In this document: piece by piece, positions 1 to 64,000 of the stretch
Layout of the letters: each line of letters starts with the position of its first letter
How positions within the stretch are numbered: position 1 is the first letter of the stretch
DNA from: Candidatus Fibrimonadaceae bacterium
Lineage (GTDB): Bacteria > Fibrobacterota > Fibrobacteria > Fibrobacterales > Fibrobacteraceae
Length of the DNA stretch: 64,000 bases
Direction of reading: 5' to 3'
NCBI GenBank assembly: GCA_031281345.1
Contig: JAITFN010000061.1
Coordinates: 35,345 to 99,344, forward strand
Made by a program: the position numbers and the translations under genes
Notes under the pieces: model-generated
What the model was told of the DNA's origin: nothing
The model's input: the letters and a program-made list of their open reading frames with translations, nothing else
The model's database searches: none

Positions 1-66
1 GCGAAGATATTTTTCACCGTTGTAAACAGGCATTAACCAAGAAACGAGCGGATCATTTGGTTTCAT
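1..66 (-). CDS. Glycosyltransferase family 2, N-terminal fragment cut by window edge
   Basis: Minus strand reads MKPNDPLVSWLMPVYNGEKYLR, typical GT2 N-terminus (PVYNGEKYL); runs off window. Confidence 0.75.
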   Translation of the reverse strand, partial: MKPNDPLVSWLMPVYNGEKYLR

Positions 67-98
67 TTTATACACACACTTACTTTTATGTTCTGCAT
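63..98 (-). pseudogene. Relic of a GT2 gene 5' end (MQNIKVSVCIK*)
   Basis: ATGCAGAACATAAAAGTAAGT matches 20/21 nt of the 5' end of the relic at 9859 (ATGCAGAATATAAAAGTAAGT), then goes out of frame. Confidence 0.5.
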
Positions 99-103
99 TT
101 GAA

Positions 104-1411
104 TTAACCCAACCTATCTCCAAAATACTTCGTTAACAATTCTATTATATTTGTAGAAAATTTATGTTTGCGATAAAATTCTTTTTCCTCTTCGGAAAGA
201 GAAAGGAATATCTGCTGAAGAAACAATGGTTTTACAGCTTCAGGAGTTCTTTTATCATATATACCAAAACAAGTTCCTATATACCACTCAATATATTCTA
301 TCCCGTATTTATCAAAATAACCTGATTTATCTAAAAAATCTAAGATCAATTTATTTGTGTACAGAAAATCAAATTGATGCTTGGAGATATCAATATTTGT
401 ACTATTTAATTTACCCGTCATTGAATCACCTACTACACGATAATGACATAAAACATCTTCAACCACAGCCACTTTATTTGCTAATATTAAACCTTTCCAT
501 GAGGGTAAAATAGCTTCATAAGCTATATATTCTGGGCATAGCAACTTATTTTCTTTCAAAAAATCAGAACGCCAAAGTTTATTCCACATATCTGTAAAAT
601 GCATTACAGACATTTTTTCCTCAATAGTTATTTTTGTTTTGCTATCGGGAAAAAATTGATATTGTTTAAGAAAAATAGTTGTTCCGCTATTCAGTTTCAT
701 TTCTGCATTCCAAAAAAAAAGCGTAATATCTGCATCACTATGCTCCGCCACAGCAACACTTTTCCTGCAAGTATCAACATCAATATAATCATCAGAATCT
801 ACAAAAAGAGTATATTTACCTTTGATATATGGATATGCAAAATTTCTTGCAGAACCTAAACATCCACTTTTTTTATTTATAATTTCAATTCTTGTATCTT
901 TATTTGCATATTGTTGCAATATTTGCAATGAATTATCTGTTGAACCATCATAGACACATATAATTTGCAAATTTTCATAAGTTTGATTTATTATTGAATC
1001 TAAGCATTGCGGTAGATATAATTCAACATTATATACTGGGACAATTACTGATATCAAAGGTTCACTAGGCAATTCAGATTTAATAGAATTCCTCTTAAAT
1101 TTATCTTTGTCATAAATAAGTTCTGGTAAAAATTCAAAACCAACCTGTTCTTTTCCATACACCAAGCCCTTACTTTCTAAAAAATTTCCAATCTTTAGCA
1201 ATTCATGATACTCAGCCGATGCAATATATATATATATATCTTCATATATAATATCAGAAGGAGACATAACTGGCAATCCTATGCGAGTTCCTATTTCATC
1301 AGCTTTTGGGTCTATAAAAGCCTTTATTTGCAAATGTTGCTGTTCTAAATCTAGCCCAGTTAAAATTGCTCGCTTATCAGTACCCCAAATGTAAATATTG
1401 TGCGAATTCAT
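104..1411 (-). CDS. GT2 family glycosyltransferase with N-terminal Rossmann-like accessory module
   Basis: PLISVIVPVYNVELYLPQCLDSIINQTYENLQIICVYDGSTDNS; N-term NIYIWGTDKRAILTGLDLEQQHLQIKAFIDPKADEIGTRIGLPVMSP. Confidence 0.9.
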   Translation of the reverse strand: MNSHNIYIWGTDKRAILTGLDLEQQHLQIKAFIDPKADEIGTRIGLPVMSPSDIIYEDIYIYIASAEYHELLKIGNFLESKGLVYGKEQVGFEFLPELIYDKDKFKRNSIKSELPSEPLISVIVPVYNVELYLPQCLDSIINQTYENLQIICVYDGSTDNSLQILQQYANKDTRIEIINKKSGCLGSARNFAYPYIKGKYTLFVDSDDYIDVDTCRKSVAVAEHSDADITLFFWNAEMKLNSGTTIFLKQYQFFPDSKTKITIEEKMSVMHFTDMWNKLWRSDFLKENKLLCPEYIAYEAILPSWKGLILANKVAVVEDVLCHYRVVGDSMTGKLNSTNIDISKHQFDFLYTNKLILDFLDKSGYFDKYGIEYIEWYIGTCFGIYDKRTPEAVKPLFLQQIFLSLSEEEKEFYRKHKFSTNIIELLTKYFGDRLG

Positions 1412-2583
1412 TTTTTTGCCCTTATTAAACCTCGCCTAATATAAGGTTCTTTCAATTCTTTACCATAACTATATAAAAATAACATATATCCTTTTGAGTA
1501 TTCCGTTGCAAAACCATACTTTTCAAGTATTTCTTTCAAAGTTATTTCATCATTTTCTCTGTGATACGTGCATAAAAGAAGTTTTATATCATTTTTATTT
1601 TGCAATATGTTTTTCGCTCCCTGCAAAAACTTTCGTTCTGTACCTTCAATATCCGCTTTTACGAAATTTATTTTATGTCCATTAAAGAAATCGTCAAAAG
1701 CAACTTCATTTTCCTCCGTTACATTCGATATAAATTTATTTATTATTTCAATTTTCTCATTATACGGTTCAAATGTTTTTTGCAAAGCTTTTATCCATTT
1801 TTCTTCACATTCAAACAAGTATATCTTTGAGGCTTTTTCAGCATTTTCCAATGCCCATATACCTTCTGCAGCACCTATATCTACTATAACATCGCCTTCT
1901 TTAACTATATAATTCTCTACTTCATATCTGTGAGGAGAATCCATATCTTGTTCTATGCATAGACCTTTATAATAATTTGCGCATTTACTTTCGTTCCATT
2001 CACTTGGCATATACAATTTTTTACTTTTGTGTAAAATATAATGCATTTTACAGTCATTATCGTAAAGTACATTTGGCAATTCATATTTATGAATAAATTC
2101 ATAAGGGAATATGGAAAATAAATCTTTCTTTAAAAAATCTATAATTTCTTTTATTTCTTCAGGTTGGTTCTGACTGTCTAATTGTAAAAAATAATTTCTT
2201 ATTTTTACCCACGAAATCAGTTCTGAATATTCATAGTCCTCATTTTCTTTAAGGCAATTTTTTTGCAAAAATTCAGTTATTTTATAAGCTGCATCTTGAT
2301 TTTCAACGGAAACTATTATATATGGTTTAATGATAGCATCATTTATTAATGCTTGTTCTGGAATCAATACTGGCAGCCCAAGTCTTGTTTTTATTTTATT
2401 TGCATTGATATCTATAAAAGCTCTGATTTTGATGCCTTTTTGCTCGCAATCAAAAGCTGTGAGAACGCCATAATGCCCTGCTCCCCATATATATATATCT
2501 TTTATGGGGTTTTCACCACAAGCCTCATTAAACGCTATTTTATTGCCAAAAGCCATATTCGGAATAAATATAGTAAAAGTCAT
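1408..2583 (-). CDS. FkbM-type methyltransferase with N-terminal accessory module
   Basis: VDIGAAEGIWALENAEKASKIYLFECEEKW and FVKADIEGTERKFLQGA; N-term DIYIWGAGHYGVLTAF. Confidence 0.85.
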   Translation of the reverse strand: MTFTIFIPNMAFGNKIAFNEACGENPIKDIYIWGAGHYGVLTAFDCEQKGIKIRAFIDINANKIKTRLGLPVLIPEQALINDAIIKPYIIVSVENQDAAYKITEFLQKNCLKENEDYEYSELISWVKIRNYFLQLDSQNQPEEIKEIIDFLKKDLFSIFPYEFIHKYELPNVLYDNDCKMHYILHKSKKLYMPSEWNESKCANYYKGLCIEQDMDSPHRYEVENYIVKEGDVIVDIGAAEGIWALENAEKASKIYLFECEEKWIKALQKTFEPYNEKIEIINKFISNVTEENEVAFDDFFNGHKINFVKADIEGTERKFLQGAKNILQNKNDIKLLLCTYHRENDEITLKEILEKYGFATEYSKGYMLFLYSYGKELKEPYIRRGLIRAKK

Positions 2584-2602
2584 TGTTATTCAATAAAATG
2601 CG

Positions 2603-3694
2603 CTATATATATTTATCCAACACCCTCTTTGTAGCTTCCAAATATTTCAAACCCCATTTCAAATCCGGTTCTAAATGATTACCTTCTGCCCATTCATTCA
2701 TTGCATTTAGAAATACAAAATTTTCTTCTTTTGAATAAGGTTCAAATTTTTCACATACATGAGCAAGCCATTTTTCATATAGATCAGGGGTAGAATCGTG
2801 TACAATAAAAGCATCTTTTGCTTTCCTTGGGCTATTATCCCAACCAGGGCAAACTCCTGGATATTTTCTGAACGGTCTTGGTATTGGATATGTTTCCAAT
2901 GCTCTTTTAACAATATCATCATATAAACTTATTCTATCTTTTGAGGATTTCAAAACTCTAGATACAGTATCATTAGAGAATATATACGGCAAAAAATCCC
3001 AAACTCCTTCAAATCCGTATAATGTTGGATCCTCATAGAAACCATGTCCCGTTGTAGCTAAAAAATAAAGCCCGTTTTTAAAACCATTTTTCTTAGCTTC
3101 CGTATTCCATAAACTAATCATATCTCTAACATTTGGGATATGAGTTGCTCTATATACTATAAAAAGCGGTTTCTCATTTACTTTAATATATCTTTTATCT
3201 TTAAAAATATTTAATAAAAATCTAATATGATTCAAATGATCTTTTTTACTATACTTTTGTTCCTGCATAATATCATTATTCAAACCATTCCAATTTCTAC
3301 CCCACGGTTCATTCACCCAACATAAACAGAAAGGAAAATTTGGTTTACCGCTTACTACAATTTCATTTACAGGTCTTTCTAGTAACTGCTTGCCGTAAAA
3401 CCAATAATGGTAATAACAAAAGCCGTAAATGCCATATTTTTTTGCCAATTCAGCTTGAGCAATTCTTGACTCTTCCAGTCTCAAATCATAGAAGCCCAAA
3501 TCTGCTGGAATATGTGGCTGGTAATGCTCTTTAAAACGAGGCTTTGCCTTTGCGACATTTGTCCATTCTGTAAAACCTTTACCCCACCATTCATCATTTT
3601 CTGGAATAGGATGAAATTGTGGAAGAACAACGGCTAATGCGCGAAGATGTTTGGAACTATATTCTTTCTGCATAGTATTTAATGTGGCCTCCAA
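2603..3694 (-). CDS. WbsX-like / glycoside hydrolase family 99-like protein
   Basis: AVVLPQFHPIPENDEWWGKGFTEWTNVAKAKPRFKEHYQPHIPADLGFYDLR; FLNAMNEWAEGNHLEPD. Confidence 0.9.
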   Translation of the reverse strand: MEATLNTMQKEYSSKHLRALAVVLPQFHPIPENDEWWGKGFTEWTNVAKAKPRFKEHYQPHIPADLGFYDLRLEESRIAQAELAKKYGIYGFCYYHYWFYGKQLLERPVNEIVVSGKPNFPFCLCWVNEPWGRNWNGLNNDIMQEQKYSKKDHLNHIRFLLNIFKDKRYIKVNEKPLFIVYRATHIPNVRDMISLWNTEAKKNGFKNGLYFLATTGHGFYEDPTLYGFEGVWDFLPYIFSNDTVSRVLKSSKDRISLYDDIVKRALETYPIPRPFRKYPGVCPGWDNSPRKAKDAFIVHDSTPDLYEKWLAHVCEKFEPYSKEENFVFLNAMNEWAEGNHLEPDLKWGLKYLEATKRVLDKYI

Positions 3695-4929
3695 AAATCT
3701 TGTCCCTCTTTAAGCCCCGCTTGATTGCAAATTTTTGCAATTTCAGAGCTGTATTTTCTGCTACTAATTATAATAAAATAATTTTTGTTTTTTTGTTTTA
3801 AAATTTTAATAGGGGAAATCGCTCCCTTTTTCTTATTTGAATCTAAAAATCCTGTTATATTCCAGTTGTTATATTCACACTGCCGAACCACTCTCTCTGA
3901 ATCTTCTCCTTTTCCCCAAACATAAATATACTTTTTTCGGTTATTTATAGTTATTTTAGGGTAAAAAATAGATGAAAAGTGTTCCTGTAATAATGTTAAT
4001 AATTTTGTTTTATTTTTGTTATTTAAATAGTTTAAATAATTTAAACATTCTTGTGCATATTTCTCGGCAAAAAAACTCTTGTATTTACACTTATTGTACA
4101 TTTCAATTGCCTTTTCATAAACGAATTTTTCATTTTTTTTACCCTTACTTCTATAAAAATAACTTAAGAATCCAAAAAAATGGTTCCTATATGTTATAAT
4201 ATAATTTTCTTTACTTATTTTTTTTTCATCTAAATAATCATATATATATGAATGAACTTTGAAAATAGAGCTTATTTTTTTATAATTTAATATTTTAGAA
4301 TCTCCAGAGTTCACCCTTCTTATGTAATGATAAAAAACATCATCAACCGTTATTATTTTATTGGCATTTACAACTGCTTTTATAAGAAAAATAAGATCCG
4401 CTCCCAAAATGGTATTTTCTTGCAATTGTATGTTGTTATATCGTAAAAAAGAAGCTTTATAAATTGCACTCCACCAATTAAAAAGAAAATGAAATCTATT
4501 TTCTCTAATTTTAGAGTTTAATGTAGGTATTATTTCCACACCGCTATTTTTTTCTTTCACATTTCCCTTTACAACATCAATGCTACAATTTCTGGTACAT
4601 TCATACAATTTTTCATAAAAATTCAAATCAACATAATCATCTTGGTCAACAAATGCTATGTATTCGCCTTTTGCAATTTTTAACCCATTGTTCCTAGCAA
4701 TGCTTTCTCCTCCATTTTTCTTCAAATTCTTAATTACAATTCTTTTATCTTTTTTTGCATATTGCTGTAAAATAGCAAGAGAATTATCTGTACTATAATC
4801 ATTTACGCAAATAATTTGTATTTCTCTCAGACTTTGATTAACCAAACTTTGCAAGCATCTATTTAGCCATTTTTCACCATTGTAAACAGGAACTATAACG
4901 GAAACTTTAATGTTTTTTTTCTGAGTCAT
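3679..4929 (-). CDS. GT2 family glycosyltransferase with C-terminal accessory module
   Basis: KVSVIVPVYNGEKWLNRCLQSLVNQSLREIQIICVNDYSTDNS; C-term KKYIYVWGKGEDSERVVRQCEYNNWNITGFLDSNKKKGAISPIKIL. Confidence 0.9.
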   Translation of the reverse strand: MTQKKNIKVSVIVPVYNGEKWLNRCLQSLVNQSLREIQIICVNDYSTDNSLAILQQYAKKDKRIVIKNLKKNGGESIARNNGLKIAKGEYIAFVDQDDYVDLNFYEKLYECTRNCSIDVVKGNVKEKNSGVEIIPTLNSKIRENRFHFLFNWWSAIYKASFLRYNNIQLQENTILGADLIFLIKAVVNANKIITVDDVFYHYIRRVNSGDSKILNYKKISSIFKVHSYIYDYLDEKKISKENYIITYRNHFFGFLSYFYRSKGKKNEKFVYEKAIEMYNKCKYKSFFAEKYAQECLNYLNYLNNKNKTKLLTLLQEHFSSIFYPKITINNRKKYIYVWGKGEDSERVVRQCEYNNWNITGFLDSNKKKGAISPIKILKQKNKNYFIIISSRKYSSEIAKICNQAGLKEGQDFWRPH

Positions 4930-4935
4930 ATATCC

Positions 4936-5919
4936 TCATCCACCATACCCCTTCGGATGATTTTTATGCCATTGCCATGCATCGGCCATAATTTCTTTAA
5001 GCCCACGCACTGCGTTCCATCCTAGTTTTTCTTTTGCGAGCGAGGTATCGGCAACCAAAATCGGTGGGTCTCCGGCTCTTCTCGGAGCCACCGTATAATT
5101 CACAACCATACCACTTGCCTGTTCCGCTGCTTTGATTATTTCAAATACAGATGCACCATATTCTGTTCCCAAGTTCACAGACATACTACTACCGCCATCC
5201 AGCAAAAATTTCAAGGCTTTCACATGCGCATCTGCCAAATCGCAAACATGAATATAATCGCGAATGCAGCTTCCGTCACGAGTTTGGTAATCATTGCCAA
5301 ATACGGACAAAGTTTCGTTTTTAAGGATTGCACGATAAACAAGAGGAATTAAATGAGTTTCCAATTTATGATCTTCGCCTATGCTGCCATCTGACATTGC
5401 TCCTGCAGCGTTGAAATAGCGAGGGCAAACATATTTTATATTATGCGCAGCATCGCACCATTTTAACATTCTTTCAACAGCTAATTTTGTTTCGCCATAA
5501 GGATTGCAAGGTTCTGCTAAAAATGATTCATTTATAGGGACGTTTTTTACATCGCCATAAACTGCGCAAGTGGAAGAAAACACTATGTTTTTTACCTCAG
5601 TATTAACCATTGTCGTCAAAAGGTTGTGAGTTCCTATAACATTGTTGCGATAATAAGCCAAAGGGTCTTTCATGCTCACACCCACAAGCGCAAACGCAGC
5701 AAAATGAACCACGCCGTCAATTTTGCGGCTTTTAAACACTTGCGTGAGTTTTTCAAAATCCAATAAATCGCCTTCAATAAGCTCAAAATCTTTGACCGCT
5801 TCTCTATGTCCTTCGGAAAGGTTATCGTAAACTACGCAGTTGAATCCAGCATCTGCCAATGCTCTGACTGTATGAGAACCTATGTAACCGGCACCACCGG
5901 GAATAAGGACTGTTTTCAT
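4936..5919 (-). CDS. galE: UDP-glucose 4-epimerase
   Basis: GGAGYIGSHTVRAL, YxxxK (YGETK), classic GalE architecture. Confidence 0.93.
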   Translation of the reverse strand: MKTVLIPGGAGYIGSHTVRALADAGFNCVVYDNLSEGHREAVKDFELIEGDLLDFEKLTQVFKSRKIDGVVHFAAFALVGVSMKDPLAYYRNNVIGTHNLLTTMVNTEVKNIVFSSTCAVYGDVKNVPINESFLAEPCNPYGETKLAVERMLKWCDAAHNIKYVCPRYFNAAGAMSDGSIGEDHKLETHLIPLVYRAILKNETLSVFGNDYQTRDGSCIRDYIHVCDLADAHVKALKFLLDGGSSMSVNLGTEYGASVFEIIKAAEQASGMVVNYTVAPRRAGDPPILVADTSLAKEKLGWNAVRGLKEIMADAWQWHKNHPKGYGG

Positions 5920-5968
5920 TTATAAAACCTATAAGATAAAAATTAGAAAATTTCTATTATTATCCCTA

Positions 5969-6103
5969 ATGCCTCAAAAATACTTCAACATAGTTGGTCC
6001 CTGCCACCCAAGCGAGCATTATATGCCTGCATTTCGTTATCTATGCTTCAAGGCAAAACAGAAAAGACTACCCTCTTATTGGAGATTGTGGTTTATCCAT
6101 TAA
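5969..6103 (+). pseudogene. N-terminal stub of an AAA-ATPase/PD-(D/E)XK-type gene (KYFNIVGPCHPSEHYM...)
   Basis: 44-aa plus-strand ORF opposite to operon; resembles the KYFNTAGPxxPExHYxLPP opening of this common gut-bacterial ATPase family, then degenerate. Confidence 0.45.
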
Positions 6104-7232
6104 ACTCTGGTATAAGTTTTATTGACTCCATAATAATTGCTTTTTGCTCTTCATTAAAAACATAGTTCCATTTATTATGTAAACTAAGAACTTCATCAAA
6201 ACAAAAAGAATAAGGATTTATTTCCAAAACTTCTTGTGGGATTTTTTTCTTGAGTAACCAAACAGCACTGTTTATTCGCGTTGATCCTATGTATTCAAAA
6301 TATTCAGCTAAATATCCCATTGTAACTTTTATATATGGTAAACAAGGGTGAATATAATCCTGATGTATAAGTAAAGAGCAACCTGGTATCATTCTAGAAT
6401 ACAGTTTTTGCATTGAAAAATTTAATTCAGGTGACTTGCATACATCTAAAAACATTATTTCAATATCATCAGGATATTCCTGCTCTATAATATTGCCAAT
6501 AAACAATTTAATTCTTTCGACACCATCTAAGTGTGCAATATTTTCTCTTACCAAATCACTAAAATCTTTACCGTCGTAGTTAATGGTCTCGCTATATTGC
6601 CGCTTTACAAAATCTACAATACATCGAGGATAAGATGTATTATATTGATTATCATATTTTGCAAGCTCATAAGCATAGATGTATTTATCAATTTTATCTA
6701 TATTTGGATTTTTTAAAAGACCGCTTATAAATGATTCCGTACAGCCACCTGAACAAATTCCAGCATCAAAAATATGCCCTACACCAATAAAATAATATCT
6801 TGCCAGCAGATAATTCAATGTTATTTCTTCAGGGCGTAACATACTTAGATTTTTCTGTTTAATAATACTATATGCACGATTATTGGCAAAAGCCACCAGT
6901 TTTTTCGCCTTTTGAAGATTATCATCAGTATCTATATCTATGTCTTGCAATATAGCATCACTCCAAACCGTATATTTGTTAATTCCTGCTTTTTTTAAAA
7001 TATCAATCACTTCATTTGAGTCAAGAACACATATCACAACATCATAATCGTTTTGAATAACTGCAAATTTCTCGAATGTTAAGACAGGTTTTCCGCAGTA
7101 CGTTGTTCCACCTTTGAAAGTATCCGCAAAGCAATAAATGGAATTTTGATGCTTTTCAGTATAATACTCAAACATCATTTTACCTACGCCTCCTGCACCA
7201 TAGAGAATTTTTTGTTTTGAATTGTTTATCAT
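6093..7232 (-). CDS. Methyltransferase-like protein with N-terminal accessory module
   Basis: N-term KQKILYGAGGVGKMMFEYYTEKHQNSIYCFADTFKGGTTYCGKPVLTFEKF; C-term IFDAGICSGGCTESFISGL...IEIMFLDVCKSPELNFSM. Confidence 0.6.
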   Translation of the reverse strand: MINNSKQKILYGAGGVGKMMFEYYTEKHQNSIYCFADTFKGGTTYCGKPVLTFEKFAVIQNDYDVVICVLDSNEVIDILKKAGINKYTVWSDAILQDIDIDTDDNLQKAKKLVAFANNRAYSIIKQKNLSMLRPEEITLNYLLARYYFIGVGHIFDAGICSGGCTESFISGLLKNPNIDKIDKYIYAYELAKYDNQYNTSYPRCIVDFVKRQYSETINYDGKDFSDLVRENIAHLDGVERIKLFIGNIIEQEYPDDIEIMFLDVCKSPELNFSMQKLYSRMIPGCSLLIHQDYIHPCLPYIKVTMGYLAEYFEYIGSTRINSAVWLLKKKIPQEVLEINPYSFCFDEVLSLHNKWNYVFNEEQKAIIMESIKLIPEFNG

Positions 7233-7237
7233 TATTT

Positions 7238-8389
7238 TTACTCCTCAAACCAATAGGTATGTAATTTTAATGAATTTGAAAATTCTTCCATAATAAGATC
7301 ATATGTAAACTTTGCTTTGACCGTACATATAATTGCAATTTTAGCATCAAGTTCCTTACGTGGTTTCACAATTGATACACCACAAATATCGCCGCCATAT
7401 ACTTTGTTATCCCATATTTCTAATGGTGAATCAAAACCTATGCTTTTTATCATCTCAATATAATTCTCAGCATTTTTTTGACCGAAAAGAATGTATTTGC
7501 CTTCATATTGCTGCAACACATTAGGCAAATCAATAGTATGTTTCAACTTTTTAGCTTTTAGATAGTAATTTGCTTTAATCGCATAGTCAAATAATTCTAA
7601 TTTCGTTTTATCATAATATTTTTCAACAATATTGCGAATGCTATTCATAACATAGTCTTCTGGAGTAAAACACCAAGGTATCGCTAGTGAATAAAAAACT
7701 CCGTCAATATATTTACGTGTATCAGAAGTTACTTGAAACGCTCCTATATTTGGTAATATCCATTGAGAAATATATTCTTTGTTATTTGAAGAGATAGTAA
7801 TTTTTTCACCCGTAACTGAACTGAATAAAAATTTAGTAGCAAGAAAAATATTAGGAAAATTTGATAAATCCTTAAAATTAGTATTTACATACAAGGACAA
7901 ATCGTGCAATACAACAACTGTTCCATCTTCTAAAAAAGGCAATACGGATAAAAAATTCAAGGTTTCAACAGGATGTATGTGCGCTGTATCAATAATCACA
8001 AAATCAAACTTTTTATTGAAACTTTTAATCACTTCTGATGGATCTTTACCGGCAACCAAAGTCCATTGCGGATTATTTGCGTTTTCTAACAAGGCTGCAA
8101 AACCAATGGGTTTATCGTATCTAAGTGTTCTTTCTGCATAATCTATGGAAGTCAAGGTAGTTTCTTTTATATCCTTTATGGCTTGCAATATAAGCATTGA
8201 CCCCCCACCCTCCGCCACGCCTACCTCCAATATATTTTTTGGCTTGAAATGGCGAATTAACCCAAAAAGAAATCGTCTTTCTTCTGTACTCATTTGCATA
8301 AATTTATAAGTTTCTGGTGGTATGGCATTGAACATTTCGAAATCAATGTTTTCTGAAAAATCTGGCAACTCACTCAGTAGTTTATACAT
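7238..8389 (-). CDS. Class I SAM-dependent methyltransferase with C-terminal accessory-like module
   Basis: KNILEVGVAEGGGSMLILQAIKD...DFVIIDTAHIHPVETLNFLSVLPFLEDGTVVVLHDLS; start placed at MYKLLSEL, overlapping upstream stop. Confidence 0.75.
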   Translation of the reverse strand: MYKLLSELPDFSENIDFEMFNAIPPETYKFMQMSTEERRFLFGLIRHFKPKNILEVGVAEGGGSMLILQAIKDIKETTLTSIDYAERTLRYDKPIGFAALLENANNPQWTLVAGKDPSEVIKSFNKKFDFVIIDTAHIHPVETLNFLSVLPFLEDGTVVVLHDLSLYVNTNFKDLSNFPNIFLATKFLFSSVTGEKITISSNNKEYISQWILPNIGAFQVTSDTRKYIDGVFYSLAIPWCFTPEDYVMNSIRNIVEKYYDKTKLELFDYAIKANYYLKAKKLKHTIDLPNVLQQYEGKYILFGQKNAENYIEMIKSIGFDSPLEIWDNKVYGGDICGVSIVKPRKELDAKIAIICTVKAKFTYDLIMEEFSNSLKLHTYWFEE

Positions 8390-9704
8390 AGTTTTTCTCC
8401 GACAATAAAAGCCTATTCTCCCATTTATACACTTCCGCATAAGCATGTACAAATCCATTTTCATCATAACCGTATTCTATGAGTATTTTTTTCACAATAT
8501 CATACGCCCGTTTAGTTTCCATGCAAAGCACAACAAAATACTCTTCCATTTTTCCTCGCAACATCTCTGCCGGTTGAACCGTATATTCAAACACTTCTTT
8601 GCCATAATTGGCAGTCAAACCATCTACTACTATATCAGGATATACCTCACTTGATGCAAATATTGTCATTATAGAGGAAATATGCAGCCCTGCTCCCCAG
8701 AATGCAAGTTTGCGATTGCCAATAACCTGCTTAATATATCCAGCAGAATCAGCAAAAATATCCCGCCAGAATAGTTGTATGTATATGTTTGTTGGAAGCA
8801 GAGCTTCTGTTTTGGTAATTTTCTTTCGGCGTTCATATTCAGTTATGAGTTTTTTATCCAATTGGTCGTAAAATGGCGTTAATGCTTTGTATTTGTAGTA
8901 TAAACGCCAATGCTTGGAAATCATAAAAGTAGCATTCAAATGCCACGGTTTTTTTTGACCGATAAAGTGAATAATAACAGGATAATTATAAAAATCTACC
9001 CATTTTTTGAGACTTTTGCAATTTTTAGGGTAAAAAAAATGTCCCATATCTTCTAAATTAAATTTGGCGGATAAAAATTTCGCATATTTTTCTCCTTTTA
9101 TTAAATAGTTAATAACTTCTTGGTCGGCATACCAAGGTTCATTATTTTCAACATACTTGTTGAAAACAACGCTGATAATTTTAGGTAAATTATCAAGCGT
9201 ATATAATTCAGAAAATTTTTTCAAGTCCAACAATAATACACCTGCATTAAAATAATACCAATCATATTCTAAATCAAGAATTTTAGAACGCTTATATGAA
9301 TTGGTTACATCTGAAACCACTCCAGCAATTTTTCCTTCTAAATCTTCATTCCATAATTCTGCAATTTCACCATTTATAATCGTATCGCCATCAATATATA
9401 TTATCCTCTCTAGTTCAGGCAATATCGCTGGAAGGAAAAAACGATAATATGTTTCAACTGTTAAATGCTCAGGAATAGTAAGTGCTTTATCATCATATTC
9501 AAATCCATAATAATTCCACTTCCCATGTGGAAAACGTTCTGATAATGACGATAATTTTGCTTTATTTTCATCGGATAATCTATTAGAAATCACGTGAAAA
9601 TGTATTTCTGATTTAGTATTTGCTAGCATAGATGCCATAGACACGCAAGTAGGCTCTGCGTATCCATCGTCAAGGCAATATGCTATATGTATAGTACTAT
9701 TCAT
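8382..9704 (-). CDS. GT8 family glycosyltransferase with C-terminal accessory module
   Basis: IHIAYCLDDGYAEPTCVSMASML; IIYIDGDTIINGEIAELW; FNAGVLLLDLKKF. Confidence 0.9.
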   Translation of the reverse strand: MNSTIHIAYCLDDGYAEPTCVSMASMLANTKSEIHFHVISNRLSDENKAKLSSLSERFPHGKWNYYGFEYDDKALTIPEHLTVETYYRFFLPAILPELERIIYIDGDTIINGEIAELWNEDLEGKIAGVVSDVTNSYKRSKILDLEYDWYYFNAGVLLLDLKKFSELYTLDNLPKIISVVFNKYVENNEPWYADQEVINYLIKGEKYAKFLSAKFNLEDMGHFFYPKNCKSLKKWVDFYNYPVIIHFIGQKKPWHLNATFMISKHWRLYYKYKALTPFYDQLDKKLITEYERRKKITKTEALLPTNIYIQLFWRDIFADSAGYIKQVIGNRKLAFWGAGLHISSIMTIFASSEVYPDIVVDGLTANYGKEVFEYTVQPAEMLRGKMEEYFVVLCMETKRAYDIVKKILIEYGYDENGFVHAYAEVYKWENRLLLSEKNYV

Positions 9705-9859
9705 AATTCAAACAACTTTATTAAATTAACAACTTCAATATTATGGCACTCTTCTGACAATTTTTTACGTATATCTTCAAAAAATCCTTTGACAGACACA
9801 AGAATAATATCTGCTACGTTGTAAACAGGAACTATGATACTTACTTTTATATTCTGCAT
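9701..9859 (-). pseudogene. Collapsed GT2 gene: GT2 N-terminus joined to tail of accessory module
   Basis: 52-aa ORF MQNIKVSIIVPVYN|VADIILVSVKGFFEDIRKKLSEECHNIEVVNLIKLFEL, stop overlaps GT8 start (ATGA). Confidence 0.65.
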
Positions 9860-9884
9860 TTTGCTTTAAATATAGAAAATTATT

Positions 9885-10979
9885 TTAATTAGGCTTTTTA
9901 ATTTGAGAAACACTAAGCATAAGATTCGATTTGCCTACACACGAAAAACCTTCACGTACGACAATAAAACCTGCTTCCGAACATATTTCAAGCAATTCCC
10001 TGTGACTAAATTCATATATGTGATCATGGTAAGAAAATAGAATTTCGTCTCCTGGTGTTGGCATATCCCTCCAAGTACGGTGTGAGTAAAATTGCATATT
10101 ATGAGGACATGAAAGAAATAAAAAACCTTCCTCTTTAAGCAATCCTCTAATTTTTCGTAACGTAGGTACTGGATTATAAGAAAAATGCTCAATTACCTCT
10201 GTCATAACAATAAAATCATATTTTTTATCGCTCGGAACATCATTTGTTTCTATATTCATAACCATAACATTTTCGGCAACGTTGTATGCATAACTATTAT
10301 TTACATAAAGATCAATCCAGTCAATATTAACATCAATCAAATTTTTAACGCAGTCTGAGAAAAAACCTATACCGGGTCCGATATCTAACATTTTTACATT
10401 ATTCTTATTTTTATAAGTTTCATAAACCCATTTGTAAATTAAATGCCACCAACAAATTCCTGCCATATAATTAAAAAAATAGTCATTAATAATAGTTTTG
10501 TCGATAAGAATAGGGAAAGCGAACTTATTTATTGAACACATAAATGATTTTTTTAATGGTTCCATATCTCCCAATCTTTCAAAATCGGGTAGCCGTACAG
10601 CTTTAATTAAGCTAAAATCTTTTATTCCAGCATATAACATTTGACGAATAATTGCGGAACGAATAACATCGCGTATTTCAGGAACAATAATATAATATTG
10701 TTCATAGTTTGATATTACGTCCCACGTGCTTATCATTTCATAACCAAACAAATGTCCACCATTTATCTCATCATTGCTGTTGCATAATACCGCAGGCTTG
10801 ATACCAAACGTATTTAATGCTGCTAAACTATTGCCTAAAGCACCTATTCCGAATATCGCTATACCCCTATCAACCAATTTCTTGATTTCATCAATACTTC
10901 TGCTTGTTGAAATTAAGAAATAAGTTATACATAGGTTATTGGGGAAAACTTCGGTTTTTCCAATTTCTTCAACGTACAT
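9885..10979 (-). CDS. SAM-dependent methyltransferase with N-terminal accessory module
   Basis: VKMLDIGPGIGFFSDCVKNLI...YDFIVMTEVIEHFSYNPVPTLRKIRGLLKEEGFLFLSCPH; N-term RGIAIFGIGALGNSLAALNTF. Confidence 0.85.
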   Translation of the reverse strand: MYVEEIGKTEVFPNNLCITYFLISTSRSIDEIKKLVDRGIAIFGIGALGNSLAALNTFGIKPAVLCNSNDEINGGHLFGYEMISTWDVISNYEQYYIIVPEIRDVIRSAIIRQMLYAGIKDFSLIKAVRLPDFERLGDMEPLKKSFMCSINKFAFPILIDKTIINDYFFNYMAGICWWHLIYKWVYETYKNKNNVKMLDIGPGIGFFSDCVKNLIDVNIDWIDLYVNNSYAYNVAENVMVMNIETNDVPSDKKYDFIVMTEVIEHFSYNPVPTLRKIRGLLKEEGFLFLSCPHNMQFYSHRTWRDMPTPGDEILFSYHDHIYEFSHRELLEICSEAGFIVVREGFSCVGKSNLMLSVSQIKKPN

Positions 10980-10988
10980 TTTAACCTC

Positions 10989-12530
10989 CTATAAAATTGC
11001 CAAATATTCACAAAATTCAATTTTATTTGCTGGTATTTCCAAATCAAACCTAAGTTGCTTATATATTTGTTCCTCAAATACATTGGTTGCCATAATTATA
11101 ATTTTATCAAAATCCAAGGTATTAATTTTTTCAGGTGGTATCACTTGAATACCATCCAGTTCTTTGTGCCATTTATCGCCATTATTGTCAGAAAGTGCAA
11201 CGATTTCGCAATTATCTGGAAACTTGTAAAAACTCATTATTTTTTTATAAAGAAAACCTGTACCGAAAATAATAATCTTTTCTTTTTTTTGCAAAGGCTT
11301 CTCATAATTTGAAGAAAGAATATCATTTTTTATTCTTTCTGCGCACTTTCCATCCATATAAGGAATACATTTGCGCAATGCAGACTCTCTGGCAGGTTTT
11401 TTTTCATCAATGCCGCTATGAACCATATCCAAAAATTTTACTATATCTTTACTCCCCGTTCCCTTATAATAACTTTCCATCAAAGGAACCAAAGGAGGAA
11501 ATATCGGCTCTCTATAATCAATATTTTCAAGATATAGCACTGGAACGCCTACAACAGCTGACTCTATCATTAAAGCACTTCGATCTGTTATGATAACGTT
11601 TGCGTTCAATAAAGAAGGACGGTAATCATCTGCTCTATCAATATATGTATTTGGCGCAGAACCTATAATTTCTAGTAATTTTGCTGATTTTCTGTTGTTT
11701 GTTTCATTTACAGCATCATCTCCAAAACGCGGATGAGGCAAGAAAATGAAAAAAAGTTCTTTTTGATAATCCGCAAGTTTTTCAGCAAACTCAATATATT
11801 CTTCTAAATAAGGCGTTACTTGTTTTTCTACTCCTGAATCCAAAATAACTTTTGCAAAATGCGTATGCCAAACTACAATTTTTCTGCCTTTTATTCTTGA
11901 TTGCAAATCATTAGATAAAGTAAACCTATGTTTCTGAACTAGCGAATCAAAACGAGGCAAACCCAATGCTCGAACCGCTTGGGCATTTTCACAATATTTT
12001 TCATATTCTCGTTTAAATTCATCAGATAGTGTATAAATTCTCCAAGCATTTTTCAAAACAGGCTCACGAAAATGGTCGTGCCTCGCTGCTGCTGTATCTG
12101 CCAATTCAATTCCGTATGGTATATAAATCACTCGAATTTCCAATCTTTTTAAACGCAAACTATATAGATACGGCTTTCTATGCAATGTTTCATAAGGTGT
12201 TTGAATCACAGCAATATGTGGGTTGAATTTTCTAAAATTTGAATAATCAAACGGTATAAAATCCAAATTATTCTCTTGTAAAAAACTTTCGGCGGATTCT
12301 GTGTGCCGTGAAATATCAACGCCATCTTGTACAAGGTAAAGCTTTACATCAAATCGTGGATCATTTACACATTCAAGAAAAAAAGTTTCCCAAGATGGCC
12401 AAAATGATGCCATCTGAAATAAAAAAGCTATCCTTATTTTTTCTCTCTCTTGTAATTCTAGGTAACTCACAAATTCCCCGCTGGCTGTAAACTGCCGCTT
12501 TCTTCTCTTTTTTTTTCTGCCATTTTCCAC
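10989..12530 (-). CDS. CDP-glycerol glycerophosphotransferase-like protein with C-terminal accessory module
   Basis: RIYTLSDEFKREYEKYCENAQAVRALGLPRFDSL; VIITDRSALMIESAVVGVPVLYLEN; C-term KIIIFGTGFLYKKIMSFYKF. Confidence 0.7.
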   Translation of the reverse strand: MENGRKKKRRKRQFTASGEFVSYLELQEREKIRIAFLFQMASFWPSWETFFLECVNDPRFDVKLYLVQDGVDISRHTESAESFLQENNLDFIPFDYSNFRKFNPHIAVIQTPYETLHRKPYLYSLRLKRLEIRVIYIPYGIELADTAAARHDHFREPVLKNAWRIYTLSDEFKREYEKYCENAQAVRALGLPRFDSLVQKHRFTLSNDLQSRIKGRKIVVWHTHFAKVILDSGVEKQVTPYLEEYIEFAEKLADYQKELFFIFLPHPRFGDDAVNETNNRKSAKLLEIIGSAPNTYIDRADDYRPSLLNANVIITDRSALMIESAVVGVPVLYLENIDYREPIFPPLVPLMESYYKGTGSKDIVKFLDMVHSGIDEKKPARESALRKCIPYMDGKCAERIKNDILSSNYEKPLQKKEKIIIFGTGFLYKKIMSFYKFPDNCEIVALSDNNGDKWHKELDGIQVIPPEKINTLDFDKIIIMATNVFEEQIYKQLRFDLEIPANKIEFCEYLAIL

Positions 12531-13681
12531 ACAATTCCAAATTGCTCTGAATGTTCTATTTCCCTGTCTGTAATGCGCGGGTTGAATTTTTCCCCAATTT
12601 CTGAACGTTCAAGATTATATTTCGCATCATAATAATTGGGCATAAGCCTTGCCGCTTCTGCAAAATATGGCTTTGCAGCATCTACGTTTTGTTGCTGCAA
12701 CACACAGCAGCCTATATTGTTTGCAAATTCCGCACGGTAAGGCATTTGTTCTTGACCTAAACGAAGATATTTCTCCGCACTTTCAAAATTTCCTTGATAG
12801 CGATAATATCCCGTGCCTAAATAAAATGCTGCCCAAGGATTTTGATGTTTGTTTAATGCGTCTATAAAAAGTTTATTAGCTTTATCCGTATTGCCAAGAC
12901 GATAATACAATTTTCCTAAAACAATTTCTTTTTCATTTTCGCTGTAATTCGTGTGTTTAACTATATTTTCTAATTTTTCAAAGCTATAGCGAGCATATAT
13001 TCTTTGGTTATCTTGCTCAACCCGTTCACGGTCGCCAGAATAATTGTCCTCATGCACACGGTAACGCAAAAGCGGTTTATCTATGTGCTTGAAAGTTGCA
13101 CCAGCATCTATAAGATCAAACATATAAGCGTGATCACAACAAATAGGCGTTTCAAGTGAATAGCGTAATTTGTGTTTTTCAATAAAATCACGTTTCACCA
13201 ATACATTCATACCCAAGTTGGAAATGCCGTAACCTATCATCATAACCGCGAGCAAATCATTGTTGCGATGATAGTAATCCTCGTGCCCACGTATTCGTAC
13301 TGTATTCAGTTGTTCATCAACGAATTCTATATCGTTATATACACAATCAACATCTGCAAATTTCTCAATCATACGAACTTGTTCGTATAATTTTTCGCGG
13401 TAATAAATATCATCGTGATGGATAAAGGTAATGTATTTGCCATTTACATAATTGTCCAAAGCTTCATTGTAACCATTTACAGACCCTTTTGATTTTTGGC
13501 GAAAATATTTAATTCGCTCATCTTTATACGAAGCAACTATATTTGGAGTATTATCATCCGAGGCATCTACTACCACAAGTTCAAAATGCGGATAGGTTTG
13601 CGCTAATACGCTATCAATCGCAGCACGGATATAGTTTTCACCGTTGCGAACAGGAAGAATTACGGAAACTAAACTATTCAT
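12467..13681 (-). CDS. GT2 family glycosyltransferase with TPR-like C-terminus
   Basis: LVSVILPVRNGENYIRAAIDSVLAQTYPHFELVVVDASDDNT; C-term ALNKHQNPWAAFYLGTGYYRYQGNFESAEKYLRLGQ. Confidence 0.88.
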   Translation of the reverse strand: MNSLVSVILPVRNGENYIRAAIDSVLAQTYPHFELVVVDASDDNTPNIVASYKDERIKYFRQKSKGSVNGYNEALDNYVNGKYITFIHHDDIYYREKLYEQVRMIEKFADVDCVYNDIEFVDEQLNTVRIRGHEDYYHRNNDLLAVMMIGYGISNLGMNVLVKRDFIEKHKLRYSLETPICCDHAYMFDLIDAGATFKHIDKPLLRYRVHEDNYSGDRERVEQDNQRIYARYSFEKLENIVKHTNYSENEKEIVLGKLYYRLGNTDKANKLFIDALNKHQNPWAAFYLGTGYYRYQGNFESAEKYLRLGQEQMPYRAEFANNIGCCVLQQQNVDAAKPYFAEAARLMPNYYDAKYNLERSEIGEKFNPRITDREIEHSEQFGIVWKMAEKKREESGSLQPAGNL

Positions 13682-14859
13682 ATATTTTTCTCCGGTATGA
13701 CGTATAAAACTGTTTCACCTGCATAATTCCAATCGTGCCCATGATGGCGTAAGAAGAAACGGTACGCGGGATTCATTTCATGAAGAAGCAAGGGTATTTC
13801 ATAGACATCTTCAGGTTTATGATAAATACACACCGCCATCTTAGGTTTGCTATTTTTGATGGTTTCCATCATGCCAATTAACGCGTTTCGTTCATAACCT
13901 TCTATATCCAACTTAATAAACGATACTGAACTTTTGTTGCTTACAACATTATCCAAAGCTACCAATTTACCAAAATTATCAGAAAATACTCCACCTACTT
14001 TCTGCACATGCGTACTAGCCCCATTTCCGATCAACTTTATTTTTTCCTCTTGATTTGACAATCCATATTGGAATATAAATATTTTCTGAGAAAGATTTTC
14101 TGGCAATGTTTTAATATACGCATTCATTATGGCATAATTTTTTTCATCCACTTCAAATGAGTAAATGCTATTAAAATTACTTTTAGTTCGTGCTATAAAA
14201 TTCTGAATAGTATCTCCCGTATATCCACCGCCGTCTATAAAAGTTTCATTATCATTTAGTGTAATTATATCATCGGGGAAATATTGATCACCACTATAAA
14301 CCGTATCAAAAAACCTTTTGTTTTCGTATGGCAATATATTGTATTGAATACGGCGTATAAATATCTGCCTAGACAAGTCATCAGAAAATAATGAAAAAAC
14401 TTTTTCTAACCCTTCATAGTTTTCCGTATATAATTTGCCTGATTGTCTGAATCCATATAATCTGAATAAATCAAAAGAGTTTTGTAACTCTTGATTAATT
14501 ACATAGAATCCTTTCGCGGATAATTCAGCAATAATGTCATCTGCCTGAAATATACTTACAAATATATATGTATTCTTATCAAGCTCATGTGGGGGTACAC
14601 ATTTTATTCCACAATATTCCTTGCCATGTTTATTTTTATCATTATCAGACACACACCTTATTCTATTTCCTAATTTCTTCTTAAGAATCGGTAAAATCTC
14701 TGTTCCATAACTACCCATACCAAAAATGCAGATTTTATCATACAGCATTTCTAATTCAGCGAAATACTTATCAAAAGGAGATACCTCGTTGATAATTCCA
14801 ATACATTCTTTTAACTGTTCCATATATTCTTTTCCACTTTCTGATTTTCCGCCAACCAA
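13678..14859 (-). CDS. FkbM-type methyltransferase with N-terminal accessory module
   Basis: ETFIDGGGYTGDTIQNFIARTKSNFNSIYSFEVDEKNY; SFIKLDIEGYERNALIGM; N-term KICIFGMGSYGTEILPILKK. Confidence 0.88.
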   Translation of the reverse strand: MVGGKSESGKEYMEQLKECIGIINEVSPFDKYFAELEMLYDKICIFGMGSYGTEILPILKKKLGNRIRCVSDNDKNKHGKEYCGIKCVPPHELDKNTYIFVSIFQADDIIAELSAKGFYVINQELQNSFDLFRLYGFRQSGKLYTENYEGLEKVFSLFSDDLSRQIFIRRIQYNILPYENKRFFDTVYSGDQYFPDDIITLNDNETFIDGGGYTGDTIQNFIARTKSNFNSIYSFEVDEKNYAIMNAYIKTLPENLSQKIFIFQYGLSNQEEKIKLIGNGASTHVQKVGGVFSDNFGKLVALDNVVSNKSSVSFIKLDIEGYERNALIGMMETIKNSKPKMAVCIYHKPEDVYEIPLLLHEMNPAYRFFLRHHGHDWNYAGETVLYVIPEKNI

Positions 14860-15026
14860 TCATTTATATCCGCTTTTCCGCTTACCGTATGCCAGTTGTG
14901 AGCTACTCGCTTTAAAGTACAATAACTGCAAATTTTGGAAGGGGTTTTAAGATATTGTAAAACCACAAGTTCAAAATGCGGGTAAGTTTGCGCTAATACG
15001 CTATCAATCGCAGCACGGATATTCAT
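14811..15026 (-). pseudogene. Relic of a GT2 gene fused to an unrelated C-terminal tail
   Basis: MNIRAAIDSVLAQTYPHFELVVLQYLKTPSKICSYC...; 14962-15022 matches 13572-13632 at 59/61 nt. Confidence 0.6.
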
Positions 15027-15027
15027 A

Positions 15028-15969
15028 TTAATACAACTCCAATTCTTTCAAAAATGGTAAGTCACTGTTGTTAAAACCATTTGTTTGAACAGAGATAGGA
15101 ATCCGTTCTTTTTGACATTTTAAAACTAAGAGGTTTATATCATTTTTCTCACGGTCGCTTAATATCATTCGGCTGCGGACATCATGAGCTATAACAACTT
15201 TTCCAGGATTAACTTTTGAAATAATATCTATAAATCCATTGATGTTTTTGTCATCGTCATTTATTCTATCGAATAAAATATATTTCAAATGAATCATAGA
15301 ACCATTACTCGCGGAAGCGTATCTAAGTAAATTCCGCTTAACTTTCTCAAACAAATTTACACCTTTTAGCTTTGAAAAAGTCAACTCCGTTCCCGCATCC
15401 AACGATACTTCAAGCATTGTTTTCTTTTGCTTAATTAAATCAAATAGGTTCTCAGAAAATATAGAGCAATTTGTACCGATTCTGATACTCCAATCGTTTC
15501 TACGAAATATATTTATTATTTTATCCCTATCTTCTGAAACAAGCAATTCACCGCCATAATAATCTATTTTTGTTATCATTAAATGCGTTTCCATAAAATT
15601 CAAAACATCTAGTATAGACATATCTATTCCATTTATTTTACCGTTATGCTCTCCATAAACGCAGTAATTACATAGGAAATTACATCTCGTTGCGCCACGT
15701 AATCCAGAACCGAATCGTACGAGATCAATTTTTAGGGTTGGAGTACCAACCCCCTCTTTAAGAATAGCACAGCCATCACACCGAGTTTTTTCACCGACCG
15801 AGAGTTTATAATTCAAGGTTTCACATAAATCATAATACGCCTTAATACTATCTTCAATATTAGCCGTATGCTTTATCGTCGTACGATTTGGTTCGCAGCA
15901 AATAGATAACGAATTCTTATCAATAAACAAATATGTTCCGATTCTAGGACAAAACATACTATATTCCAC
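15028..15969 (-). CDS. Radical SAM protein
   Basis: CNFLCNYC motif (CX3CX2C), YYGGELLVSED; additional CDGC. Confidence 0.85.
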   Translation of the reverse strand: MEYSMFCPRIGTYLFIDKNSLSICCEPNRTTIKHTANIEDSIKAYYDLCETLNYKLSVGEKTRCDGCAILKEGVGTPTLKIDLVRFGSGLRGATRCNFLCNYCVYGEHNGKINGIDMSILDVLNFMETHLMITKIDYYGGELLVSEDRDKIINIFRRNDWSIRIGTNCSIFSENLFDLIKQKKTMLEVSLDAGTELTFSKLKGVNLFEKVKRNLLRYASASNGSMIHLKYILFDRINDDDKNINGFIDIISKVNPGKVVIAHDVRSRMILSDREKNDINLLVLKCQKERIPISVQTNGFNNSDLPFLKELELY

Positions 15970-17956
15970 CCGTCAAACTTTGGCTTTCCATAATAACCCG
16001 ATCCATATTCCAATACTCAAAATTCCCAAACCTGCCGTTTAAATACACGCCTTGATTGTTGAAATACTCACGAATATATTTCATATTTTCTTTATGCTGC
16101 AAATCGTATATCACATAAGCATAGGGAAAACGCTTCAACGTAAAAGCCTGTACTTCACTCTTTTCATGCACAAAACCTATTTTGAACAATCCATCTATAA
16201 ATTTCTCCTGCAATTCCTCATCAGAAAGAGCAGCCGTTTTGTCTTCATCGCGATATGTATATTCCATCATATAAGATGCTGTGCCGTCTTTATGATAGTT
16301 TTCTCCAAGAAAATCCACTTTGCTTATTCTATGGAAAATTACATCTGGGTTTGCAACCATAAATGCAAAATTATCACCAGCTCTATCCACAGAAACTGTT
16401 GCCATTGCTATAATAATATTGTTATGCCGCAAATTGCGCCCGCATTTTGCTACTTGCTCATCAATGCCACTATAAATTTCAGTTAAAACATTCACAGGAA
16501 TACACGATACCAGCAAATCGCCTTTGTATTCTGCATTTGCTGCCTTAACATACCAGCTATTATTTGATTTTTGCACCGAACTTACTTTATGCGATGTATG
16601 AATTTTTACTTTTCTATTTAATTTATTCATAAATGCGTTTATAAATGCCGCGGTAGCACCTGTTTTTGGATAGGAAAAATACAACTGATGAGTGTAGCCA
16701 TCTATAGTTTCACCAGCCGCACTTCGCAATATATCTTCATCGGGCGGACGTGGTATGCGTTCTACCATTTGCGTATCCATATACGCAGGGTTAAATTTCC
16801 ATATTTTTTCATTGTACGGGCAAAGATACAAATTTACAATGCCTTCGCCAAAAGTTTTCAAAAAAAATTGAAGCATATTATCGGCAGGATAGTCTCTATA
16901 TGGATTATGCAAAAAAGCATCTACGCATTTCGCACGTTCTTCGTCATTAAGTTTAGATAAATCATTTTCAAAAGGATATTGTATAAAACTCCCTTTATGG
17001 AGTATTCTGTTGGAACGCCGCAATTCATGCTTGTTATCTCCGAGCAAAGCCAACATAAAATTCAGAGTTTCTTTGTCTTTTGAAAAAAAGATGTGCGGAC
17101 CTATATCAACTGTGATTCCATTATGCTGAAAACTGCGGCACAAGCCCCCTAGCTCATTTTCTTTTTCCAATATATCTATAGAAGCAATGCCGGGTTTTTC
17201 TTGCAGAAAGTAAGCGAGTGATATTCCAGCAAGCCCACCGCCTAGTATAATAATTTTTCTTCCTCTATTTTGCACATCTTTTTCCACGGCAGCAAAACGC
17301 TCTGGGGTTCCCATATCTTTAACATATTCCGGAGAATTATAGGCAAATACTTTGCCTCCAGGTATCACTCTCATAATCAAATCATGGTCTAAGTCACATT
17401 TTGTAGCTTCGCCAACAGGAAGCGCATCGCCATTAAATATGTATAATCCGGCATTGGCAAGATTGGGAAGGTTGTCGCCGCGTTGCTTGTCATTTTTGGA
17501 TTTCCATGAGGTCACACGGTCTTCCGCATCGGTCACAAGAATATCGCTATCTTGCGGATGGCTGTTTGGGTGCGCAAATAATGTTATGGATGCTTGTTTT
17601 TCTCTGTGAAAACGGATAAATTTTTCTATATCTATGTCAAAATACACATCACCCAAGAGTATAAGCGTATCTTCTCGTGGCAACAATGCCAAAGCACCGC
17701 CCGTGCCTAGAGGTTCGTTTTCTACAATATAATCTATATGTACGCCAAAAGCCTTGCCATCGCCAAAATGATTGCGGATAACATCGGCTTTATAACCCAC
17801 AGTCAATGTAATTTGATTAATGCCTTGCAAAGCTAAAACCTCAATATGATGTTGCAGCAGAGGTTTGCCGACAATGGGAAACATGGGTTTGGGCAAGTCA
17901 GGATAAATTTCTCCTATGCGAGTTCCCTTGCCACCTGCTAAAATAGCCGCCCTCAT
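15959..17956 (-). CDS. Fusion: HddC-like sugar-1-P nucleotidyltransferase + UDP-galactopyranose-mutase/protoporphyrinogen-oxidase-like flavoprotein
   Basis: N-term MRAAILAGGKGTRIGEIYPDLPKPMFPIVGKPLLQHHIE; mid KIIILGGGLAGISLAYFLQEK...ENELGGLCRSFQHNGITVDIGPHIFFSKD. Confidence 0.85.
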   Translation of the reverse strand: MRAAILAGGKGTRIGEIYPDLPKPMFPIVGKPLLQHHIEVLALQGINQITLTVGYKADVIRNHFGDGKAFGVHIDYIVENEPLGTGGALALLPREDTLILLGDVYFDIDIEKFIRFHREKQASITLFAHPNSHPQDSDILVTDAEDRVTSWKSKNDKQRGDNLPNLANAGLYIFNGDALPVGEATKCDLDHDLIMRVIPGGKVFAYNSPEYVKDMGTPERFAAVEKDVQNRGRKIIILGGGLAGISLAYFLQEKPGIASIDILEKENELGGLCRSFQHNGITVDIGPHIFFSKDKETLNFMLALLGDNKHELRRSNRILHKGSFIQYPFENDLSKLNDEERAKCVDAFLHNPYRDYPADNMLQFFLKTFGEGIVNLYLCPYNEKIWKFNPAYMDTQMVERIPRPPDEDILRSAAGETIDGYTHQLYFSYPKTGATAAFINAFMNKLNRKVKIHTSHKVSSVQKSNNSWYVKAANAEYKGDLLVSCIPVNVLTEIYSGIDEQVAKCGRNLRHNNIIIAMATVSVDRAGDNFAFMVANPDVIFHRISKVDFLGENYHKDGTASYMMEYTYRDEDKTAALSDEELQEKFIDGLFKIGFVHEKSEVQAFTLKRFPYAYVIYDLQHKENMKYIREYFNNQGVYLNGRFGNFEYWNMDRVIMESQSLTGGI

Positions 17957-18879
17957 AATGTCGCCTTCGCTGCCAATCGCACTGCTTCATCGGAGGTGTG
18001 TTTGGCTTTCCATCCAGCTGAGTGTATTTTTGATAAATCGTATTGAAACTTTGGCACATCTCCAGGCCAGCCAATGGAGCCGCCCGTGAATTTATATTCC
18101 ACTCCTTTCAAACCCATTTCTTCGCATACAATATCTGCAATTTTTTTCACCGTGGTAGCGCTTTCCACGCCTGCATTATATATATTCATACCCGTTTCAA
18201 AAGGCAAAAAAAGCATTGCTTCAATTAAATCAGCCACATAAATGTATGGTTTCTCCTGCTTCCCATCTCCGAGTATTTCAAGCTCTTTAGGATTCTTGCG
18301 TAGTTTTTTAATAAAATCATATACTGCACCATGCGTAAGCCTTGGACCTACTACATTGGGAAAGCGAATTATGCTCACTTTCATAGTATTCATAGCCGCA
18401 AAAGCCGAAATCATAGCCTCAGAAGCCAGTTTTGCGCCACCGTAATAAGAAATGGGTCGTAAATCTCCGGCGGTTTCTTGCAACCTTTCACGCTTGTCGC
18501 CATACACGGCAGAAGTTGAGGCAAACAGCAATTCTTTCACGCCGTGCTTGTGCATAGCATTTAAAATACAGATAGTTGTTTCAAGCGTATCGTGAATATC
18601 AATTGAGGGATTTTTTCCTCCCTTTTGAATATCCGAATTGGCAGCAAGGTGATACACACGTTCAAATTTATTAAGCGCGAATACTTCGTTCAATTTTTCC
18701 ACATCGCAAATATTCTGTTTGCAAAAGGAAAAACATGGATTTTCAAAATGATGCTTTATCATATTTTCACTGCCAAGACATAAATTATCCACGCAAACAA
18801 TTTTATGCCCTGCTTCAAGCAAAACATCGGTTAAATGGCTACCTATAAATCCCGCACCACCAGCGATTAAAATATTCAT
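17953..18879 (-). CDS. NAD-dependent sugar-nucleotide epimerase/dehydratase
   Basis: MNILIAGGAGFIGSHLTDVLLEAGH; STSAVYGDK...YYGGAK. Confidence 0.88.
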   Translation of the reverse strand: MNILIAGGAGFIGSHLTDVLLEAGHKIVCVDNLCLGSENMIKHHFENPCFSFCKQNICDVEKLNEVFALNKFERVYHLAANSDIQKGGKNPSIDIHDTLETTICILNAMHKHGVKELLFASTSAVYGDKRERLQETAGDLRPISYYGGAKLASEAMISAFAAMNTMKVSIIRFPNVVGPRLTHGAVYDFIKKLRKNPKELEILGDGKQEKPYIYVADLIEAMLFLPFETGMNIYNAGVESATTVKKIADIVCEEMGLKGVEYKFTGGSIGWPGDVPKFQYDLSKIHSAGWKAKHTSDEAVRLAAKATL

Positions 18880-18880
18880 T

Positions 18881-19882
18881 TCAATATCCTTTGGGCTTAT
18901 CACCCACATATATTACTGTTGAACCGCTATAACTAAATTCAAATTTCATATACCGCAAATATGCAAGCGCATTTTTCACAGCATTATGGCGATGTTCTGG
19001 TACGTAGAACAGCAAAAAACCACCCCCACCCGCCCCTAATAGCTTGCCGCCAGTCGCTCCGGCCGCCATAGCTTTTTCATAAGCTTCATCAATCAACGAT
19101 GTGCTTATGCCACCTGCCAATTTTTTCTTTTGTTCCCAGTTGGCATTGAGCAGAGGTCCCATTGCATCAATATTATCGTTTATCAGTTCTTTGTGCAATT
19201 CATTGGTATATTTGCAAATTTTAAGTTGAGCTTGTTCTTTGTCGCTATCCGCAACAACATTTTTTCCCTGCTCAGAAAGAATAGCAGAAGCAGAACGCAA
19301 ATCTCCTGTATAGAACATCAGCAGATTATTCTCTAACCTATTCATAGCCTCGTTAGACATAATAACAGGTTCAACATCCACATGACCGTTCTTTTTAAAA
19401 CTATAAATATGCAAACCGCCATAAGCCGCCGCATATTGGTCTTGCTTGCCTATAGGCTCGCCCAGCAGATTAATTTCCGTGTGGCAGGCTTCTGCCGCAA
19501 GTTTGCTAGGAGAAACATACTTGCCCATATATGCATATAGCGTATGGAGCAAACACACAGTAAAAGAACTGGATGAGCCAAGCCCTGTTCCAGCCGGAAC
19601 ATCAGCCGTTGAAGTGATTTCTACTCCATTTATTCCAAACTGTTCAAGCAAAACGCGAAAAATGGGATGCTCAAGTTGAGAAGGTTCGCTCACAATTTCA
19701 TTCCGCGAATATTTGCAAACCAATTTATCTGGATGAAAATACGGGTGTATAGACAAGTACATATATCTAGACAACCCCGCAGAGAGAACCGAACCGCCGT
19801 GTTTTTCGTAAAATACTGGCAAATCCGAACCGCCGCCGCAAAAACTTACTCGCATAGGTGTTTTCACAATTATCATGCACAT
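18881..19882 (-). CDS. GHMP kinase, D-glycero-D-manno-heptose 7-phosphate kinase-like (HddA)
   Basis: IIVKTPMRVSFCGGGSDLPVFYEKHGG; VPAGTGLGSSSSFTVCLLHTLY; GATGGKLLGAGGGGFLLFY. Confidence 0.88.
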   Translation of the reverse strand: MCMIIVKTPMRVSFCGGGSDLPVFYEKHGGSVLSAGLSRYMYLSIHPYFHPDKLVCKYSRNEIVSEPSQLEHPIFRVLLEQFGINGVEITSTADVPAGTGLGSSSSFTVCLLHTLYAYMGKYVSPSKLAAEACHTEINLLGEPIGKQDQYAAAYGGLHIYSFKKNGHVDVEPVIMSNEAMNRLENNLLMFYTGDLRSASAILSEQGKNVVADSDKEQAQLKICKYTNELHKELINDNIDAMGPLLNANWEQKKKLAGGISTSLIDEAYEKAMAAGATGGKLLGAGGGGFLLFYVPEHRHNAVKNALAYLRYMKFEFSYSGSTVIYVGDKPKGY

Positions 19883-20469
19883 CCCTCCTTCAAGTGATTT
19901 TTGCCACAAAGTTCCTTGTAAAAAATTGCCATCATCAAATGGTCAAAAACCATATGGATATCTTCTGTCACTTGCATACTCATAACTGGCACATGTACGG
20001 GAATGTCCACAAGTTTTCGCAATTTGCCACCATCATAGCCTGTTAATCCGGCTGTGGAAATTCCTTCTTTTTTTGCTAATTCAATTGCATTCAAAACATT
20101 GGCAGAATTGCCGCTTCCAGAAATTCCAATTACAAGGTCGCCTTGTTTCATTTTGCCACGCAACTGAAATTCAAACACAGCATCATAGCCAATATCATTG
20201 GCTATGGCCATAACTGTTGCAATGTTATCGTTCAAGCAAACAAATCTGAATTTTTGTTCTATATATTCAGAAATACCTTTGTTGAAATCGTTTACGAAAT
20301 GAGAAGCCGTTGCCGCGCTGCCACCATTACCCATTATATAAATTGTGGCATTTTTTTTCCGTGCATTTTCAATGGCATTCATTAAAGCATTTATTTCCAT
20401 TGCATCTATTTGCCGCAATACGGAAATCTCCAATTCTATATATTTTTTGATGTCGGCAACGTAATCCAT
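19873..20469 (-). CDS. SIS-domain phosphoheptose isomerase (GmhA-like)
   Basis: IYIMGNGGSAATASHFVNDFNKG; VIGISGSGNSANVLNAIELAKK. Confidence 0.85.
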   Translation of the reverse strand: MDYVADIKKYIELEISVLRQIDAMEINALMNAIENARKKNATIYIMGNGGSAATASHFVNDFNKGISEYIEQKFRFVCLNDNIATVMAIANDIGYDAVFEFQLRGKMKQGDLVIGISGSGNSANVLNAIELAKKEGISTAGLTGYDGGKLRKLVDIPVHVPVMSMQVTEDIHMVFDHLMMAIFYKELCGKNHLKEGCA

Positions 20470-20477
20470 TTTCTCTC

Positions 20478-21488
20478 CTATAAAGCCCATTTTATCACAG
20501 TTTTAAAATCATTAAGTACATCTTGGTCAAATGCGTGATAAATATCATCTTCTGTTTTCACTTCTATTATTTCTGATATAAGTATGCGCAAATATTTTTT
20601 GCACAATTCATTTTCTTGAATTAGCTTCACGGCTTCGCGAAAGTCTGCTTCATCGCTACGGCTGTTTCCTATAATTATGAGGCCTTTTTCCAAAATTTTT
20701 CGTGTGTTCACCAACACCGCATCTTCATTTACACCTAAAAGGCTAATTGTGCCTTGCGGCAAGATAAGTTTTAATATCTGCCTTATTGCAATTTCGCTTC
20801 CTGCATCTCCTACGCATTCAAAAGCATGGTCAACAACCAAGTCGGGTGGAACATTATCTATATAGACTGTTTTTGTTACAAAAGAAAATTTGCGAGATTT
20901 TCGCACTGTTTTGCCAAATGAATAAATTTTAGCATCTGGGTATTTACAGCGTAGCGCAAGGCACATCACAAAACCCATACTGCCATCGCCCCATACACCA
21001 AAGGCATTTGGATTTGTTCGCCTGGTAGATTCAAATACAGAGATTGCACTCAAGGCTACGCTTAGAATTTCACTGAACACATAAACCACAGAATCATTTT
21101 TCACAGGAATCACTCTATTGCGTGGGAGAGCAAACATATCCCGCATAAAACCGTCATTGCCGCTAGATGCAAATTTGCTGTTAGTCCTGTAATTGGCTTT
21201 TTCTTTTCCTTCTGCCGCTTCAAGCGGTACAAGAACAACTTTTTTACCATTCTCAAGCTGCCCGCCATAATCGTGAAGAACTGTTCCCGTGGCTTCGTGT
21301 ATAAGCGCCATTGGAAGTTTTTCACGCATAATTTCCTTTTTTCGCTTGCCAAGGTAATATCGTTGGTCGGCGGCGCAAATTGCCATATAACTGGGTTTCA
21401 CAAGCACAGAGTCATCGGAACATTTTATTTCGCGTTGCTTCATTTCAATGCGCTTGGCATCTATAAGTCTGTAAATTCTGCCTATCAT
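20478..21488 (-). CDS. TarJ-like (ribitol/polyol-phosphate) alcohol dehydrogenase
   Basis: KPSYMAICAADQRYYLGKR...LPMALIHEATGTVLHD; located directly upstream of a TarI-like cytidylyltransferase. Confidence 0.75.
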   Translation of the reverse strand: MIGRIYRLIDAKRIEMKQREIKCSDDSVLVKPSYMAICAADQRYYLGKRKKEIMREKLPMALIHEATGTVLHDYGGQLENGKKVVLVPLEAAEGKEKANYRTNSKFASSGNDGFMRDMFALPRNRVIPVKNDSVVYVFSEILSVALSAISVFESTRRTNPNAFGVWGDGSMGFVMCLALRCKYPDAKIYSFGKTVRKSRKFSFVTKTVYIDNVPPDLVVDHAFECVGDAGSEIAIRQILKLILPQGTISLLGVNEDAVLVNTRKILEKGLIIIGNSRSDEADFREAVKLIQENELCKKYLRILISEIIEVKTEDDIYHAFDQDVLNDFKTVIKWAL

Positions 21489-22201
21489 GCGCTACGTTCC
21501 TTCAAAAGTGCTTCTGCTACTTCTAAATCATAAGGATTGATGATTTTCATATTGAAATATTCCCCTCGCACAAGTCTCATCTCGTACTTTTCCTTTAACC
21601 AAAGGCGTGGCAATTCGTTTTCGTTGTGCAAAGGCACTCCCCTATCTTTGATTTTTTTTAAAAATTCTTTCAGTTTTACAAGCGAATAAGATTGCGGAGT
21701 TTGTTCTGCATATAAATGTTGATGGTTTGGAACTTCATCTAGCAAAGTTCCATTTTTTGAAACAAGTATTGCATCGTTTGTGACCATAGCGGTATTGGCT
21801 GCTCCGTATTTTTTTACGGTTTCAATATGCTCATCTATTAGCCTTTGCGTTATAAAGGGGCGAATGGCATCGTGGGCTATTAATATATCGTTTTCTTTAA
21901 TTTGCCACATTTCATCTATATAATCAACTGAAGTACCAATGGATTCCGTTTTATTCACACCACCAGATATAACTACGTATTCCTTGCCCATAAAATCATA
22001 TTGCAAGAGCATATCTTCTGCATAAAGTTTCCATTCATCAGGCACTATAATCAATATTTTTTCAATTTTCTGGTTTACTATAAATTGTTCCAGAGTATGT
22101 ATGAGAATTGGTTTTTCGCCAAGCGGCAAAAATTGTTTTGGCATATCTTGCCTGTGCATTCTCGTTCCAATTCCTGCAGCCAATATTCCAGCGTATATCA
22201 T
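21485..22201 (-). CDS. IspD/TarI-like cytidylyltransferase (copy 1)
   Basis: AGILAAGIGTRMHRQDMPKQFLPLGEKPILIHTLEQF; ILIAHDAIRPFITQRLID. Confidence 0.9.
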   Translation of the reverse strand: MIYAGILAAGIGTRMHRQDMPKQFLPLGEKPILIHTLEQFIVNQKIEKILIIVPDEWKLYAEDMLLQYDFMGKEYVVISGGVNKTESIGTSVDYIDEMWQIKENDILIAHDAIRPFITQRLIDEHIETVKKYGAANTAMVTNDAILVSKNGTLLDEVPNHQHLYAEQTPQSYSLVKLKEFLKKIKDRGVPLHNENELPRLWLKEKYEMRLVRGEYFNMKIINPYDLEVAEALLKERSA

Positions 22202-22839
22202 TTGCCCTCCCTTATCATATATTCCGCAAGCGGCAAATCGCTTGGATATGTGATTTTTAAATTATACCCTGTGATAAAGTTCTTTTTTATTTTCGCATTG
22301 AGCGGTATTTGCTGAACAATGGCGGTTGCAGATGAATTCGCAGAAAAACTATTATACAGCATCTCAAAACAAAATGCCTCTGGTTTTTGTATTAAATAAT
22401 ATGGAGAACGGTCAACAAATTGTTTGCCATCGCAGCCAAGGCTATCTGTTATATGCTTTGCTGTGATAACTGCATCAAAATCATCTAGCATAGCAAAATA
22501 TTCATCTACGGTATTTGAGGCAAGGAATGGACGGGCAGCATCTGCAAACAAAACTTTTTTACAATTTGGGTAATTGGACTTTATATGGTCTAATCCATTT
22601 TTTACCGAAGCATTATGCGTATCTCCACCAACGGTGCATTCCGTTCCATAAGCAGCAGAAAGCCTTTCCATATCTTTTTCGGCAGATACAATGAGAGTTT
22701 TATTGCTTTGTGAAGATTGTTTGAGCGAATTTGCCACATATCCTATAATTTCTTTGCCACAAAGCATACTATATTGCTTGGGCAGGTCATTTCCAAACCT
22801 CGTGCCGGTTCCGCCAGATAAAATTACTGATACATTCAT
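22198..22839 (-). CDS. IspD/TarI-like cytidylyltransferase (copy 2)
   Basis: VSVILSGGTGTRFGNDLPKQYSMLCGKEIIGYV; VLFADAARPFLASNTVDEY. Confidence 0.88.
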   Translation of the reverse strand: MNVSVILSGGTGTRFGNDLPKQYSMLCGKEIIGYVANSLKQSSQSNKTLIVSAEKDMERLSAAYGTECTVGGDTHNASVKNGLDHIKSNYPNCKKVLFADAARPFLASNTVDEYFAMLDDFDAVITAKHITDSLGCDGKQFVDRSPYYLIQKPEAFCFEMLYNSFSANSSATAIVQQIPLNAKIKKNFITGYNLKITYPSDLPLAEYMIREGK

Positions 22840-25205
22840 AGCTTAACCTTTTTTATATGCTCCCAAATAGCCTTGCCAGAATTCGCGGTTTCAGTATGGG
22901 TTTTGAGTCCGTTTTCCAAATTGTCATAACCATATAATCTAGAAAGCAACCAAGGATCCATTTTAAAATCAAATTTAATAAAATTTAATTCGGCGGTATT
23001 TGTATTATACTCAACGATGCCTTTGTTCAATGTTGAAGCATATATGGTATTTCCACTTGCAAAGATTAAATTATAATACCAATCTAATTTTTTATCTTCA
23101 AAATGTTCAATAAGTTCTGGCAGTTCTGTGATTTCATTTGTAGTTGTATTTATTTTATATGCATTGTTTGCCATAAAAGGAAATAACCATACATATCCAT
23201 TTAAATATTGAACTGAGAAATTAGAACTTATGCTTTCTCTTCTGGAAAAAGAAGGGATTTTGATTTTTAAAATTTCATTTGATTGTCTATTCCATCTAGT
23301 AATGTAACCATCGCAACACGAAGCAATATAATAATTTTGTCCATCAAAACAAATACCATAGTATTGCTCGGATTTTTCTCCTATGTTTTTGATTTCATAA
23401 TTCTCAGTTTCCATATTAAAAAACACAATGGCATTTGCTCTATGAATAACCAAGGCTATTTCCGCACCAACAACACAAAAACCAAAAAATTTTCTATACT
23501 TCCACGTTTCAAGCTGCAATTTAAAAACTTGCAATTTAGATAATTCATCTATACACTCCGAAAAATATTCTATTTCTTTTGTATCTGTATTTAATTTCAT
23601 TATGGCTGGAAAATCGCATGGAATATAATAAATCAAATTTTTGAAACTTATAATTCCATTAAAATTTCCATCATATTTGCAATCATCCTTAAAATCTATT
23701 TGCTCAATTTTCTTTTGACTCGCATTAAAAATAGATATTTTATTATTTTTATAGTACGGTGCGAAATATAGCTTGTTGTTATTTGCTTCAATTCCTATGT
23801 ACCCCCAATAATTTTGGGCAGGAATTGCCCCTACGCATTCGGTTTCTTTGCTTTGCTTGTTATGCCTATAGAGTATATTAAAGCAATTTATGAACCATAC
23901 GAAATTTCCATCATCATAAATCCCATTTATTCTCTGCTGCACCATTTCAAACGCCTGCCCCACAACCGGTTTCCTCGCCACTTCAAACAATTTCATAACG
24001 CTACTTTTATCCCCATAGTACATATCACTCAAAGCAATCGCACGGTTTAAATCATCCGTATCATCGTAAATTCCATATCCACCTGCTTTATATTCATTCA
24101 CAATTTCCGCATATTCACGCTCAAGCCAAGGTCTCATGCTTTTAATTGTGCCCTCCAAAAGCGGATGTGGGCGCCATAACAGAACGTAATCTTTCTGGTT
24201 TTTGAAAAAGTTAAACACGCTTTTGACTTTTTTAAAATATTTATCCGAAGGTTTGTCTTTTTCTATGGTATTTTCCAACAAATCGCCTATGCTTAAATTG
24301 TAAAATACAACTTTTTTATTGTTTATCAACTTTTCCCATTCAGGCGAAATTTCGTAATTTTCTCTTTTTGTAGTTATTGCCTTGTCCAGTTTTGGGCTTC
24401 CAAGTGCTAAGAATTTGTCTCCTATTTGGTCAAATCTTTCTAGGGTCTTATTTTTTTTTGCAAACTCCTTGTATTTGTTAACATAAATTTTGCGTTCCAC
24501 TTCTGTTTGCACTATCACCTTATGGGCAAAAATGCAAGCTGGCAATGTACAAAAATGCTCTGCAATATCGGTTCCATTGCCAACAAAATAAGGTACATAT
24601 ACCAAGCAATCAGTTAATTTCCTCAATCTTTCGCTGTAAAAATCTGGGTGTACACTTGTCACAGTATTATAGCTATCATAAGGATTATGGATGAATATAA
24701 CGTCTGGATGCCTTTCCTCTATATTGTATTTTTGAAAGTCAATCAATTGAATGTTTTTGGGATAGTTTATTTCCCAGTGCTGTTCTGTAAATTTCCCGTC
24801 TTTTCTATCGTAATAGGGAATGGGCATAACAAAAGCATCCCAGTCTGAGTCTTCTTTGGCTGTAAGGTAAATGTTCTCTAAGCTGTCCCACATAGAAACT
24901 TTGTATGGCAAAAAAAGTGCTTCTCGTTTTGTTTTCACTTCTGAATCAAATGTTGATTTGATTTTTTTTACATGTTCAAGAATATTTAATTTATTCTCTT
25001 TTAAGGAAGTTGTTATTATTTGCAATAATTCCAAACTCTTGGGAGCATTTTCAGATTCTAAATTTTCCCTGATGCACTGGCAAGCGGCGAGAATATCTTG
25101 GACTTGGACAGAAGGGTCTGCCAATTTTGGCAATGAGTCCACAATTTTGCCCATTGTGTTGAACAAGGAAAGTAGTTCTTGTTTATGAGATTTAATCAAT
25201 TTCAA
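22836..25205 (-). CDS. CDP-glycerol-transferase-like protein with C-terminal beta-propeller-like region
   Basis: N-term half VIFIHNPYDSYNTVTSVHPDFYSERLRKLTDCLVYVPYF...DYVLLWRPHPLLEGTIKSM; C-term repeats of NNKLYFAPYYKNNKISIFN / GQNYYIASCCDGYITRWN / NGYVWLFPFMANNAYKINTTTNEI. Confidence 0.75.
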   Translation of the reverse strand: MKLIKSHKQELLSLFNTMGKIVDSLPKLADPSVQVQDILAACQCIRENLESENAPKSLELLQIITTSLKENKLNILEHVKKIKSTFDSEVKTKREALFLPYKVSMWDSLENIYLTAKEDSDWDAFVMPIPYYDRKDGKFTEQHWEINYPKNIQLIDFQKYNIEERHPDVIFIHNPYDSYNTVTSVHPDFYSERLRKLTDCLVYVPYFVGNGTDIAEHFCTLPACIFAHKVIVQTEVERKIYVNKYKEFAKKNKTLERFDQIGDKFLALGSPKLDKAITTKRENYEISPEWEKLINNKKVVFYNLSIGDLLENTIEKDKPSDKYFKKVKSVFNFFKNQKDYVLLWRPHPLLEGTIKSMRPWLEREYAEIVNEYKAGGYGIYDDTDDLNRAIALSDMYYGDKSSVMKLFEVARKPVVGQAFEMVQQRINGIYDDGNFVWFINCFNILYRHNKQSKETECVGAIPAQNYWGYIGIEANNNKLYFAPYYKNNKISIFNASQKKIEQIDFKDDCKYDGNFNGIISFKNLIYYIPCDFPAIMKLNTDTKEIEYFSECIDELSKLQVFKLQLETWKYRKFFGFCVVGAEIALVIHRANAIVFFNMETENYEIKNIGEKSEQYYGICFDGQNYYIASCCDGYITRWNRQSNEILKIKIPSFSRRESISSNFSVQYLNGYVWLFPFMANNAYKINTTTNEITELPELIEHFEDKKLDWYYNLIFASGNTIYASTLNKGIVEYNTNTAELNFIKFDFKMDPWLLSRLYGYDNLENGLKTHTETANSGKAIWEHIKKVKL

Positions 25206-26068
25206 AACCCATTCAAAATATAATTCGGGCTAACCCCAAGCTCATAAATATCACTTCTAAACTCTTCTTCCCTCACGTTCCGGCCAAGTACAAGCGCAGA
25301 ATCTATGCCGGCTATGCTTGCTCCAGCAATGTCTGTTCCCAAGGTATCGCCTATCATAATAACGCTTTCCGTGCTGGGTATTAAGCTGCGAAGGGCAATT
25401 TGGAAAATTAGGGAAAAAGGCTTTCCGCAAAATAAAAGCTGACAATTGGTTTTTTCTTTTAGCATATTTGCTATATAGCCCGTGACTGGAATTTTCTCTC
25501 CGCTTGGGCTGGGGGCATAGACATCTGGGTTCAGCACCAAAATCCTAGCATCTTTCTCTGACAAAATCTCTATTGCTTTGTCCATTTCTTCCTGAGTTGG
25601 GTTAATGCCGCTCAAAATCACAGTTGGCTCGGATGGGTTTTGCACGGCTTCAATTTTTGCATCTTCCAAAAACTGCATTCCGCTTGGGCCTCCCAAATAG
25701 TAAACCTCTTTTAATCCCACTTCTTCATTCAATACTTTTAGCAAACTGCCCGAAGATATAATTTCGTGTTTGTCAAAATCCAGCCCCATTAAGTGCAAGT
25801 CGCTTTGAATTTGGTCAATAGACCTAGATGCCGCATTGGTTAAAAGCCTCACATTCTTATTAGCTTTTCTGAGCTGTGCCATACTCTCTAAAACACCTGG
25901 GTAAACAGATGTTTCGCTGTAAAGCGTTCCCCATCCGTCCAACAAAAAAGAGCCGTACTTCAGCAGGGTATCAAACTCTACTTTCCAAGGATCGCCTTTT
26001 GCTTTTTGCAAGTTTGGCGCAGCAGTTTTTAAATACTGCTTATATATGGTAGCTTCTGTGGGTAGCAT
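25202..26068 (-). CDS. HAD-superfamily class IIA (NagD-like) hydrolase
   Basis: FLLDGWGTLYSETSVYPGVLESMAQLR; RLLTNAASRS; VIMIGDTLGTDIAGASIAGIDSALV. Confidence 0.88.
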   Translation of the reverse strand: MLPTEATIYKQYLKTAAPNLQKAKGDPWKVEFDTLLKYGSFLLDGWGTLYSETSVYPGVLESMAQLRKANKNVRLLTNAASRSIDQIQSDLHLMGLDFDKHEIISSGSLLKVLNEEVGLKEVYYLGGPSGMQFLEDAKIEAVQNPSEPTVILSGINPTQEEMDKAIEILSEKDARILVLNPDVYAPSPSGEKIPVTGYIANMLKEKTNCQLLFCGKPFSLIFQIALRSLIPSTESVIMIGDTLGTDIAGASIAGIDSALVLGRNVREEEFRSDIYELGVSPNYILNGF

Positions 26069-26114
26069 AGCGGTAACTTAGAAAAATCTCCATTCAAGGG
26101 GGGAATTTTCTTCA

Positions 26115-27581
26115 TTAATACTGCACAATAAGCACTTTGTTTTTTCCATAAGGCAAGTCTCTGTAATATAAAATTCCAGGGGCTGGAATTTTCTTAGGTT
26201 CCCATAATGAATCAACTCTTGCTATCAAAGCTCCGTTTGCGGAGCGAATTTCTATTCCCTTAGAGTCTTTGGGCAAATTTTTAAAATGTATTGCCGGAGT
26301 TTTGGAGTTCCGGGGGTTCCAAGGGTTGGGATAAGCCACTGTTCCTCTAGCCAAGTCTTCTGGAGTAACATATTCTTTTTCAAGCAAGCGAGACAAAACC
26401 CAAACTATATTATTGCCATCTTTTATATAAGATTTTCTAGCAACGGAGGCGGTGTTCAGTTCATTTTCGGTTCTAATGAAATCAAAAGTTCCGGGCTGCA
26501 AAACCGAAGGAACGCTCGTATTTACTCTCCAATTTGGCCAATTTGGCATATCTCCCCAAAAAAGTCTGTATGGCGAAGATTTTGCTCTGGTTCCTGAATA
26601 AAAAATTTGCCTTGCATATTCGTGAAACAAATCCTCGGCATTTTTGTTAAGTGAGTCTGCAAGCCTTGCTAGTTGCATCCCAAAACTGTCTTTAGAATAT
26701 TCTGGATTTGAAAAATAATTCCATATTGCAGAATCAAAGCGTGAACCCATTTGGGAATACAAAAATAGATAAAGCGTTGCCCAGCCGTATGCTTCAAAGC
26801 TGTTAGATTCTATGATTTCCATTGATACTCCTGGATTTCTAAAATTATATTGGAGATAGTTTATATAATCATCTGCATCTGGCACGCCAATTTCTTCCAC
26901 GCCCGTTGCACTTGCCTCCAGCCAAAAAGTTTCATATCTTTGCCAATTATAATATGCGGACTGAAATGCGTGGTAAAGTTCGTGAAAAACTGTTGCTTTT
27001 AAAATCAATTTCCATTCCTCGTAATAATCCACTCCTTGCGAGCCTTTAAAATGAAATTTTGAAAGATTCCCCGAACAATCTGCGCCATACGCAAAATCAT
27101 TTTCTATTATGATTTCAATGCCGCCGGGAAATGTTAAGCCAAATGTTTGAGCGAATCCGTCTTCATCTTCCTCGTAGCCGCGCAAAAGCCCTGCGTCTAT
27201 AACTTCAATGGGATAAAGACCAGCAGGAACACTTTGACGATAGTGATGAGTTCTTTGCGCACCAGATATGCCTTTCATTCCATTATTTTTGTGCATTTTA
27301 TATGCTTGTTCCAAATAAGATGCCAAAGAGTCTATGTATTCGTTGGTTCTAATTGCATGAGGTCCGGTTTCCATATAGTAAATTCTGAAACTCTTATTCT
27401 TAGTATCTCTAAACTTAACTTCTCCGTCATAGCTTTCTGGGGTGCATCCTGCTTTTGCAAGCATCTTTTTTTTCGGATTTTTAAGATTTTCTGCAAAACG
27501 CGAAGTTCCGCAACGCACGTTTTCTAACCCAAAGCTCTGGGAAAAAAACAAGACAAGGGCAAAAAGAATTATGCGAGGCAT
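26115..27581 (-). CDS. Secreted HExxH metalloprotease-like protein with C-terminal sorting-type domain
   Basis: Signal-like N-term MPRIILFALVLFFSQSFG; FHELYHAFQSAYYN; C-term GTVAYPNPWNP...GILYYRDLPYGKNKVLIVQY. Confidence 0.65.
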   Translation of the reverse strand: MPRIILFALVLFFSQSFGLENVRCGTSRFAENLKNPKKKMLAKAGCTPESYDGEVKFRDTKNKSFRIYYMETGPHAIRTNEYIDSLASYLEQAYKMHKNNGMKGISGAQRTHHYRQSVPAGLYPIEVIDAGLLRGYEEDEDGFAQTFGLTFPGGIEIIIENDFAYGADCSGNLSKFHFKGSQGVDYYEEWKLILKATVFHELYHAFQSAYYNWQRYETFWLEASATGVEEIGVPDADDYINYLQYNFRNPGVSMEIIESNSFEAYGWATLYLFLYSQMGSRFDSAIWNYFSNPEYSKDSFGMQLARLADSLNKNAEDLFHEYARQIFYSGTRAKSSPYRLFWGDMPNWPNWRVNTSVPSVLQPGTFDFIRTENELNTASVARKSYIKDGNNIVWVLSRLLEKEYVTPEDLARGTVAYPNPWNPRNSKTPAIHFKNLPKDSKGIEIRSANGALIARVDSLWEPKKIPAPGILYYRDLPYGKNKVLIVQY

Positions 27582-27591
27582 TGGAAATTCA

Positions 27592-27611
27592 AATATAGAA
27601 ATTTCTATATT
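27592..27611. promoter_or_regulatory. Perfect 20-bp palindrome AATATAGAAATTTCTATATT; candidate divergent promoter
   Basis: Lies between divergent starts 27581(-) and 27624(+); two head-to-head copies of TTTCTATATT. Confidence 0.6.
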
Positions 27612-27623
27612 CTTTTATACTAT

Positions 27624-28457
27624 ATGAGCAATTTGGCTATACGATGTATTTTTGCGTTTACGGCAATGCCGATTGTAGCGTTTCTTTTATGGTTTGGTGA
27701 TTATACCCGCTTCGCTTTTATTTTTGCTCTAAATGCCGTTGCCGCTTATGAATGGGCTAAAATGATTTCTGCCGTTTATTCAGGACCGGCTAAACTTATG
27801 AATGCGCTCTCGCCTATTTGCGCAATGGCTTTAACTGCACCTTGGCTCGTAAGCAATGGCGCTTTTTATATGCTTCCTATTCTAGCTATTGTAATCCTGT
27901 TCTATATAGCCATAGCCTTTGCATTTGTGGATGTGAAAAACTTGTTCCCGTGGCTCTCGCTCCAAATAATGGCTCCCCTTTACCTTGGGCTTTGGGGCGG
28001 GATGAGCCTAAAATTATTTGAGTTTGGGCAGGGATGGGTGGAATGTTCCAAATTTATAGTTGTTATGACTACCCTGTGGGCCTGCGATTCGGCGGCTTAT
28101 TTTGCCGGAAGGTTTTTAGGGAGGCACAAATTTTCGCCGCATATCAGCCCTAAAAAAACCTGGGAAGGCGCAATAGGAGGCGCTCTTTTTGCGATTTTCT
28201 GGTTTTGGATTTGGACAAGAAGCGGTTTTGGCTATACGGTATTCGATGTTTCCTTTGCCACAGCCGCAGGCCTCTCTCTTGCAATATCAACAGCGGGGCA
28301 GCTTGGCGATTTGCTAATCTCTGCCTTAAAGCGGTGGTCTGGAATAAAAGACTCTGGTGGGATTTTCCCAGGGCACGGCGGAGTGCTAGATAGAGCAGAT
28401 AGTTTTTATTTGGCTATGCCTATGGCTACAATTTTACTATCTTATATATCAACATAA
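27624..28457 (+). CDS. cdsA: Phosphatidate cytidylyltransferase
   Basis: [60 protein letters not shown]. Confidence 0.93.
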
Positions 28458-28473
28458 ACTACAAGAGGTTATT

Positions 28474-29652
28474 ATGTCTCACAATTATTTGTTCACTTCC
28501 GAAGCTGTGTCCCCAGGCCATCCGGACAAAGTTGCAGACCAGATTTCCGATGCAATTTTAGACGCAATGCTTGCCCAAGACCCAAAAAGCAGAGTGGCTT
28601 GCGAAACCCTCGTTAGCACAGGCTTGGTTGTGGTGGCTGGCGAAATAACCTCAAAAGCGAATGTCGATTATCAAAAGGTGATAAGAGACACCATTAAAGA
28701 AATTGGCTATACCGAAGCAGGAATAGGTTTTGACGCAGACAGCTGCGCTGTGATGGTTGCTTTGGACAAGCAAAGCCCAGATATTGCGCAAGGCGTTAAT
28801 GCTGCCGCTGCCGAAGGCAAAGACACAGCCGAGCAAGGTGCTGGCGATCAGGGAATGATGTTTGGCTACGCCTCAGACGAAACCGATGAACTTATGCCTC
28901 TTCCCATATACCTAGCCCACAAGCTAATGAAAAACATTGTGGAACTAAGGGAAAAAGGAGTTATAAAATGGCTGCGCCCAGATGCGAAAAGCCAAGTCAC
29001 CGTTGAATACAACCAAAATCACGAACCTGTTAGAGTGGATACAGTTGTTATTTCTACCCAGCACAAGCCAGAGGTTGGCCACGCCAAAATAAAAAAAGAG
29101 ATTATTGAAAAGTTAATCAAAAAAACAATTCCTGCCAAATTGTTAGACAAAAAAACTCGCTACCTCATCAACCCAACTGGAAAATTCGTTGTTGGAGGCC
29201 CTCACGGAGACAGCGGCTTAACAGGTCGCAAAATCATAGTGGACACCTATGGTGGAATGGGCAGGCACGGCGGTGGCGCATTCAGCGGCAAAGACCCATC
29301 CAAGGTAGATAGGTCTGCGGCCTATGTTGCGCGTTATGTCGCAAAAAATATCGTTGCTGCAAAACTTGCAAAACGCTGCGAAGTTCAGGTTGCCTATGCC
29401 ATTGGCTTCCCAGAACCCGTTTCTATAAATGTGAATACCTTTGGCACCGGAAAAATAGGCGACCACAAGTTTGAAGCAATAATTCGAAAGCACTTTGAGC
29501 TAAAACCAGCCGGCATAATCAAATCTTTGGATTTACTAAAGCCAGGCTACAAAACAACAGCCAAGCACGGGCATTTTGGCCACAAGGGTGGGCGTTTCAC
29601 TTGGGAAAAAACAGATAAAGCCGAAGCTCTTAAAAAGGAGGTAAAACTATGA
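28474..29652 (+). CDS. metK: S-adenosylmethionine synthetase
   Basis: [59 protein letters not shown]. Confidence 0.97.
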
Positions 29653-30767
29653 GAACAAAAAAATCTCTTCTCGCATTGCTGCTTTTGGCAGCAACATCAA
29701 TGTCAATGTTTCTCGGATGCGGCAAACATGACCCTTACGTATTCGATCGCATTAATTGGAATGGCGACAGTGGCGGAAGCCTCGAAATAATCAACGGTTC
29801 AAATAAAGACATCGTGTTGTTTATAGGGCAAGTTCCGGCTACAAGCACTATTATGGGTGGAGCCAAAGCAGGCAAAACAACATCATTCGACCCTGGTAAA
29901 TACGTAGGTGAAGCTGAATATGGCGTTGGCGGCTGGACTGTTATACGCGGAATTACCAAGGAAAAATATGATGAGAATTTTGACCTTTCCAAAGCAACAG
30001 TAGAATATATGGCAATGGCAACCTATAGAAAGGGAACAACGTACCGCATTCAAATAGATGGTGCCTATTTGGGAGACTACGGGTTTAAAGTTACGAATAG
30101 GGGTCAAATAGGTATGGAGCTTCGCCGAAACAGCCCAGAAGGTGAAAAAGTTTCGTATTTACCAGCTTTGCAGGTAAACCAAATTATTTATGCCGAAACA
30201 TCAAATGGAATGACCTTATTCCCCGTTTATGTGTTTTTCAATAAAAAAACTGGTGAAGTAAGCACTTTAAAAGCAACAAGTATGAAATCAGCTGTTGATG
30301 TCTCTCCAAGGTCGCTGATGGACGAAACAAAGCTTCAGAGTTATACTTTTCCAGACAATTCAATTAAATGGGAAGATATTATAGGAGATTTAAAAGACCC
30401 TGTTGCCTATATAACTGTTACGAATAATGTTCGGAATCAGAGTGCTTATTTCACAAATGCTGGTAGCACTGACTATTGGTCTCAGAACGGGTATAATACC
30501 ATTGGCAGTGGTGAAACCTTGGTGTTTGAAGTTGAAGGTGGAGACGTTGAGGGTGGAACCCCAAGAATGCTGATAGCGCAGTTGCGCGGAAGATCCGTTG
30601 ATGTTCCAATACGTTTTGAAAATGAAAATGTAAATCCACGCATTGAAAATGGATATAACTATGAAGTTGAATTTACATTTTCAGGCGGAGACCCTCTAGA
30701 GAGTTCAAGCTACACAGCAACAATAATAAAAGGTGAAAAGCGCAAAATAGACTTTGGGACTCCTTGA
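29649..30767 (+). CDS. Putative lipoprotein
   Basis: Lipobox MFLGCGKHD; overlaps metK stop (ATGA). Confidence 0.7.
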
Positions 30768-30779
30768 TAATATATATTT

Positions 30780-31457
30780 ATGTTTGCCATAAAAAAGTTT
30801 GTGACATTGCTTGCATTGCTCTCTCTTTCTTGCGGCAAACATAGTTTTGATAGTTATCTTTATTCATCGGTAACTTTTTTTAATAACTCAAGTTACTACG
30901 TTAGCATTCACTCTTCGTCTTTTAACGGGCCGGTTCTGATAGATAAATTGGCATCTGGAATGAGGTATTCCACAACGCTAAACCCAAGCGACAATTATGG
31001 AATTGGCTCTATGTTCAGCATAGAATATTGGCATTTGGTGGCAAGTGATGCAGAATTTTCTTGCGGTGATGTTTGGACAAGTGGCATAGACCCCAATGCG
31101 CAAATATCACAGAACATTGAAGAAGGCAAAGATTACGTTATTAAAATTCCGCAACCAAAAAATCTGGAATTAAAAGAGGCTTTTCTCAAAATTTTAAACA
31201 CTTCAGATAATTATTATGAATTAAACAGGTTGGGAACATTCTACAGACAAGCCGGCAATGGAGAAATTTCTGTATCAAGTGGAAAAGTTGGGATTTATAA
31301 ATTACTCGGAGGAGTAGAAATTAAAGGCTACACAATAACTCAAGTATTTAATGAATACCCCTTTCCAGAATTCACAGCAAAGAACGGTTATATATACGAT
31401 TTTGAATTTAATGGACATTCAGTTGAAAAAACAGGAGAACAGAAAATAATTTTCTGA
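30780..31457 (+). CDS. Putative lipoprotein, related in layout to upstream ORF
   Basis: LLSLSCGKHSFD lipobox; SSVTFFNNSSYYVSIHS. Confidence 0.65.
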   Translation: MFAIKKFVTLLALLSLSCGKHSFDSYLYSSVTFFNNSSYYVSIHSSSFNGPVLIDKLASGMRYSTTLNPSDNYGIGSMFSIEYWHLVASDAEFSCGDVWTSGIDPNAQISQNIEEGKDYVIKIPQPKNLELKEAFLKILNTSDNYYELNRLGTFYRQAGNGEISVSSGKVGIYKLLGGVEIKGYTITQVFNEYPFPEFTAKNGYIYDFEFNGHSVEKTGEQKIIF

Positions 31458-31465
31458 TTAAAACT

Positions 31466-31867
31466 ATGAAAAAATTTTTATCCATATCCTGTTTTTTGTT
31501 TCTGCAAGCAATATCCTGCTCTATGGGAACAATAGAAGCAAATCCAGAAGCCACAAAATTCACAATACAAAATAATTCCAAAGTTCAGTTGTTTTGTGTT
31601 AAATGGAACGGAACCGATTTTGGACACATCGGCATAGGTGATTTTTCTGAAAAAGTGGTTTTGAACGATGGGAAAGGGGGACCTGTGGATTTTGACATAA
31701 GCAACGATGAACCGTGTTCTTCAAAGTCACAATATCGTACGCACAGATATTTTTCAAACAATAAACACAAACACAATAAGGAATGTATTTTCATAAACAA
31801 TACCCTTGTGATAAATAATGTTACAAATGTCCTAGATACATTGGGGGGCATATTGAATGTGGACTAA
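31466..31867 (+). CDS. Putative small lipoprotein
   Basis: FLQAISCSMG lipobox; TKFTIQNNSKVQLFCVKWNG. Confidence 0.6.
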   Translation: MKKFLSISCFLFLQAISCSMGTIEANPEATKFTIQNNSKVQLFCVKWNGTDFGHIGIGDFSEKVVLNDGKGGPVDFDISNDEPCSSKSQYRTHRYFSNNKHKHNKECIFINNTLVINNVTNVLDTLGGILNVD

Positions 31868-32486
31868 ACACTTGCTTGCAATTAGCCTTGCAGTTTTATT
31901 TTCACATCAAACAATTTGCCACGCAAAAGTGCATAGCAATGATTGGAAATCCAAAACTCGCAAAGCAGCTTCTTTGGTGTGGCCTATTTTTTTCGGGGGC
32001 GGAACTTTCTTTTTCAATAATGACGGACCAGACGAACATAAACCAGGTTATGCGTTCTCTGGCGGTTTAACTGTCCATATAGAAGAAAAAGACCTTATAG
32101 ATACTATAGATGTATTCTTTTTCATAGATGCCTTGTATTCTTTCAAGGCTTATGAGGGTTTTCCAGATGAATTGCATTACCGCATAGAAGAAAGCTCCAT
32201 AGACCTAGCTGTGGGTCTTGGCTTTGAAAACTTATATGCAGGCGGTTATATTCAATTTCCCATAAATACAATGCTTAGGGTTAAAGAATGGACAATAGAA
32301 GATTTTGACGGGCTGTCAAGAAGCCCAACTTTTTCGTTTATGGGAGGGCTGCGCGCAACAGGAAAGCATTTGGGTGTAGATTTAAGGCTATTGCTTGGGC
32401 AGGGTCCTGGGCAATTCTTAAAAAAATCCTTTGGGGAAGGTCATTGGCTGGGGCAAATTTCGCTGGGTATTATGGGTAGGATTTAA
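31857..32486 (+). CDS. Hypothetical exported / outer-membrane protein
   Basis: Signal-like HLLAISLAVLFSHQTICHA; Gly/aromatic-rich beta-strand-like C-terminal half. Confidence 0.55.
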   Translation: MWTKHLLAISLAVLFSHQTICHAKVHSNDWKSKTRKAASLVWPIFFGGGTFFFNNDGPDEHKPGYAFSGGLTVHIEEKDLIDTIDVFFFIDALYSFKAYEGFPDELHYRIEESSIDLAVGLGFENLYAGGYIQFPINTMLRVKEWTIEDFDGLSRSPTFSFMGGLRATGKHLGVDLRLLLGQGPGQFLKKSFGEGHWLGQISLGIMGRI

Positions 32487-32522
32487 TTTTTTCTATATTA
32501 ACCTTAATATTAAGAGGTCTCT

Positions 32523-33065
32523 ATGCATCGAATGTTTTTCTTGTTGGTTTTTTGCGCTTTTACGGCAGCTAATGCGCAATTGTTGCCGGGTTCAAAACCT
32601 GTGCAAACCTATATGACAGACTCCACGGGCAAACTGCTGATAATGGATTTTAACATTAAGCTAACCGGCATAAAAGACGTCAATACGCCTTTTTCGGTAT
32701 TTAGCTCCAGGCCGCTTTTGGTTTATTACTTTAGCCCCTTTTGCCCACATTGCCAAAAAAGCTATGGCGGGATTCAGCAGGTGGCAAAGGAATACGAGCA
32801 AAAGGGCTTAACAAGCCTTGCCGTTTCTATTGGCAGCGTTGGAAAAAGGGATATTTTAATGTTCATGGAACAGCAAAAAGCCTCTATTCCGTTCTATCAA
32901 GACACGGATAATGAGTTTAGCAAAAAATATGGCGATGGCTACGTGCCAAGGCTCTATTTGGTTTCTCCAGACGGCAAAATTGTTCGCTATACATCTTTAG
33001 AAGACGAAGGCCACATCAAAGAAATTAAAACCAACATAGAAAAATTGCTGGGGCTTAGCAAATAA
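32523..33065 (+). CDS. TlpA/redoxin-like thioredoxin-fold protein
   Basis: LLVYYFSPFCPHCQKSYGGIQQVAKEYEQKG; SD AAGAGG upstream. Confidence 0.85.
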   Translation: MHRMFFLLVFCAFTAANAQLLPGSKPVQTYMTDSTGKLLIMDFNIKLTGIKDVNTPFSVFSSRPLLVYYFSPFCPHCQKSYGGIQQVAKEYEQKGLTSLAVSIGSVGKRDILMFMEQQKASIPFYQDTDNEFSKKYGDGYVPRLYLVSPDGKIVRYTSLEDEGHIKEIKTNIEKLLGLSK

Positions 33066-33069
33066 ACCG

Positions 33070-33834
33070 GTGAATTTATCTCAAAATCATTCTTACGCAG
33101 AGTTGGCTCGCAATATGGATCCCGCTTTGGTTATTGTCCTCTCTGAGCATTTGGGATGGGTAGCCAAGCACCCTGAGGCTTTTCCGCATAGCGAAAATAT
33201 TTCGCAAAGCCGCACCTCCTGGCTCTCCGCTCTTAGCGGATTTGCAGAAATGGAACAGAAATTTGCGGCAAAACTAGACGAATGGCGAGAAAAATGGCAA
33301 CTGAGATTTGAAATAGAAGGAGTGGCGCAGGTAGTGGCTGCAGGGGCAGAAGAAATTAAAAAAAATAAAAACGCAAAGGAAAGAGAGCGGCTTGCAAAAG
33401 CTCTTTACCTGAACACAGTGCATTTAATGATTGGCGATGCACAAAAATACCTAGTCACAGTAAATAGCCGCGCAGAACTATTGCAAGAAAATATCCGCAA
33501 AATCTGGCACAAAAACTGCCCTAGCGATTCTTATTCAAAAATCCTTCCAAGCATTGAAAATTCTTTTCAAAATTATGAGGAGTCATTTTTTAGCGATATA
33601 AGATATTTATTCTTTGAAGACCAAAAAGATTCCGTGCCCAGCATTGCCAAGCAGGAATTTTTGGAAGCAATAATGGCAAATGATAACTGCAACTTGATTT
33701 TAAATTTCTACTTTTCAAAAATATTTCGCCAAATATCTAAAATTTCTGCTAACATACTCAAATTCTATTCTAAAAAATGGGCTTTGTATGCAAGAGGTTT
33801 TGGTTGCAGGCAAAACCTTTTACCTTTGGGATAA
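33070..33834 (+). CDS. Hypothetical protein
   Basis: 254-aa ORF, tightly packed in + strand run. Confidence 0.55.
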   Translation: MNLSQNHSYAELARNMDPALVIVLSEHLGWVAKHPEAFPHSENISQSRTSWLSALSGFAEMEQKFAAKLDEWREKWQLRFEIEGVAQVVAAGAEEIKKNKNAKERERLAKALYLNTVHLMIGDAQKYLVTVNSRAELLQENIRKIWHKNCPSDSYSKILPSIENSFQNYEESFFSDIRYLFFEDQKDSVPSIAKQEFLEAIMANDNCNLILNFYFSKIFRQISKISANILKFYSKKWALYARGFGCRQNLLPLG

Positions 33835-33837
33835 AAC

Positions 33838-34515
33838 ATGCTTGAAATAGTCACTCTCGCTTCTACATTGCTCCTCATTGCGGTGCTTTTATACATACAA
33901 CATAAAATTTTGAAGGAACTGAAAAATATTCGCATTCCGCCTCCGCAAAAAGTTGAAGTTCCTCCGGCAAAGGAAGTGGTTTTGGATTTGAATCCAGTTA
34001 TAGAAGCTATAAAAGGCATACGCATACCAGAACCTCAGAAAATAGAATTCCCGAAAATTGAAATTCCAAAGATTGAAATTCCTAAAATCGAAATCCCAAA
34101 AATTGAGGTTCCCAAAATGGAAGTTCCAAAGATTGAGCTTCCCAAGATAGAGCTTCCGAAAATTGAAATTCCCAAAATCGAAATCCCAAAAATTGAATTG
34201 CCAAACATTGAAATTCCGCAGGCAAAAGATATCAATATAAACACAGAGACTTTGCAAGAAATAGTCACCTTAATGCGTGTGAACCAAGCCGAGTTCCAAA
34301 GCGGTTTAGAGGCTTTCCACAAAGCCATAGACAAACTGCTGGTTCAAATTCCCTCTGGCGAAAAGGAATTGGATGCTCAAAAGGAATTTATGCAGAAATT
34401 TGAAGCCGCCTTCGCAAAGATTCAAGAGCAAGCCACTGAAGCCATGAACGATAACTCTCTCCGCCTTCAAGAAATTTTATCTGAATTTTTGAATAAAGAG
34501 CGCAGCAATGGCTAG
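33838..34515 (+). CDS. Membrane-anchored protein with (P-K-I-E-x)n pentapeptide repeats
   Basis: N-terminal TM segment IVTLASTLLLIAVLLYIQ; FPKIEIPKIEIPKIEIPKIEVPKMEVPKIELPKIELPKIEIPKIEIPKIELPNIEIP. Confidence 0.75.
   Translation: MLEIVTLASTLLLIAVLLYIQHKILKELKNIRIPPPQKVEVPPAKEVVLDLNPVIEAIKGIRIPEPQKIEFPKIEIPKIEIPKIEIPKIEVPKMEVPKIELPKIELPKIEIPKIEIPKIELPNIEIPQAKDININTETLQEIVTLMRVNQAEFQSGLEAFHKAIDKLLVQIPSGEKELDAQKEFMQKFEAAFAKIQEQATEAMNDNSLRLQEILSEFLNKERSNG
34018..34220 (+). repeat. Degenerate 15-bp coding repeat (PKIEx)n
   Basis: Repeating aaaattgaaattcc-type units read in frame. Confidence 0.8.
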
Positions 34516-35053
34516 TGAGTATAATGAATATTTGGTAAAAAATATGCAAAAGAGAATTGCATATTTCAATGACTCTGGACTTTGCAAAGAGGCAGAACTC
34601 TTGCAAGCTAGGTTAAACTTGCTGAAAGAAGAATCCGTTGAAAAATCTATTGAGGTATCTGGAGAAATTAAGGAAGAAAATTTAATTGCAAAAAAACTCA
34701 GCGAAAATTTAAGCACAAAACTCAGAGCAGAAACCCGCTATATCCCAGATTTGGAAAAGCAATATATTTTGGAAAATCTCGGCAAAGCAAAAACCTTAAA
34801 GGAGCTTGAGCCGCTTAGAATAGCCTATATAGAGAGAATGGTGAAAATAAACCGCGCAAAAAACAGCAAAGAAATTGCATTTGTTCCAGAAAGCGATACC
34901 GAAGCAGGTCCATACAACAATGAGAAAATTTTTTGCGAAGCCCTAAAGTTAATTCACTCTCAAGACCCGCTTTGGATAGAAGATTTAAAAGAGCTGTATT
35001 TTTCCATTATGCCTTTGAGTTCTGCGGTAGCTGTTTCTAAATCGCCGTTGTAA
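34508..35053 (+). CDS. Hypothetical protein
   Basis: 181-aa ORF overlapping the upstream stop; 3' end overlaps gmk on the other strand. Confidence 0.6.
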   Translation: MASEYNEYLVKNMQKRIAYFNDSGLCKEAELLQARLNLLKEESVEKSIEVSGEIKEENLIAKKLSENLSTKLRAETRYIPDLEKQYILENLGKAKTLKELEPLRIAYIERMVKINRAKNSKEIAFVPESDTEAGPYNNEKIFCEALKLIHSQDPLWIEDLKELYFSIMPLSSAVAVSKSPL

Positions 35054-35553
35054 ATGGTGTATTGATATTTGCCTTTTGTGGTTGCAAATTCCATTTCTTT
35101 TTTAGCATTTTCCATTCTAATTTTTATCGCATCTTCTGTTTCTGTTTTGCGGTCGCGTAGCCGTTTTTCCAACTCTTCCAAACTAGGCGGCAAAATTAAA
35201 ATACCTATAGCCTGCGGGTAAACTTTGTCAAAATTGATTTTTCCAAAAACATCCAAATCAAAAGCGACATCCCTGCCTTCTGAAAGTTTTTGCTCCACAA
35301 AAAATTTGGGTGTTCCGTAATAGTTGTTGTGAACTTTATTCCATTCAACAAGTTCATTCTGCTCAATCATTTTTTTGAATTCTTCTTCTGTTTTAAAAAA
35401 ATAGTGAGTGCCGTCAATTTCCCCGGTGCGAGGTTTTCTTGTTGTTGCTGAAACGGAATAAACCACATTTGGGAAATTTGGCATAACCCTATTTATGAGC
35501 GTTGTTTTACCCGCCCCGCTCGCCGCGCTGAATACGAATAATGTGCCGGACAT
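34960..35553 (-). CDS. gmk: Guanylate kinase
   Basis: GTLFVFSAASGAGKTTLINRVM; YSVSATTRKPRTGEIDGTHYFF; start at MSGTL, 7 nt after TATATT. Confidence 0.93.
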   Translation of the reverse strand: MSGTLFVFSAASGAGKTTLINRVMPNFPNVVYSVSATTRKPRTGEIDGTHYFFKTEEEFKKMIEQNELVEWNKVHNNYYGTPKFFVEQKLSEGRDVAFDLDVFGKINFDKVYPQAIGILILPPSLEELEKRLRDRKTETEDAIKIRMENAKKEMEFATTKGKYQYTIYNGDLETATAELKGIMEKYSSFKSSIQSGS

Positions 35554-35752
35554 ATAGGGGAATATAGGAAAAATTTTTTCAGAGGAAATCCCACCCAATC
35601 AAGCTAAACTCCTTTTTTCAAAATCGGACAGATTTTAAGTACAACTAAAAATCCGCCATATTTCTGAAAATATAGCAAATTAGAACGCCCATATACAAAA
35701 CCATTACCAAGTCTGCGGGCATACTTATTGCCAAATTGCTGGATATCTTAGG

Positions 35753-36169
35753 TTATTTGGTGCGTGTTGGTGGGTATTTAAACGAGAATTTAATACCAGC
35801 TTTATTGTGGACAATAGACATATTGCCTTTACTTATCACATTCATTCCTATAATCATATCAAAACTATGAATAGGTTTACAAGACATTGCTCTAATATCT
35901 TTGAACAGAATATTGTTGGGCAACATCAAAGATAACATATGAGTTTTCACAATAGCTATCCCATTAGCGTGTTTCATTTGAACCTCTGCTATATTTGGAA
36001 GTTTCAGTTTTTTAGCAATGGTTTCAGATATAACACAACAATTTGCACCTGTGTCCCAAAGTGCTTTTAGGTTTGTTCCAATGCCTGTTTTTTGGTTAAA
36101 AACAGAAACATTTACTATGATTTCGCCAATTTCAGAATCATAATTTATAGCGAATGAATTTTTAGACAT
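35753..36169 (-). CDS. Retropepsin-like (clan AA) aspartic protease family protein
   Basis: LKALWDTGANCCVISETIAKKLKLP. Confidence 0.75.
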   Translation of the reverse strand: MSKNSFAINYDSEIGEIIVNVSVFNQKTGIGTNLKALWDTGANCCVISETIAKKLKLPNIAEVQMKHANGIAIVKTHMLSLMLPNNILFKDIRAMSCKPIHSFDMIIGMNVISKGNMSIVHNKAGIKFSFKYPPTRTK

Positions 36170-36422
36170 TATCCAAACGCAGGGAATAAGGTATGTTTAT
36201 GCTATATGCGGAATCGTCTGGCAAGCATTTGTAAACAGAATAATTTCCGGCTCCAAATTTTTGTTCGCCGATTTCAACTGCCTCTCCAAGCGAATCAAAA
36301 GCATCTATTATTTTCCTGCCAGAAAGCAACAATTCTTTGCCAAAAAAACGCTTGCAAAGCTCCTTTTGGTGCTTTATGAAATAGTTTAAAGCTATTTTCT
36401 GTTTTGAAAGTTTTCTTTCCAT
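36162..36422 (-). CDS. Small hypothetical protein, coupled to retropepsin-like gene
   Basis: Stop overlaps next start; TTTTCTATATT 7 nt before ATG. Confidence 0.55.
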   Translation of the reverse strand: MERKLSKQKIALNYFIKHQKELCKRFFGKELLLSGRKIIDAFDSLGEAVEIGEQKFGAGNYSVYKCLPDDSAYSINIPYSLRLDNV

Positions 36423-36487
36423 AGGAATTAATATAGAAAAAATTTTCGTGCCTGTCCAAAAGCTTTGCTAAGAAAACAGGCATTGTT

Positions 36488-36531
36488 AGAACCCTGCCCG
36501 CGAAGCGAAGCTGGCAGGGTGAGTAAAATTT
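36488..36531 (-). repeat. Palindromic dispersed repeat, copy A (inverted relative to copy B)
   Basis: CCCTGCC...GGCAGGG hairpin; reverse complement TTTTACTCACCCTGCCA...GGGCAGGGTTCT matches 37701-37740. Confidence 0.7.
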
Positions 36532-36598
36532 CTTTTGTCAGAACCCCGATGACCCAAATTTTAGGATTAACAGGATTGCCGAGTTAGTAGCAAATTTG

Positions 36599-36627
36599 TA
36601 GGGGCAACCCTTGCGGTTGCCCAAAAT
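36599..36627. repeat. REP-like hairpin GTAGGGGCAACCCTTGCGGTTGCCCAAAAT
   Basis: Perfect 8-bp stem GGGCAACC/GGTTGCCC at 36602-36622. Confidence 0.65.
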
Positions 36628-36633
36628 GTGAAT

Positions 36634-37308
36634 TTAATCCTTCACGCAACGGACACTGCGTAAGTACGCACCATTTTGTAGGCTTCCATCCTTACCGTAC
36701 CCTTCACCGTGCATCTCCACGTATAAGGCGTTTCCACCGTTCTGCGAGGCACTCCACCAGTAGCCGTAGTCGCCGACATCGTCGAAATAGCCATTCGATA
36801 CGCCGTAGCCGCCCGGCAAAGCAGAAAAACCAAACTTGTCCTGACCATTGGCTCCTTTGTTCCAGCCACTTTTCGCTCTCAAATACTTTGATGAACCATC
36901 AACAAAGACTATTAACTCTGTCCAATCTGCATAGTTAGGAATATGCCAATCATTGGGACATATTCCCTGATGCTTTATATCTATTTGCGAAGCGCACGAA
37001 CTACTATTACAGCTATCTGGTAATGCCATTGCAGTTGCCCAACTATACAGCCTGCCATAAGTCACGCAGTTGGCAGAATTATTACCATAGCACACATCGG
37101 TATCATTGTCAGGAACATCATAATTTAAATTCTCCGCAAGCCAAGTTTGGGTACCGATTTCAATGGTTTTGTAGTCTTTGCCTTTGTATGGAAGCGAGCC
37201 ATATTCAAAGTTACCACCACCACCGTCATCGCCGCCAGACGAGCAGGAAAATGTGAATGCCAAGGCTATAGAAATAGCCAACCTAAGAACAGACCTAGTC
37301 TTATTCAT
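36634..37308 (-). CDS. FISUMP-domain (Fibrobacter succinogenes major paralogous domain) lipoprotein
   Basis: Lipobox AFTFSCSSGGDDGG; DYKTIEIGTQTWLAENLNYD; GRLYSWATAMAL; GICPNDWHIPNYADWTEL; YWWSASQNG; YLRSVRCVKD. Confidence 0.9.
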   Translation of the reverse strand: MNKTRSVLRLAISIALAFTFSCSSGGDDGGGGNFEYGSLPYKGKDYKTIEIGTQTWLAENLNYDVPDNDTDVCYGNNSANCVTYGRLYSWATAMALPDSCNSSSCASQIDIKHQGICPNDWHIPNYADWTELIVFVDGSSKYLRAKSGWNKGANGQDKFGFSALPGGYGVSNGYFDDVGDYGYWWSASQNGGNALYVEMHGEGYGKDGSLQNGAYLRSVRCVKD

Positions 37309-37555
37309 ATTGAACCTCTTTGTTGAAGGGAAATTTTTTTTGCTTAAATTTGGGGGGGGAGGGGGGCAAATTTGCGTTTAAACGCACGCTAGATGCCCAA
37401 GGTTGGCGATGAGCGACTTGGGAACCATTTTTCGACCCCTGAAAATGAAATGGCTTATTTTGCGTATTTTGGGCGTTATAAGGCAAATCAAAAAAATCAA
37501 TTTTAGAGCCTGCACCGCAAGCCCTGCCAAAAATTGTTTTGCCGATAAAAGACAT
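37301..37555 (-). CDS. Possible leader ORF coupled to the FISUMP lipoprotein gene
   Basis: Starts 10 nt after TTTCTATATT; stop overlaps FISUMP start (ATGAATAA); contains C8/C6 tracts in the coding strand. Confidence 0.35.
   Translation of the reverse strand: MSFIGKTIFGRACGAGSKIDFFDLPYNAQNTQNKPFHFQGSKNGSQVAHRQPWASSVRLNANLPPSPPKFKQKKFPFNKEVQYE
37352..37366 (+). repeat. Interrupted G tract (G8-A-G6)
   Basis: tttggggggggaggggggcaaa, upstream of FISUMP gene. Confidence 0.9.
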
Positions 37556-37698
37556 ATTCGAGAATAATATAGAAACTTGTTTTTGCCTTTATTCTGAAAA
37601 TCCTGTAAATTCTGTGAAATAAGTATAACGGACACTTAGAAAGATTTTATAGATGGGCTTTTCTCACTATTCCGTTAATTCTGGTTCAGACAATATGC

Positions 37699-37740
37699 AT
37701 TTTTACTCACCCTGCCAAATCACTTCGTGGGCAGGGTTCT
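37699..37740 (+). repeat. Palindromic dispersed repeat, copy B
   Basis: TTTTTACTCACCCTGCCAAATCACTTCGTGGGCAGGGTTCT; see copy A. Confidence 0.7.
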
Positions 37741-37782
37741 TTATGCCTTTACAGGCACGAGATTTTTTTCTACATTCCCTAA

Positions 37783-38994
37783 ATGAAAACAAATTTTCAC
37801 GAACAGGATTCCAAAATCATAGCCTCAACGTATGCAAAGGCAAATGTGGACTTCACGCACGGAAAGGGTGCTTTGCTCTTTGATAGCAAAGGGAAGGAAT
37901 ACTTGGATTTTTCGAGCGGAATATCCGTCAATGCGCTTGGGCACTCTCACCCAGCCATAAAAAAAGCCATAAAAGAGCAGAGCGAAAATTTTTCACATAT
38001 TTCAAACTTATTCCCAAACTCACCGCAAATAAAACTCGCTCAGAAAATGCTCTCGCTGACCAAATTCGGAAAAGAAAAAGGAAAAGCTTTTTTTTGCAAC
38101 TCTGGCACAGAAGCAAATGAAGCCGCCATAAAATTCGCGAGAAAATATTTTCACAGCAAAGGCGAAAAAAAGCGTGGTGAAATAATAACATTTGAAAACA
38201 GTTTTCACGGGCGCACTTATGGCGCGCTTGCCGCAACAGGGCAAGAAAAACTGAAAGAGGGTTTTGGTTCAATGCCTGCCGGATTCAAGCACGTGGAATG
38301 GAACAATGCGGAGGAATTGCAAAAGGCAGTTGGCAAAAACACGGCGGCTATAATGCTTGAGCCTGTGGTTGCAGAAGGCGGAATTTTGATGCCTTCAAAA
38401 AAATTCATAGAGACGATAAACCAGATCAAAAAGCAAAGCGGTTGCCTAATTATAGCAGACGAAATTCAAATTGGGTTTGGGCGTTGCGGAGCGATTTCCT
38501 GCTCGGAGCTTTTTGGCATAAACGCAGACATTACAACTTGGGCAAAATCTTTGGGTGGCGGCTTGCCGCTTGGCTTGGTGCTTATGAATGCAAAAATTGC
38601 CGAGTGCCTAAAACCAGGCGACCACGGAACCACTTTTGGCGGGAATCCCATTGCTTGCGCCGCGGGTCTTGCTGTTTTGGAGATTATTTCAAAGCCAAAA
38701 ATTCTCTCAAATGTAAAGGAGCGTTCTTTGCAGTTGAAAAATGGGTTGGAAGCTCTTGCAAAAAAACATCCCTGTCTTGGCAAAGTTCGCGGCTGTGGCT
38801 TGCTGCTCGGCATTGAGTGCAAAAAACCTGTGGCATATATAATTTCCGCTTGCAGGGAACAAGGCTTGATTATTTTGCGTGCCGGCACAGATGTTTTGCG
38901 TTTTTTGCCGCCGCTCATTGTGACAAAAGCACAGGTAAATGAGGCTTTGAAAAAATTGGATAGAGGATTAGCGAATGTTAGACTCCATAATTAA
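37783..38994 (+). CDS. argD: Acetylornithine/succinyldiaminopimelate aminotransferase
   Basis: FSSGISVNALGHSHPAIKKAI; GTEANEAAIKFARKY; FHGRTYGALAATGQ; DEIQIGFGRCG; HGTTFGGNPIACAA. Confidence 0.92.
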   Translation: MKTNFHEQDSKIIASTYAKANVDFTHGKGALLFDSKGKEYLDFSSGISVNALGHSHPAIKKAIKEQSENFSHISNLFPNSPQIKLAQKMLSLTKFGKEKGKAFFCNSGTEANEAAIKFARKYFHSKGEKKRGEIITFENSFHGRTYGALAATGQEKLKEGFGSMPAGFKHVEWNNAEELQKAVGKNTAAIMLEPVVAEGGILMPSKKFIETINQIKKQSGCLIIADEIQIGFGRCGAISCSELFGINADITTWAKSLGGGLPLGLVLMNAKIAECLKPGDHGTTFGGNPIACAAGLAVLEIISKPKILSNVKERSLQLKNGLEALAKKHPCLGKVRGCGLLLGIECKKPVAYIISACREQGLIILRAGTDVLRFLPPLIVTKAQVNEALKKLDRGLANVRLHN

Positions 38995-39625
38995 AGAAAC
39001 CAAAGCAAATCCAAACGCTGCGATTATTTGGATGCACGGGCTTGGCGCAGATGGCCACGACTTTGCAGACATTGCCCCAGAACTTGGACTACCCGAAAAT
39101 TTAGCTATAAGATTTATTTTTCCGCACGCACCCATAATGCCTGTCACGATAAATGGCGGTTATAAAATGCGTGCTTGGTACGATATTTCAGATATGGATT
39201 TGGGGCATAATCCAGATATTGAGGGTATTGAAAAAAATTCCAAATTTGTTGCAGAATTCGTGGATGCGGAAATTGAAAAGGGCATAAGTTCGGAAAAAAT
39301 TTTGCTCATAGGATTTAGCCAAGGCGGAGTTATGGCTTTGCACACGGCTACTCGCTACCCAAAAAAGCTGGCAGGTGTCGCAAGCCTATCTTCTTATTTT
39401 CCCACAACAAGTACTATGCCGAGTGACGGAGTGAACTCAAAAATTCCCGTATTTTTTGGCTACGGAAACTACGATAATGTTGTATCGCCCTCTCTCAGCC
39501 AAAAAGCCTATGATTTTTTGAAATCAAATGGGAATCCGATAGAGAAGCATTCTTACGATATGCAGCATTCGGTGTGCATAGAAGAATTGACCACGCTCGG
39601 AAAGTGGATTGCAAAATGCCTGTAA
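38975..39625 (+). CDS. Carboxylesterase/phospholipase (alpha/beta hydrolase)
   Basis: AAIIWMHGLGADGHDF; LLIGFSQGGVMALHTA. Confidence 0.9.
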   Translation: MLDSIIKETKANPNAAIIWMHGLGADGHDFADIAPELGLPENLAIRFIFPHAPIMPVTINGGYKMRAWYDISDMDLGHNPDIEGIEKNSKFVAEFVDAEIEKGISSEKILLIGFSQGGVMALHTATRYPKKLAGVASLSSYFPTTSTMPSDGVNSKIPVFFGYGNYDNVVSPSLSQKAYDFLKSNGNPIEKHSYDMQHSVCIEELTTLGKWIAKCL

Positions 39626-40395
39626 AAATTTCACTGGGTATTTCCCCTTGCCCAAACGATACCTTTATCTATCAAAACCTCATTGAAGGCAAAGTCCAAA
39701 CCCCTTGCCCTATTTCAGTTGAATATGCAGATGTTCAAACCTTGAATGAAAAAGTTTTGAAAGGCGAATTGGATATGGCAAAAGTGAGTTGTGCCGTATA
39801 TCCTTTGGTTAAAGACAATTACAGAATTTTAGATAGCGGCGGTGCAATGGGCTATGGCTGCGGACCTCTGTTGCTTTCTTCTTTCAGCGAAAAATTTGAA
39901 CCCGAATTTCCAGTCTATTTACCAGGCGAACAAACAACCGCCGCCGCCTTATTCAAATTCTGGATAAAAAAAAATAACCACAAAATCCAAATCTTAAAAT
40001 TTGACGAACTCTACCGCGAGCTTCTTGAGAAAAAAATAAAACAGGGAGTGATTATACACGAGCATCGCTTTACTTGGCAAAGAGACGGTTTGCATTTAAT
40101 AGCAGACTTGGGTGCATATTGGGAACAGGAATTGCAAGTTCCAATTCCGCTGGGCTGCACGGTCATAAAAAGAGATTTGGGCGAAGAATTTGCCAAAGAG
40201 ATGGATTTATGCGTTCAAAAAAGTTTGAAACTCGCTTGGGAACGCAAAGAACCTGTTACCGATTTCATAAGAAAACTAGCCCAAATAGACGATTATGAGG
40301 TAATTTTGCAGCATATAAAGATGTTTGTGAATGAGTATTCGCTGAATAGAGGTGAAAAAAGCGAAAAAGCATTTAGTTTACTATATTTGCAATAG
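39616..40395 (+). CDS. mqnD: 1,4-dihydroxy-6-naphthoate synthase (futalosine pathway)
   Basis: KISLGISPCPNDTFIYQNLIEGKV; DVQTLNEKVLKGELDMAKVSCAVYPLV; GYGCGPLLLS. Confidence 0.88.
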   Translation: MPVKISLGISPCPNDTFIYQNLIEGKVQTPCPISVEYADVQTLNEKVLKGELDMAKVSCAVYPLVKDNYRILDSGGAMGYGCGPLLLSSFSEKFEPEFPVYLPGEQTTAAALFKFWIKKNNHKIQILKFDELYRELLEKKIKQGVIIHEHRFTWQRDGLHLIADLGAYWEQELQVPIPLGCTVIKRDLGEEFAKEMDLCVQKSLKLAWERKEPVTDFIRKLAQIDDYEVILQHIKMFVNEYSLNRGEKSEKAFSLLYLQ

Positions 40396-41526
40396 ATGCC
40401 TCAAAACCCAAACGAAATTTATTGGAATTCAGACCGCAAAATGCGTTTTTTGTTTGCAGCTTCTGGTTTCGCAGTATTTTTTGCACTGCTCTATTATTTG
40501 TCCGATGTGCTTACCCCCTTTGTTGTGGCGTTTTTGCTCGCTTATATTTTGAATCCGCTTGTGAATATTCTGCAAAAAAAAATCAAATACAGGTGGGTGG
40601 CTGCCATTTTGGTTTTGCTCATTGTGCTGGTGGTTTGCATTGGAGCGGCATTTATATTTGTCCCTATGATGATTGATCAGGGCGTGAATTTGGGACGTTT
40701 ATTGCAAAAATATGCGCATAACAGTGCTTGGAAAGAAACCCTAATGAAATATTTGCCAGATGAATTTTTGGAAAAAATACAAAATATATGGGAAGAAAAA
40801 AATTTTGAACCTGTTATGAACAAGCTTCAAAATATGGATTTGCTCAAAATTTCGCAGAGCATTTTGGGAAAGATTTTGCCGGGAGCAGTTGGCGTGTTTT
40901 CTGGGGTTGGCAGGGTGCTGGTGTGGTTTATAGGTCTTTTTATGGTTGCACTTTGCCTAGTGCTTATGTTGCTGGATTTTGAGAATATGAAAAAAAACTT
41001 GGCTTTGCAAATTCCCAAAGAATACTCAGAAAAAGTTTTGCAGTTTTTTAGTTCTTTTGATAACATAATGAGCAAGTATTTTAGAGCGCAAACATCCATT
41101 GCCGCTATAGTCGGGGTGCTTTTTGCAATATCGTTTAACATAATGGGATTACCTTTGGGGCTCCCCTTTGGGCTTTTTATAGGTGTTTTGAATATGGTTC
41201 CATATATGCAAATAGCGAGCATTCCAATAGCAGCATTTTTAGGTTTAATCTATTCTTTGGAAACAGGAATTGCTTATTGGCAGGTGGTTTTAATAATAAC
41301 TGCAATTTACGGGGGTGTTCAAGTTTTGCAAGATATGGTGATAACTCCAAAAATAATGGGAGGCGTACTTGGTCTTTCTCCAATTCTCATTTTGATGTCT
41401 CTTGCGATTTGGGGAAAACTGCTGGGATTTTTGGGATTTGTGCTTGCCATTCCATTCACGTGCATTGCCATTGCCACATATAAAAGCTATCTTGAGAGGA
41501 ATAAGGGTACAGCTAAATGCGACTAG
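40396..41526 (+). CDS. AI-2E family transporter (PerM-like)
   Basis: Multi-TM; LTPFVVAFLLAYILNPLVNIL; LPLGLPFGLFIGVLNMVPYMQ; TPKIMGGVLGLSPILILMSLAIWGKLLG. Confidence 0.88.
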   Translation: MPQNPNEIYWNSDRKMRFLFAASGFAVFFALLYYLSDVLTPFVVAFLLAYILNPLVNILQKKIKYRWVAAILVLLIVLVVCIGAAFIFVPMMIDQGVNLGRLLQKYAHNSAWKETLMKYLPDEFLEKIQNIWEEKNFEPVMNKLQNMDLLKISQSILGKILPGAVGVFSGVGRVLVWFIGLFMVALCLVLMLLDFENMKKNLALQIPKEYSEKVLQFFSSFDNIMSKYFRAQTSIAAIVGVLFAISFNIMGLPLGLPFGLFIGVLNMVPYMQIASIPIAAFLGLIYSLETGIAYWQVVLIITAIYGGVQVLQDMVITPKIMGGVLGLSPILILMSLAIWGKLLGFLGFVLAIPFTCIAIATYKSYLERNKGTAKCD

Positions 41527-42647
41527 ACAAATATTTGCAGGCGAAATATCCAGAATATTCCAGAACAGATTTGCAAAAAATAATTGCAGACAAAAAAGTT
41601 TTATTAAACGGCAAACCCTTGCTCAAAAGTTTTGAAGTAGAGGAAAATAATGATTTGCCTATTGAAATTTTGCAGTTGCCCGTTAAAACAGAAAGTAATT
41701 TGGAACCAGAAAATATCCCGCTGAACATCGTTTTTGAAGACGAGCATTTAGCGGTAATCAATAAACCGCGTGATATGGCAATGCACCCAGGAAACGGAGT
41801 GAGCAAAAAAACGCTTGCTGCCGCATTACTTTGGCATTTCAAAAATCTCTCCCAAGTGAATGGCCCGCTACGCCCTGGAATTTTGCACAGGCTAGACAAA
41901 GACACCCCCGGTCTTTTGGTTGTTGCAAAAACAGATTTGGCTCACAGGGAGTTAACCCGCCAACTGGAAGAGAGAATTTTAGAGCGAACATATCGAGCGG
42001 TGATTTGGGGAATTTTACGCGACCAAGAAGGCGAAATTGATGCACCCATAGAACGCGACCAAAGGAACCGCCTTAAAATGAGCGTACAATCAGAAGGCAA
42101 AGTTGCAAAAACAAATTACAAAACGCTGGAAACTTATGGCATTGCATCTTTGGTTGAGTTCAAGCTGAACACAGGAAGAACCCACCAAATAAGGGTTCAC
42201 GCACGATACTTGGGAAATCCGGTTGTTGGTGACCCACTTTACGAAGGCAGGGAAGAAAGTTCAAAAAGAATAGATACCATTTACAAACCGGTGGCAGAAA
42301 AACTTTTGGAATTTGCCCCTGCCCAGCTTTTGCAGTCTTATAAAATAAAATTCAAACACCCCAAAACAAAAAAAGCAATGGAATTCAAAATAGAAGAAGA
42401 CGAGTCTTTAAAAAAGGCTCTTGACTTTTTGCGAAAAAACCGCGAGAAAAATAATTTACCCGTGCAGCTTTTTGAACCGCCCCAAATTTTCGCAAACCCC
42501 GAAGACATTGAGCTACCCCCCGAAGAAATTGAAGAAATGCCTGTGAAAGAACGCCCAACAAGGGCAGAGCGCTATGCCGCCACAAAAATAAAACGTGCCT
42601 TGAAAAAAGAAAAGAAGCTTATGCTCCAGACAAAAGATAATCCCTGA
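41517..42647 (+). CDS. RluA-family pseudouridine synthase with C-terminal extension
   Basis: S4 N-term MRLDKYLQAKYPEYSRTDLQKII; RPGILHRLDKDTPGLLVVAKT; TGRTHQIRVHARYLGNPVVGDPLY. Confidence 0.92.
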   Translation: MRLDKYLQAKYPEYSRTDLQKIIADKKVLLNGKPLLKSFEVEENNDLPIEILQLPVKTESNLEPENIPLNIVFEDEHLAVINKPRDMAMHPGNGVSKKTLAAALLWHFKNLSQVNGPLRPGILHRLDKDTPGLLVVAKTDLAHRELTRQLEERILERTYRAVIWGILRDQEGEIDAPIERDQRNRLKMSVQSEGKVAKTNYKTLETYGIASLVEFKLNTGRTHQIRVHARYLGNPVVGDPLYEGREESSKRIDTIYKPVAEKLLEFAPAQLLQSYKIKFKHPKTKKAMEFKIEEDESLKKALDFLRKNREKNNLPVQLFEPPQIFANPEDIELPPEEIEEMPVKERPTRAERYAATKIKRALKKEKKLMLQTKDNP

Positions 42648-43056
42648 ATATCCTGTCTTTTTCACAAATATGGTCTATCCACCAATCTTTGAGAAAATCC
42701 AAAAATTCTTGAGCATTGTGATCCCATAAACTTTTGCTTCCCTCATGGGATAGCTTATGCCTCAACTCATTGTGCCAAGCCTGATGTTTTTTAAAATCGC
42801 TGAAACCGCACTTGCGCAAAAAATCCTCTTCAACATCAAAATGTATGTGCGTATATTCGGTCACCATACCGATTACCGACTTGAGTACATTTTCACCGTG
42901 CTTATTCTGCATTGCATAGAATAGAGAATTGATGGTGGAAACAATCCCCTTGTGCTGCTCGTCAATAATGTGTATTCCCAAATCGTATTCGGGTTTCCAC
43001 ACAATAAAGAGATTATGGTTAAACAAACCGTCATCTGTTATTGATTTTTCTTCCAT
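42619..43056 (-). CDS. Bacteriohemerythrin
   Basis: WKPEYDLGIHIIDEQHKGIVSTIN; HIHFDVEEDFLRKCGFSDFKKHQAWHNEL. Confidence 0.9.
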   Translation of the reverse strand: MEEKSITDDGLFNHNLFIVWKPEYDLGIHIIDEQHKGIVSTINSLFYAMQNKHGENVLKSVIGMVTEYTHIHFDVEEDFLRKCGFSDFKKHQAWHNELRHKLSHEGSKSLWDHNAQEFLDFLKDWWIDHICEKDRIFRDYLLSGA

Positions 43057-43082
43057 ATAGGCATAATGTAGAAAATTACAAA

Positions 43083-43757
43083 TTACCCAAACCTATTATG
43101 AAACCACCCATACCACTTTGCCGGATTTTCCAAAATCAAATTTTCCAACCAAGAATGGTAATGGGTGTAAAAATTTTCTGAAGGTATTTTTTTTATTTGC
43201 CCAAAATAACCGCAAAATACGGAAGTTTGGGGGCGGTGCTCCAAAATAAAAGCAGGGAGAGGGTTGCAGCGAACCTTAACACCCAAAAAAGAACTCTCGC
43301 ATTTTTCCCTTATGGAGTGCGGAGGCAGCTTTTTAAAATTCTGGTCAGCTATTAGTCCGAATAAACCGCCATTATCAATAAAATCTATCAAATGCTCCGG
43401 TTCTATTTTTTTTGTAAAGCATTTCCCGTTGATTGTTCTTTTCTTTTGCAGCCATATATCAAAAAATTTTGGCTTTTGCTCTTGCACAGAGGCATTTAAA
43501 GGCACGCCGCTTTCTGCAAGCCTAAAACCAAAAAGTTCGTGGTTTCCGTAATGCGCGGTTAAAAAAATACCGCCTTTTTTCATTTCTTCTAAAATTGGGA
43601 GCGGATCGCTCGGTCTTGGGTGCCTAAAAACAAAATCAAAGGCATCGCAGAGCAAATTTCTCAAAACTTCGCCATATTTTGGCTGTTTTACGCCCGCTTT
43701 TTCAAAAAAAGGCTGGGTTAAACGCAAATTTTTTGCAAATACAGCACGTTTCCACAT
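43083..43757 (-). CDS. LpxL-like lysophospholipid/lipid A acyltransferase
   Basis: GGIFLTAHYGNHELFGFRLAESG; LFGLIADQNFKK; SSFLGVKVRCNPLPAFI. Confidence 0.78.
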   Translation of the reverse strand: MWKRAVFAKNLRLTQPFFEKAGVKQPKYGEVLRNLLCDAFDFVFRHPRPSDPLPILEEMKKGGIFLTAHYGNHELFGFRLAESGVPLNASVQEQKPKFFDIWLQKKRTINGKCFTKKIEPEHLIDFIDNGGLFGLIADQNFKKLPPHSIREKCESSFLGVKVRCNPLPAFILEHRPQTSVFCGYFGQIKKIPSENFYTHYHSWLENLILENPAKWYGWFHNRFG

Positions 43758-43760
43758 ATT

Positions 43761-45929
43761 CTAAAATCTGAACAAACCTGCAAATCTCATTTGCCCGTCT
43801 CTAACTCCTTCCAAACTGCTGACATTTTGAACGCTTGCAATGTCTAACTGCAGCATATCGGAGAGCATAACACCAAGACCAATATCCAATTCTTGCCTGC
43901 TGCCTATTTTGTCGTGGAGATAACCAGCTCTTAGAGCTATTGTTCCGGCGTAAACATATTCTGCACCCAAACTCAAAATGCCCTCTTGAAATGTCTTTTT
44001 GAACTTGTTTAAAGTTTTATCGCCGGATTCTGCCGTTTCTGGATAAAACCAAGATTTCCAAGCAGAAATGTAAAAAGGCTCTGCCTCGCCTTTGGAATTT
44101 TCGTAGATAGCCATTCTGCTGTAATCTGTGTTCAAGGTTATGCGATGGTCGGGAAGTTTTATTAAATCGTAAGAAAGACCAAAACGCCAAGTTAAAGGAA
44201 TGGGATAATTGTTGGATTTTTCCACATAGTAAACATTAGGACCTATGTTTGCAAGCACCGCACCAAATCTAAAACCGTTAAAACCAAACAAGTCACGCCC
44301 CAAAACGCCAATATCTATTGCATAGCTCGCAGTGGTTGCATCCGGCTCGTTCAATGCCGCCCCAGAACTGAGTGCAGAATAGAAAAATTTAAAACTCAGT
44401 CCTAGTCCCCAATTCTTGTTCAGCTTTGTTCCATAGCTCAAACCGACAACAGTTTCGGAACTGTTAAAAGAACTGCCCTCTTGCTCCAAATTTATTTCAT
44501 CAGAAACAAAAGTTTCACCAAAGCTTATGAAATTCACAAATAAACCCCAAGTTCCCCAGTCGCCAAGCGGAAAAGTGACTCCCGTGTATATATGATAGAG
44601 GTCTGGAATGTTTAAAACGGGCAAAAGTTTTTCGTAAAAAAACGCAACTTGGTTTTGCGCTGCGTGGTAGCGTTCAATGCCCGCAACCGTGCTGAGCCAT
44701 AAATCGTTGCCAAGAGCGAGCACATTCCAAACCGTGTTGCTCACAAGCCCGTTTCCCGTATGGTAATGATTCCACTGCCCCTGAGTATCTTCGGCTCTGT
44801 TCATTTCGGTTTCGCTTTTGCGGCCGCTTGGAGTTGCATATTCTGGCAAATAACTCCACACACCTTTTTCTGTGCCAATCCATATAGCACCTTTTTCAGA
44901 AACAGTTATGCTATAAACCTCGTTTTTTTCAAAACGAACCTGTTCCCATCTTCTCAAATTAAAATGCGAAAGCCCTTCTTTGTGCGCAGCCCATATATGC
45001 CCAGAGCTGTCTATGGCTATCGCCCTTGGGCTCAAATCCATAATGCCGTCTTCAAGGGCAAATACGCTCCATTTGTCTTTATCACCATCGTTTTGTTTTG
45101 GGATTAGCCTTGCTATGCCTGCACTGTCCACGCCAACATAAAGCTCTTTGCGTATTTCGTGCCAAGCTATTGAGGTTATTTTTTGAGAGGGCAAAACCGC
45201 ACCTCTTTGCTCAAAAACCCCGTTTCTATAAGCAAAAAGCCCGTTATCGGTGCCTATCCAAAGTGTTGCACCTTGATTTGCAATAGCAGTTATCTTTTTT
45301 GTTCCAAATTCCTGAGCAAAATCTTTGAAACCCTTGCCATCAAAGCGAAACAAACCTTTGCTTGTACCAACCCAAAGTTTTTCCGTGCGAGTTTCATAAA
45401 GCAAAGCTGTTACCGTGTCTTTAATCACCACAGAAAAAGGAATCTTAACCTCAACCAGCAACTCTTCTTCGTTCAACGTTTTTATGCCGTTATATGCACG
45501 CACCACGCCAGATATGGAATCCAGAGAAGTTTCCGAGCCTATAAAAGTTCGCACAACATCTCTCAGTTTTGCATTCCCTTCAAGGGGAATAGCCACATTT
45601 TCGCGCCAAATTTGCCCGTCAAAATGCAAAATCCCGTTCAAAGTTCCTGCCCAAACTTCATTGCGAGTTAAAAAACCCCTGCGGTTGCGAGCGGCAAGTG
45701 CGGTGAATTTACCTTCTTTAGACAATTCCCATTCGTTTGCCAATGGGCTGAATGCGAGACCTGCTGGGTTGTAATAAAGCGAGTTTCCATCGTCTCCAAG
45801 GGCAACTCCGGCTTCTCCCATACCTAACTGCCGCGCACCGATGGGCATATCCAAGGTAATCACAGCAGAAACCCTTGCAAAAGCAAGGGCAGAGAGCAAT
45901 AAAACCGAGAGGGAAACCACTTTTGCCAT
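43761..45929 (-). CDS. PorV/PorQ-like outer-membrane protein with embedded two-component-regulator-type propeller
   Basis: ARQLGMGEAGVALGDDGNSLYYNPAGLAF; propeller blades LWVGTSKGLFRFDG / LWIGTDNGLFAYRNG / IWIGTEKGVWSY. Confidence 0.8.
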   Translation of the reverse strand: MAKVVSLSVLLLSALAFARVSAVITLDMPIGARQLGMGEAGVALGDDGNSLYYNPAGLAFSPLANEWELSKEGKFTALAARNRRGFLTRNEVWAGTLNGILHFDGQIWRENVAIPLEGNAKLRDVVRTFIGSETSLDSISGVVRAYNGIKTLNEEELLVEVKIPFSVVIKDTVTALLYETRTEKLWVGTSKGLFRFDGKGFKDFAQEFGTKKITAIANQGATLWIGTDNGLFAYRNGVFEQRGAVLPSQKITSIAWHEIRKELYVGVDSAGIARLIPKQNDGDKDKWSVFALEDGIMDLSPRAIAIDSSGHIWAAHKEGLSHFNLRRWEQVRFEKNEVYSITVSEKGAIWIGTEKGVWSYLPEYATPSGRKSETEMNRAEDTQGQWNHYHTGNGLVSNTVWNVLALGNDLWLSTVAGIERYHAAQNQVAFFYEKLLPVLNIPDLYHIYTGVTFPLGDWGTWGLFVNFISFGETFVSDEINLEQEGSSFNSSETVVGLSYGTKLNKNWGLGLSFKFFYSALSSGAALNEPDATTASYAIDIGVLGRDLFGFNGFRFGAVLANIGPNVYYVEKSNNYPIPLTWRFGLSYDLIKLPDHRITLNTDYSRMAIYENSKGEAEPFYISAWKSWFYPETAESGDKTLNKFKKTFQEGILSLGAEYVYAGTIALRAGYLHDKIGSRQELDIGLGVMLSDMLQLDIASVQNVSSLEGVRDGQMRFAGLFRF

Positions 45930-45949
45930 TGAAGGCTATAATTTAGAAA

Positions 45950-47089
45950 TTAATACAAAAGTTCAAGCATTTTTTGACCGTATCTCTCGCCAAGAGTTTT
46001 GTATCCTTCGTAGGTAAAATGCAGATTATCGCTAACAGCCGTTAATCCTTGCGAGGAAATTACATAACCCACATTCTCTCCATTTGGCATTTTACCCATT
46101 GCACCAGGAATGGAACTTATGTTGCTGTTATTGTTGCCATAAGCCTGACCCGCGAGAAAGGGAATGGAATTTGCCGAAAGTTCTAAGTCGGTGAGGATAT
46201 TATCGTAGATGGCTTTTACTTTTTGGCTATAGCTCCCGCTTGCTGCGCCGGATTCACCCTGATGCATCAAAATACCTTTGATAACGCCCTCTTTCTGAGC
46301 TTCTTTGGCAAGGTCAACTAAGCGTTTGTAGGGATTGTTGTTGTAGTTCGCTGCAGTATTTTTCATCCAGCTCTCTTGGGTGCTATAATAATTTTCAGAA
46401 CCCGTTTTTCCAAATCCTTCAATGGCTGCCCCACCCACTGCAACCACAATAATACCTACTTTGATGTTTGACGGCGTATTGGCTACTATGGTTCTGCCAA
46501 AATAATCAACAGGGCTCAAGCAGAGGTTACTTCTCACAAGCGGCGGAACCGCTGTGTACCATTTGCCTTGTTCGCGATTCTGGCTGCCATTTTTTGCAAG
46601 TTTGTAATTTCCAGCCACCGCAGTCATAACCTGAAAACGCGAATCCACATTTTCTTTATATGAATCTGGAAGTACGTCATTATAGACCACCGAATTACTC
46701 TGCGAGCACTGCCCTTCCATATTTGATTGCCCAAAAGCCAAATAAATATGAAAGCTCTCTTTTGGGTATATTTCCACCAAAGAAGAACTGCTCACCTGAA
46801 CGGAACTGCTGCTACTACTCTTTGCCACGCTGGAACTACTGCTAATAACCAAGCTAGAGCTGGAAGCTTCAACTGAACTGCTAGACAAATCAAGTTCTTC
46901 TGACGAAGACGAAACCTCTTTTGATGAGGATGAAACCTTCTCTGACGAAGAAGAAATTTCCCTTGATGAAGATGAAATCTCCTCTGACGAAGAAGATAAA
47001 TAATGTTCTTCTTCGGGACTATTTTTGCTTGAACAGGCAAAAACGAAAAGAGAACCCAAAATAGTGAAAAAAACAAGAAAACGCTCCAT
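45950..47089 (-). CDS. Lipoprotein carbohydrate esterase (CE6/SASA-like) with poly-Ser linker
   Basis: Lipobox SLFVFACSSK; SSSSEEISSSSREISSSS linker; YLAFGQSNMEGQ; DNLHFTYEGYKTLGERYGQ. Confidence 0.88.
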   Translation of the reverse strand: MERFLVFFTILGSLFVFACSSKNSPEEEHYLSSSSEEISSSSREISSSSEKVSSSSKEVSSSSEELDLSSSSVEASSSSLVISSSSSVAKSSSSSSVQVSSSSLVEIYPKESFHIYLAFGQSNMEGQCSQSNSVVYNDVLPDSYKENVDSRFQVMTAVAGNYKLAKNGSQNREQGKWYTAVPPLVRSNLCLSPVDYFGRTIVANTPSNIKVGIIVVAVGGAAIEGFGKTGSENYYSTQESWMKNTAANYNNNPYKRLVDLAKEAQKEGVIKGILMHQGESGAASGSYSQKVKAIYDNILTDLELSANSIPFLAGQAYGNNNSNISSIPGAMGKMPNGENVGYVISSQGLTAVSDNLHFTYEGYKTLGERYGQKMLELLY

Positions 47090-47172
47090 AAACCCTCCTA
47101 TCAGTATCTAGTAATTAATATAGAAAATATTTCTTTCTATATTTATTCCTTACAAAAACCAGAGGTACAAAT

Positions 47173-47580
47173 ATGCCAATAATGAAATGGACTGAACAGT
47201 TAAGTGTGAAAGTAGGCTTATTCGATGATGAGCATAAAAAGCTTGTTGACCTTATCAACAAATTGTTTGATGCTATGGAGCGAAGAGAAGGACATAGTGC
47301 GTTGGGTGCCATACTCAATGAACTTACAGATTATACAGTAACCCATTTCCATCACGAAGAGGAAGCTATGAAAAAATATAACTTTCCTGGGTTTGATGCA
47401 CATAAGAAGGAACACGAAAATTTTGTGAGCAAAGTAGCAGATACTAAAAAGAAATATGAAGAAGGATCCATAATGTTGACTATACCCTTAATTGATTTTT
47501 TAACCACTTGGATAAAAGAACATATTTTGAAATCGGATATGGGCTATTCAACATTTTTGGTCAATGCTGGTATGAAATAA
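47173..47580 (+). CDS. Bacteriohemerythrin
   Basis: MKWTEQLSVKVGLFDDEHKKLVDLINKL; HFHHEEEAMKKYNFPGFDAHKKEHENF. Confidence 0.93.
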   Translation: MPIMKWTEQLSVKVGLFDDEHKKLVDLINKLFDAMERREGHSALGAILNELTDYTVTHFHHEEEAMKKYNFPGFDAHKKEHENFVSKVADTKKKYEEGSIMLTIPLIDFLTTWIKEHILKSDMGYSTFLVNAGMK

Positions 47581-48050
47581 CGTTTCAAAACTTCCAAGAT
47601 TTTTTTGTCTGCAAGTATAATTTTATTCAAAGCACTTTTACTTAAGCCCCACATTTTCGCGGCATCACCTAAATCCCCGCCTGCCGCTTTTGCCCTATCT
47701 AAAACATCTGCGATAAATTCTGGATAAAGTTTATTGTCTGCGGAAATTTTCCCTGCTGTTCCGGGAAAAGCAAAGGGAATTTGCAAAGCAGGCTCTTCCC
47801 TCATTTGCAAAGCGATTTTCATACGCAATTTTTTCAAGGCAAAAAGTTTATTTATATGAGCACTTCTATCATCGCAGGAATAAGTTTCAATGCCAAAATT
47901 TATCAATTTGAGCTTAACCCCCGAATTAGTCTTATTCCTATGTTGCCCGCCAGGGCCAGAGCCTTTATATGCCTGCGTTTCGCAAAACCTCAACAACTCC
48001 GCATCGGAGAGGCGAAGTAAACGGGTGCGAGTAATGGGTTCAGCAGGCAT
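47544..48050 (-). CDS. Peptide chain release factor-like protein (GGQ domain)
   Basis: KGSGPGGQHRNKTNSGVKLKL; start placed at MPAEPITRTRLLRL. Confidence 0.82.
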   Translation of the reverse strand: MPAEPITRTRLLRLSDAELLRFCETQAYKGSGPGGQHRNKTNSGVKLKLINFGIETYSCDDRSAHINKLFALKKLRMKIALQMREEPALQIPFAFPGTAGKISADNKLYPEFIADVLDRAKAAGGDLGDAAKMWGLSKSALNKIILADKKILEVLKRYFIPALTKNVE

Positions 48051-48096
48051 AGTTTTAATTGCCAATGTATAAAAATTATTTTCTACATTCTCCTTG

Positions 48097-49242
48097 ATGT
48101 CCACTCACACGCCACTGCCTCCGGGTTTCAAATTGCCGCCTCTTGCTGGCAGCACGGAGGAATTTTTTGTAAATATGGGACCTCAGCACCCAAGCACGCA
48201 CGGCGCGCTTAGGCTTGTTTTGCGTTTGGATGGCGAAACAATAGTGGAAATTGTACCGCATTTTGGCTATATACACAGGGGTTTGGAAAAGCAGGCAGAA
48301 AGCGAAACTTACATTCAATACATTCACCTAACAGATAGGCAAGATTATTTAACCTCGCACCAAAACAACCATTGCGTATGCCTAGCAATAGAAAAAGCTA
48401 TGGGCATTGGCGTTCCAGAACGCGGCGAATACATAAGGGTTATGCTCTGCGAACTTAACCGCATAGCTTCGCATTTGGTTTTTTACGCCTGTTTTGGCGG
48501 CGATTTGGGTGGGCAAACCGCACTGCTTTACGGATTCAAGGAACGCGAGATGGTTCACGATATTTTTGAAGAGGTGTGCGGTCAGCGTTTGACGATGAAT
48601 TATCTTAGACCCGGCGGCTCTTCTAAAGATGTTCCAGATACCTTCATTCCAAGGGTTAAAGCTTTTTTGAAACACATGAAACCCACAATGAAAGATTACG
48701 AAACTCTGCTTACAAAAAATGTGATAGTGCTGTTTCGCTCGCAGGGAATAGGGGTTCTCTCAAAAGAAAGGGCTGTTGCGCTCGGCTGTTCCGGTCCGGT
48801 TTTGAGGGCAAGCGGCATTAATTACGATGTTCGCAAAAATGACCCTTATTCAATTTACAGTTCCTTCAATTTCAACATTCCTGTTGCAACCGAGGGCGAC
48901 TGCTATGCTCGCTATGTTGTGCGTATGCAAGAGATTTACGAGTCCATGAAAATTTTGGAGCAGTGCATAGAGAAGTTCCCAAGCGGTCCCTATCGTTCCA
49001 AGCCTTCGCCAAGTTATAAACTACCTCAAGGCAGCTATTATGCCCAAACAGAAACGGCAAAAGGCATTTATGGCACATACATAATCGCAGACAAAGGCGA
49101 CAAACCGTACCGCATCCACACTAGGAGTCCGAGCTTTGCAAATTTGATGTCATTGAATGAGATGAGCAAGGGGCATAAAGTTTCTGATTTGGTTACGATA
49201 ATGGCAACTCTAGATCCAGTTATACCTGAGATTGATAGGTGA
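48097..49242 (+). CDS. nuoD: NADH-quinone oxidoreductase subunit D
   Basis: VNMGPQHPSTHGALRLVLRLDGE; PHFGYIHRGLEKQAE; RLTMNYLRPGGSSKDVPD; FANLMSLNEMSKGHKVSDLVTIMATLDPVIPEIDR. Confidence 0.95.
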   Translation: MSTHTPLPPGFKLPPLAGSTEEFFVNMGPQHPSTHGALRLVLRLDGETIVEIVPHFGYIHRGLEKQAESETYIQYIHLTDRQDYLTSHQNNHCVCLAIEKAMGIGVPERGEYIRVMLCELNRIASHLVFYACFGGDLGGQTALLYGFKEREMVHDIFEEVCGQRLTMNYLRPGGSSKDVPDTFIPRVKAFLKHMKPTMKDYETLLTKNVIVLFRSQGIGVLSKERAVALGCSGPVLRASGINYDVRKNDPYSIYSSFNFNIPVATEGDCYARYVVRMQEIYESMKILEQCIEKFPSGPYRSKPSPSYKLPQGSYYAQTETAKGIYGTYIIADKGDKPYRIHTRSPSFANLMSLNEMSKGHKVSDLVTIMATLDPVIPEIDR

Positions 49243-49279
49243 GTTAATCTTTCTATATTTCACTATATAAGGAGTTAAA

Positions 49280-49501
49280 ATGACCGTTGCAGCAATGTTG
49301 ATGAAAGAAATAGAAACTCTACCAGAGGAGTCTGCAAAAGCGGCTCTTGATTTTGTTTTGTTTTTGAGAAATAAAGCGAACTTAAATATATATACTAATT
49401 TTGAGCAAGTAGCAACGGAGAAGTTTCCAGGTATGGATAAACCTGTTCATTTAGGATTTGATTTGAAGAAAATTTCAAGAGAAGAACTTTATGAAAGATA
49501 A
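49280..49501 (+). CDS. VapB/DUF2281-like antitoxin
   Basis: Small ORF overlapping a PIN-domain gene; IETLPEESAKAALDFVLFLRNK. Confidence 0.7.
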   Translation: MTVAAMLMKEIETLPEESAKAALDFVLFLRNKANLNIYTNFEQVATEKFPGMDKPVHLGFDLKKISREELYER

Positions 49502-49907
49502 AATTTTTGTAGATACGAATGTTTTTATTTATGCTTATTCCGATGACGATATACCAAAACATAAAACAGCAAAAACTCTTCTGCAAAATGATTTAGCAGA
49601 AGATTTTGTTATTGTCAGTACTCAAATACTTAATGAATTTTATTCGGTGATGTCAAAAAGCAAATCATCTCACCAAGAGATAGCTAGTTATGTGAAAGAA
49701 ATTGCAAAACAGACTTATGTGAAATCAGTTACTATAGAAAGCATTGAACTATGTTTAAGAATTAAAGAGAAATATCGTTTTTCTTGGTGGGATTCTTTGG
49801 TTTTAACTTCTGCATTAGAAAATGAATGTTCAGTTTTGTATTCAGAAGATTTACAGCACGGACAGATTATAGAATCTTCGTTAAAAATAATTAATCCATT
49901 TACTTAA
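49491..49907 (+). CDS. PIN-domain (VapC-like) toxin
   Basis: DKIFVDTNVFIYAYSDDDIPKHKTA; FSWWDSLVLTSALENECSVLYSEDLQHGQ. Confidence 0.9.
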   Translation: MKDKIFVDTNVFIYAYSDDDIPKHKTAKTLLQNDLAEDFVIVSTQILNEFYSVMSKSKSSHQEIASYVKEIAKQTYVKSVTIESIELCLRIKEKYRFSWWDSLVLTSALENECSVLYSEDLQHGQIIESSLKIINPFT

Positions 49908-49913
49908 AGAATT

Positions 49914-50069
49914 TTAGCGACAGTTAGTAAAAATTTCATTTTTTCCCATTGAGTCAAAGTCAGCAGGAACGGAGATTTTGCCTTCCAAAAATCCTATTCT
50001 TTGTTTTTTGACAATAGGCTTGGCGGCTTTGGTTATTGTTTTTATCTTTTTAATGTTGTATTGTTGCAT
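49914..50069 (-). CDS. Orphan antitoxin-like small ORF
   Basis: 51 aa MQQYNIKKIKTITKAAKPIVKKQRIGFLEGKISVPADFDSMGKNEIFTNCR; the G-(F/K)-x-x-GKI-VP-DFD signature is typical of antitoxins. Confidence 0.5.
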   Translation of the reverse strand: MQQYNIKKIKTITKAAKPIVKKQRIGFLEGKISVPADFDSMGKNEIFTNCR

Positions 50070-50092
50070 AGTACTCCTAAATAAAGATATCC

Positions 50093-50158
50093 TTATCTTC
50101 TATCTATGTTTATAGATTCCAACAAAGAATATTCAATTTTAAGTTCTGGTAAATTCAT
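50093..50158 (-). pseudogene. 21-aa ORF coupled to antitoxin-like ORF; possible toxin remnant
   Basis: MNLPELKIEYSLLESINIDRR*; ATGA overlap with 50155 ORF. Confidence 0.25.
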
Positions 50159-50286
50159 AATATTTCTTCCCTATATAAATTATTCTCTAAGGGAATATCT
50201 TCGCATTCAACAAAAGTATCATCTTTTATTGAACCGCTCAATTCTTGTAATTTTTCTAGGTAGCTTTTTTTATTCTCAATTTCCAT
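50155..50286 (-). CDS. Antitoxin-like small ORF without recognisable toxin
   Basis: 43 aa MEIENKKSYLEKLQELSGSIKDDTFVECEDIPLENNLYREEIL. Confidence 0.45.
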   Translation of the reverse strand: MEIENKKSYLEKLQELSGSIKDDTFVECEDIPLENNLYREEIL

Positions 50287-50359
50287 TGTAAATACCTCTA
50301 ACGAAAAACATATTTTTCTCCAATTTGAAAGGCAATTTATAATAATATAAAAATATTTA

Positions 50360-52273
50360 TCATTTGTGAGTGAGTTTGAAAGATTTTACTTCAGAAATAA
50401 AATTTATGGAATTAATTTTTTTATCCAAAGAATTAAATTCTTGCTTTAATTCATATAATTCTGTCCCAGGAGTAATAACTTCGTCTTTATAATTCGTATA
50501 ATACCTAATGAGTTTAACAATACGTGGGTTATTAATTTTTAAGTCATTAAAATTTGCTTTATGAATTATATCTAAAGCTTCTATTTTATCGTCACCTTCT
50601 AAAGAATCAAACTCTATTTCCCATTTTTTTGTCGAAATTTTATATTCCTTTGTTTCTAACCATTCAAAAAAACTTCTGTATAAAATAAATGTTTCTGGCA
50701 TTTCGAGAATTTTTTTAAATTTAGCCAAATTTTCTCCAAAAGCTCTTCTAAAAAATGACTCACCCCGACCAATTTTCCCTTTAGTGCTATTAAGCACAGC
50801 CTGTACAGCTCTTATATATTTTTTGCACCAATGTTTACCTATGAAATCTCTATTATGAAAATACTTCGGATTTTCTATAGGATGATATTTCATTGGAAAA
50901 GAATAAATTGTAATCTTTAAATCTTCGCACAACTTAATGTTTAACTCCATTCGATTATATAAATCTTCTGGTTTGTCATTAAAATTGTATAACAAATAAT
51001 TTGATAAATTATTTATTTCATATTTCTTTGCTAAATGAATCGCTTTTTCATAAATATTTTTTTGACCCCAATGATCAAAAGCAATACGAAGAGGACGAAT
51101 ATTAATTTCTGCTATTTTCTTGATTTTTTCTTCCGTGGCAAGTCTGGCATCTAGACCTTGGTTAAAATCTACGTAACGAGTTATATTCGATTGCTTAAAT
51201 TGGTTTTTATAAATAGGGTTTACTATCTTATGAAATTTTAAAATAGAACTTTTGGTTGCAGTTTGTTCATATAATAAATTTAATTTTTTTCTTTGTAAAT
51301 AAAAATTGCCTTGCTCTTGTTCATTTAATTTTTCAGATATTTGTTCATATATTTTTAAGATTTTTTTTATGTAAGCCCTATTGTTCCAATTATTTCGTAA
51401 ATTTTTTATAGCAATATTGTATTCATTTATAGATTTATATTTTGTATTTTTTTCAAAACCACACTTTTTTATTTCATCTATAATTTCATCAAACTTATTT
51501 GAAGCAAAAACGTTATCATCCATTAAAAGCAAATTTCTCTTTTTTCCGAATTTTATACTTGCTTTATCTAAAGTTTCTTTTAATGGAATATAATTGCAAT
51601 ATTCATATTCTAGTTTAGGTACGGCACAAAAAGCACATTTATTAACGCACCCCCTTGTTGTATAGGCAAAGTAAGCATTATTAGCTGGATATTTATAATC
51701 TATTTCTTCTAGAATAGAATAATCTAATGGTAAATTATCTACAACATCCCACAAGCCAATATATGGATCAATTTTCGTTTCTTCTTTTATATATTGAGGT
51801 AAAATTGTTGCTGCAATTCCACCGACTTTAATTTCACCTTTTTTACAAAAATGTTTGGCGAAATTTATAGTATCAATGGTTTTTTTCCAATAGAAAGTAA
51901 ATAACGTGGTAATGCAAATTATGTCAAATTGTGGAAAATCTTTATTAATATATCGGTTCCTTAAACCAGATAGAGAATTAAATTCATTGAAATCAGGTAT
52001 TAATTTTAATGAAGCATATCTTCCCGTCTTTATATATTCAGTTAGTTTTGAAAAATGTTTAGCCCATAATAATCTATTAGTATTTTTTTTTCTACTTAAA
52101 ATTTCTTCGCATAATAAATCGGCAGCAAATGACGATAAATCGCCTTTAAAAAAACGTACATCGTATGTATTTCTACGATATTTTCTTTCGCGATAATATG
52201 TAGCAATTTTCATTAAACCCATTGGTGGGTATTTATTGTTGTAATTAGGTTCCAACAATAGAACTTTTTTCAT
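50360..52273 (-). CDS. Radical SAM protein with large internal insertion
   Basis: KVLLLEPNYNNKYPPMGLMKIATYYRE; TTRGCVNKCAFCAVP; LLLMDDNVFAS...VDFNQGLDARLATEEK. Confidence 0.85.
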   Translation of the reverse strand: MKKVLLLEPNYNNKYPPMGLMKIATYYRERKYRRNTYDVRFFKGDLSSFAADLLCEEILSRKKNTNRLLWAKHFSKLTEYIKTGRYASLKLIPDFNEFNSLSGLRNRYINKDFPQFDIICITTLFTFYWKKTIDTINFAKHFCKKGEIKVGGIAATILPQYIKEETKIDPYIGLWDVVDNLPLDYSILEEIDYKYPANNAYFAYTTRGCVNKCAFCAVPKLEYEYCNYIPLKETLDKASIKFGKKRNLLLMDDNVFASNKFDEIIDEIKKCGFEKNTKYKSINEYNIAIKNLRNNWNNRAYIKKILKIYEQISEKLNEQEQGNFYLQRKKLNLLYEQTATKSSILKFHKIVNPIYKNQFKQSNITRYVDFNQGLDARLATEEKIKKIAEINIRPLRIAFDHWGQKNIYEKAIHLAKKYEINNLSNYLLYNFNDKPEDLYNRMELNIKLCEDLKITIYSFPMKYHPIENPKYFHNRDFIGKHWCKKYIRAVQAVLNSTKGKIGRGESFFRRAFGENLAKFKKILEMPETFILYRSFFEWLETKEYKISTKKWEIEFDSLEGDDKIEALDIIHKANFNDLKINNPRIVKLIRYYTNYKDEVITPGTELYELKQEFNSLDKKINSINFISEVKSFKLTHK

Positions 52274-52392
52274 TTAAAGACCTCTTTTATTTTTTGAATA
52301 ATCTTTGCAGTATCATAAGACTCGCCATTCGTTATTTTTCCGAAAAGGCTTGACGTTTTTAAATAAGAATAATTTTGTACTACTATACTCAT
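52270..52392 (-). CDS. 40-aa small ORF translationally coupled to the radical SAM gene
   Basis: MSIVVQNYSYLKTSSLFGKITNGESYDTAKIIQKIKEVFK*; stop overlaps radical SAM ATG; TTTCTATATT ends 8 nt before its ATG. Confidence 0.4.
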   Translation of the reverse strand: MSIVVQNYSYLKTSSLFGKITNGESYDTAKIIQKIKEVFK

Positions 52393-52563
52393 CGGGCTGT
52401 AATATAGAAATTTTAACTATTATTACCTACATTTATCTTTACCAGCTTAGTATTTGGTTATGCTTACCCCTAGGGGGTAGACTCAGGGAACATATTTTCT
52501 ATATTACACTAGCAGTCTGTTGAATACCGATTGTATTATTTTTATTCTTTGAGGAAAGTGGCT

Positions 52564-54216
52564 ATGAAATTAAGCAAATTTGATATAGGTGCAGAGGTTA
52601 TTTCTATTATTACAAAAGGAATATACCCTAACCCTCAAGATGCATTAAGAGAATACATTCAAAATAGCGTTGATGCTCACGCTAAAAAAATACAAGTAAA
52701 AATTCGTCAAGAGTCTATTGTTGTTAAAGATGACGGGAAAGGTATGAATCATGATATACTGAGAAATGCTATTCGCATAGGAGTTTCTGATAAAAATCCA
52801 GCAAAAAATGTTGGATTTATGGGTATTGGCATTTATAGTTCTTTTCATTTATGTGAAAAATTAACAATATATAGTAAAGGAACAGAAAATATTCCTAATA
52901 AGTTAGAAATAAATTTTGGCAATATGAAATCTATATTGAATACACAGAAAGAAAAAAGATTAAATAACAAAATAAAAACTGAAGAACTTATAGATTTACA
53001 AACTTTATTAGAAAATTGTATATCACTAACTGGAAATGGAGCTTTATCCAACGATGAATATCCTAATCAAGGTACCATAATTGAACTTACAGGAATAGAA
53101 CCTGAATTTTATACAGCTCTATCGGATTTTGATACTGTAGCAAATTATTTAAGAAATATTGTTCCCCTTCATTTTGATGATAAAAATTTTAAATATTCTA
53201 GCAAGATAGAAACTGAAATTGCCAAAATATGTAATGAAAAAAAACAAAAATTTGAGCTAATCAATCTATCTCTTCAGGTAAATTCTAAAGTAGAAGATTT
53301 ATATAGACCTTACAAAGATAGCGACTTTAGCTCAGAAATTGAACCTCAAGAACCAGTATTTTTTCCAATTGAAAATGAAGAAACATTTTTTGGAGTTGCC
53401 TGGGGTTGCCTTAATTCGGTCAGAAAAAGATTAGATACAAAAAATTTGAGAGGATTTATCATAAAAAAACAAGGATTTTCAATAGGTAACAGGGAAGAAT
53501 TGGTAAAATATTTTCCACGTAAAAGTACTTTCTTCGATAGATACAGCGGAGAAATTATAATTATAAACCATAAAATACTACCTAATGCCTCTCGTAATGG
53601 CATAGAATATTCTCCATTACGTTCATCTTTTTATGAAGCATTAACAGAGGTAGCTGCTAAGTTTGACGAAAAAGGAAAGGAATATCAAGAATATAATAAA
53701 GGCGATGAAGAATTCGATAACCTTTTTAATTCATTTAATGACGTATTCGGAGCTTATAGTGAATACGAAGAAGATGCTGAGAAACTTGTAGGGACAATAG
53801 TTACACTTAAAAATATGTATGATGAGATTAACGGTAGAATAAAGAGGCGTGGATTTAAAAAAGAAACCGAAAAACTAGCAAAAAAATTACTTGAAAGTAT
53901 AAAAAAATTTGAAATAACTATACAAAATAGAATAACAACTGTTAACGAAAAGAAAAAAAATAAAAAACCAAATATACAAAAAAAAGATATTGCTAAAAAA
54001 ATTTCTAACATAAAATTAAATAATTCCTTGAGTAGCATAAAAAATTACGAAAATTTATATGATTTACTTATTGATATAGATGTAAAAATTGAAGATGATT
54101 TTGCACATATAATTTATTTGATCGATGAAATGTTTATTCAAAAAGTAGCTCAGTCTAAGGCTGAGTATTATCAATTATTACAACAATTTAAAGAAAGAGT
54201 ACAAGAGGACGAATAA
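52564..54216 (+). CDS. GHKL (HSP90/MORC/MutL-like) ATPase
   Basis: YPNPQDALREYIQNSVDAHAKKIQVKI; VKDDGKGMNHDIL; NVGFMGIGIYSSFHLCEKL; SD GAGGAAAG precedes M at 52564. Confidence 0.85.
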   Translation: MKLSKFDIGAEVISIITKGIYPNPQDALREYIQNSVDAHAKKIQVKIRQESIVVKDDGKGMNHDILRNAIRIGVSDKNPAKNVGFMGIGIYSSFHLCEKLTIYSKGTENIPNKLEINFGNMKSILNTQKEKRLNNKIKTEELIDLQTLLENCISLTGNGALSNDEYPNQGTIIELTGIEPEFYTALSDFDTVANYLRNIVPLHFDDKNFKYSSKIETEIAKICNEKKQKFELINLSLQVNSKVEDLYRPYKDSDFSSEIEPQEPVFFPIENEETFFGVAWGCLNSVRKRLDTKNLRGFIIKKQGFSIGNREELVKYFPRKSTFFDRYSGEIIIINHKILPNASRNGIEYSPLRSSFYEALTEVAAKFDEKGKEYQEYNKGDEEFDNLFNSFNDVFGAYSEYEEDAEKLVGTIVTLKNMYDEINGRIKRRGFKKETEKLAKKLLESIKKFEITIQNRITTVNEKKKNKKPNIQKKDIAKKISNIKLNNSLSSIKNYENLYDLLIDIDVKIEDDFAHIIYLIDEMFIQKVAQSKAEYYQLLQQFKERVQEDE

Positions 54217-55227
54217 ATGAAGCAATCATTTAATACAGAAAATAAAAATTTTATTAGGGAAAATTGGAATAAACCAATCATCAAGTTTCTATCAAAACGA
54301 ATAGGAGAAAAATTAATTTATATAGGGCTTCCTTCGCCAGAAGCTGGTGATGTTAAGCAATGGCTTGAACATATTAAATCCATTATAGCTTTTCAATGTA
54401 GAGATTACGGTAAAGCATCAAATCCAAATCAAAATAGAGACCAAATTATAAAATTGGATAATTTTTTAAGAGAATTAGAAAGACAGGAAAAAATAGAAGA
54501 CTATACTATTTACGATGGTTATTTAGAAGAGGTTGTATTAAAAGAATATGATAATTCTCCAAATGAGATAAAATTTAGTCAAGATAAATTTATAACTCTA
54601 TACAATTTGGATTTCTGTAATGATATTGCTTCTCCTATAGAATATACAGATAAAAACGGTAACATTAAAAAAGCATATAAATTTAATGCTATTCAGAAAT
54701 TATTAGGTGTACAAAAATTATTAAGTGAAATTTCTAATAAATTTATTTTTTATTTGACTGTTCATTGTAGTTACAAAGATAAAGAATTACAAGATTTCAT
54801 AAATACAACGGAGAAATCTATTAAAGATTATTTAAAACGGTATTCGTCTTTAAAAGGAGATGATAAGAATGCTGAAATTGTACGTTTATTTGTATGCCAT
54901 AATATTAAAAAATATTTTAGTGCAAATGATTTTTCATATCATATTCTCCCAATAATCAAATATCAAGGCATTGGTAAAACAACTTTGTTACATTTTTCTG
55001 TGATAGGAATTCATCCTGAACCTACAGCAGAAGGAGCTGCTGATTTCCAGCCTTTGGATGAAATTATAAAGAGACCATTCATAACTATAGAAAATGAGCA
55101 ATTTAAATATGAAACTATATTAGAGGAAGAAAATATAGATCCAACTGAAAGAATAGATCCAATAAAGTTATTTGAAAAATCACAAACTTTTAAAAAAATG
55201 TGGAATATAAAAAAATCAAATAAATGA
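54217..55227 (+). CDS. Hypothetical protein, partner of GHKL ATPase
   Basis: Abuts ATPase stop directly; IYIGLPSPEAGDVKQWLEHIKSIIAFQCRDYG...TLYNLDFCND (weak resemblance to a Rossmann-type fold). Confidence 0.6.
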   Translation: MKQSFNTENKNFIRENWNKPIIKFLSKRIGEKLIYIGLPSPEAGDVKQWLEHIKSIIAFQCRDYGKASNPNQNRDQIIKLDNFLRELERQEKIEDYTIYDGYLEEVVLKEYDNSPNEIKFSQDKFITLYNLDFCNDIASPIEYTDKNGNIKKAYKFNAIQKLLGVQKLLSEISNKFIFYLTVHCSYKDKELQDFINTTEKSIKDYLKRYSSLKGDDKNAEIVRLFVCHNIKKYFSANDFSYHILPIIKYQGIGKTTLLHFSVIGIHPEPTAEGAADFQPLDEIIKRPFITIENEQFKYETILEEENIDPTERIDPIKLFEKSQTFKKMWNIKKSNK

Positions 55228-55291
55228 ATTATATTTTTTGTCTTCTGCTAATGCAGAGTACGATCAAACGAAATTTTTCTACCTTACCCCT

Positions 55292-58200
55292 ATGCCTTCT
55301 TCAACCAACACAGCCGACCCTCTCAACGAATACCTCGGCTATCTCTCTGCCCACCCAAACGGCGAAGAAATACAATACCGTACTTCCTTTGAAAATTTTT
55401 TCAATAAAAGCGTTCCCTCTCACTTGGCAAAAAGAAACATAACCGCAATTCAAGAAGACAGGCACAGCGGTATAGATGTTGAAGGCACGCCGGATTTTTT
55501 TGTGTATGAGGATTACGGTTCTCTTTTTAAAAGATTGGTAGGTTTTATAGAGTGCAAAAAGCCTGCGTATAAACTTGAAAAGCTCATTGAAAGCGAGCAA
55601 ATCAAAAATATGCCAAAACCTGTGAGAACATAATAATAACCAATTATCACCGCTTTATTCTTTTGCAAAAAGGCAAGGTGGAACACGATGTTGAACTTTC
55701 AAACGAGCAAAACAGAATTCAAAAGTTTGAAAATTTGCTCCGCGATTTTTATAGCTACGATTATCCCTATATAAAAACGAAAAAATCTTTGGTTTCCGTG
55801 CTTGCTACCCAAAGCTTTTACTATTCCGTTGCTTTGCGTGAATTTATGGCGGACAAGGAAAATGCGGCGGCGAATTTTTATGTGAAGTTCAACGGTCTTT
55901 TTGGTGAGTATCAAAAATCCATAAGCTACCACTATGAATTGGAGGATTTTTGCGACATTTATTCCCAATCGCTGGTTTATGGGCTTATGCTTTCCTGCAT
56001 TGACACCGGGAAAAAACTTGATGAGAAGGAATTGGATTATCTGCGCGGTATTCCAAGCGAATATAAATTGCTTCACGAATTTTTACAGCAAGCCTATGAA
56101 AACCGCGATTTGCCTATGCCTATAAAAATAGCCCTCATAAACATTGGGAAAAATATAAACCTGATAAGCATTGAAGACATACAAAAGGAATTTGCCAAAA
56201 CGAACAATGGCAAGCAAAATATAGTTGTGTATCTCTATGAGGATTTTCTGCAAGAGTATGATAATTTGCGGAAAACCGAGAAGCGAAAAGAAGGCGGAGT
56301 TTATTACACTCCAAGCGAAGTGGCGAATTTCATCGCTCGCAGCGTGAATGGGATTATTAAAACAAAATTTTCTATGCACCACGGTTATCTTTCTCGCAAT
56401 GTGAAAATTTTAGATTTCGCTTGCGGAACAGGAACTTTTTTGCATTCTATTTTTGAGCAAATTATTGGAAGTGATATGGACGATGTGGATAAGGAAATTG
56501 TGAGAAACAAAATTGCGAATGACATTTACGGTTTTGAATTGCTCTTTACGCCATACATAATAGCACATACTATTTTGACACGATTTTTGAAAGAGAAAGG
56601 CATAAAAATAGACGAGCGTTTAGGAATTTATCTAACAAATACGCTTGATATAAGCCAGCATTCAATAAGCAGCTTGTTGCCTTCCTTGAAAAGAGAATAT
56701 GAGAAAGCAATGGAGATAAAAGACCGTGAGCAGATTTTGGCAATTGTGGGAAATCCGCCTTATTTCAACGGCAAGAGCCAAGCGGAAAAAGGGAAGATTG
56801 ATAGTGAATTAAATGAATACAAGAAAGACCTAGATGAAAAGAAAATAAATCTTGACGATTTGTATATAAAGTTTATTCGTTTCGCTGAATGGAAAATTGA
56901 AAGATACGGAGAAGGCGTTGTCGGGATTATTACGAACAATAGCTATCTTGATGGAGTGACGCATAGAAAAATGCGAGAACATTTATATAACACGTTTGAC
57001 GAAATTTACATTGTGAATTTGCACGGCAATGCGCGCAAAGGCGAGATAGATAAAAATATTTTTGACATTATGGTTGGCGTGTCCATTGTGTTTTTTGTGA
57101 AATTGAAGAAGCCCACAAAAAAATGTATTCGGTATTTTTCCACATTGGATAATGATATGATTTCCCGTCAGGAGAAATTATCATTTTTGGAGAATGCAAA
57201 TTTTGAGAAAATAAAATGGAAAAAATTAAATCCAATCAAGCCATATTATTGGTTCGTTGATAAAGATTTGTCCTTGCAAGATGAATACAGCAAATTTTTG
57301 AAAATCACGGATATTTTTGAACATTACAGCAGCGGAATAGAAACAAAAAATGACAAATTTATTTTACATTATTCAAAAAATGATTTGAAAAATGTTGTAA
57401 AAAATCTTATTTCACTTTCCAATGATGAAATTTCAAAAAAATATAATGTTTCAGATAGCAGAGATTGGACTATAGAAAAAGCGAGAGACGATGTGAGAGA
57501 AAATTTTAATCTGCAAAGTGTTTTATACCGCCCATTTGATTATCGCTACACTTCTTTAAGTAAAACTTCAAAGAACTTTATCGCTTATCCTCGTTATGAA
57601 ACAGCCAAGCATTTTGAAAAACAAAACATAGGCTTATGTTTTACTCGTCAAGTATTAGGCGACAACTGGAAAAATATCTTTATATCCGAAAATATAATAG
57701 AGAGTTGTGCAGTTTCGTTAAGATCTCGTGAAAAAACTTATATAGCACCTCTCTACTTATATGAGAAAAGGCAAGGGATTGAAGGGCTTGGAGGAGGCGA
57801 GAGATTTCCAAATTTCACGGACGAATTCAAAAAATTTTTGCGAACTTTTGATTTCAAGCCCAGCCCCGAAAAAATCTTGGCATACATCTACGCCGTATTG
57901 CATTCGCCAGACTATCGCAAAAAATACATAGAATTCCTAAAAACGGATTTCCCCGCTGTGCCATTTACCAAAGATAAAGAAACATTTGAAAAACTCGCAA
58001 AACTTGGGCAAAAGTTAATAGACTTGCATTTACTCAAAAACTTACCAAGCGACAAAGAAATCAAAGCAAAAAACATCCCACAAACGAATTTCACAATAGA
58101 AAGCATCCACCACCACAATGATGAACTTTTCTTGCATACCACTCAAAAACAAAACATCTCATTTTCTGGAGTAACATCCAAAATCTACGACTTTGAAATA

Positions 58201-58371
58201 GGTTCGTACAAACCCATAGAGAAATGGCTCAAATACCGCATAAAAGATGAAGTGTCGCTATGTGCCGAAGATTTGAAGCATTTGAAGGAAATGATTGTTG
58301 CGATAAAGGGGACTTTGGAGGTTATGGGGGAGATTGATTTCACCTTTAAGCGGTTTGACATAAATCACTAA
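55292..58371 (+). pseudogene. Type ISP/IIG restriction-modification enzyme split by a single-base frameshift
   Basis: Nuclease part GIDVEGTPDFFVYEDYGSLFKRLVGFIECKKPAYKLEKLIESEQI; MTase part FACGTGTFLHSIFEQ, AIVGNPPYFNG; adding one A to 55604-55608 restores KKYAKTCENIIITNYHRFILLQKGK. Confidence 0.85.
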
Positions 58372-59890
58372 ATATCCTCTCCACCCTATTCACATACAAG
58401 TGCTCCTTTAAAATATGCTCCCTCGCATTTTTTACTATCTCTTCTTTTGCCGCTGAATTATTCAAATAAAATTTCACTAAATCCGCATATTCCTCAGGAG
58501 AATTTGCTACGCAAATTGCATCTTTTGGGAACAACTCAAATAAATCGCTTTGGTCATCGCTAATCACAAAACGCTCGCAAAGGGGAATATCAAAAACTCT
58601 TTGATTAACCGCGGTTGGCATTTGGCAACTTGTTATGTTTATGTGAATGCTGCCGCTTGAATAATGCGAGCATAAGCCGCTTCGGTAATCTATGTCGGAG
58701 AGAGTTTTTATGTTGCTGCCGAATAAGTTTTTCCAGCCATTCGGGTCGCCGGCAAAAATTAAACCCAAAGCGAGCAAAGGTTCCAAACACAAACGCCGCT
58801 TTTCAGCAGATGCCAAATGTATGCAATAACTGGCAAACCACGCCTCGGCTTTGGTATCGGCAGGGATTTGCTGCGCAAAAATTTCCCGCGACAAAATTTG
58901 CTCTGCGGCATTTTTCGCTATAGGCAATGCTTCGTCTTTGTTGTATTGAATGTGTTTCCAAATATCGTCTAAAAATTTTCCGGCTATGGCAGAACCCGTG
59001 AACATCAAATCGTGAACAGGCTTTTTGTTTTGTGGGTAAAATAAATGCATATCTGCAGCAAGGGGGAGCCACTCCGCTTTTGCAAAGTTTTTTTCTAACA
59101 GCCACGGAATATAAGCTTTTTCCCAAGTCCATGCCACTATGTTTTTGCATTGCTCCTTGCTGAATAAACAAGCTATGGGGCGTGGGTCATCAACAAACCA
59201 AATATGCACAGGCACAGAAAACCTATTGCAAACGGAGAGCAAAATTCCCTCGGAATCTATGCCTTTTGCATTTACGCTGAGTACAAGACGGGGCGTGTCT
59301 TTTTGGAACAGCTCCATAAGCAAGGACTCTTGCTGACTAGGGTCTCTACTCTGCTGCGGGAGAGTTATGCAGGGAATTTGCAAATCTTTTAGAGCGTTTA
59401 AAATTTCCTGTTGCAAAAAATGCGTGCCAAAGGGAAGAGCTATAGCAGTGGGGCGTGCTGTGTTAAAATTGAGATTAAGAATGTTTTTTAATGCGGATTC
59501 GGCTTGCTCGGTGCAGTATCTGGCAGCGGCGGGGTGGCGAATTACTGTTATTTTATTGTTTTTGAATATGCTGTCAAATTGCGATAAGTCATCGCTGAAT
59601 AAAGCTACGTTTTGACCAGCCAATTTTTCTTTTACAATACTCAAATTTTCGGCAAAGGCATCGCAGAGGATTATCAGGGGAATTTTGTTTTTCGGAAAAT
59701 CCTTTAAAAACTCCAAATGATAGCCTAGACCTGTGCCAAAGGCAAAAATAATTCCACCTATGGAATTTGGCCTGAACCAATTTCTTTCTTGTTCTGGCTC
59801 TAGTGCGCTGTGTAAGAGCCGCTCAAAGCCATTTCCGCATATACGAGCGCTTAACTGCCCAGAAGAGGCATTAAAATGCTCGCAACGCAT
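58346..59890 (-). CDS. CgeB-like glycosyltransferase (DUF3880-type)
   Basis: VPVHIWFVDDPRPIACLFSKEQCKNIVAWTWEKAYIPWLLEKNFAKAEWLPLAADMHLFYP; QRVFDIPLCERFVISDDQSDLFELF. Confidence 0.78.
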   Translation of the reverse strand: MRCEHFNASSGQLSARICGNGFERLLHSALEPEQERNWFRPNSIGGIIFAFGTGLGYHLEFLKDFPKNKIPLIILCDAFAENLSIVKEKLAGQNVALFSDDLSQFDSIFKNNKITVIRHPAAARYCTEQAESALKNILNLNFNTARPTAIALPFGTHFLQQEILNALKDLQIPCITLPQQSRDPSQQESLLMELFQKDTPRLVLSVNAKGIDSEGILLSVCNRFSVPVHIWFVDDPRPIACLFSKEQCKNIVAWTWEKAYIPWLLEKNFAKAEWLPLAADMHLFYPQNKKPVHDLMFTGSAIAGKFLDDIWKHIQYNKDEALPIAKNAAEQILSREIFAQQIPADTKAEAWFASYCIHLASAEKRRLCLEPLLALGLIFAGDPNGWKNLFGSNIKTLSDIDYRSGLCSHYSSGSIHINITSCQMPTAVNQRVFDIPLCERFVISDDQSDLFELFPKDAICVANSPEEYADLVKFYLNNSAAKEEIVKNAREHILKEHLYVNRVERIFSDLCQTA

Positions 59891-60244
59891 TTATTTTACT
59901 ATTTCAGATGTTGGAATGCCTTTGTGGTCGCTGGCTTTTTCGTGCAATTTTAAAAGTTGTGCCTTTATTTTTGAAATAGCCACATCCAGAGCCTTGCCAA
60001 AGTTTTCTTCCTCGGCAGAAGCCGCAAAGGGTGAATGTCCTTTTACGCTGGCGGTTATTTCAACCTTGCGTTTTAGCTCAATGCCATTTGCAATTTTTGA
60101 AATGCCTTCCACCACAACAGTAAATTCGGTAACCTTATGGAAAATGGTTTCCAGCTTGCCAAGCTCGTTTTGAATAACAGTCTGGAATTTAGACGCAGGC
60201 TCATCCAAGTGCCTAACGGTAACATTAATGGGTATATTGCTCAT
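59891..60244 (-). CDS. hpf: Ribosome hibernation promoting factor (HPF/YfiA family)
   Basis: MSNIPINVTVRHLDEPASKFQTVIQNELGKLETIFHKVTEFTVVVEGI; start 8 nt after TATATT. Confidence 0.85.
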   Translation of the reverse strand: MSNIPINVTVRHLDEPASKFQTVIQNELGKLETIFHKVTEFTVVVEGISKIANGIELKRKVEITASVKGHSPFAASAEEENFGKALDVAISKIKAQLLKLHEKASDHKGIPTSEIVK

Positions 60245-60263
60245 AACTAGTGAATATAGTAAA

Positions 60264-62468
60264 TCAGTGGCTACTATAGTAAACTTTCCAGAATAAAATT
60301 CGCATAGCATTTATCTGTGTGTCTACTGTGCCCTGTTTTTCATTTAGCCGTATTGTTTTTAGCAATTTTCCAGAGCTGTCAAAAATTTTAAGATTTGCGG
60401 AGGAATATTTGCCCAAATTGTAGCTGAAAATACCGTGCTTATTCAAATAAGACCATTCAGTTCCCTGAGATGCCATGTGAATTTTGGTTGGATCTTCCGA
60501 AGAAGAAGAACTTGGATCCACCCATTTCATAGACCTCGGGGCGGTTACCTCAACGGGTTCTGCGGTGCGGTTTGCGCCCTGCTGATTATCTGTTATTGCT
60601 GAAGCCTCCACAATGCCAAAAAATACCCCTTTGGTTGCGGTTATGTTATATACTTCGCCATCTCCTAAAAGTTGCGCCGTGCCCGAAAGGTCAAGGGGCT
60701 GGTCTATCAAAACCACTCCGCCAATTCGTGCGTTTCCATAGATTTTCGCATTGGCGTTTACAATATTTGGAGCACCGTTTATCAGCGCATTTCCGTAAAT
60801 TTGCCCGTCCCATATATTGGCTCCCTCGGCAATAATAGCAGAATCATAAACAGAGCCACCAGCAACCAAGGCATAATCCTTTACAACAGCATTACCTAGA
60901 ACCTGAGCTTTTCCCTTTACAACCGCGTGCCCTTCTATGCGCGCCTTGTTTTTCACCTGCGCAGTGCCTAAAACGCGTGCATAAGGTCCCACATAAGCTG
61001 TTGCATCCACAGAGGCTCCGGTTTGCACAAAGCCGCCGCCATTGCTATGAAAAGCCCCCGCAGGGTTGGTTACGGGTTGGAAACCCTCCGGCTTTGCACC
61101 CGTGATTTCCACCATATATGGGAAACGGTATATGGTGTAATAAAACTGGTCCCAGCTTATTTTATGGTGCTTTGTAGGAGTAGCAGCCACAACCAAATAC
61201 ACTTGTTCTTCCCCGTTTTGCAAGGTCATAGCTATATCGGGATTACCGTCAGAGGCTCTCATAAGCGGGCTATAACGTGCCGTTACAGTACCGCCTGTTG
61301 CTGCTGCATTTCCTGTTACGGCAATCAAAGCATAACGCCAGTCGGAACCTGGGTCATCGGGGAGATTCGTTGCGAGAGGCTCTTGATTCAGCACTCTTTT
61401 GTAATCGGGTATGTTATTTTTTGTTTGGACATCACCCCTAAAACGAACCTTTACGGAACGGGTGCTATCGGGATAGAGGCGGATTATGTTGAAGCCATAG
61501 CGTTGGGGTGCAAAGGCAAAAGGCACAACATAGCGGTTGTCTGCCGCATTGTCTCCGTCAAGAGCTTCCAAATATGTATATCTAGGGCGTTTGTATCGCT
61601 CATCGGGAGAACCCAAGTTCTTGTTGAAAGCACTACGAAAAAGCTGGGAACCTCTTTTCATATCCCAAATTACGGCTTTGGTGGCAAAATCTCCAAACAT
61701 ATCGCCAAATTCCTCTTGGCTAAGTTCATTCTGTCGCATAATTTCCAAGAAAGGGTCTGTTCCGCTCACTCCGGCAGATTTGCTCCAAATATCATTTACC
61801 GTTTGAATGCCTTTTTTATCCATCAAGTATTCAAAAAACTGCCAGTTGCAATAACGATTGCGAGTGCTGCCCAAATAAAGCTCGGCTGTGCGTGTGTACA
61901 TTTCTGCGCAATAATGCACTTCAGTTGGATATACTTGGTGCGGCATTAAATTTGCATGAGATTCGTGGAACCACCCAACAAAGTTGGTAGCTTGCTCTGT
62001 GTTTCCCCCTGACATACCGCCTGTCATAGCCTGAAGGCCGTGCATAAACTCGTGGGCAAGCACCCAGTTATCGCTCACCGCACTAGAAGAAAGCCACATT
62101 CCAGGTGCCCTGGGGTTGCCTATAGCTCCGCCAAATGCATATCCTTCACCTTCTCGCAGCACATAAACGCCCATTTTATATTTGGTGGCGTTTGCGGCAT
62201 AAGGAGGCTGAAAGCCTGTTTGATACATATAAATATCGTATATTTTTTCCAACTCGCTGAGTGCTTGTTTCGCTTGCTGCTCGGTTATACTAGCGCGGTC
62301 TTCTGCTTTTTTGCTATACCAAACGGTGAACCTATTTGAATTTATAGAATCAACCCATTTATGATCTGGGTCTTGATTTGCCCTTGCCAAATACACTTCC
62401 TGAGTTTGCGAGAAGGCAAAACCAACCAACAAGAGGAGAGTTGCTATTTGTAGTTGCAAGATTTTCAT
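60264..62468 (-). CDS. Secreted HExxH protein (DUF6055-like) with left-handed beta-helix hexapeptide repeats
   Basis: VLAHEFMHGLQAMTGG; AYVGPYARVLGTAQVKNKARIEGHAVVKGKAQVLGNAVVKDYALV hexapeptide array; C-term sorting-like NLKIFDSSGKLLKTIRL. Confidence 0.8.
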   Translation of the reverse strand: MKILQLQIATLLLLVGFAFSQTQEVYLARANQDPDHKWVDSINSNRFTVWYSKKAEDRASITEQQAKQALSELEKIYDIYMYQTGFQPPYAANATKYKMGVYVLREGEGYAFGGAIGNPRAPGMWLSSSAVSDNWVLAHEFMHGLQAMTGGMSGGNTEQATNFVGWFHESHANLMPHQVYPTEVHYCAEMYTRTAELYLGSTRNRYCNWQFFEYLMDKKGIQTVNDIWSKSAGVSGTDPFLEIMRQNELSQEEFGDMFGDFATKAVIWDMKRGSQLFRSAFNKNLGSPDERYKRPRYTYLEALDGDNAADNRYVVPFAFAPQRYGFNIIRLYPDSTRSVKVRFRGDVQTKNNIPDYKRVLNQEPLATNLPDDPGSDWRYALIAVTGNAAATGGTVTARYSPLMRASDGNPDIAMTLQNGEEQVYLVVAATPTKHHKISWDQFYYTIYRFPYMVEITGAKPEGFQPVTNPAGAFHSNGGGFVQTGASVDATAYVGPYARVLGTAQVKNKARIEGHAVVKGKAQVLGNAVVKDYALVAGGSVYDSAIIAEGANIWDGQIYGNALINGAPNIVNANAKIYGNARIGGVVLIDQPLDLSGTAQLLGDGEVYNITATKGVFFGIVEASAITDNQQGANRTAEPVEVTAPRSMKWVDPSSSSSEDPTKIHMASQGTEWSYLNKHGIFSYNLGKYSSANLKIFDSSGKLLKTIRLNEKQGTVDTQINAMRILFWKVYYSSH

Positions 62469-62668
62469 ATATGCCACTCATTTAAAAACAAACTAGCAAT
62501 ATAAAAAGCACTTTGCCCATATAACCCTGTGCTATCATCTGCATAGCACTCTCCTATATGAGATTCGTAAAATTTTTTCAATGCTTCATTTTCACTGCAA
62601 TTAAAATGCTCCATTATGATTTGCATAGTTTTTGTTAATGTAGCGGCTCTTATAGTTCCATTCGACAT
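62465..62668 (-). CDS. Small DUF3791-like protein
   Basis: MSNGTIRAATLTKTMQIIMEHFNCSENEALKKFYESHIGECYADDSTGLYGQSAFYIASLFLNEW. Confidence 0.5.
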   Translation of the reverse strand: MSNGTIRAATLTKTMQIIMEHFNCSENEALKKFYESHIGECYADDSTGLYGQSAFYIASLFLNEWHI

Positions 62669-62709
62669 TTTTTACTCCCAATATCCGTTCCGCCGTGATA
62701 AAGCATCAT
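62650..62709 (-). pseudogene. N-terminal stub of DUF3990-like gene (predicted ADP-ribosyltransferase family)
   Basis: MMLYHGGTDIGSKKCRMEL*; ATGA-coupled to the upstream DUF3791-like gene. Confidence 0.45.
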
Positions 62710-62903
62710 AATTTGTTCTCCAAAATTTTTTCAATATCGCATAATATATAGTCAAATCCGTGCCCGTGCAGAATATCGTAGTCTTCGTCTAGCATTTGCA
62801 AAATGCCTTTGCTTTCAAATAATTTATATACCTCATTGCTAGGAATGTGCTTTTTATCGGCATATTTTTCTATGCAGAATAATTTAAAGGAAAGCTGGCT
62901 CAT
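62706..62903 (-). CDS. DUF3791-like protein
   Basis: MSQLSFKLFCIEKYADKKHIPSNEVYKLFESKGILQMLDEDYDILHGHGFDYILCDIEKIL. Confidence 0.65.
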   Translation of the reverse strand: MSQLSFKLFCIEKYADKKHIPSNEVYKLFESKGILQMLDEDYDILHGHGFDYILCDIEKILENKL

Positions 62904-62909
62904 TTGTTA

Positions 62910-63098
62910 TCACCTATTCCTCATGGCTGCAGCTTCGGCTTCCGATACGAATTTAAAACCCATTGCTTCCCATTTAGGTCTTTCTTCTCGCAAATGGGCA
63001 TTGTATGCTTTTATATCATAGTTGAACCCTTTGAGAATATTTTCCCTTATGCGATAGACTTCTTCTACCGGATCATCTAGTTCCTTATATTCTTCCAT
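62910..63098 (-). CDS. Small hypothetical protein of the DUF3791 cassette
   Basis: 62 aa; TTTTTCTAAATT ends 7 nt before ATG. Confidence 0.5.
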   Translation of the reverse strand: MEEYKELDDPVEEVYRIRENILKGFNYDIKAYNAHLREERPKWEAMGFKFVSEAEAAAMRNR

Positions 63099-63206
63099 AA
63101 GAGTTAATTTAGAAAAATGGACAACCTAAGCTTGGGGGTGAGAACTAGCTTCATTTGGCAGCACTTACAGAGTGACACGTTATATTTACTATATTTATCA
63201 TTTGAT

Positions 63207-63484
63207 ATGTATTTTATTTGGGATGAGAATAAGAATAGGATCAACGTAAAGAAGCACGGTGTTAGTTTTGAGCAAGCTTGCAAGGTATTTAATGATGCGA
63301 GAAAACTTGAAAAATTTGATACAGTGCATAGTACTTTAGAAGATAGGAGCATTATTATTGGACAAGCAAAAGAGAATTTGTTATTTGTTGTAAATACAGA
63401 ATTGACAACGAAACTATAAGAATAATATCGGCGAGAAAGGCGAACAAAAAAGAACAAGAGGTGTATTATGAGCAAAATGGTTAG
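63207..63484 (+). pseudogene. brnT: BrnT-family toxin, frameshifted near C-terminus
   Basis: MYFIWDENKNRINVKKHGVSFEQACKVFND; after ~63395 the +1 frame reads RIDNETIRIISARKANKKEQEVYYEQNG*, the normal BrnT C-terminus. Confidence 0.8.
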
Positions 63485-63803
63485 GTATAAAATGAGCGAA
63501 GTTCCTGAGCCTTCCAAAAAAGACTGGGACAGGGTAAGAGCCATTAAAGACAAGGACATTGATTATTCAGATATTCCCGAAATAACTGATTTTTCAGGAT
63601 TTCATCCATATTTAAAACGCAAACTTTATAAGCCTATTAAAAAAACCGTAACCTGCAAACTGGATGCTGATATTATTGCTTGGTTAAAAATGGGTGGCAA
63701 AGGCTACCAAACTAGGCTTAATAGTCTTTTGCGAGATTGTATGCAAATTCATTTTGCAAAAGACAGCAAAAAGCCCAAATGGAATTCTAAAACCCTCCCC
63801 TAG
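63468..63803 (+). CDS. brnA: BrnA-family antitoxin
   Basis: FHPYLKRKLYKPIKKTVTCKLDADIIAWLKMGGKGYQTRLNSLLRDCM. Confidence 0.82.
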   Translation: MSKMVRYKMSEVPEPSKKDWDRVRAIKDKDIDYSDIPEITDFSGFHPYLKRKLYKPIKKTVTCKLDADIIAWLKMGGKGYQTRLNSLLRDCMQIHFAKDSKKPKWNSKTLP

Positions 63804-63884
63804 AGGCTCTATTTTAACAAAATTTCCCAATTTTGCAGATTTTTTTCCCTCTTTCCCCAAAAAATTGTATATTTACTACCAAGA

Positions 63885-64000
<116 letters not shown>

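Follow-up and report, generated by a model that had tools for sequence, protein, structure and literature searches.

Three adjoining genes in a gut Fibrobacter-type bacterium appear to form a horizontally acquired, divergent and reduced version of a widespread system that pairs a GHKL ATPase with a radical SAM enzyme (rSAM), and we infer a role in defence or conflict, a reading to which we assign a probability of about 0.55. Judging from the sequences and their surroundings, the system probably acts in defence against phages or plasmids, or in conflict between mobile elements. The trio lies within a 64,000-nucleotide stretch of DNA, referred to here as the window, and all three genes are intact. 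The rSAM (637 aa) is encoded on the minus strand by an intact open reading frame (50360..52273), and a divergent intergenic gap of 290 bp (52274..52563) separates it from the HSP90-like GHKL ATPase on the plus strand (52564..54216). The third gene (54217..55227, plus strand) encodes a 336-aa partner protein of a family without a name and directly abuts the GHKL gene, its first base following the GHKL stop codon. These positions and the abutment had been given in a preliminary description, and the listing of open reading frames bears them out. Based on alignment with the congener G006, the GHKL probably starts at the ATG at 52564 (550 aa) rather than at the TTG at 52531 (561 aa).

G006 carries the trio at 71-76% identity and in the identical divergent layout, with dN/dS between the two copies of 0.11-0.16, so the arrangement is more than chance. 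The trio is under purifying selection and its catalytic motifs are intact. The preliminary description also had the genes sharing one regulatory gap. The 290-bp arrangement is genuine and is kept in G006, but its sequence differs between the two congeners and their comparison reveals no common operator. The block holding the trio is low in GC (26-35%), and in the nearest relative (G008) the same flanking genes are present with the block absent beside them. A transferable unit, in keeping with the island first supposed, is supported. The gene set is mobile and patchy in distribution; of 121 Fibrobacterota genomes, 2 have an intact rSAM and two others (G112 and G018) hold fragments of it, and rSAM/GHKL relatives are carried on conjugative plasmids and also in prophages.

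The genes on either side are neighbours of the trio and not part of its core. The low-GC block has at its left edge a VapBC-like toxin-antitoxin pair (49280..49907, plus strand), in which the VapC-like PIN protein is matched at 7e-13 and its partner is weakly VapB-like, in agreement with the toxin-antitoxin genes noted earlier. A type ISP (IIG-like) restriction-modification gene (55238..58371, plus strand) is likewise present as described (Type_ISP_C, 4.7e-69), but a frameshift near 55600-55630 splits it into 55238-55633 and 55663-58371. Since this copy is frameshifted and the trio of G006 adjoins a different, non-orthologous and broken restriction-modification gene, the proposal that this gene is a component of the island is rejected.

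The rSAM carries its CxxxCxxC motif at C209/C213/C216 and matches Pfam Radical_SAM at 6e-5. It consists of an N-terminal Rossmann domain resembling a B12-domain, the rSAM barrel, a helical insert and a C-terminal helical part. The AlphaFold2 model (pLDDT 92, pTM 0.89) finds MgmA as its best Foldseek match (5.7e-9), followed by a model of MtaB, then MiaB, AprD4 and RimO, and the nearest named models are B12-type rSAMs. All five share the overall rSAM and N-terminal Rossmann fold with the window enzyme, yet identity is just 7-13%, and the window family differs in its long additional helical parts and its own motifs (DFNQGxDARL, RIAFDH and SFPMKYHP). An insertion of ~120 residues had been remarked on; the extra segments are real (approximately residues 52-115 and 280-364, with the 540-aa plasmid forms as reference), but they are common to the long-form family and not peculiar to this protein. 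PADLOC returns 0 matches for the rSAM at E-values up to 1, including none to known defence rSAM models such as prokaryotic viperin. Meanwhile, the enzyme is 50-58% identical to many rSAMs encoded in NurA-HerA operons, and in the rSAM tree it is nested within their clade with a support of 96.

These operons define the wider gene set. A genome scan yielded 470 relatives of the window rSAM, and among the best 80 loci a six-frame recount found the complete NurA-HerA-GHKL-rSAM set, in one order, in 59; 14 of the remainder are cut by contig ends and seven are true exceptions. The hosts of these 80 span Bacillota, Synergistota, Planctomycetota, Chlorobi, Cloacimonadota, Bacteroidota and an archaeon. 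Of the 78 loci that allowed a test, 75 have a GHKL close to the rSAM, so that the two do co-occur well beyond the window, while two Synergistota loci have the rSAM alone, indicating that it can persist without the GHKL. The related loci contain NurA motifs and HerA Walker motifs. The profile of the first operon gene (A7) has NurA (7f6d) as its best PDB match at 0.006 and shows the conserved motifs as well, and a homologue in a Marinitoga virus is annotated as an exonuclease and stands beside HerA. Other arrangements also occur: alphaproteobacterial plasmids combine a DGQHR (DpdB-like) protein, rSAM and GHKL with a PIN nuclease and its GHKL, and in some Firmicutes the rSAM is accompanied by a second GHKL and a 260-aa protein, which looked cyclase-like by eye, a resemblance confirmed by no PDB sequence match. 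PADLOC has no model for the NurA-HerA-GHKL-rSAM set, and Pfam and NCBIfam scans name no such system.

The window rSAM belongs to this family and has a GHKL of the partner family next to it, in divergent orientation and on a long branch. No NurA was found across the whole G000 and G006 genomes (84-88% complete), no HerA-sized gene lies in the neighbourhood of the trio, and none of the recounted rSAM loci without HerA has a NurA nearby. Because the upstream NurA and HerA are missing, the trio is a relative rather than a full member of the set, and its assignment to this related group is strong. The preliminary description had asked whether 52564 and 54217 co-occur, the rSAM being optional; the idea that these two are the conserved pair and the rSAM an extra is not supported. 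Outside the genus the reverse holds: the rSAM and GHKL are the core and co-occur widely, and 54217 was found in just the two congeners.

The GHKL identity originally read from motifs is upheld by a Pfam HATPase_c_3 match (3.9e-19) with intact N, G1 and G2 boxes. The profile of the NurA-HerA-linked GHKLs (A5) finds the protein at 3.6e-24 in a genome search and matches it at ~100 bits over profile positions 5-495, spanning most of it, which suggests a divergent relative of the rSAM-partner family. It sits on a very long branch of the GHKL tree and is thus possibly a separate recruit. PADLOC does match the GHKL, but these matches are confined to the ATPase domain. The same is true of its likeness to MzaB of the MZA system (6.7e-9; 33.9 bits, where the cut-off is 850) and to the BbrUII/HgiDII restriction ATPases (BbrUII, 5.5e-11; 42 bits against 550), with which it shares the GHKL N-terminal domain; the other genes of those systems are missing here, and the MzaB equivalog score is not reached. 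A housekeeping ATPase is not indicated either, as the protein falls short of full-length MutL and HSP90 (HtpG) equivalogs, scoring 36.6 bits for MutL, in the ATPase domain only, against a cut-off of 180. The genome has a separate HtpG-like gene (G000:C12).

Among 168 genomes of the phylum, the 336-aa protein has homologues only in G000 and G006, and apart from the congener none was found in viral contigs or in 29 rSAM-bearing genomes; the weak match seen in L118 belongs to an ATPase-type gene with no relation to it. The family NF047698 matches it at 3e-6 with a score far under the family cut-off, so membership was rejected, and a search with that family through the phylum gave no match while its controls were silent too. 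A hidden NurA was likewise discarded (profile comparison probability 1%). The structure model, built from a two-sequence alignment, is poor (pLDDT 50), and methyltransferases are among its top fold matches at E-values of 0.02 or worse, so a class I methyltransferase-like fold is a weak possibility.

The setting of the relatives recalls nucleic-acid processing and defence, as had been suggested for the window, with NurA-HerA, DGQHR, PIN, AbiE and plasmids all represented. AbiEi and AbiEii account for seven and three of 130 operon neighbours and are not among the families listed for 130 control genes. The samples do not establish a general surplus of defence genes around the loci: AbiE is the sole family standing out in this second sample pair, its members coming mostly from one Lachnospiraceae lineage; in the first pair the control set itself included a Septu system. 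Among the closest known systems are HerA-DUF4297 and HerA-SIR2, two-gene anti-phage complexes (PMC11291478) that, like the related loci, combine the HerA ATPase with a nuclease or effector. As described they are without rSAM and GHKL, and the related loci have NurA in place of DUF4297 or SIR2; PADLOC and Pfam match none of HerA, DUF4297 and SIR2 in the window genes.

In the mechanism that we favour, the rSAM, with its B12-domain/MiaB/MgmA-like fold, would carry out radical modification of nucleic acid, a nucleotide or a partner protein, and the GHKL would be an ATP-gated clamp or switch coupling this chemistry to an effector. The effector would be the NurA-HerA DNA translocase-nuclease in most loci, on plasmids a PIN protein accompanied by a GHKL of its own, the 260-aa protein with the second GHKL in some Firmicutes and, as a guess, the 336-aa protein in the window. 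Alternatively, and somewhat unlikely in our estimate, the system may be mainly one of DNA or RNA modification, in which the rSAM marks host nucleic acid, the GHKL drives it and a separable nuclease attacks unmarked DNA, the window retaining the modifying half and a methyltransferase-like helper. The modifying enzymes MgmA, MiaB, MtaB and RimO are near in fold, and the plasmid rSAM adjoins a DGQHR protein of the DpdB/DndB kind (DGQHR, 2.8e-39; DpdB, 1e-16), as in Dpd/Dnd systems. That protein is found only with the plasmid forms among the relatives and is absent from the window, and no dpd/dnd modification enzyme accompanies the gene set in the loci read. The fold matches of the 336-aa protein fit a helper, but they come from the poor model discussed above.

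A function in DNA repair or recombination would have NurA-HerA resecting ends, a MutL-like GHKL and an rSAM that repairs or processes a lesion, with the window as a degenerate accessory copy. rSAM enzymes that repair DNA exist, such as spore photoproduct lyase, and the GHKL is distantly MutL/HSP90-like. NurA-HerA is the end-resection pair of archaea (PMC12977600), also present in Deinococcus, and shares NurA and the HerA Walker motifs with the related loci, although these are larger operons with GHKL and rSAM added and the window lacks the pair. The window form has no NurA, nor do the recounted loci without HerA have one nearby, and patchiness, carriage on plasmids and prophages, decayed copies and AbiE neighbours ill suit core repair, which makes this reading improbable. 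More doubtful still is the idea that a mobile element carries the genes as a selfish or toxin-antitoxin-like cassette that gives no anti-phage benefit: VapBC beside the trio, AbiE at other loci and the conjugative plasmids are compatible with it, but the fixed order of the four enzymes and the strong conservation of their active sites suggest something costly and catalytic, unlike a simple poison-antidote pair, and neither the 336-aa protein nor the GHKL matches any toxin family.

The window pointed to a large, tightly ordered NurA-HerA-GHKL-rSAM set for which full-text literature searches found no published description. Tentatively, the set may represent a new class of immunity or of DNA modification in prokaryotes, in which radical chemistry is gated by an HSP90-like ATPase and effectors are exchangeable, the window swapping HerA-NurA for the 336-aa protein. 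If the defence role is true, the system would unite radical SAM chemistry, a switch of the HSP90 type and a nuclease driven by HerA, and the variant in Fibrobacterota would reveal the two parts that make the irreducible core.

The window lies at a contig end in a draft genome, and its GC content falls to 26–35% at 49.3–58.4 kb versus ~40% on either side. This low-GC block contains a VapBC-like pair, the radical SAM gene (rSAM; 50360–52273, minus strand), the HSP90-like GHKL ATPase gene (52564–54216, plus strand), a gene for a 336-residue protein (54217; 54217–55227, plus strand) and a type ISP restriction-modification gene. As the preliminary description stated, 54217 abuts the ATPase gene; it starts at the base directly after the stop. 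The restriction-modification gene is split by a frameshift near 55.6 kb (55238–55633 and 55663–58371): the frame with the N-terminal part stops at three stop codons, while the remainder runs in a different frame. Either the gene is a pseudogene or the assembly is in error here, as possible explanations. A second low-GC stretch (about 30–36%), with strong negative GC skew, occupies window positions 1–16000.

Co-occurrence elsewhere had been proposed as a check on the rSAM, GHKL and 54217 genes, and one of the 11 congeners searched (G006) retains all three at 71–76% protein identity in the same layout, with rSAM divergent from GHKL-54217. The closest named relative carrying this cassette is a 'Candidatus Fibrimonadales' bacterium. 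A simple estimate of dN/dS gives 0.11 for rSAM, 0.16 for GHKL and 0.11 for 54217; thus, purifying selection acts on each of them. The G006 flanks, in contrast, are unlike those of the window, with another, broken restriction-modification gene and no toxin-antitoxin genes in common. The restriction-modification gene, previously counted as an island member, and the toxin-antitoxin genes are therefore neighbours and not parts of the unit.

The low-GC block is clearly accessory. In another genome, G008, the left-flank NADH-dehydrogenase-like gene is 99% identical to that of the window and is followed by other genes; the right-hand flank genes are on a separate contig, where the block is absent. 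The genus is too rearranged to provide a clean empty site. Among 168 Fibrobacterota genomes, 54217 occurs only in the window's genome and G006, and a search for NurA found none in either. Other members of the phylum have only short C-terminal fragments of rSAM, in G112 (L101:8232–8528, a 98-residue ORF with 58% identity across 69 residues) and G018 (46 residues; G018:C75:6026–6166). The G112 fragment adjoins a DUF1016-like nuclease gene.

A search of the genome collection with a five-sequence rSAM alignment found 470 relatives, and neighbours were counted by a six-frame recount for the best 80. They span many phyla and include one archaeon. NurA, HerA, GHKL and rSAM are complete in one order in 59 of the 80; a further 14 are interrupted by a contig end and seven are true deviants. 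Four deviants lack NurA and HerA (L020, the congener, and L066, L068 and L091), one lacks a recognisable GHKL (L059), and two, from Synergistota (L047 and L074), have rSAM alone amid ordinary genes; searching the rest of the latter two draft genomes revealed neither NurA nor a partner GHKL. A GHKL adjoins rSAM in 75 of 78 testable loci. The first gene is NurA-like, going by its conserved motifs (FLDGSR, KDGSL and RWxxHxYP), its best PDB match (NurA 7f6d, 0.006) and a homologue in Marinitoga virus that is annotated as an exonuclease and adjoins HerA. The second is HerA-like, with Walker motifs, and the third is an HSP90-like ATPase. One record filed as 'Bacteriophage sp.' (L006; MT836743.1) has the set with a Schlafen/AlbA gene after it, and seems to be a contig of bacterial, not phage, origin.

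The rSAMs of the window and its congener are nested within the NurA-HerA-GHKL-rSAM clade (support 96). The window GHKL has a very long branch, but is recognised by a profile made exclusively of operon GHKLs (3.6e-24), aligning over most of its length with about 100 bits; the same profile gives 250–310 bits for plasmid GHKLs and 48 bits for an unrelated GHKL. The most economical explanation is loss of NurA and HerA from an ancestral four-gene operon and gain of 54217, the GHKL being either fast-diverging or replaced.

Partners also vary elsewhere. On alphaproteobacterial plasmids, a DGQHR (DpdB-like) gene precedes the same rSAM and GHKL, and a PIN_8 protein accompanied by a further GHKL of its own lies beside them; L003, L004 and L005 are conjugative and large plasmids of this kind. 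Several Lachnospiraceae and related loci have a 260-residue protein and a second GHKL after rSAM. This protein (FIDVLGF...SDSL...RGGIAKG; cyclase-like by eye) recurs in L069, L072, L073, L077, L086, L090, L091 and L097, mostly with the second GHKL. On viral contigs, this protein and GHKL together precede a distant rSAM (L107), or SNF2-type helicase and ParB-like genes lie upstream of rSAM-GHKL (L108, L109, L111 and L115, the last also with DGQHR).

PADLOC gave no match for rSAM and, for GHKL, matches to the ATPase domain only. The full-text literature, most subscription papers and all preprints aside, yielded no description of such a set (rSAM with NurA and HerA, GHKL, HATPase, DGQHR or defence islands). 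Of the characterised systems, HerA-DUF4297 (PMC11291478) and HerA-NurA (PMC12977600) come closest to the HerA-NurA half.

The rSAM structure is predicted excellently (pLDDT 92, pTM 0.89) and resembles MgmA, MiaB, an MtaB model, RimO and AprD4, sharing with them an N-terminal Rossmann part and the rSAM barrel. Family-specific motifs are invariant in 46 aligned sequences, and these features would fit an enzyme that modifies one particular substrate. For 54217, weak matches from a poor model hint at a class I methyltransferase fold, as a lead only. ATP makes GHKL ATPases dimerise, and they serve as clamps or switches, as established for HSP90 and MutL. Here, recurrent pairing with different partners (HerA-NurA, PIN, the 260-residue protein and 54217) suggests that GHKL may be a switch with exchangeable effectors.

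AbiEi/AbiEii-like toxin-antitoxin genes lie immediately upstream of NurA in L076, L077, L096 and L098, and beside the operon also in L031, L048 and L073. General defence-island enrichment around the loci was not shown, because the tally names families, not individual proteins, and defence genes occur in random controls too. The genes are mobile, patchily distributed and in places decayed, which together with the AbiE genes nearby points to a role in conflict or defence.
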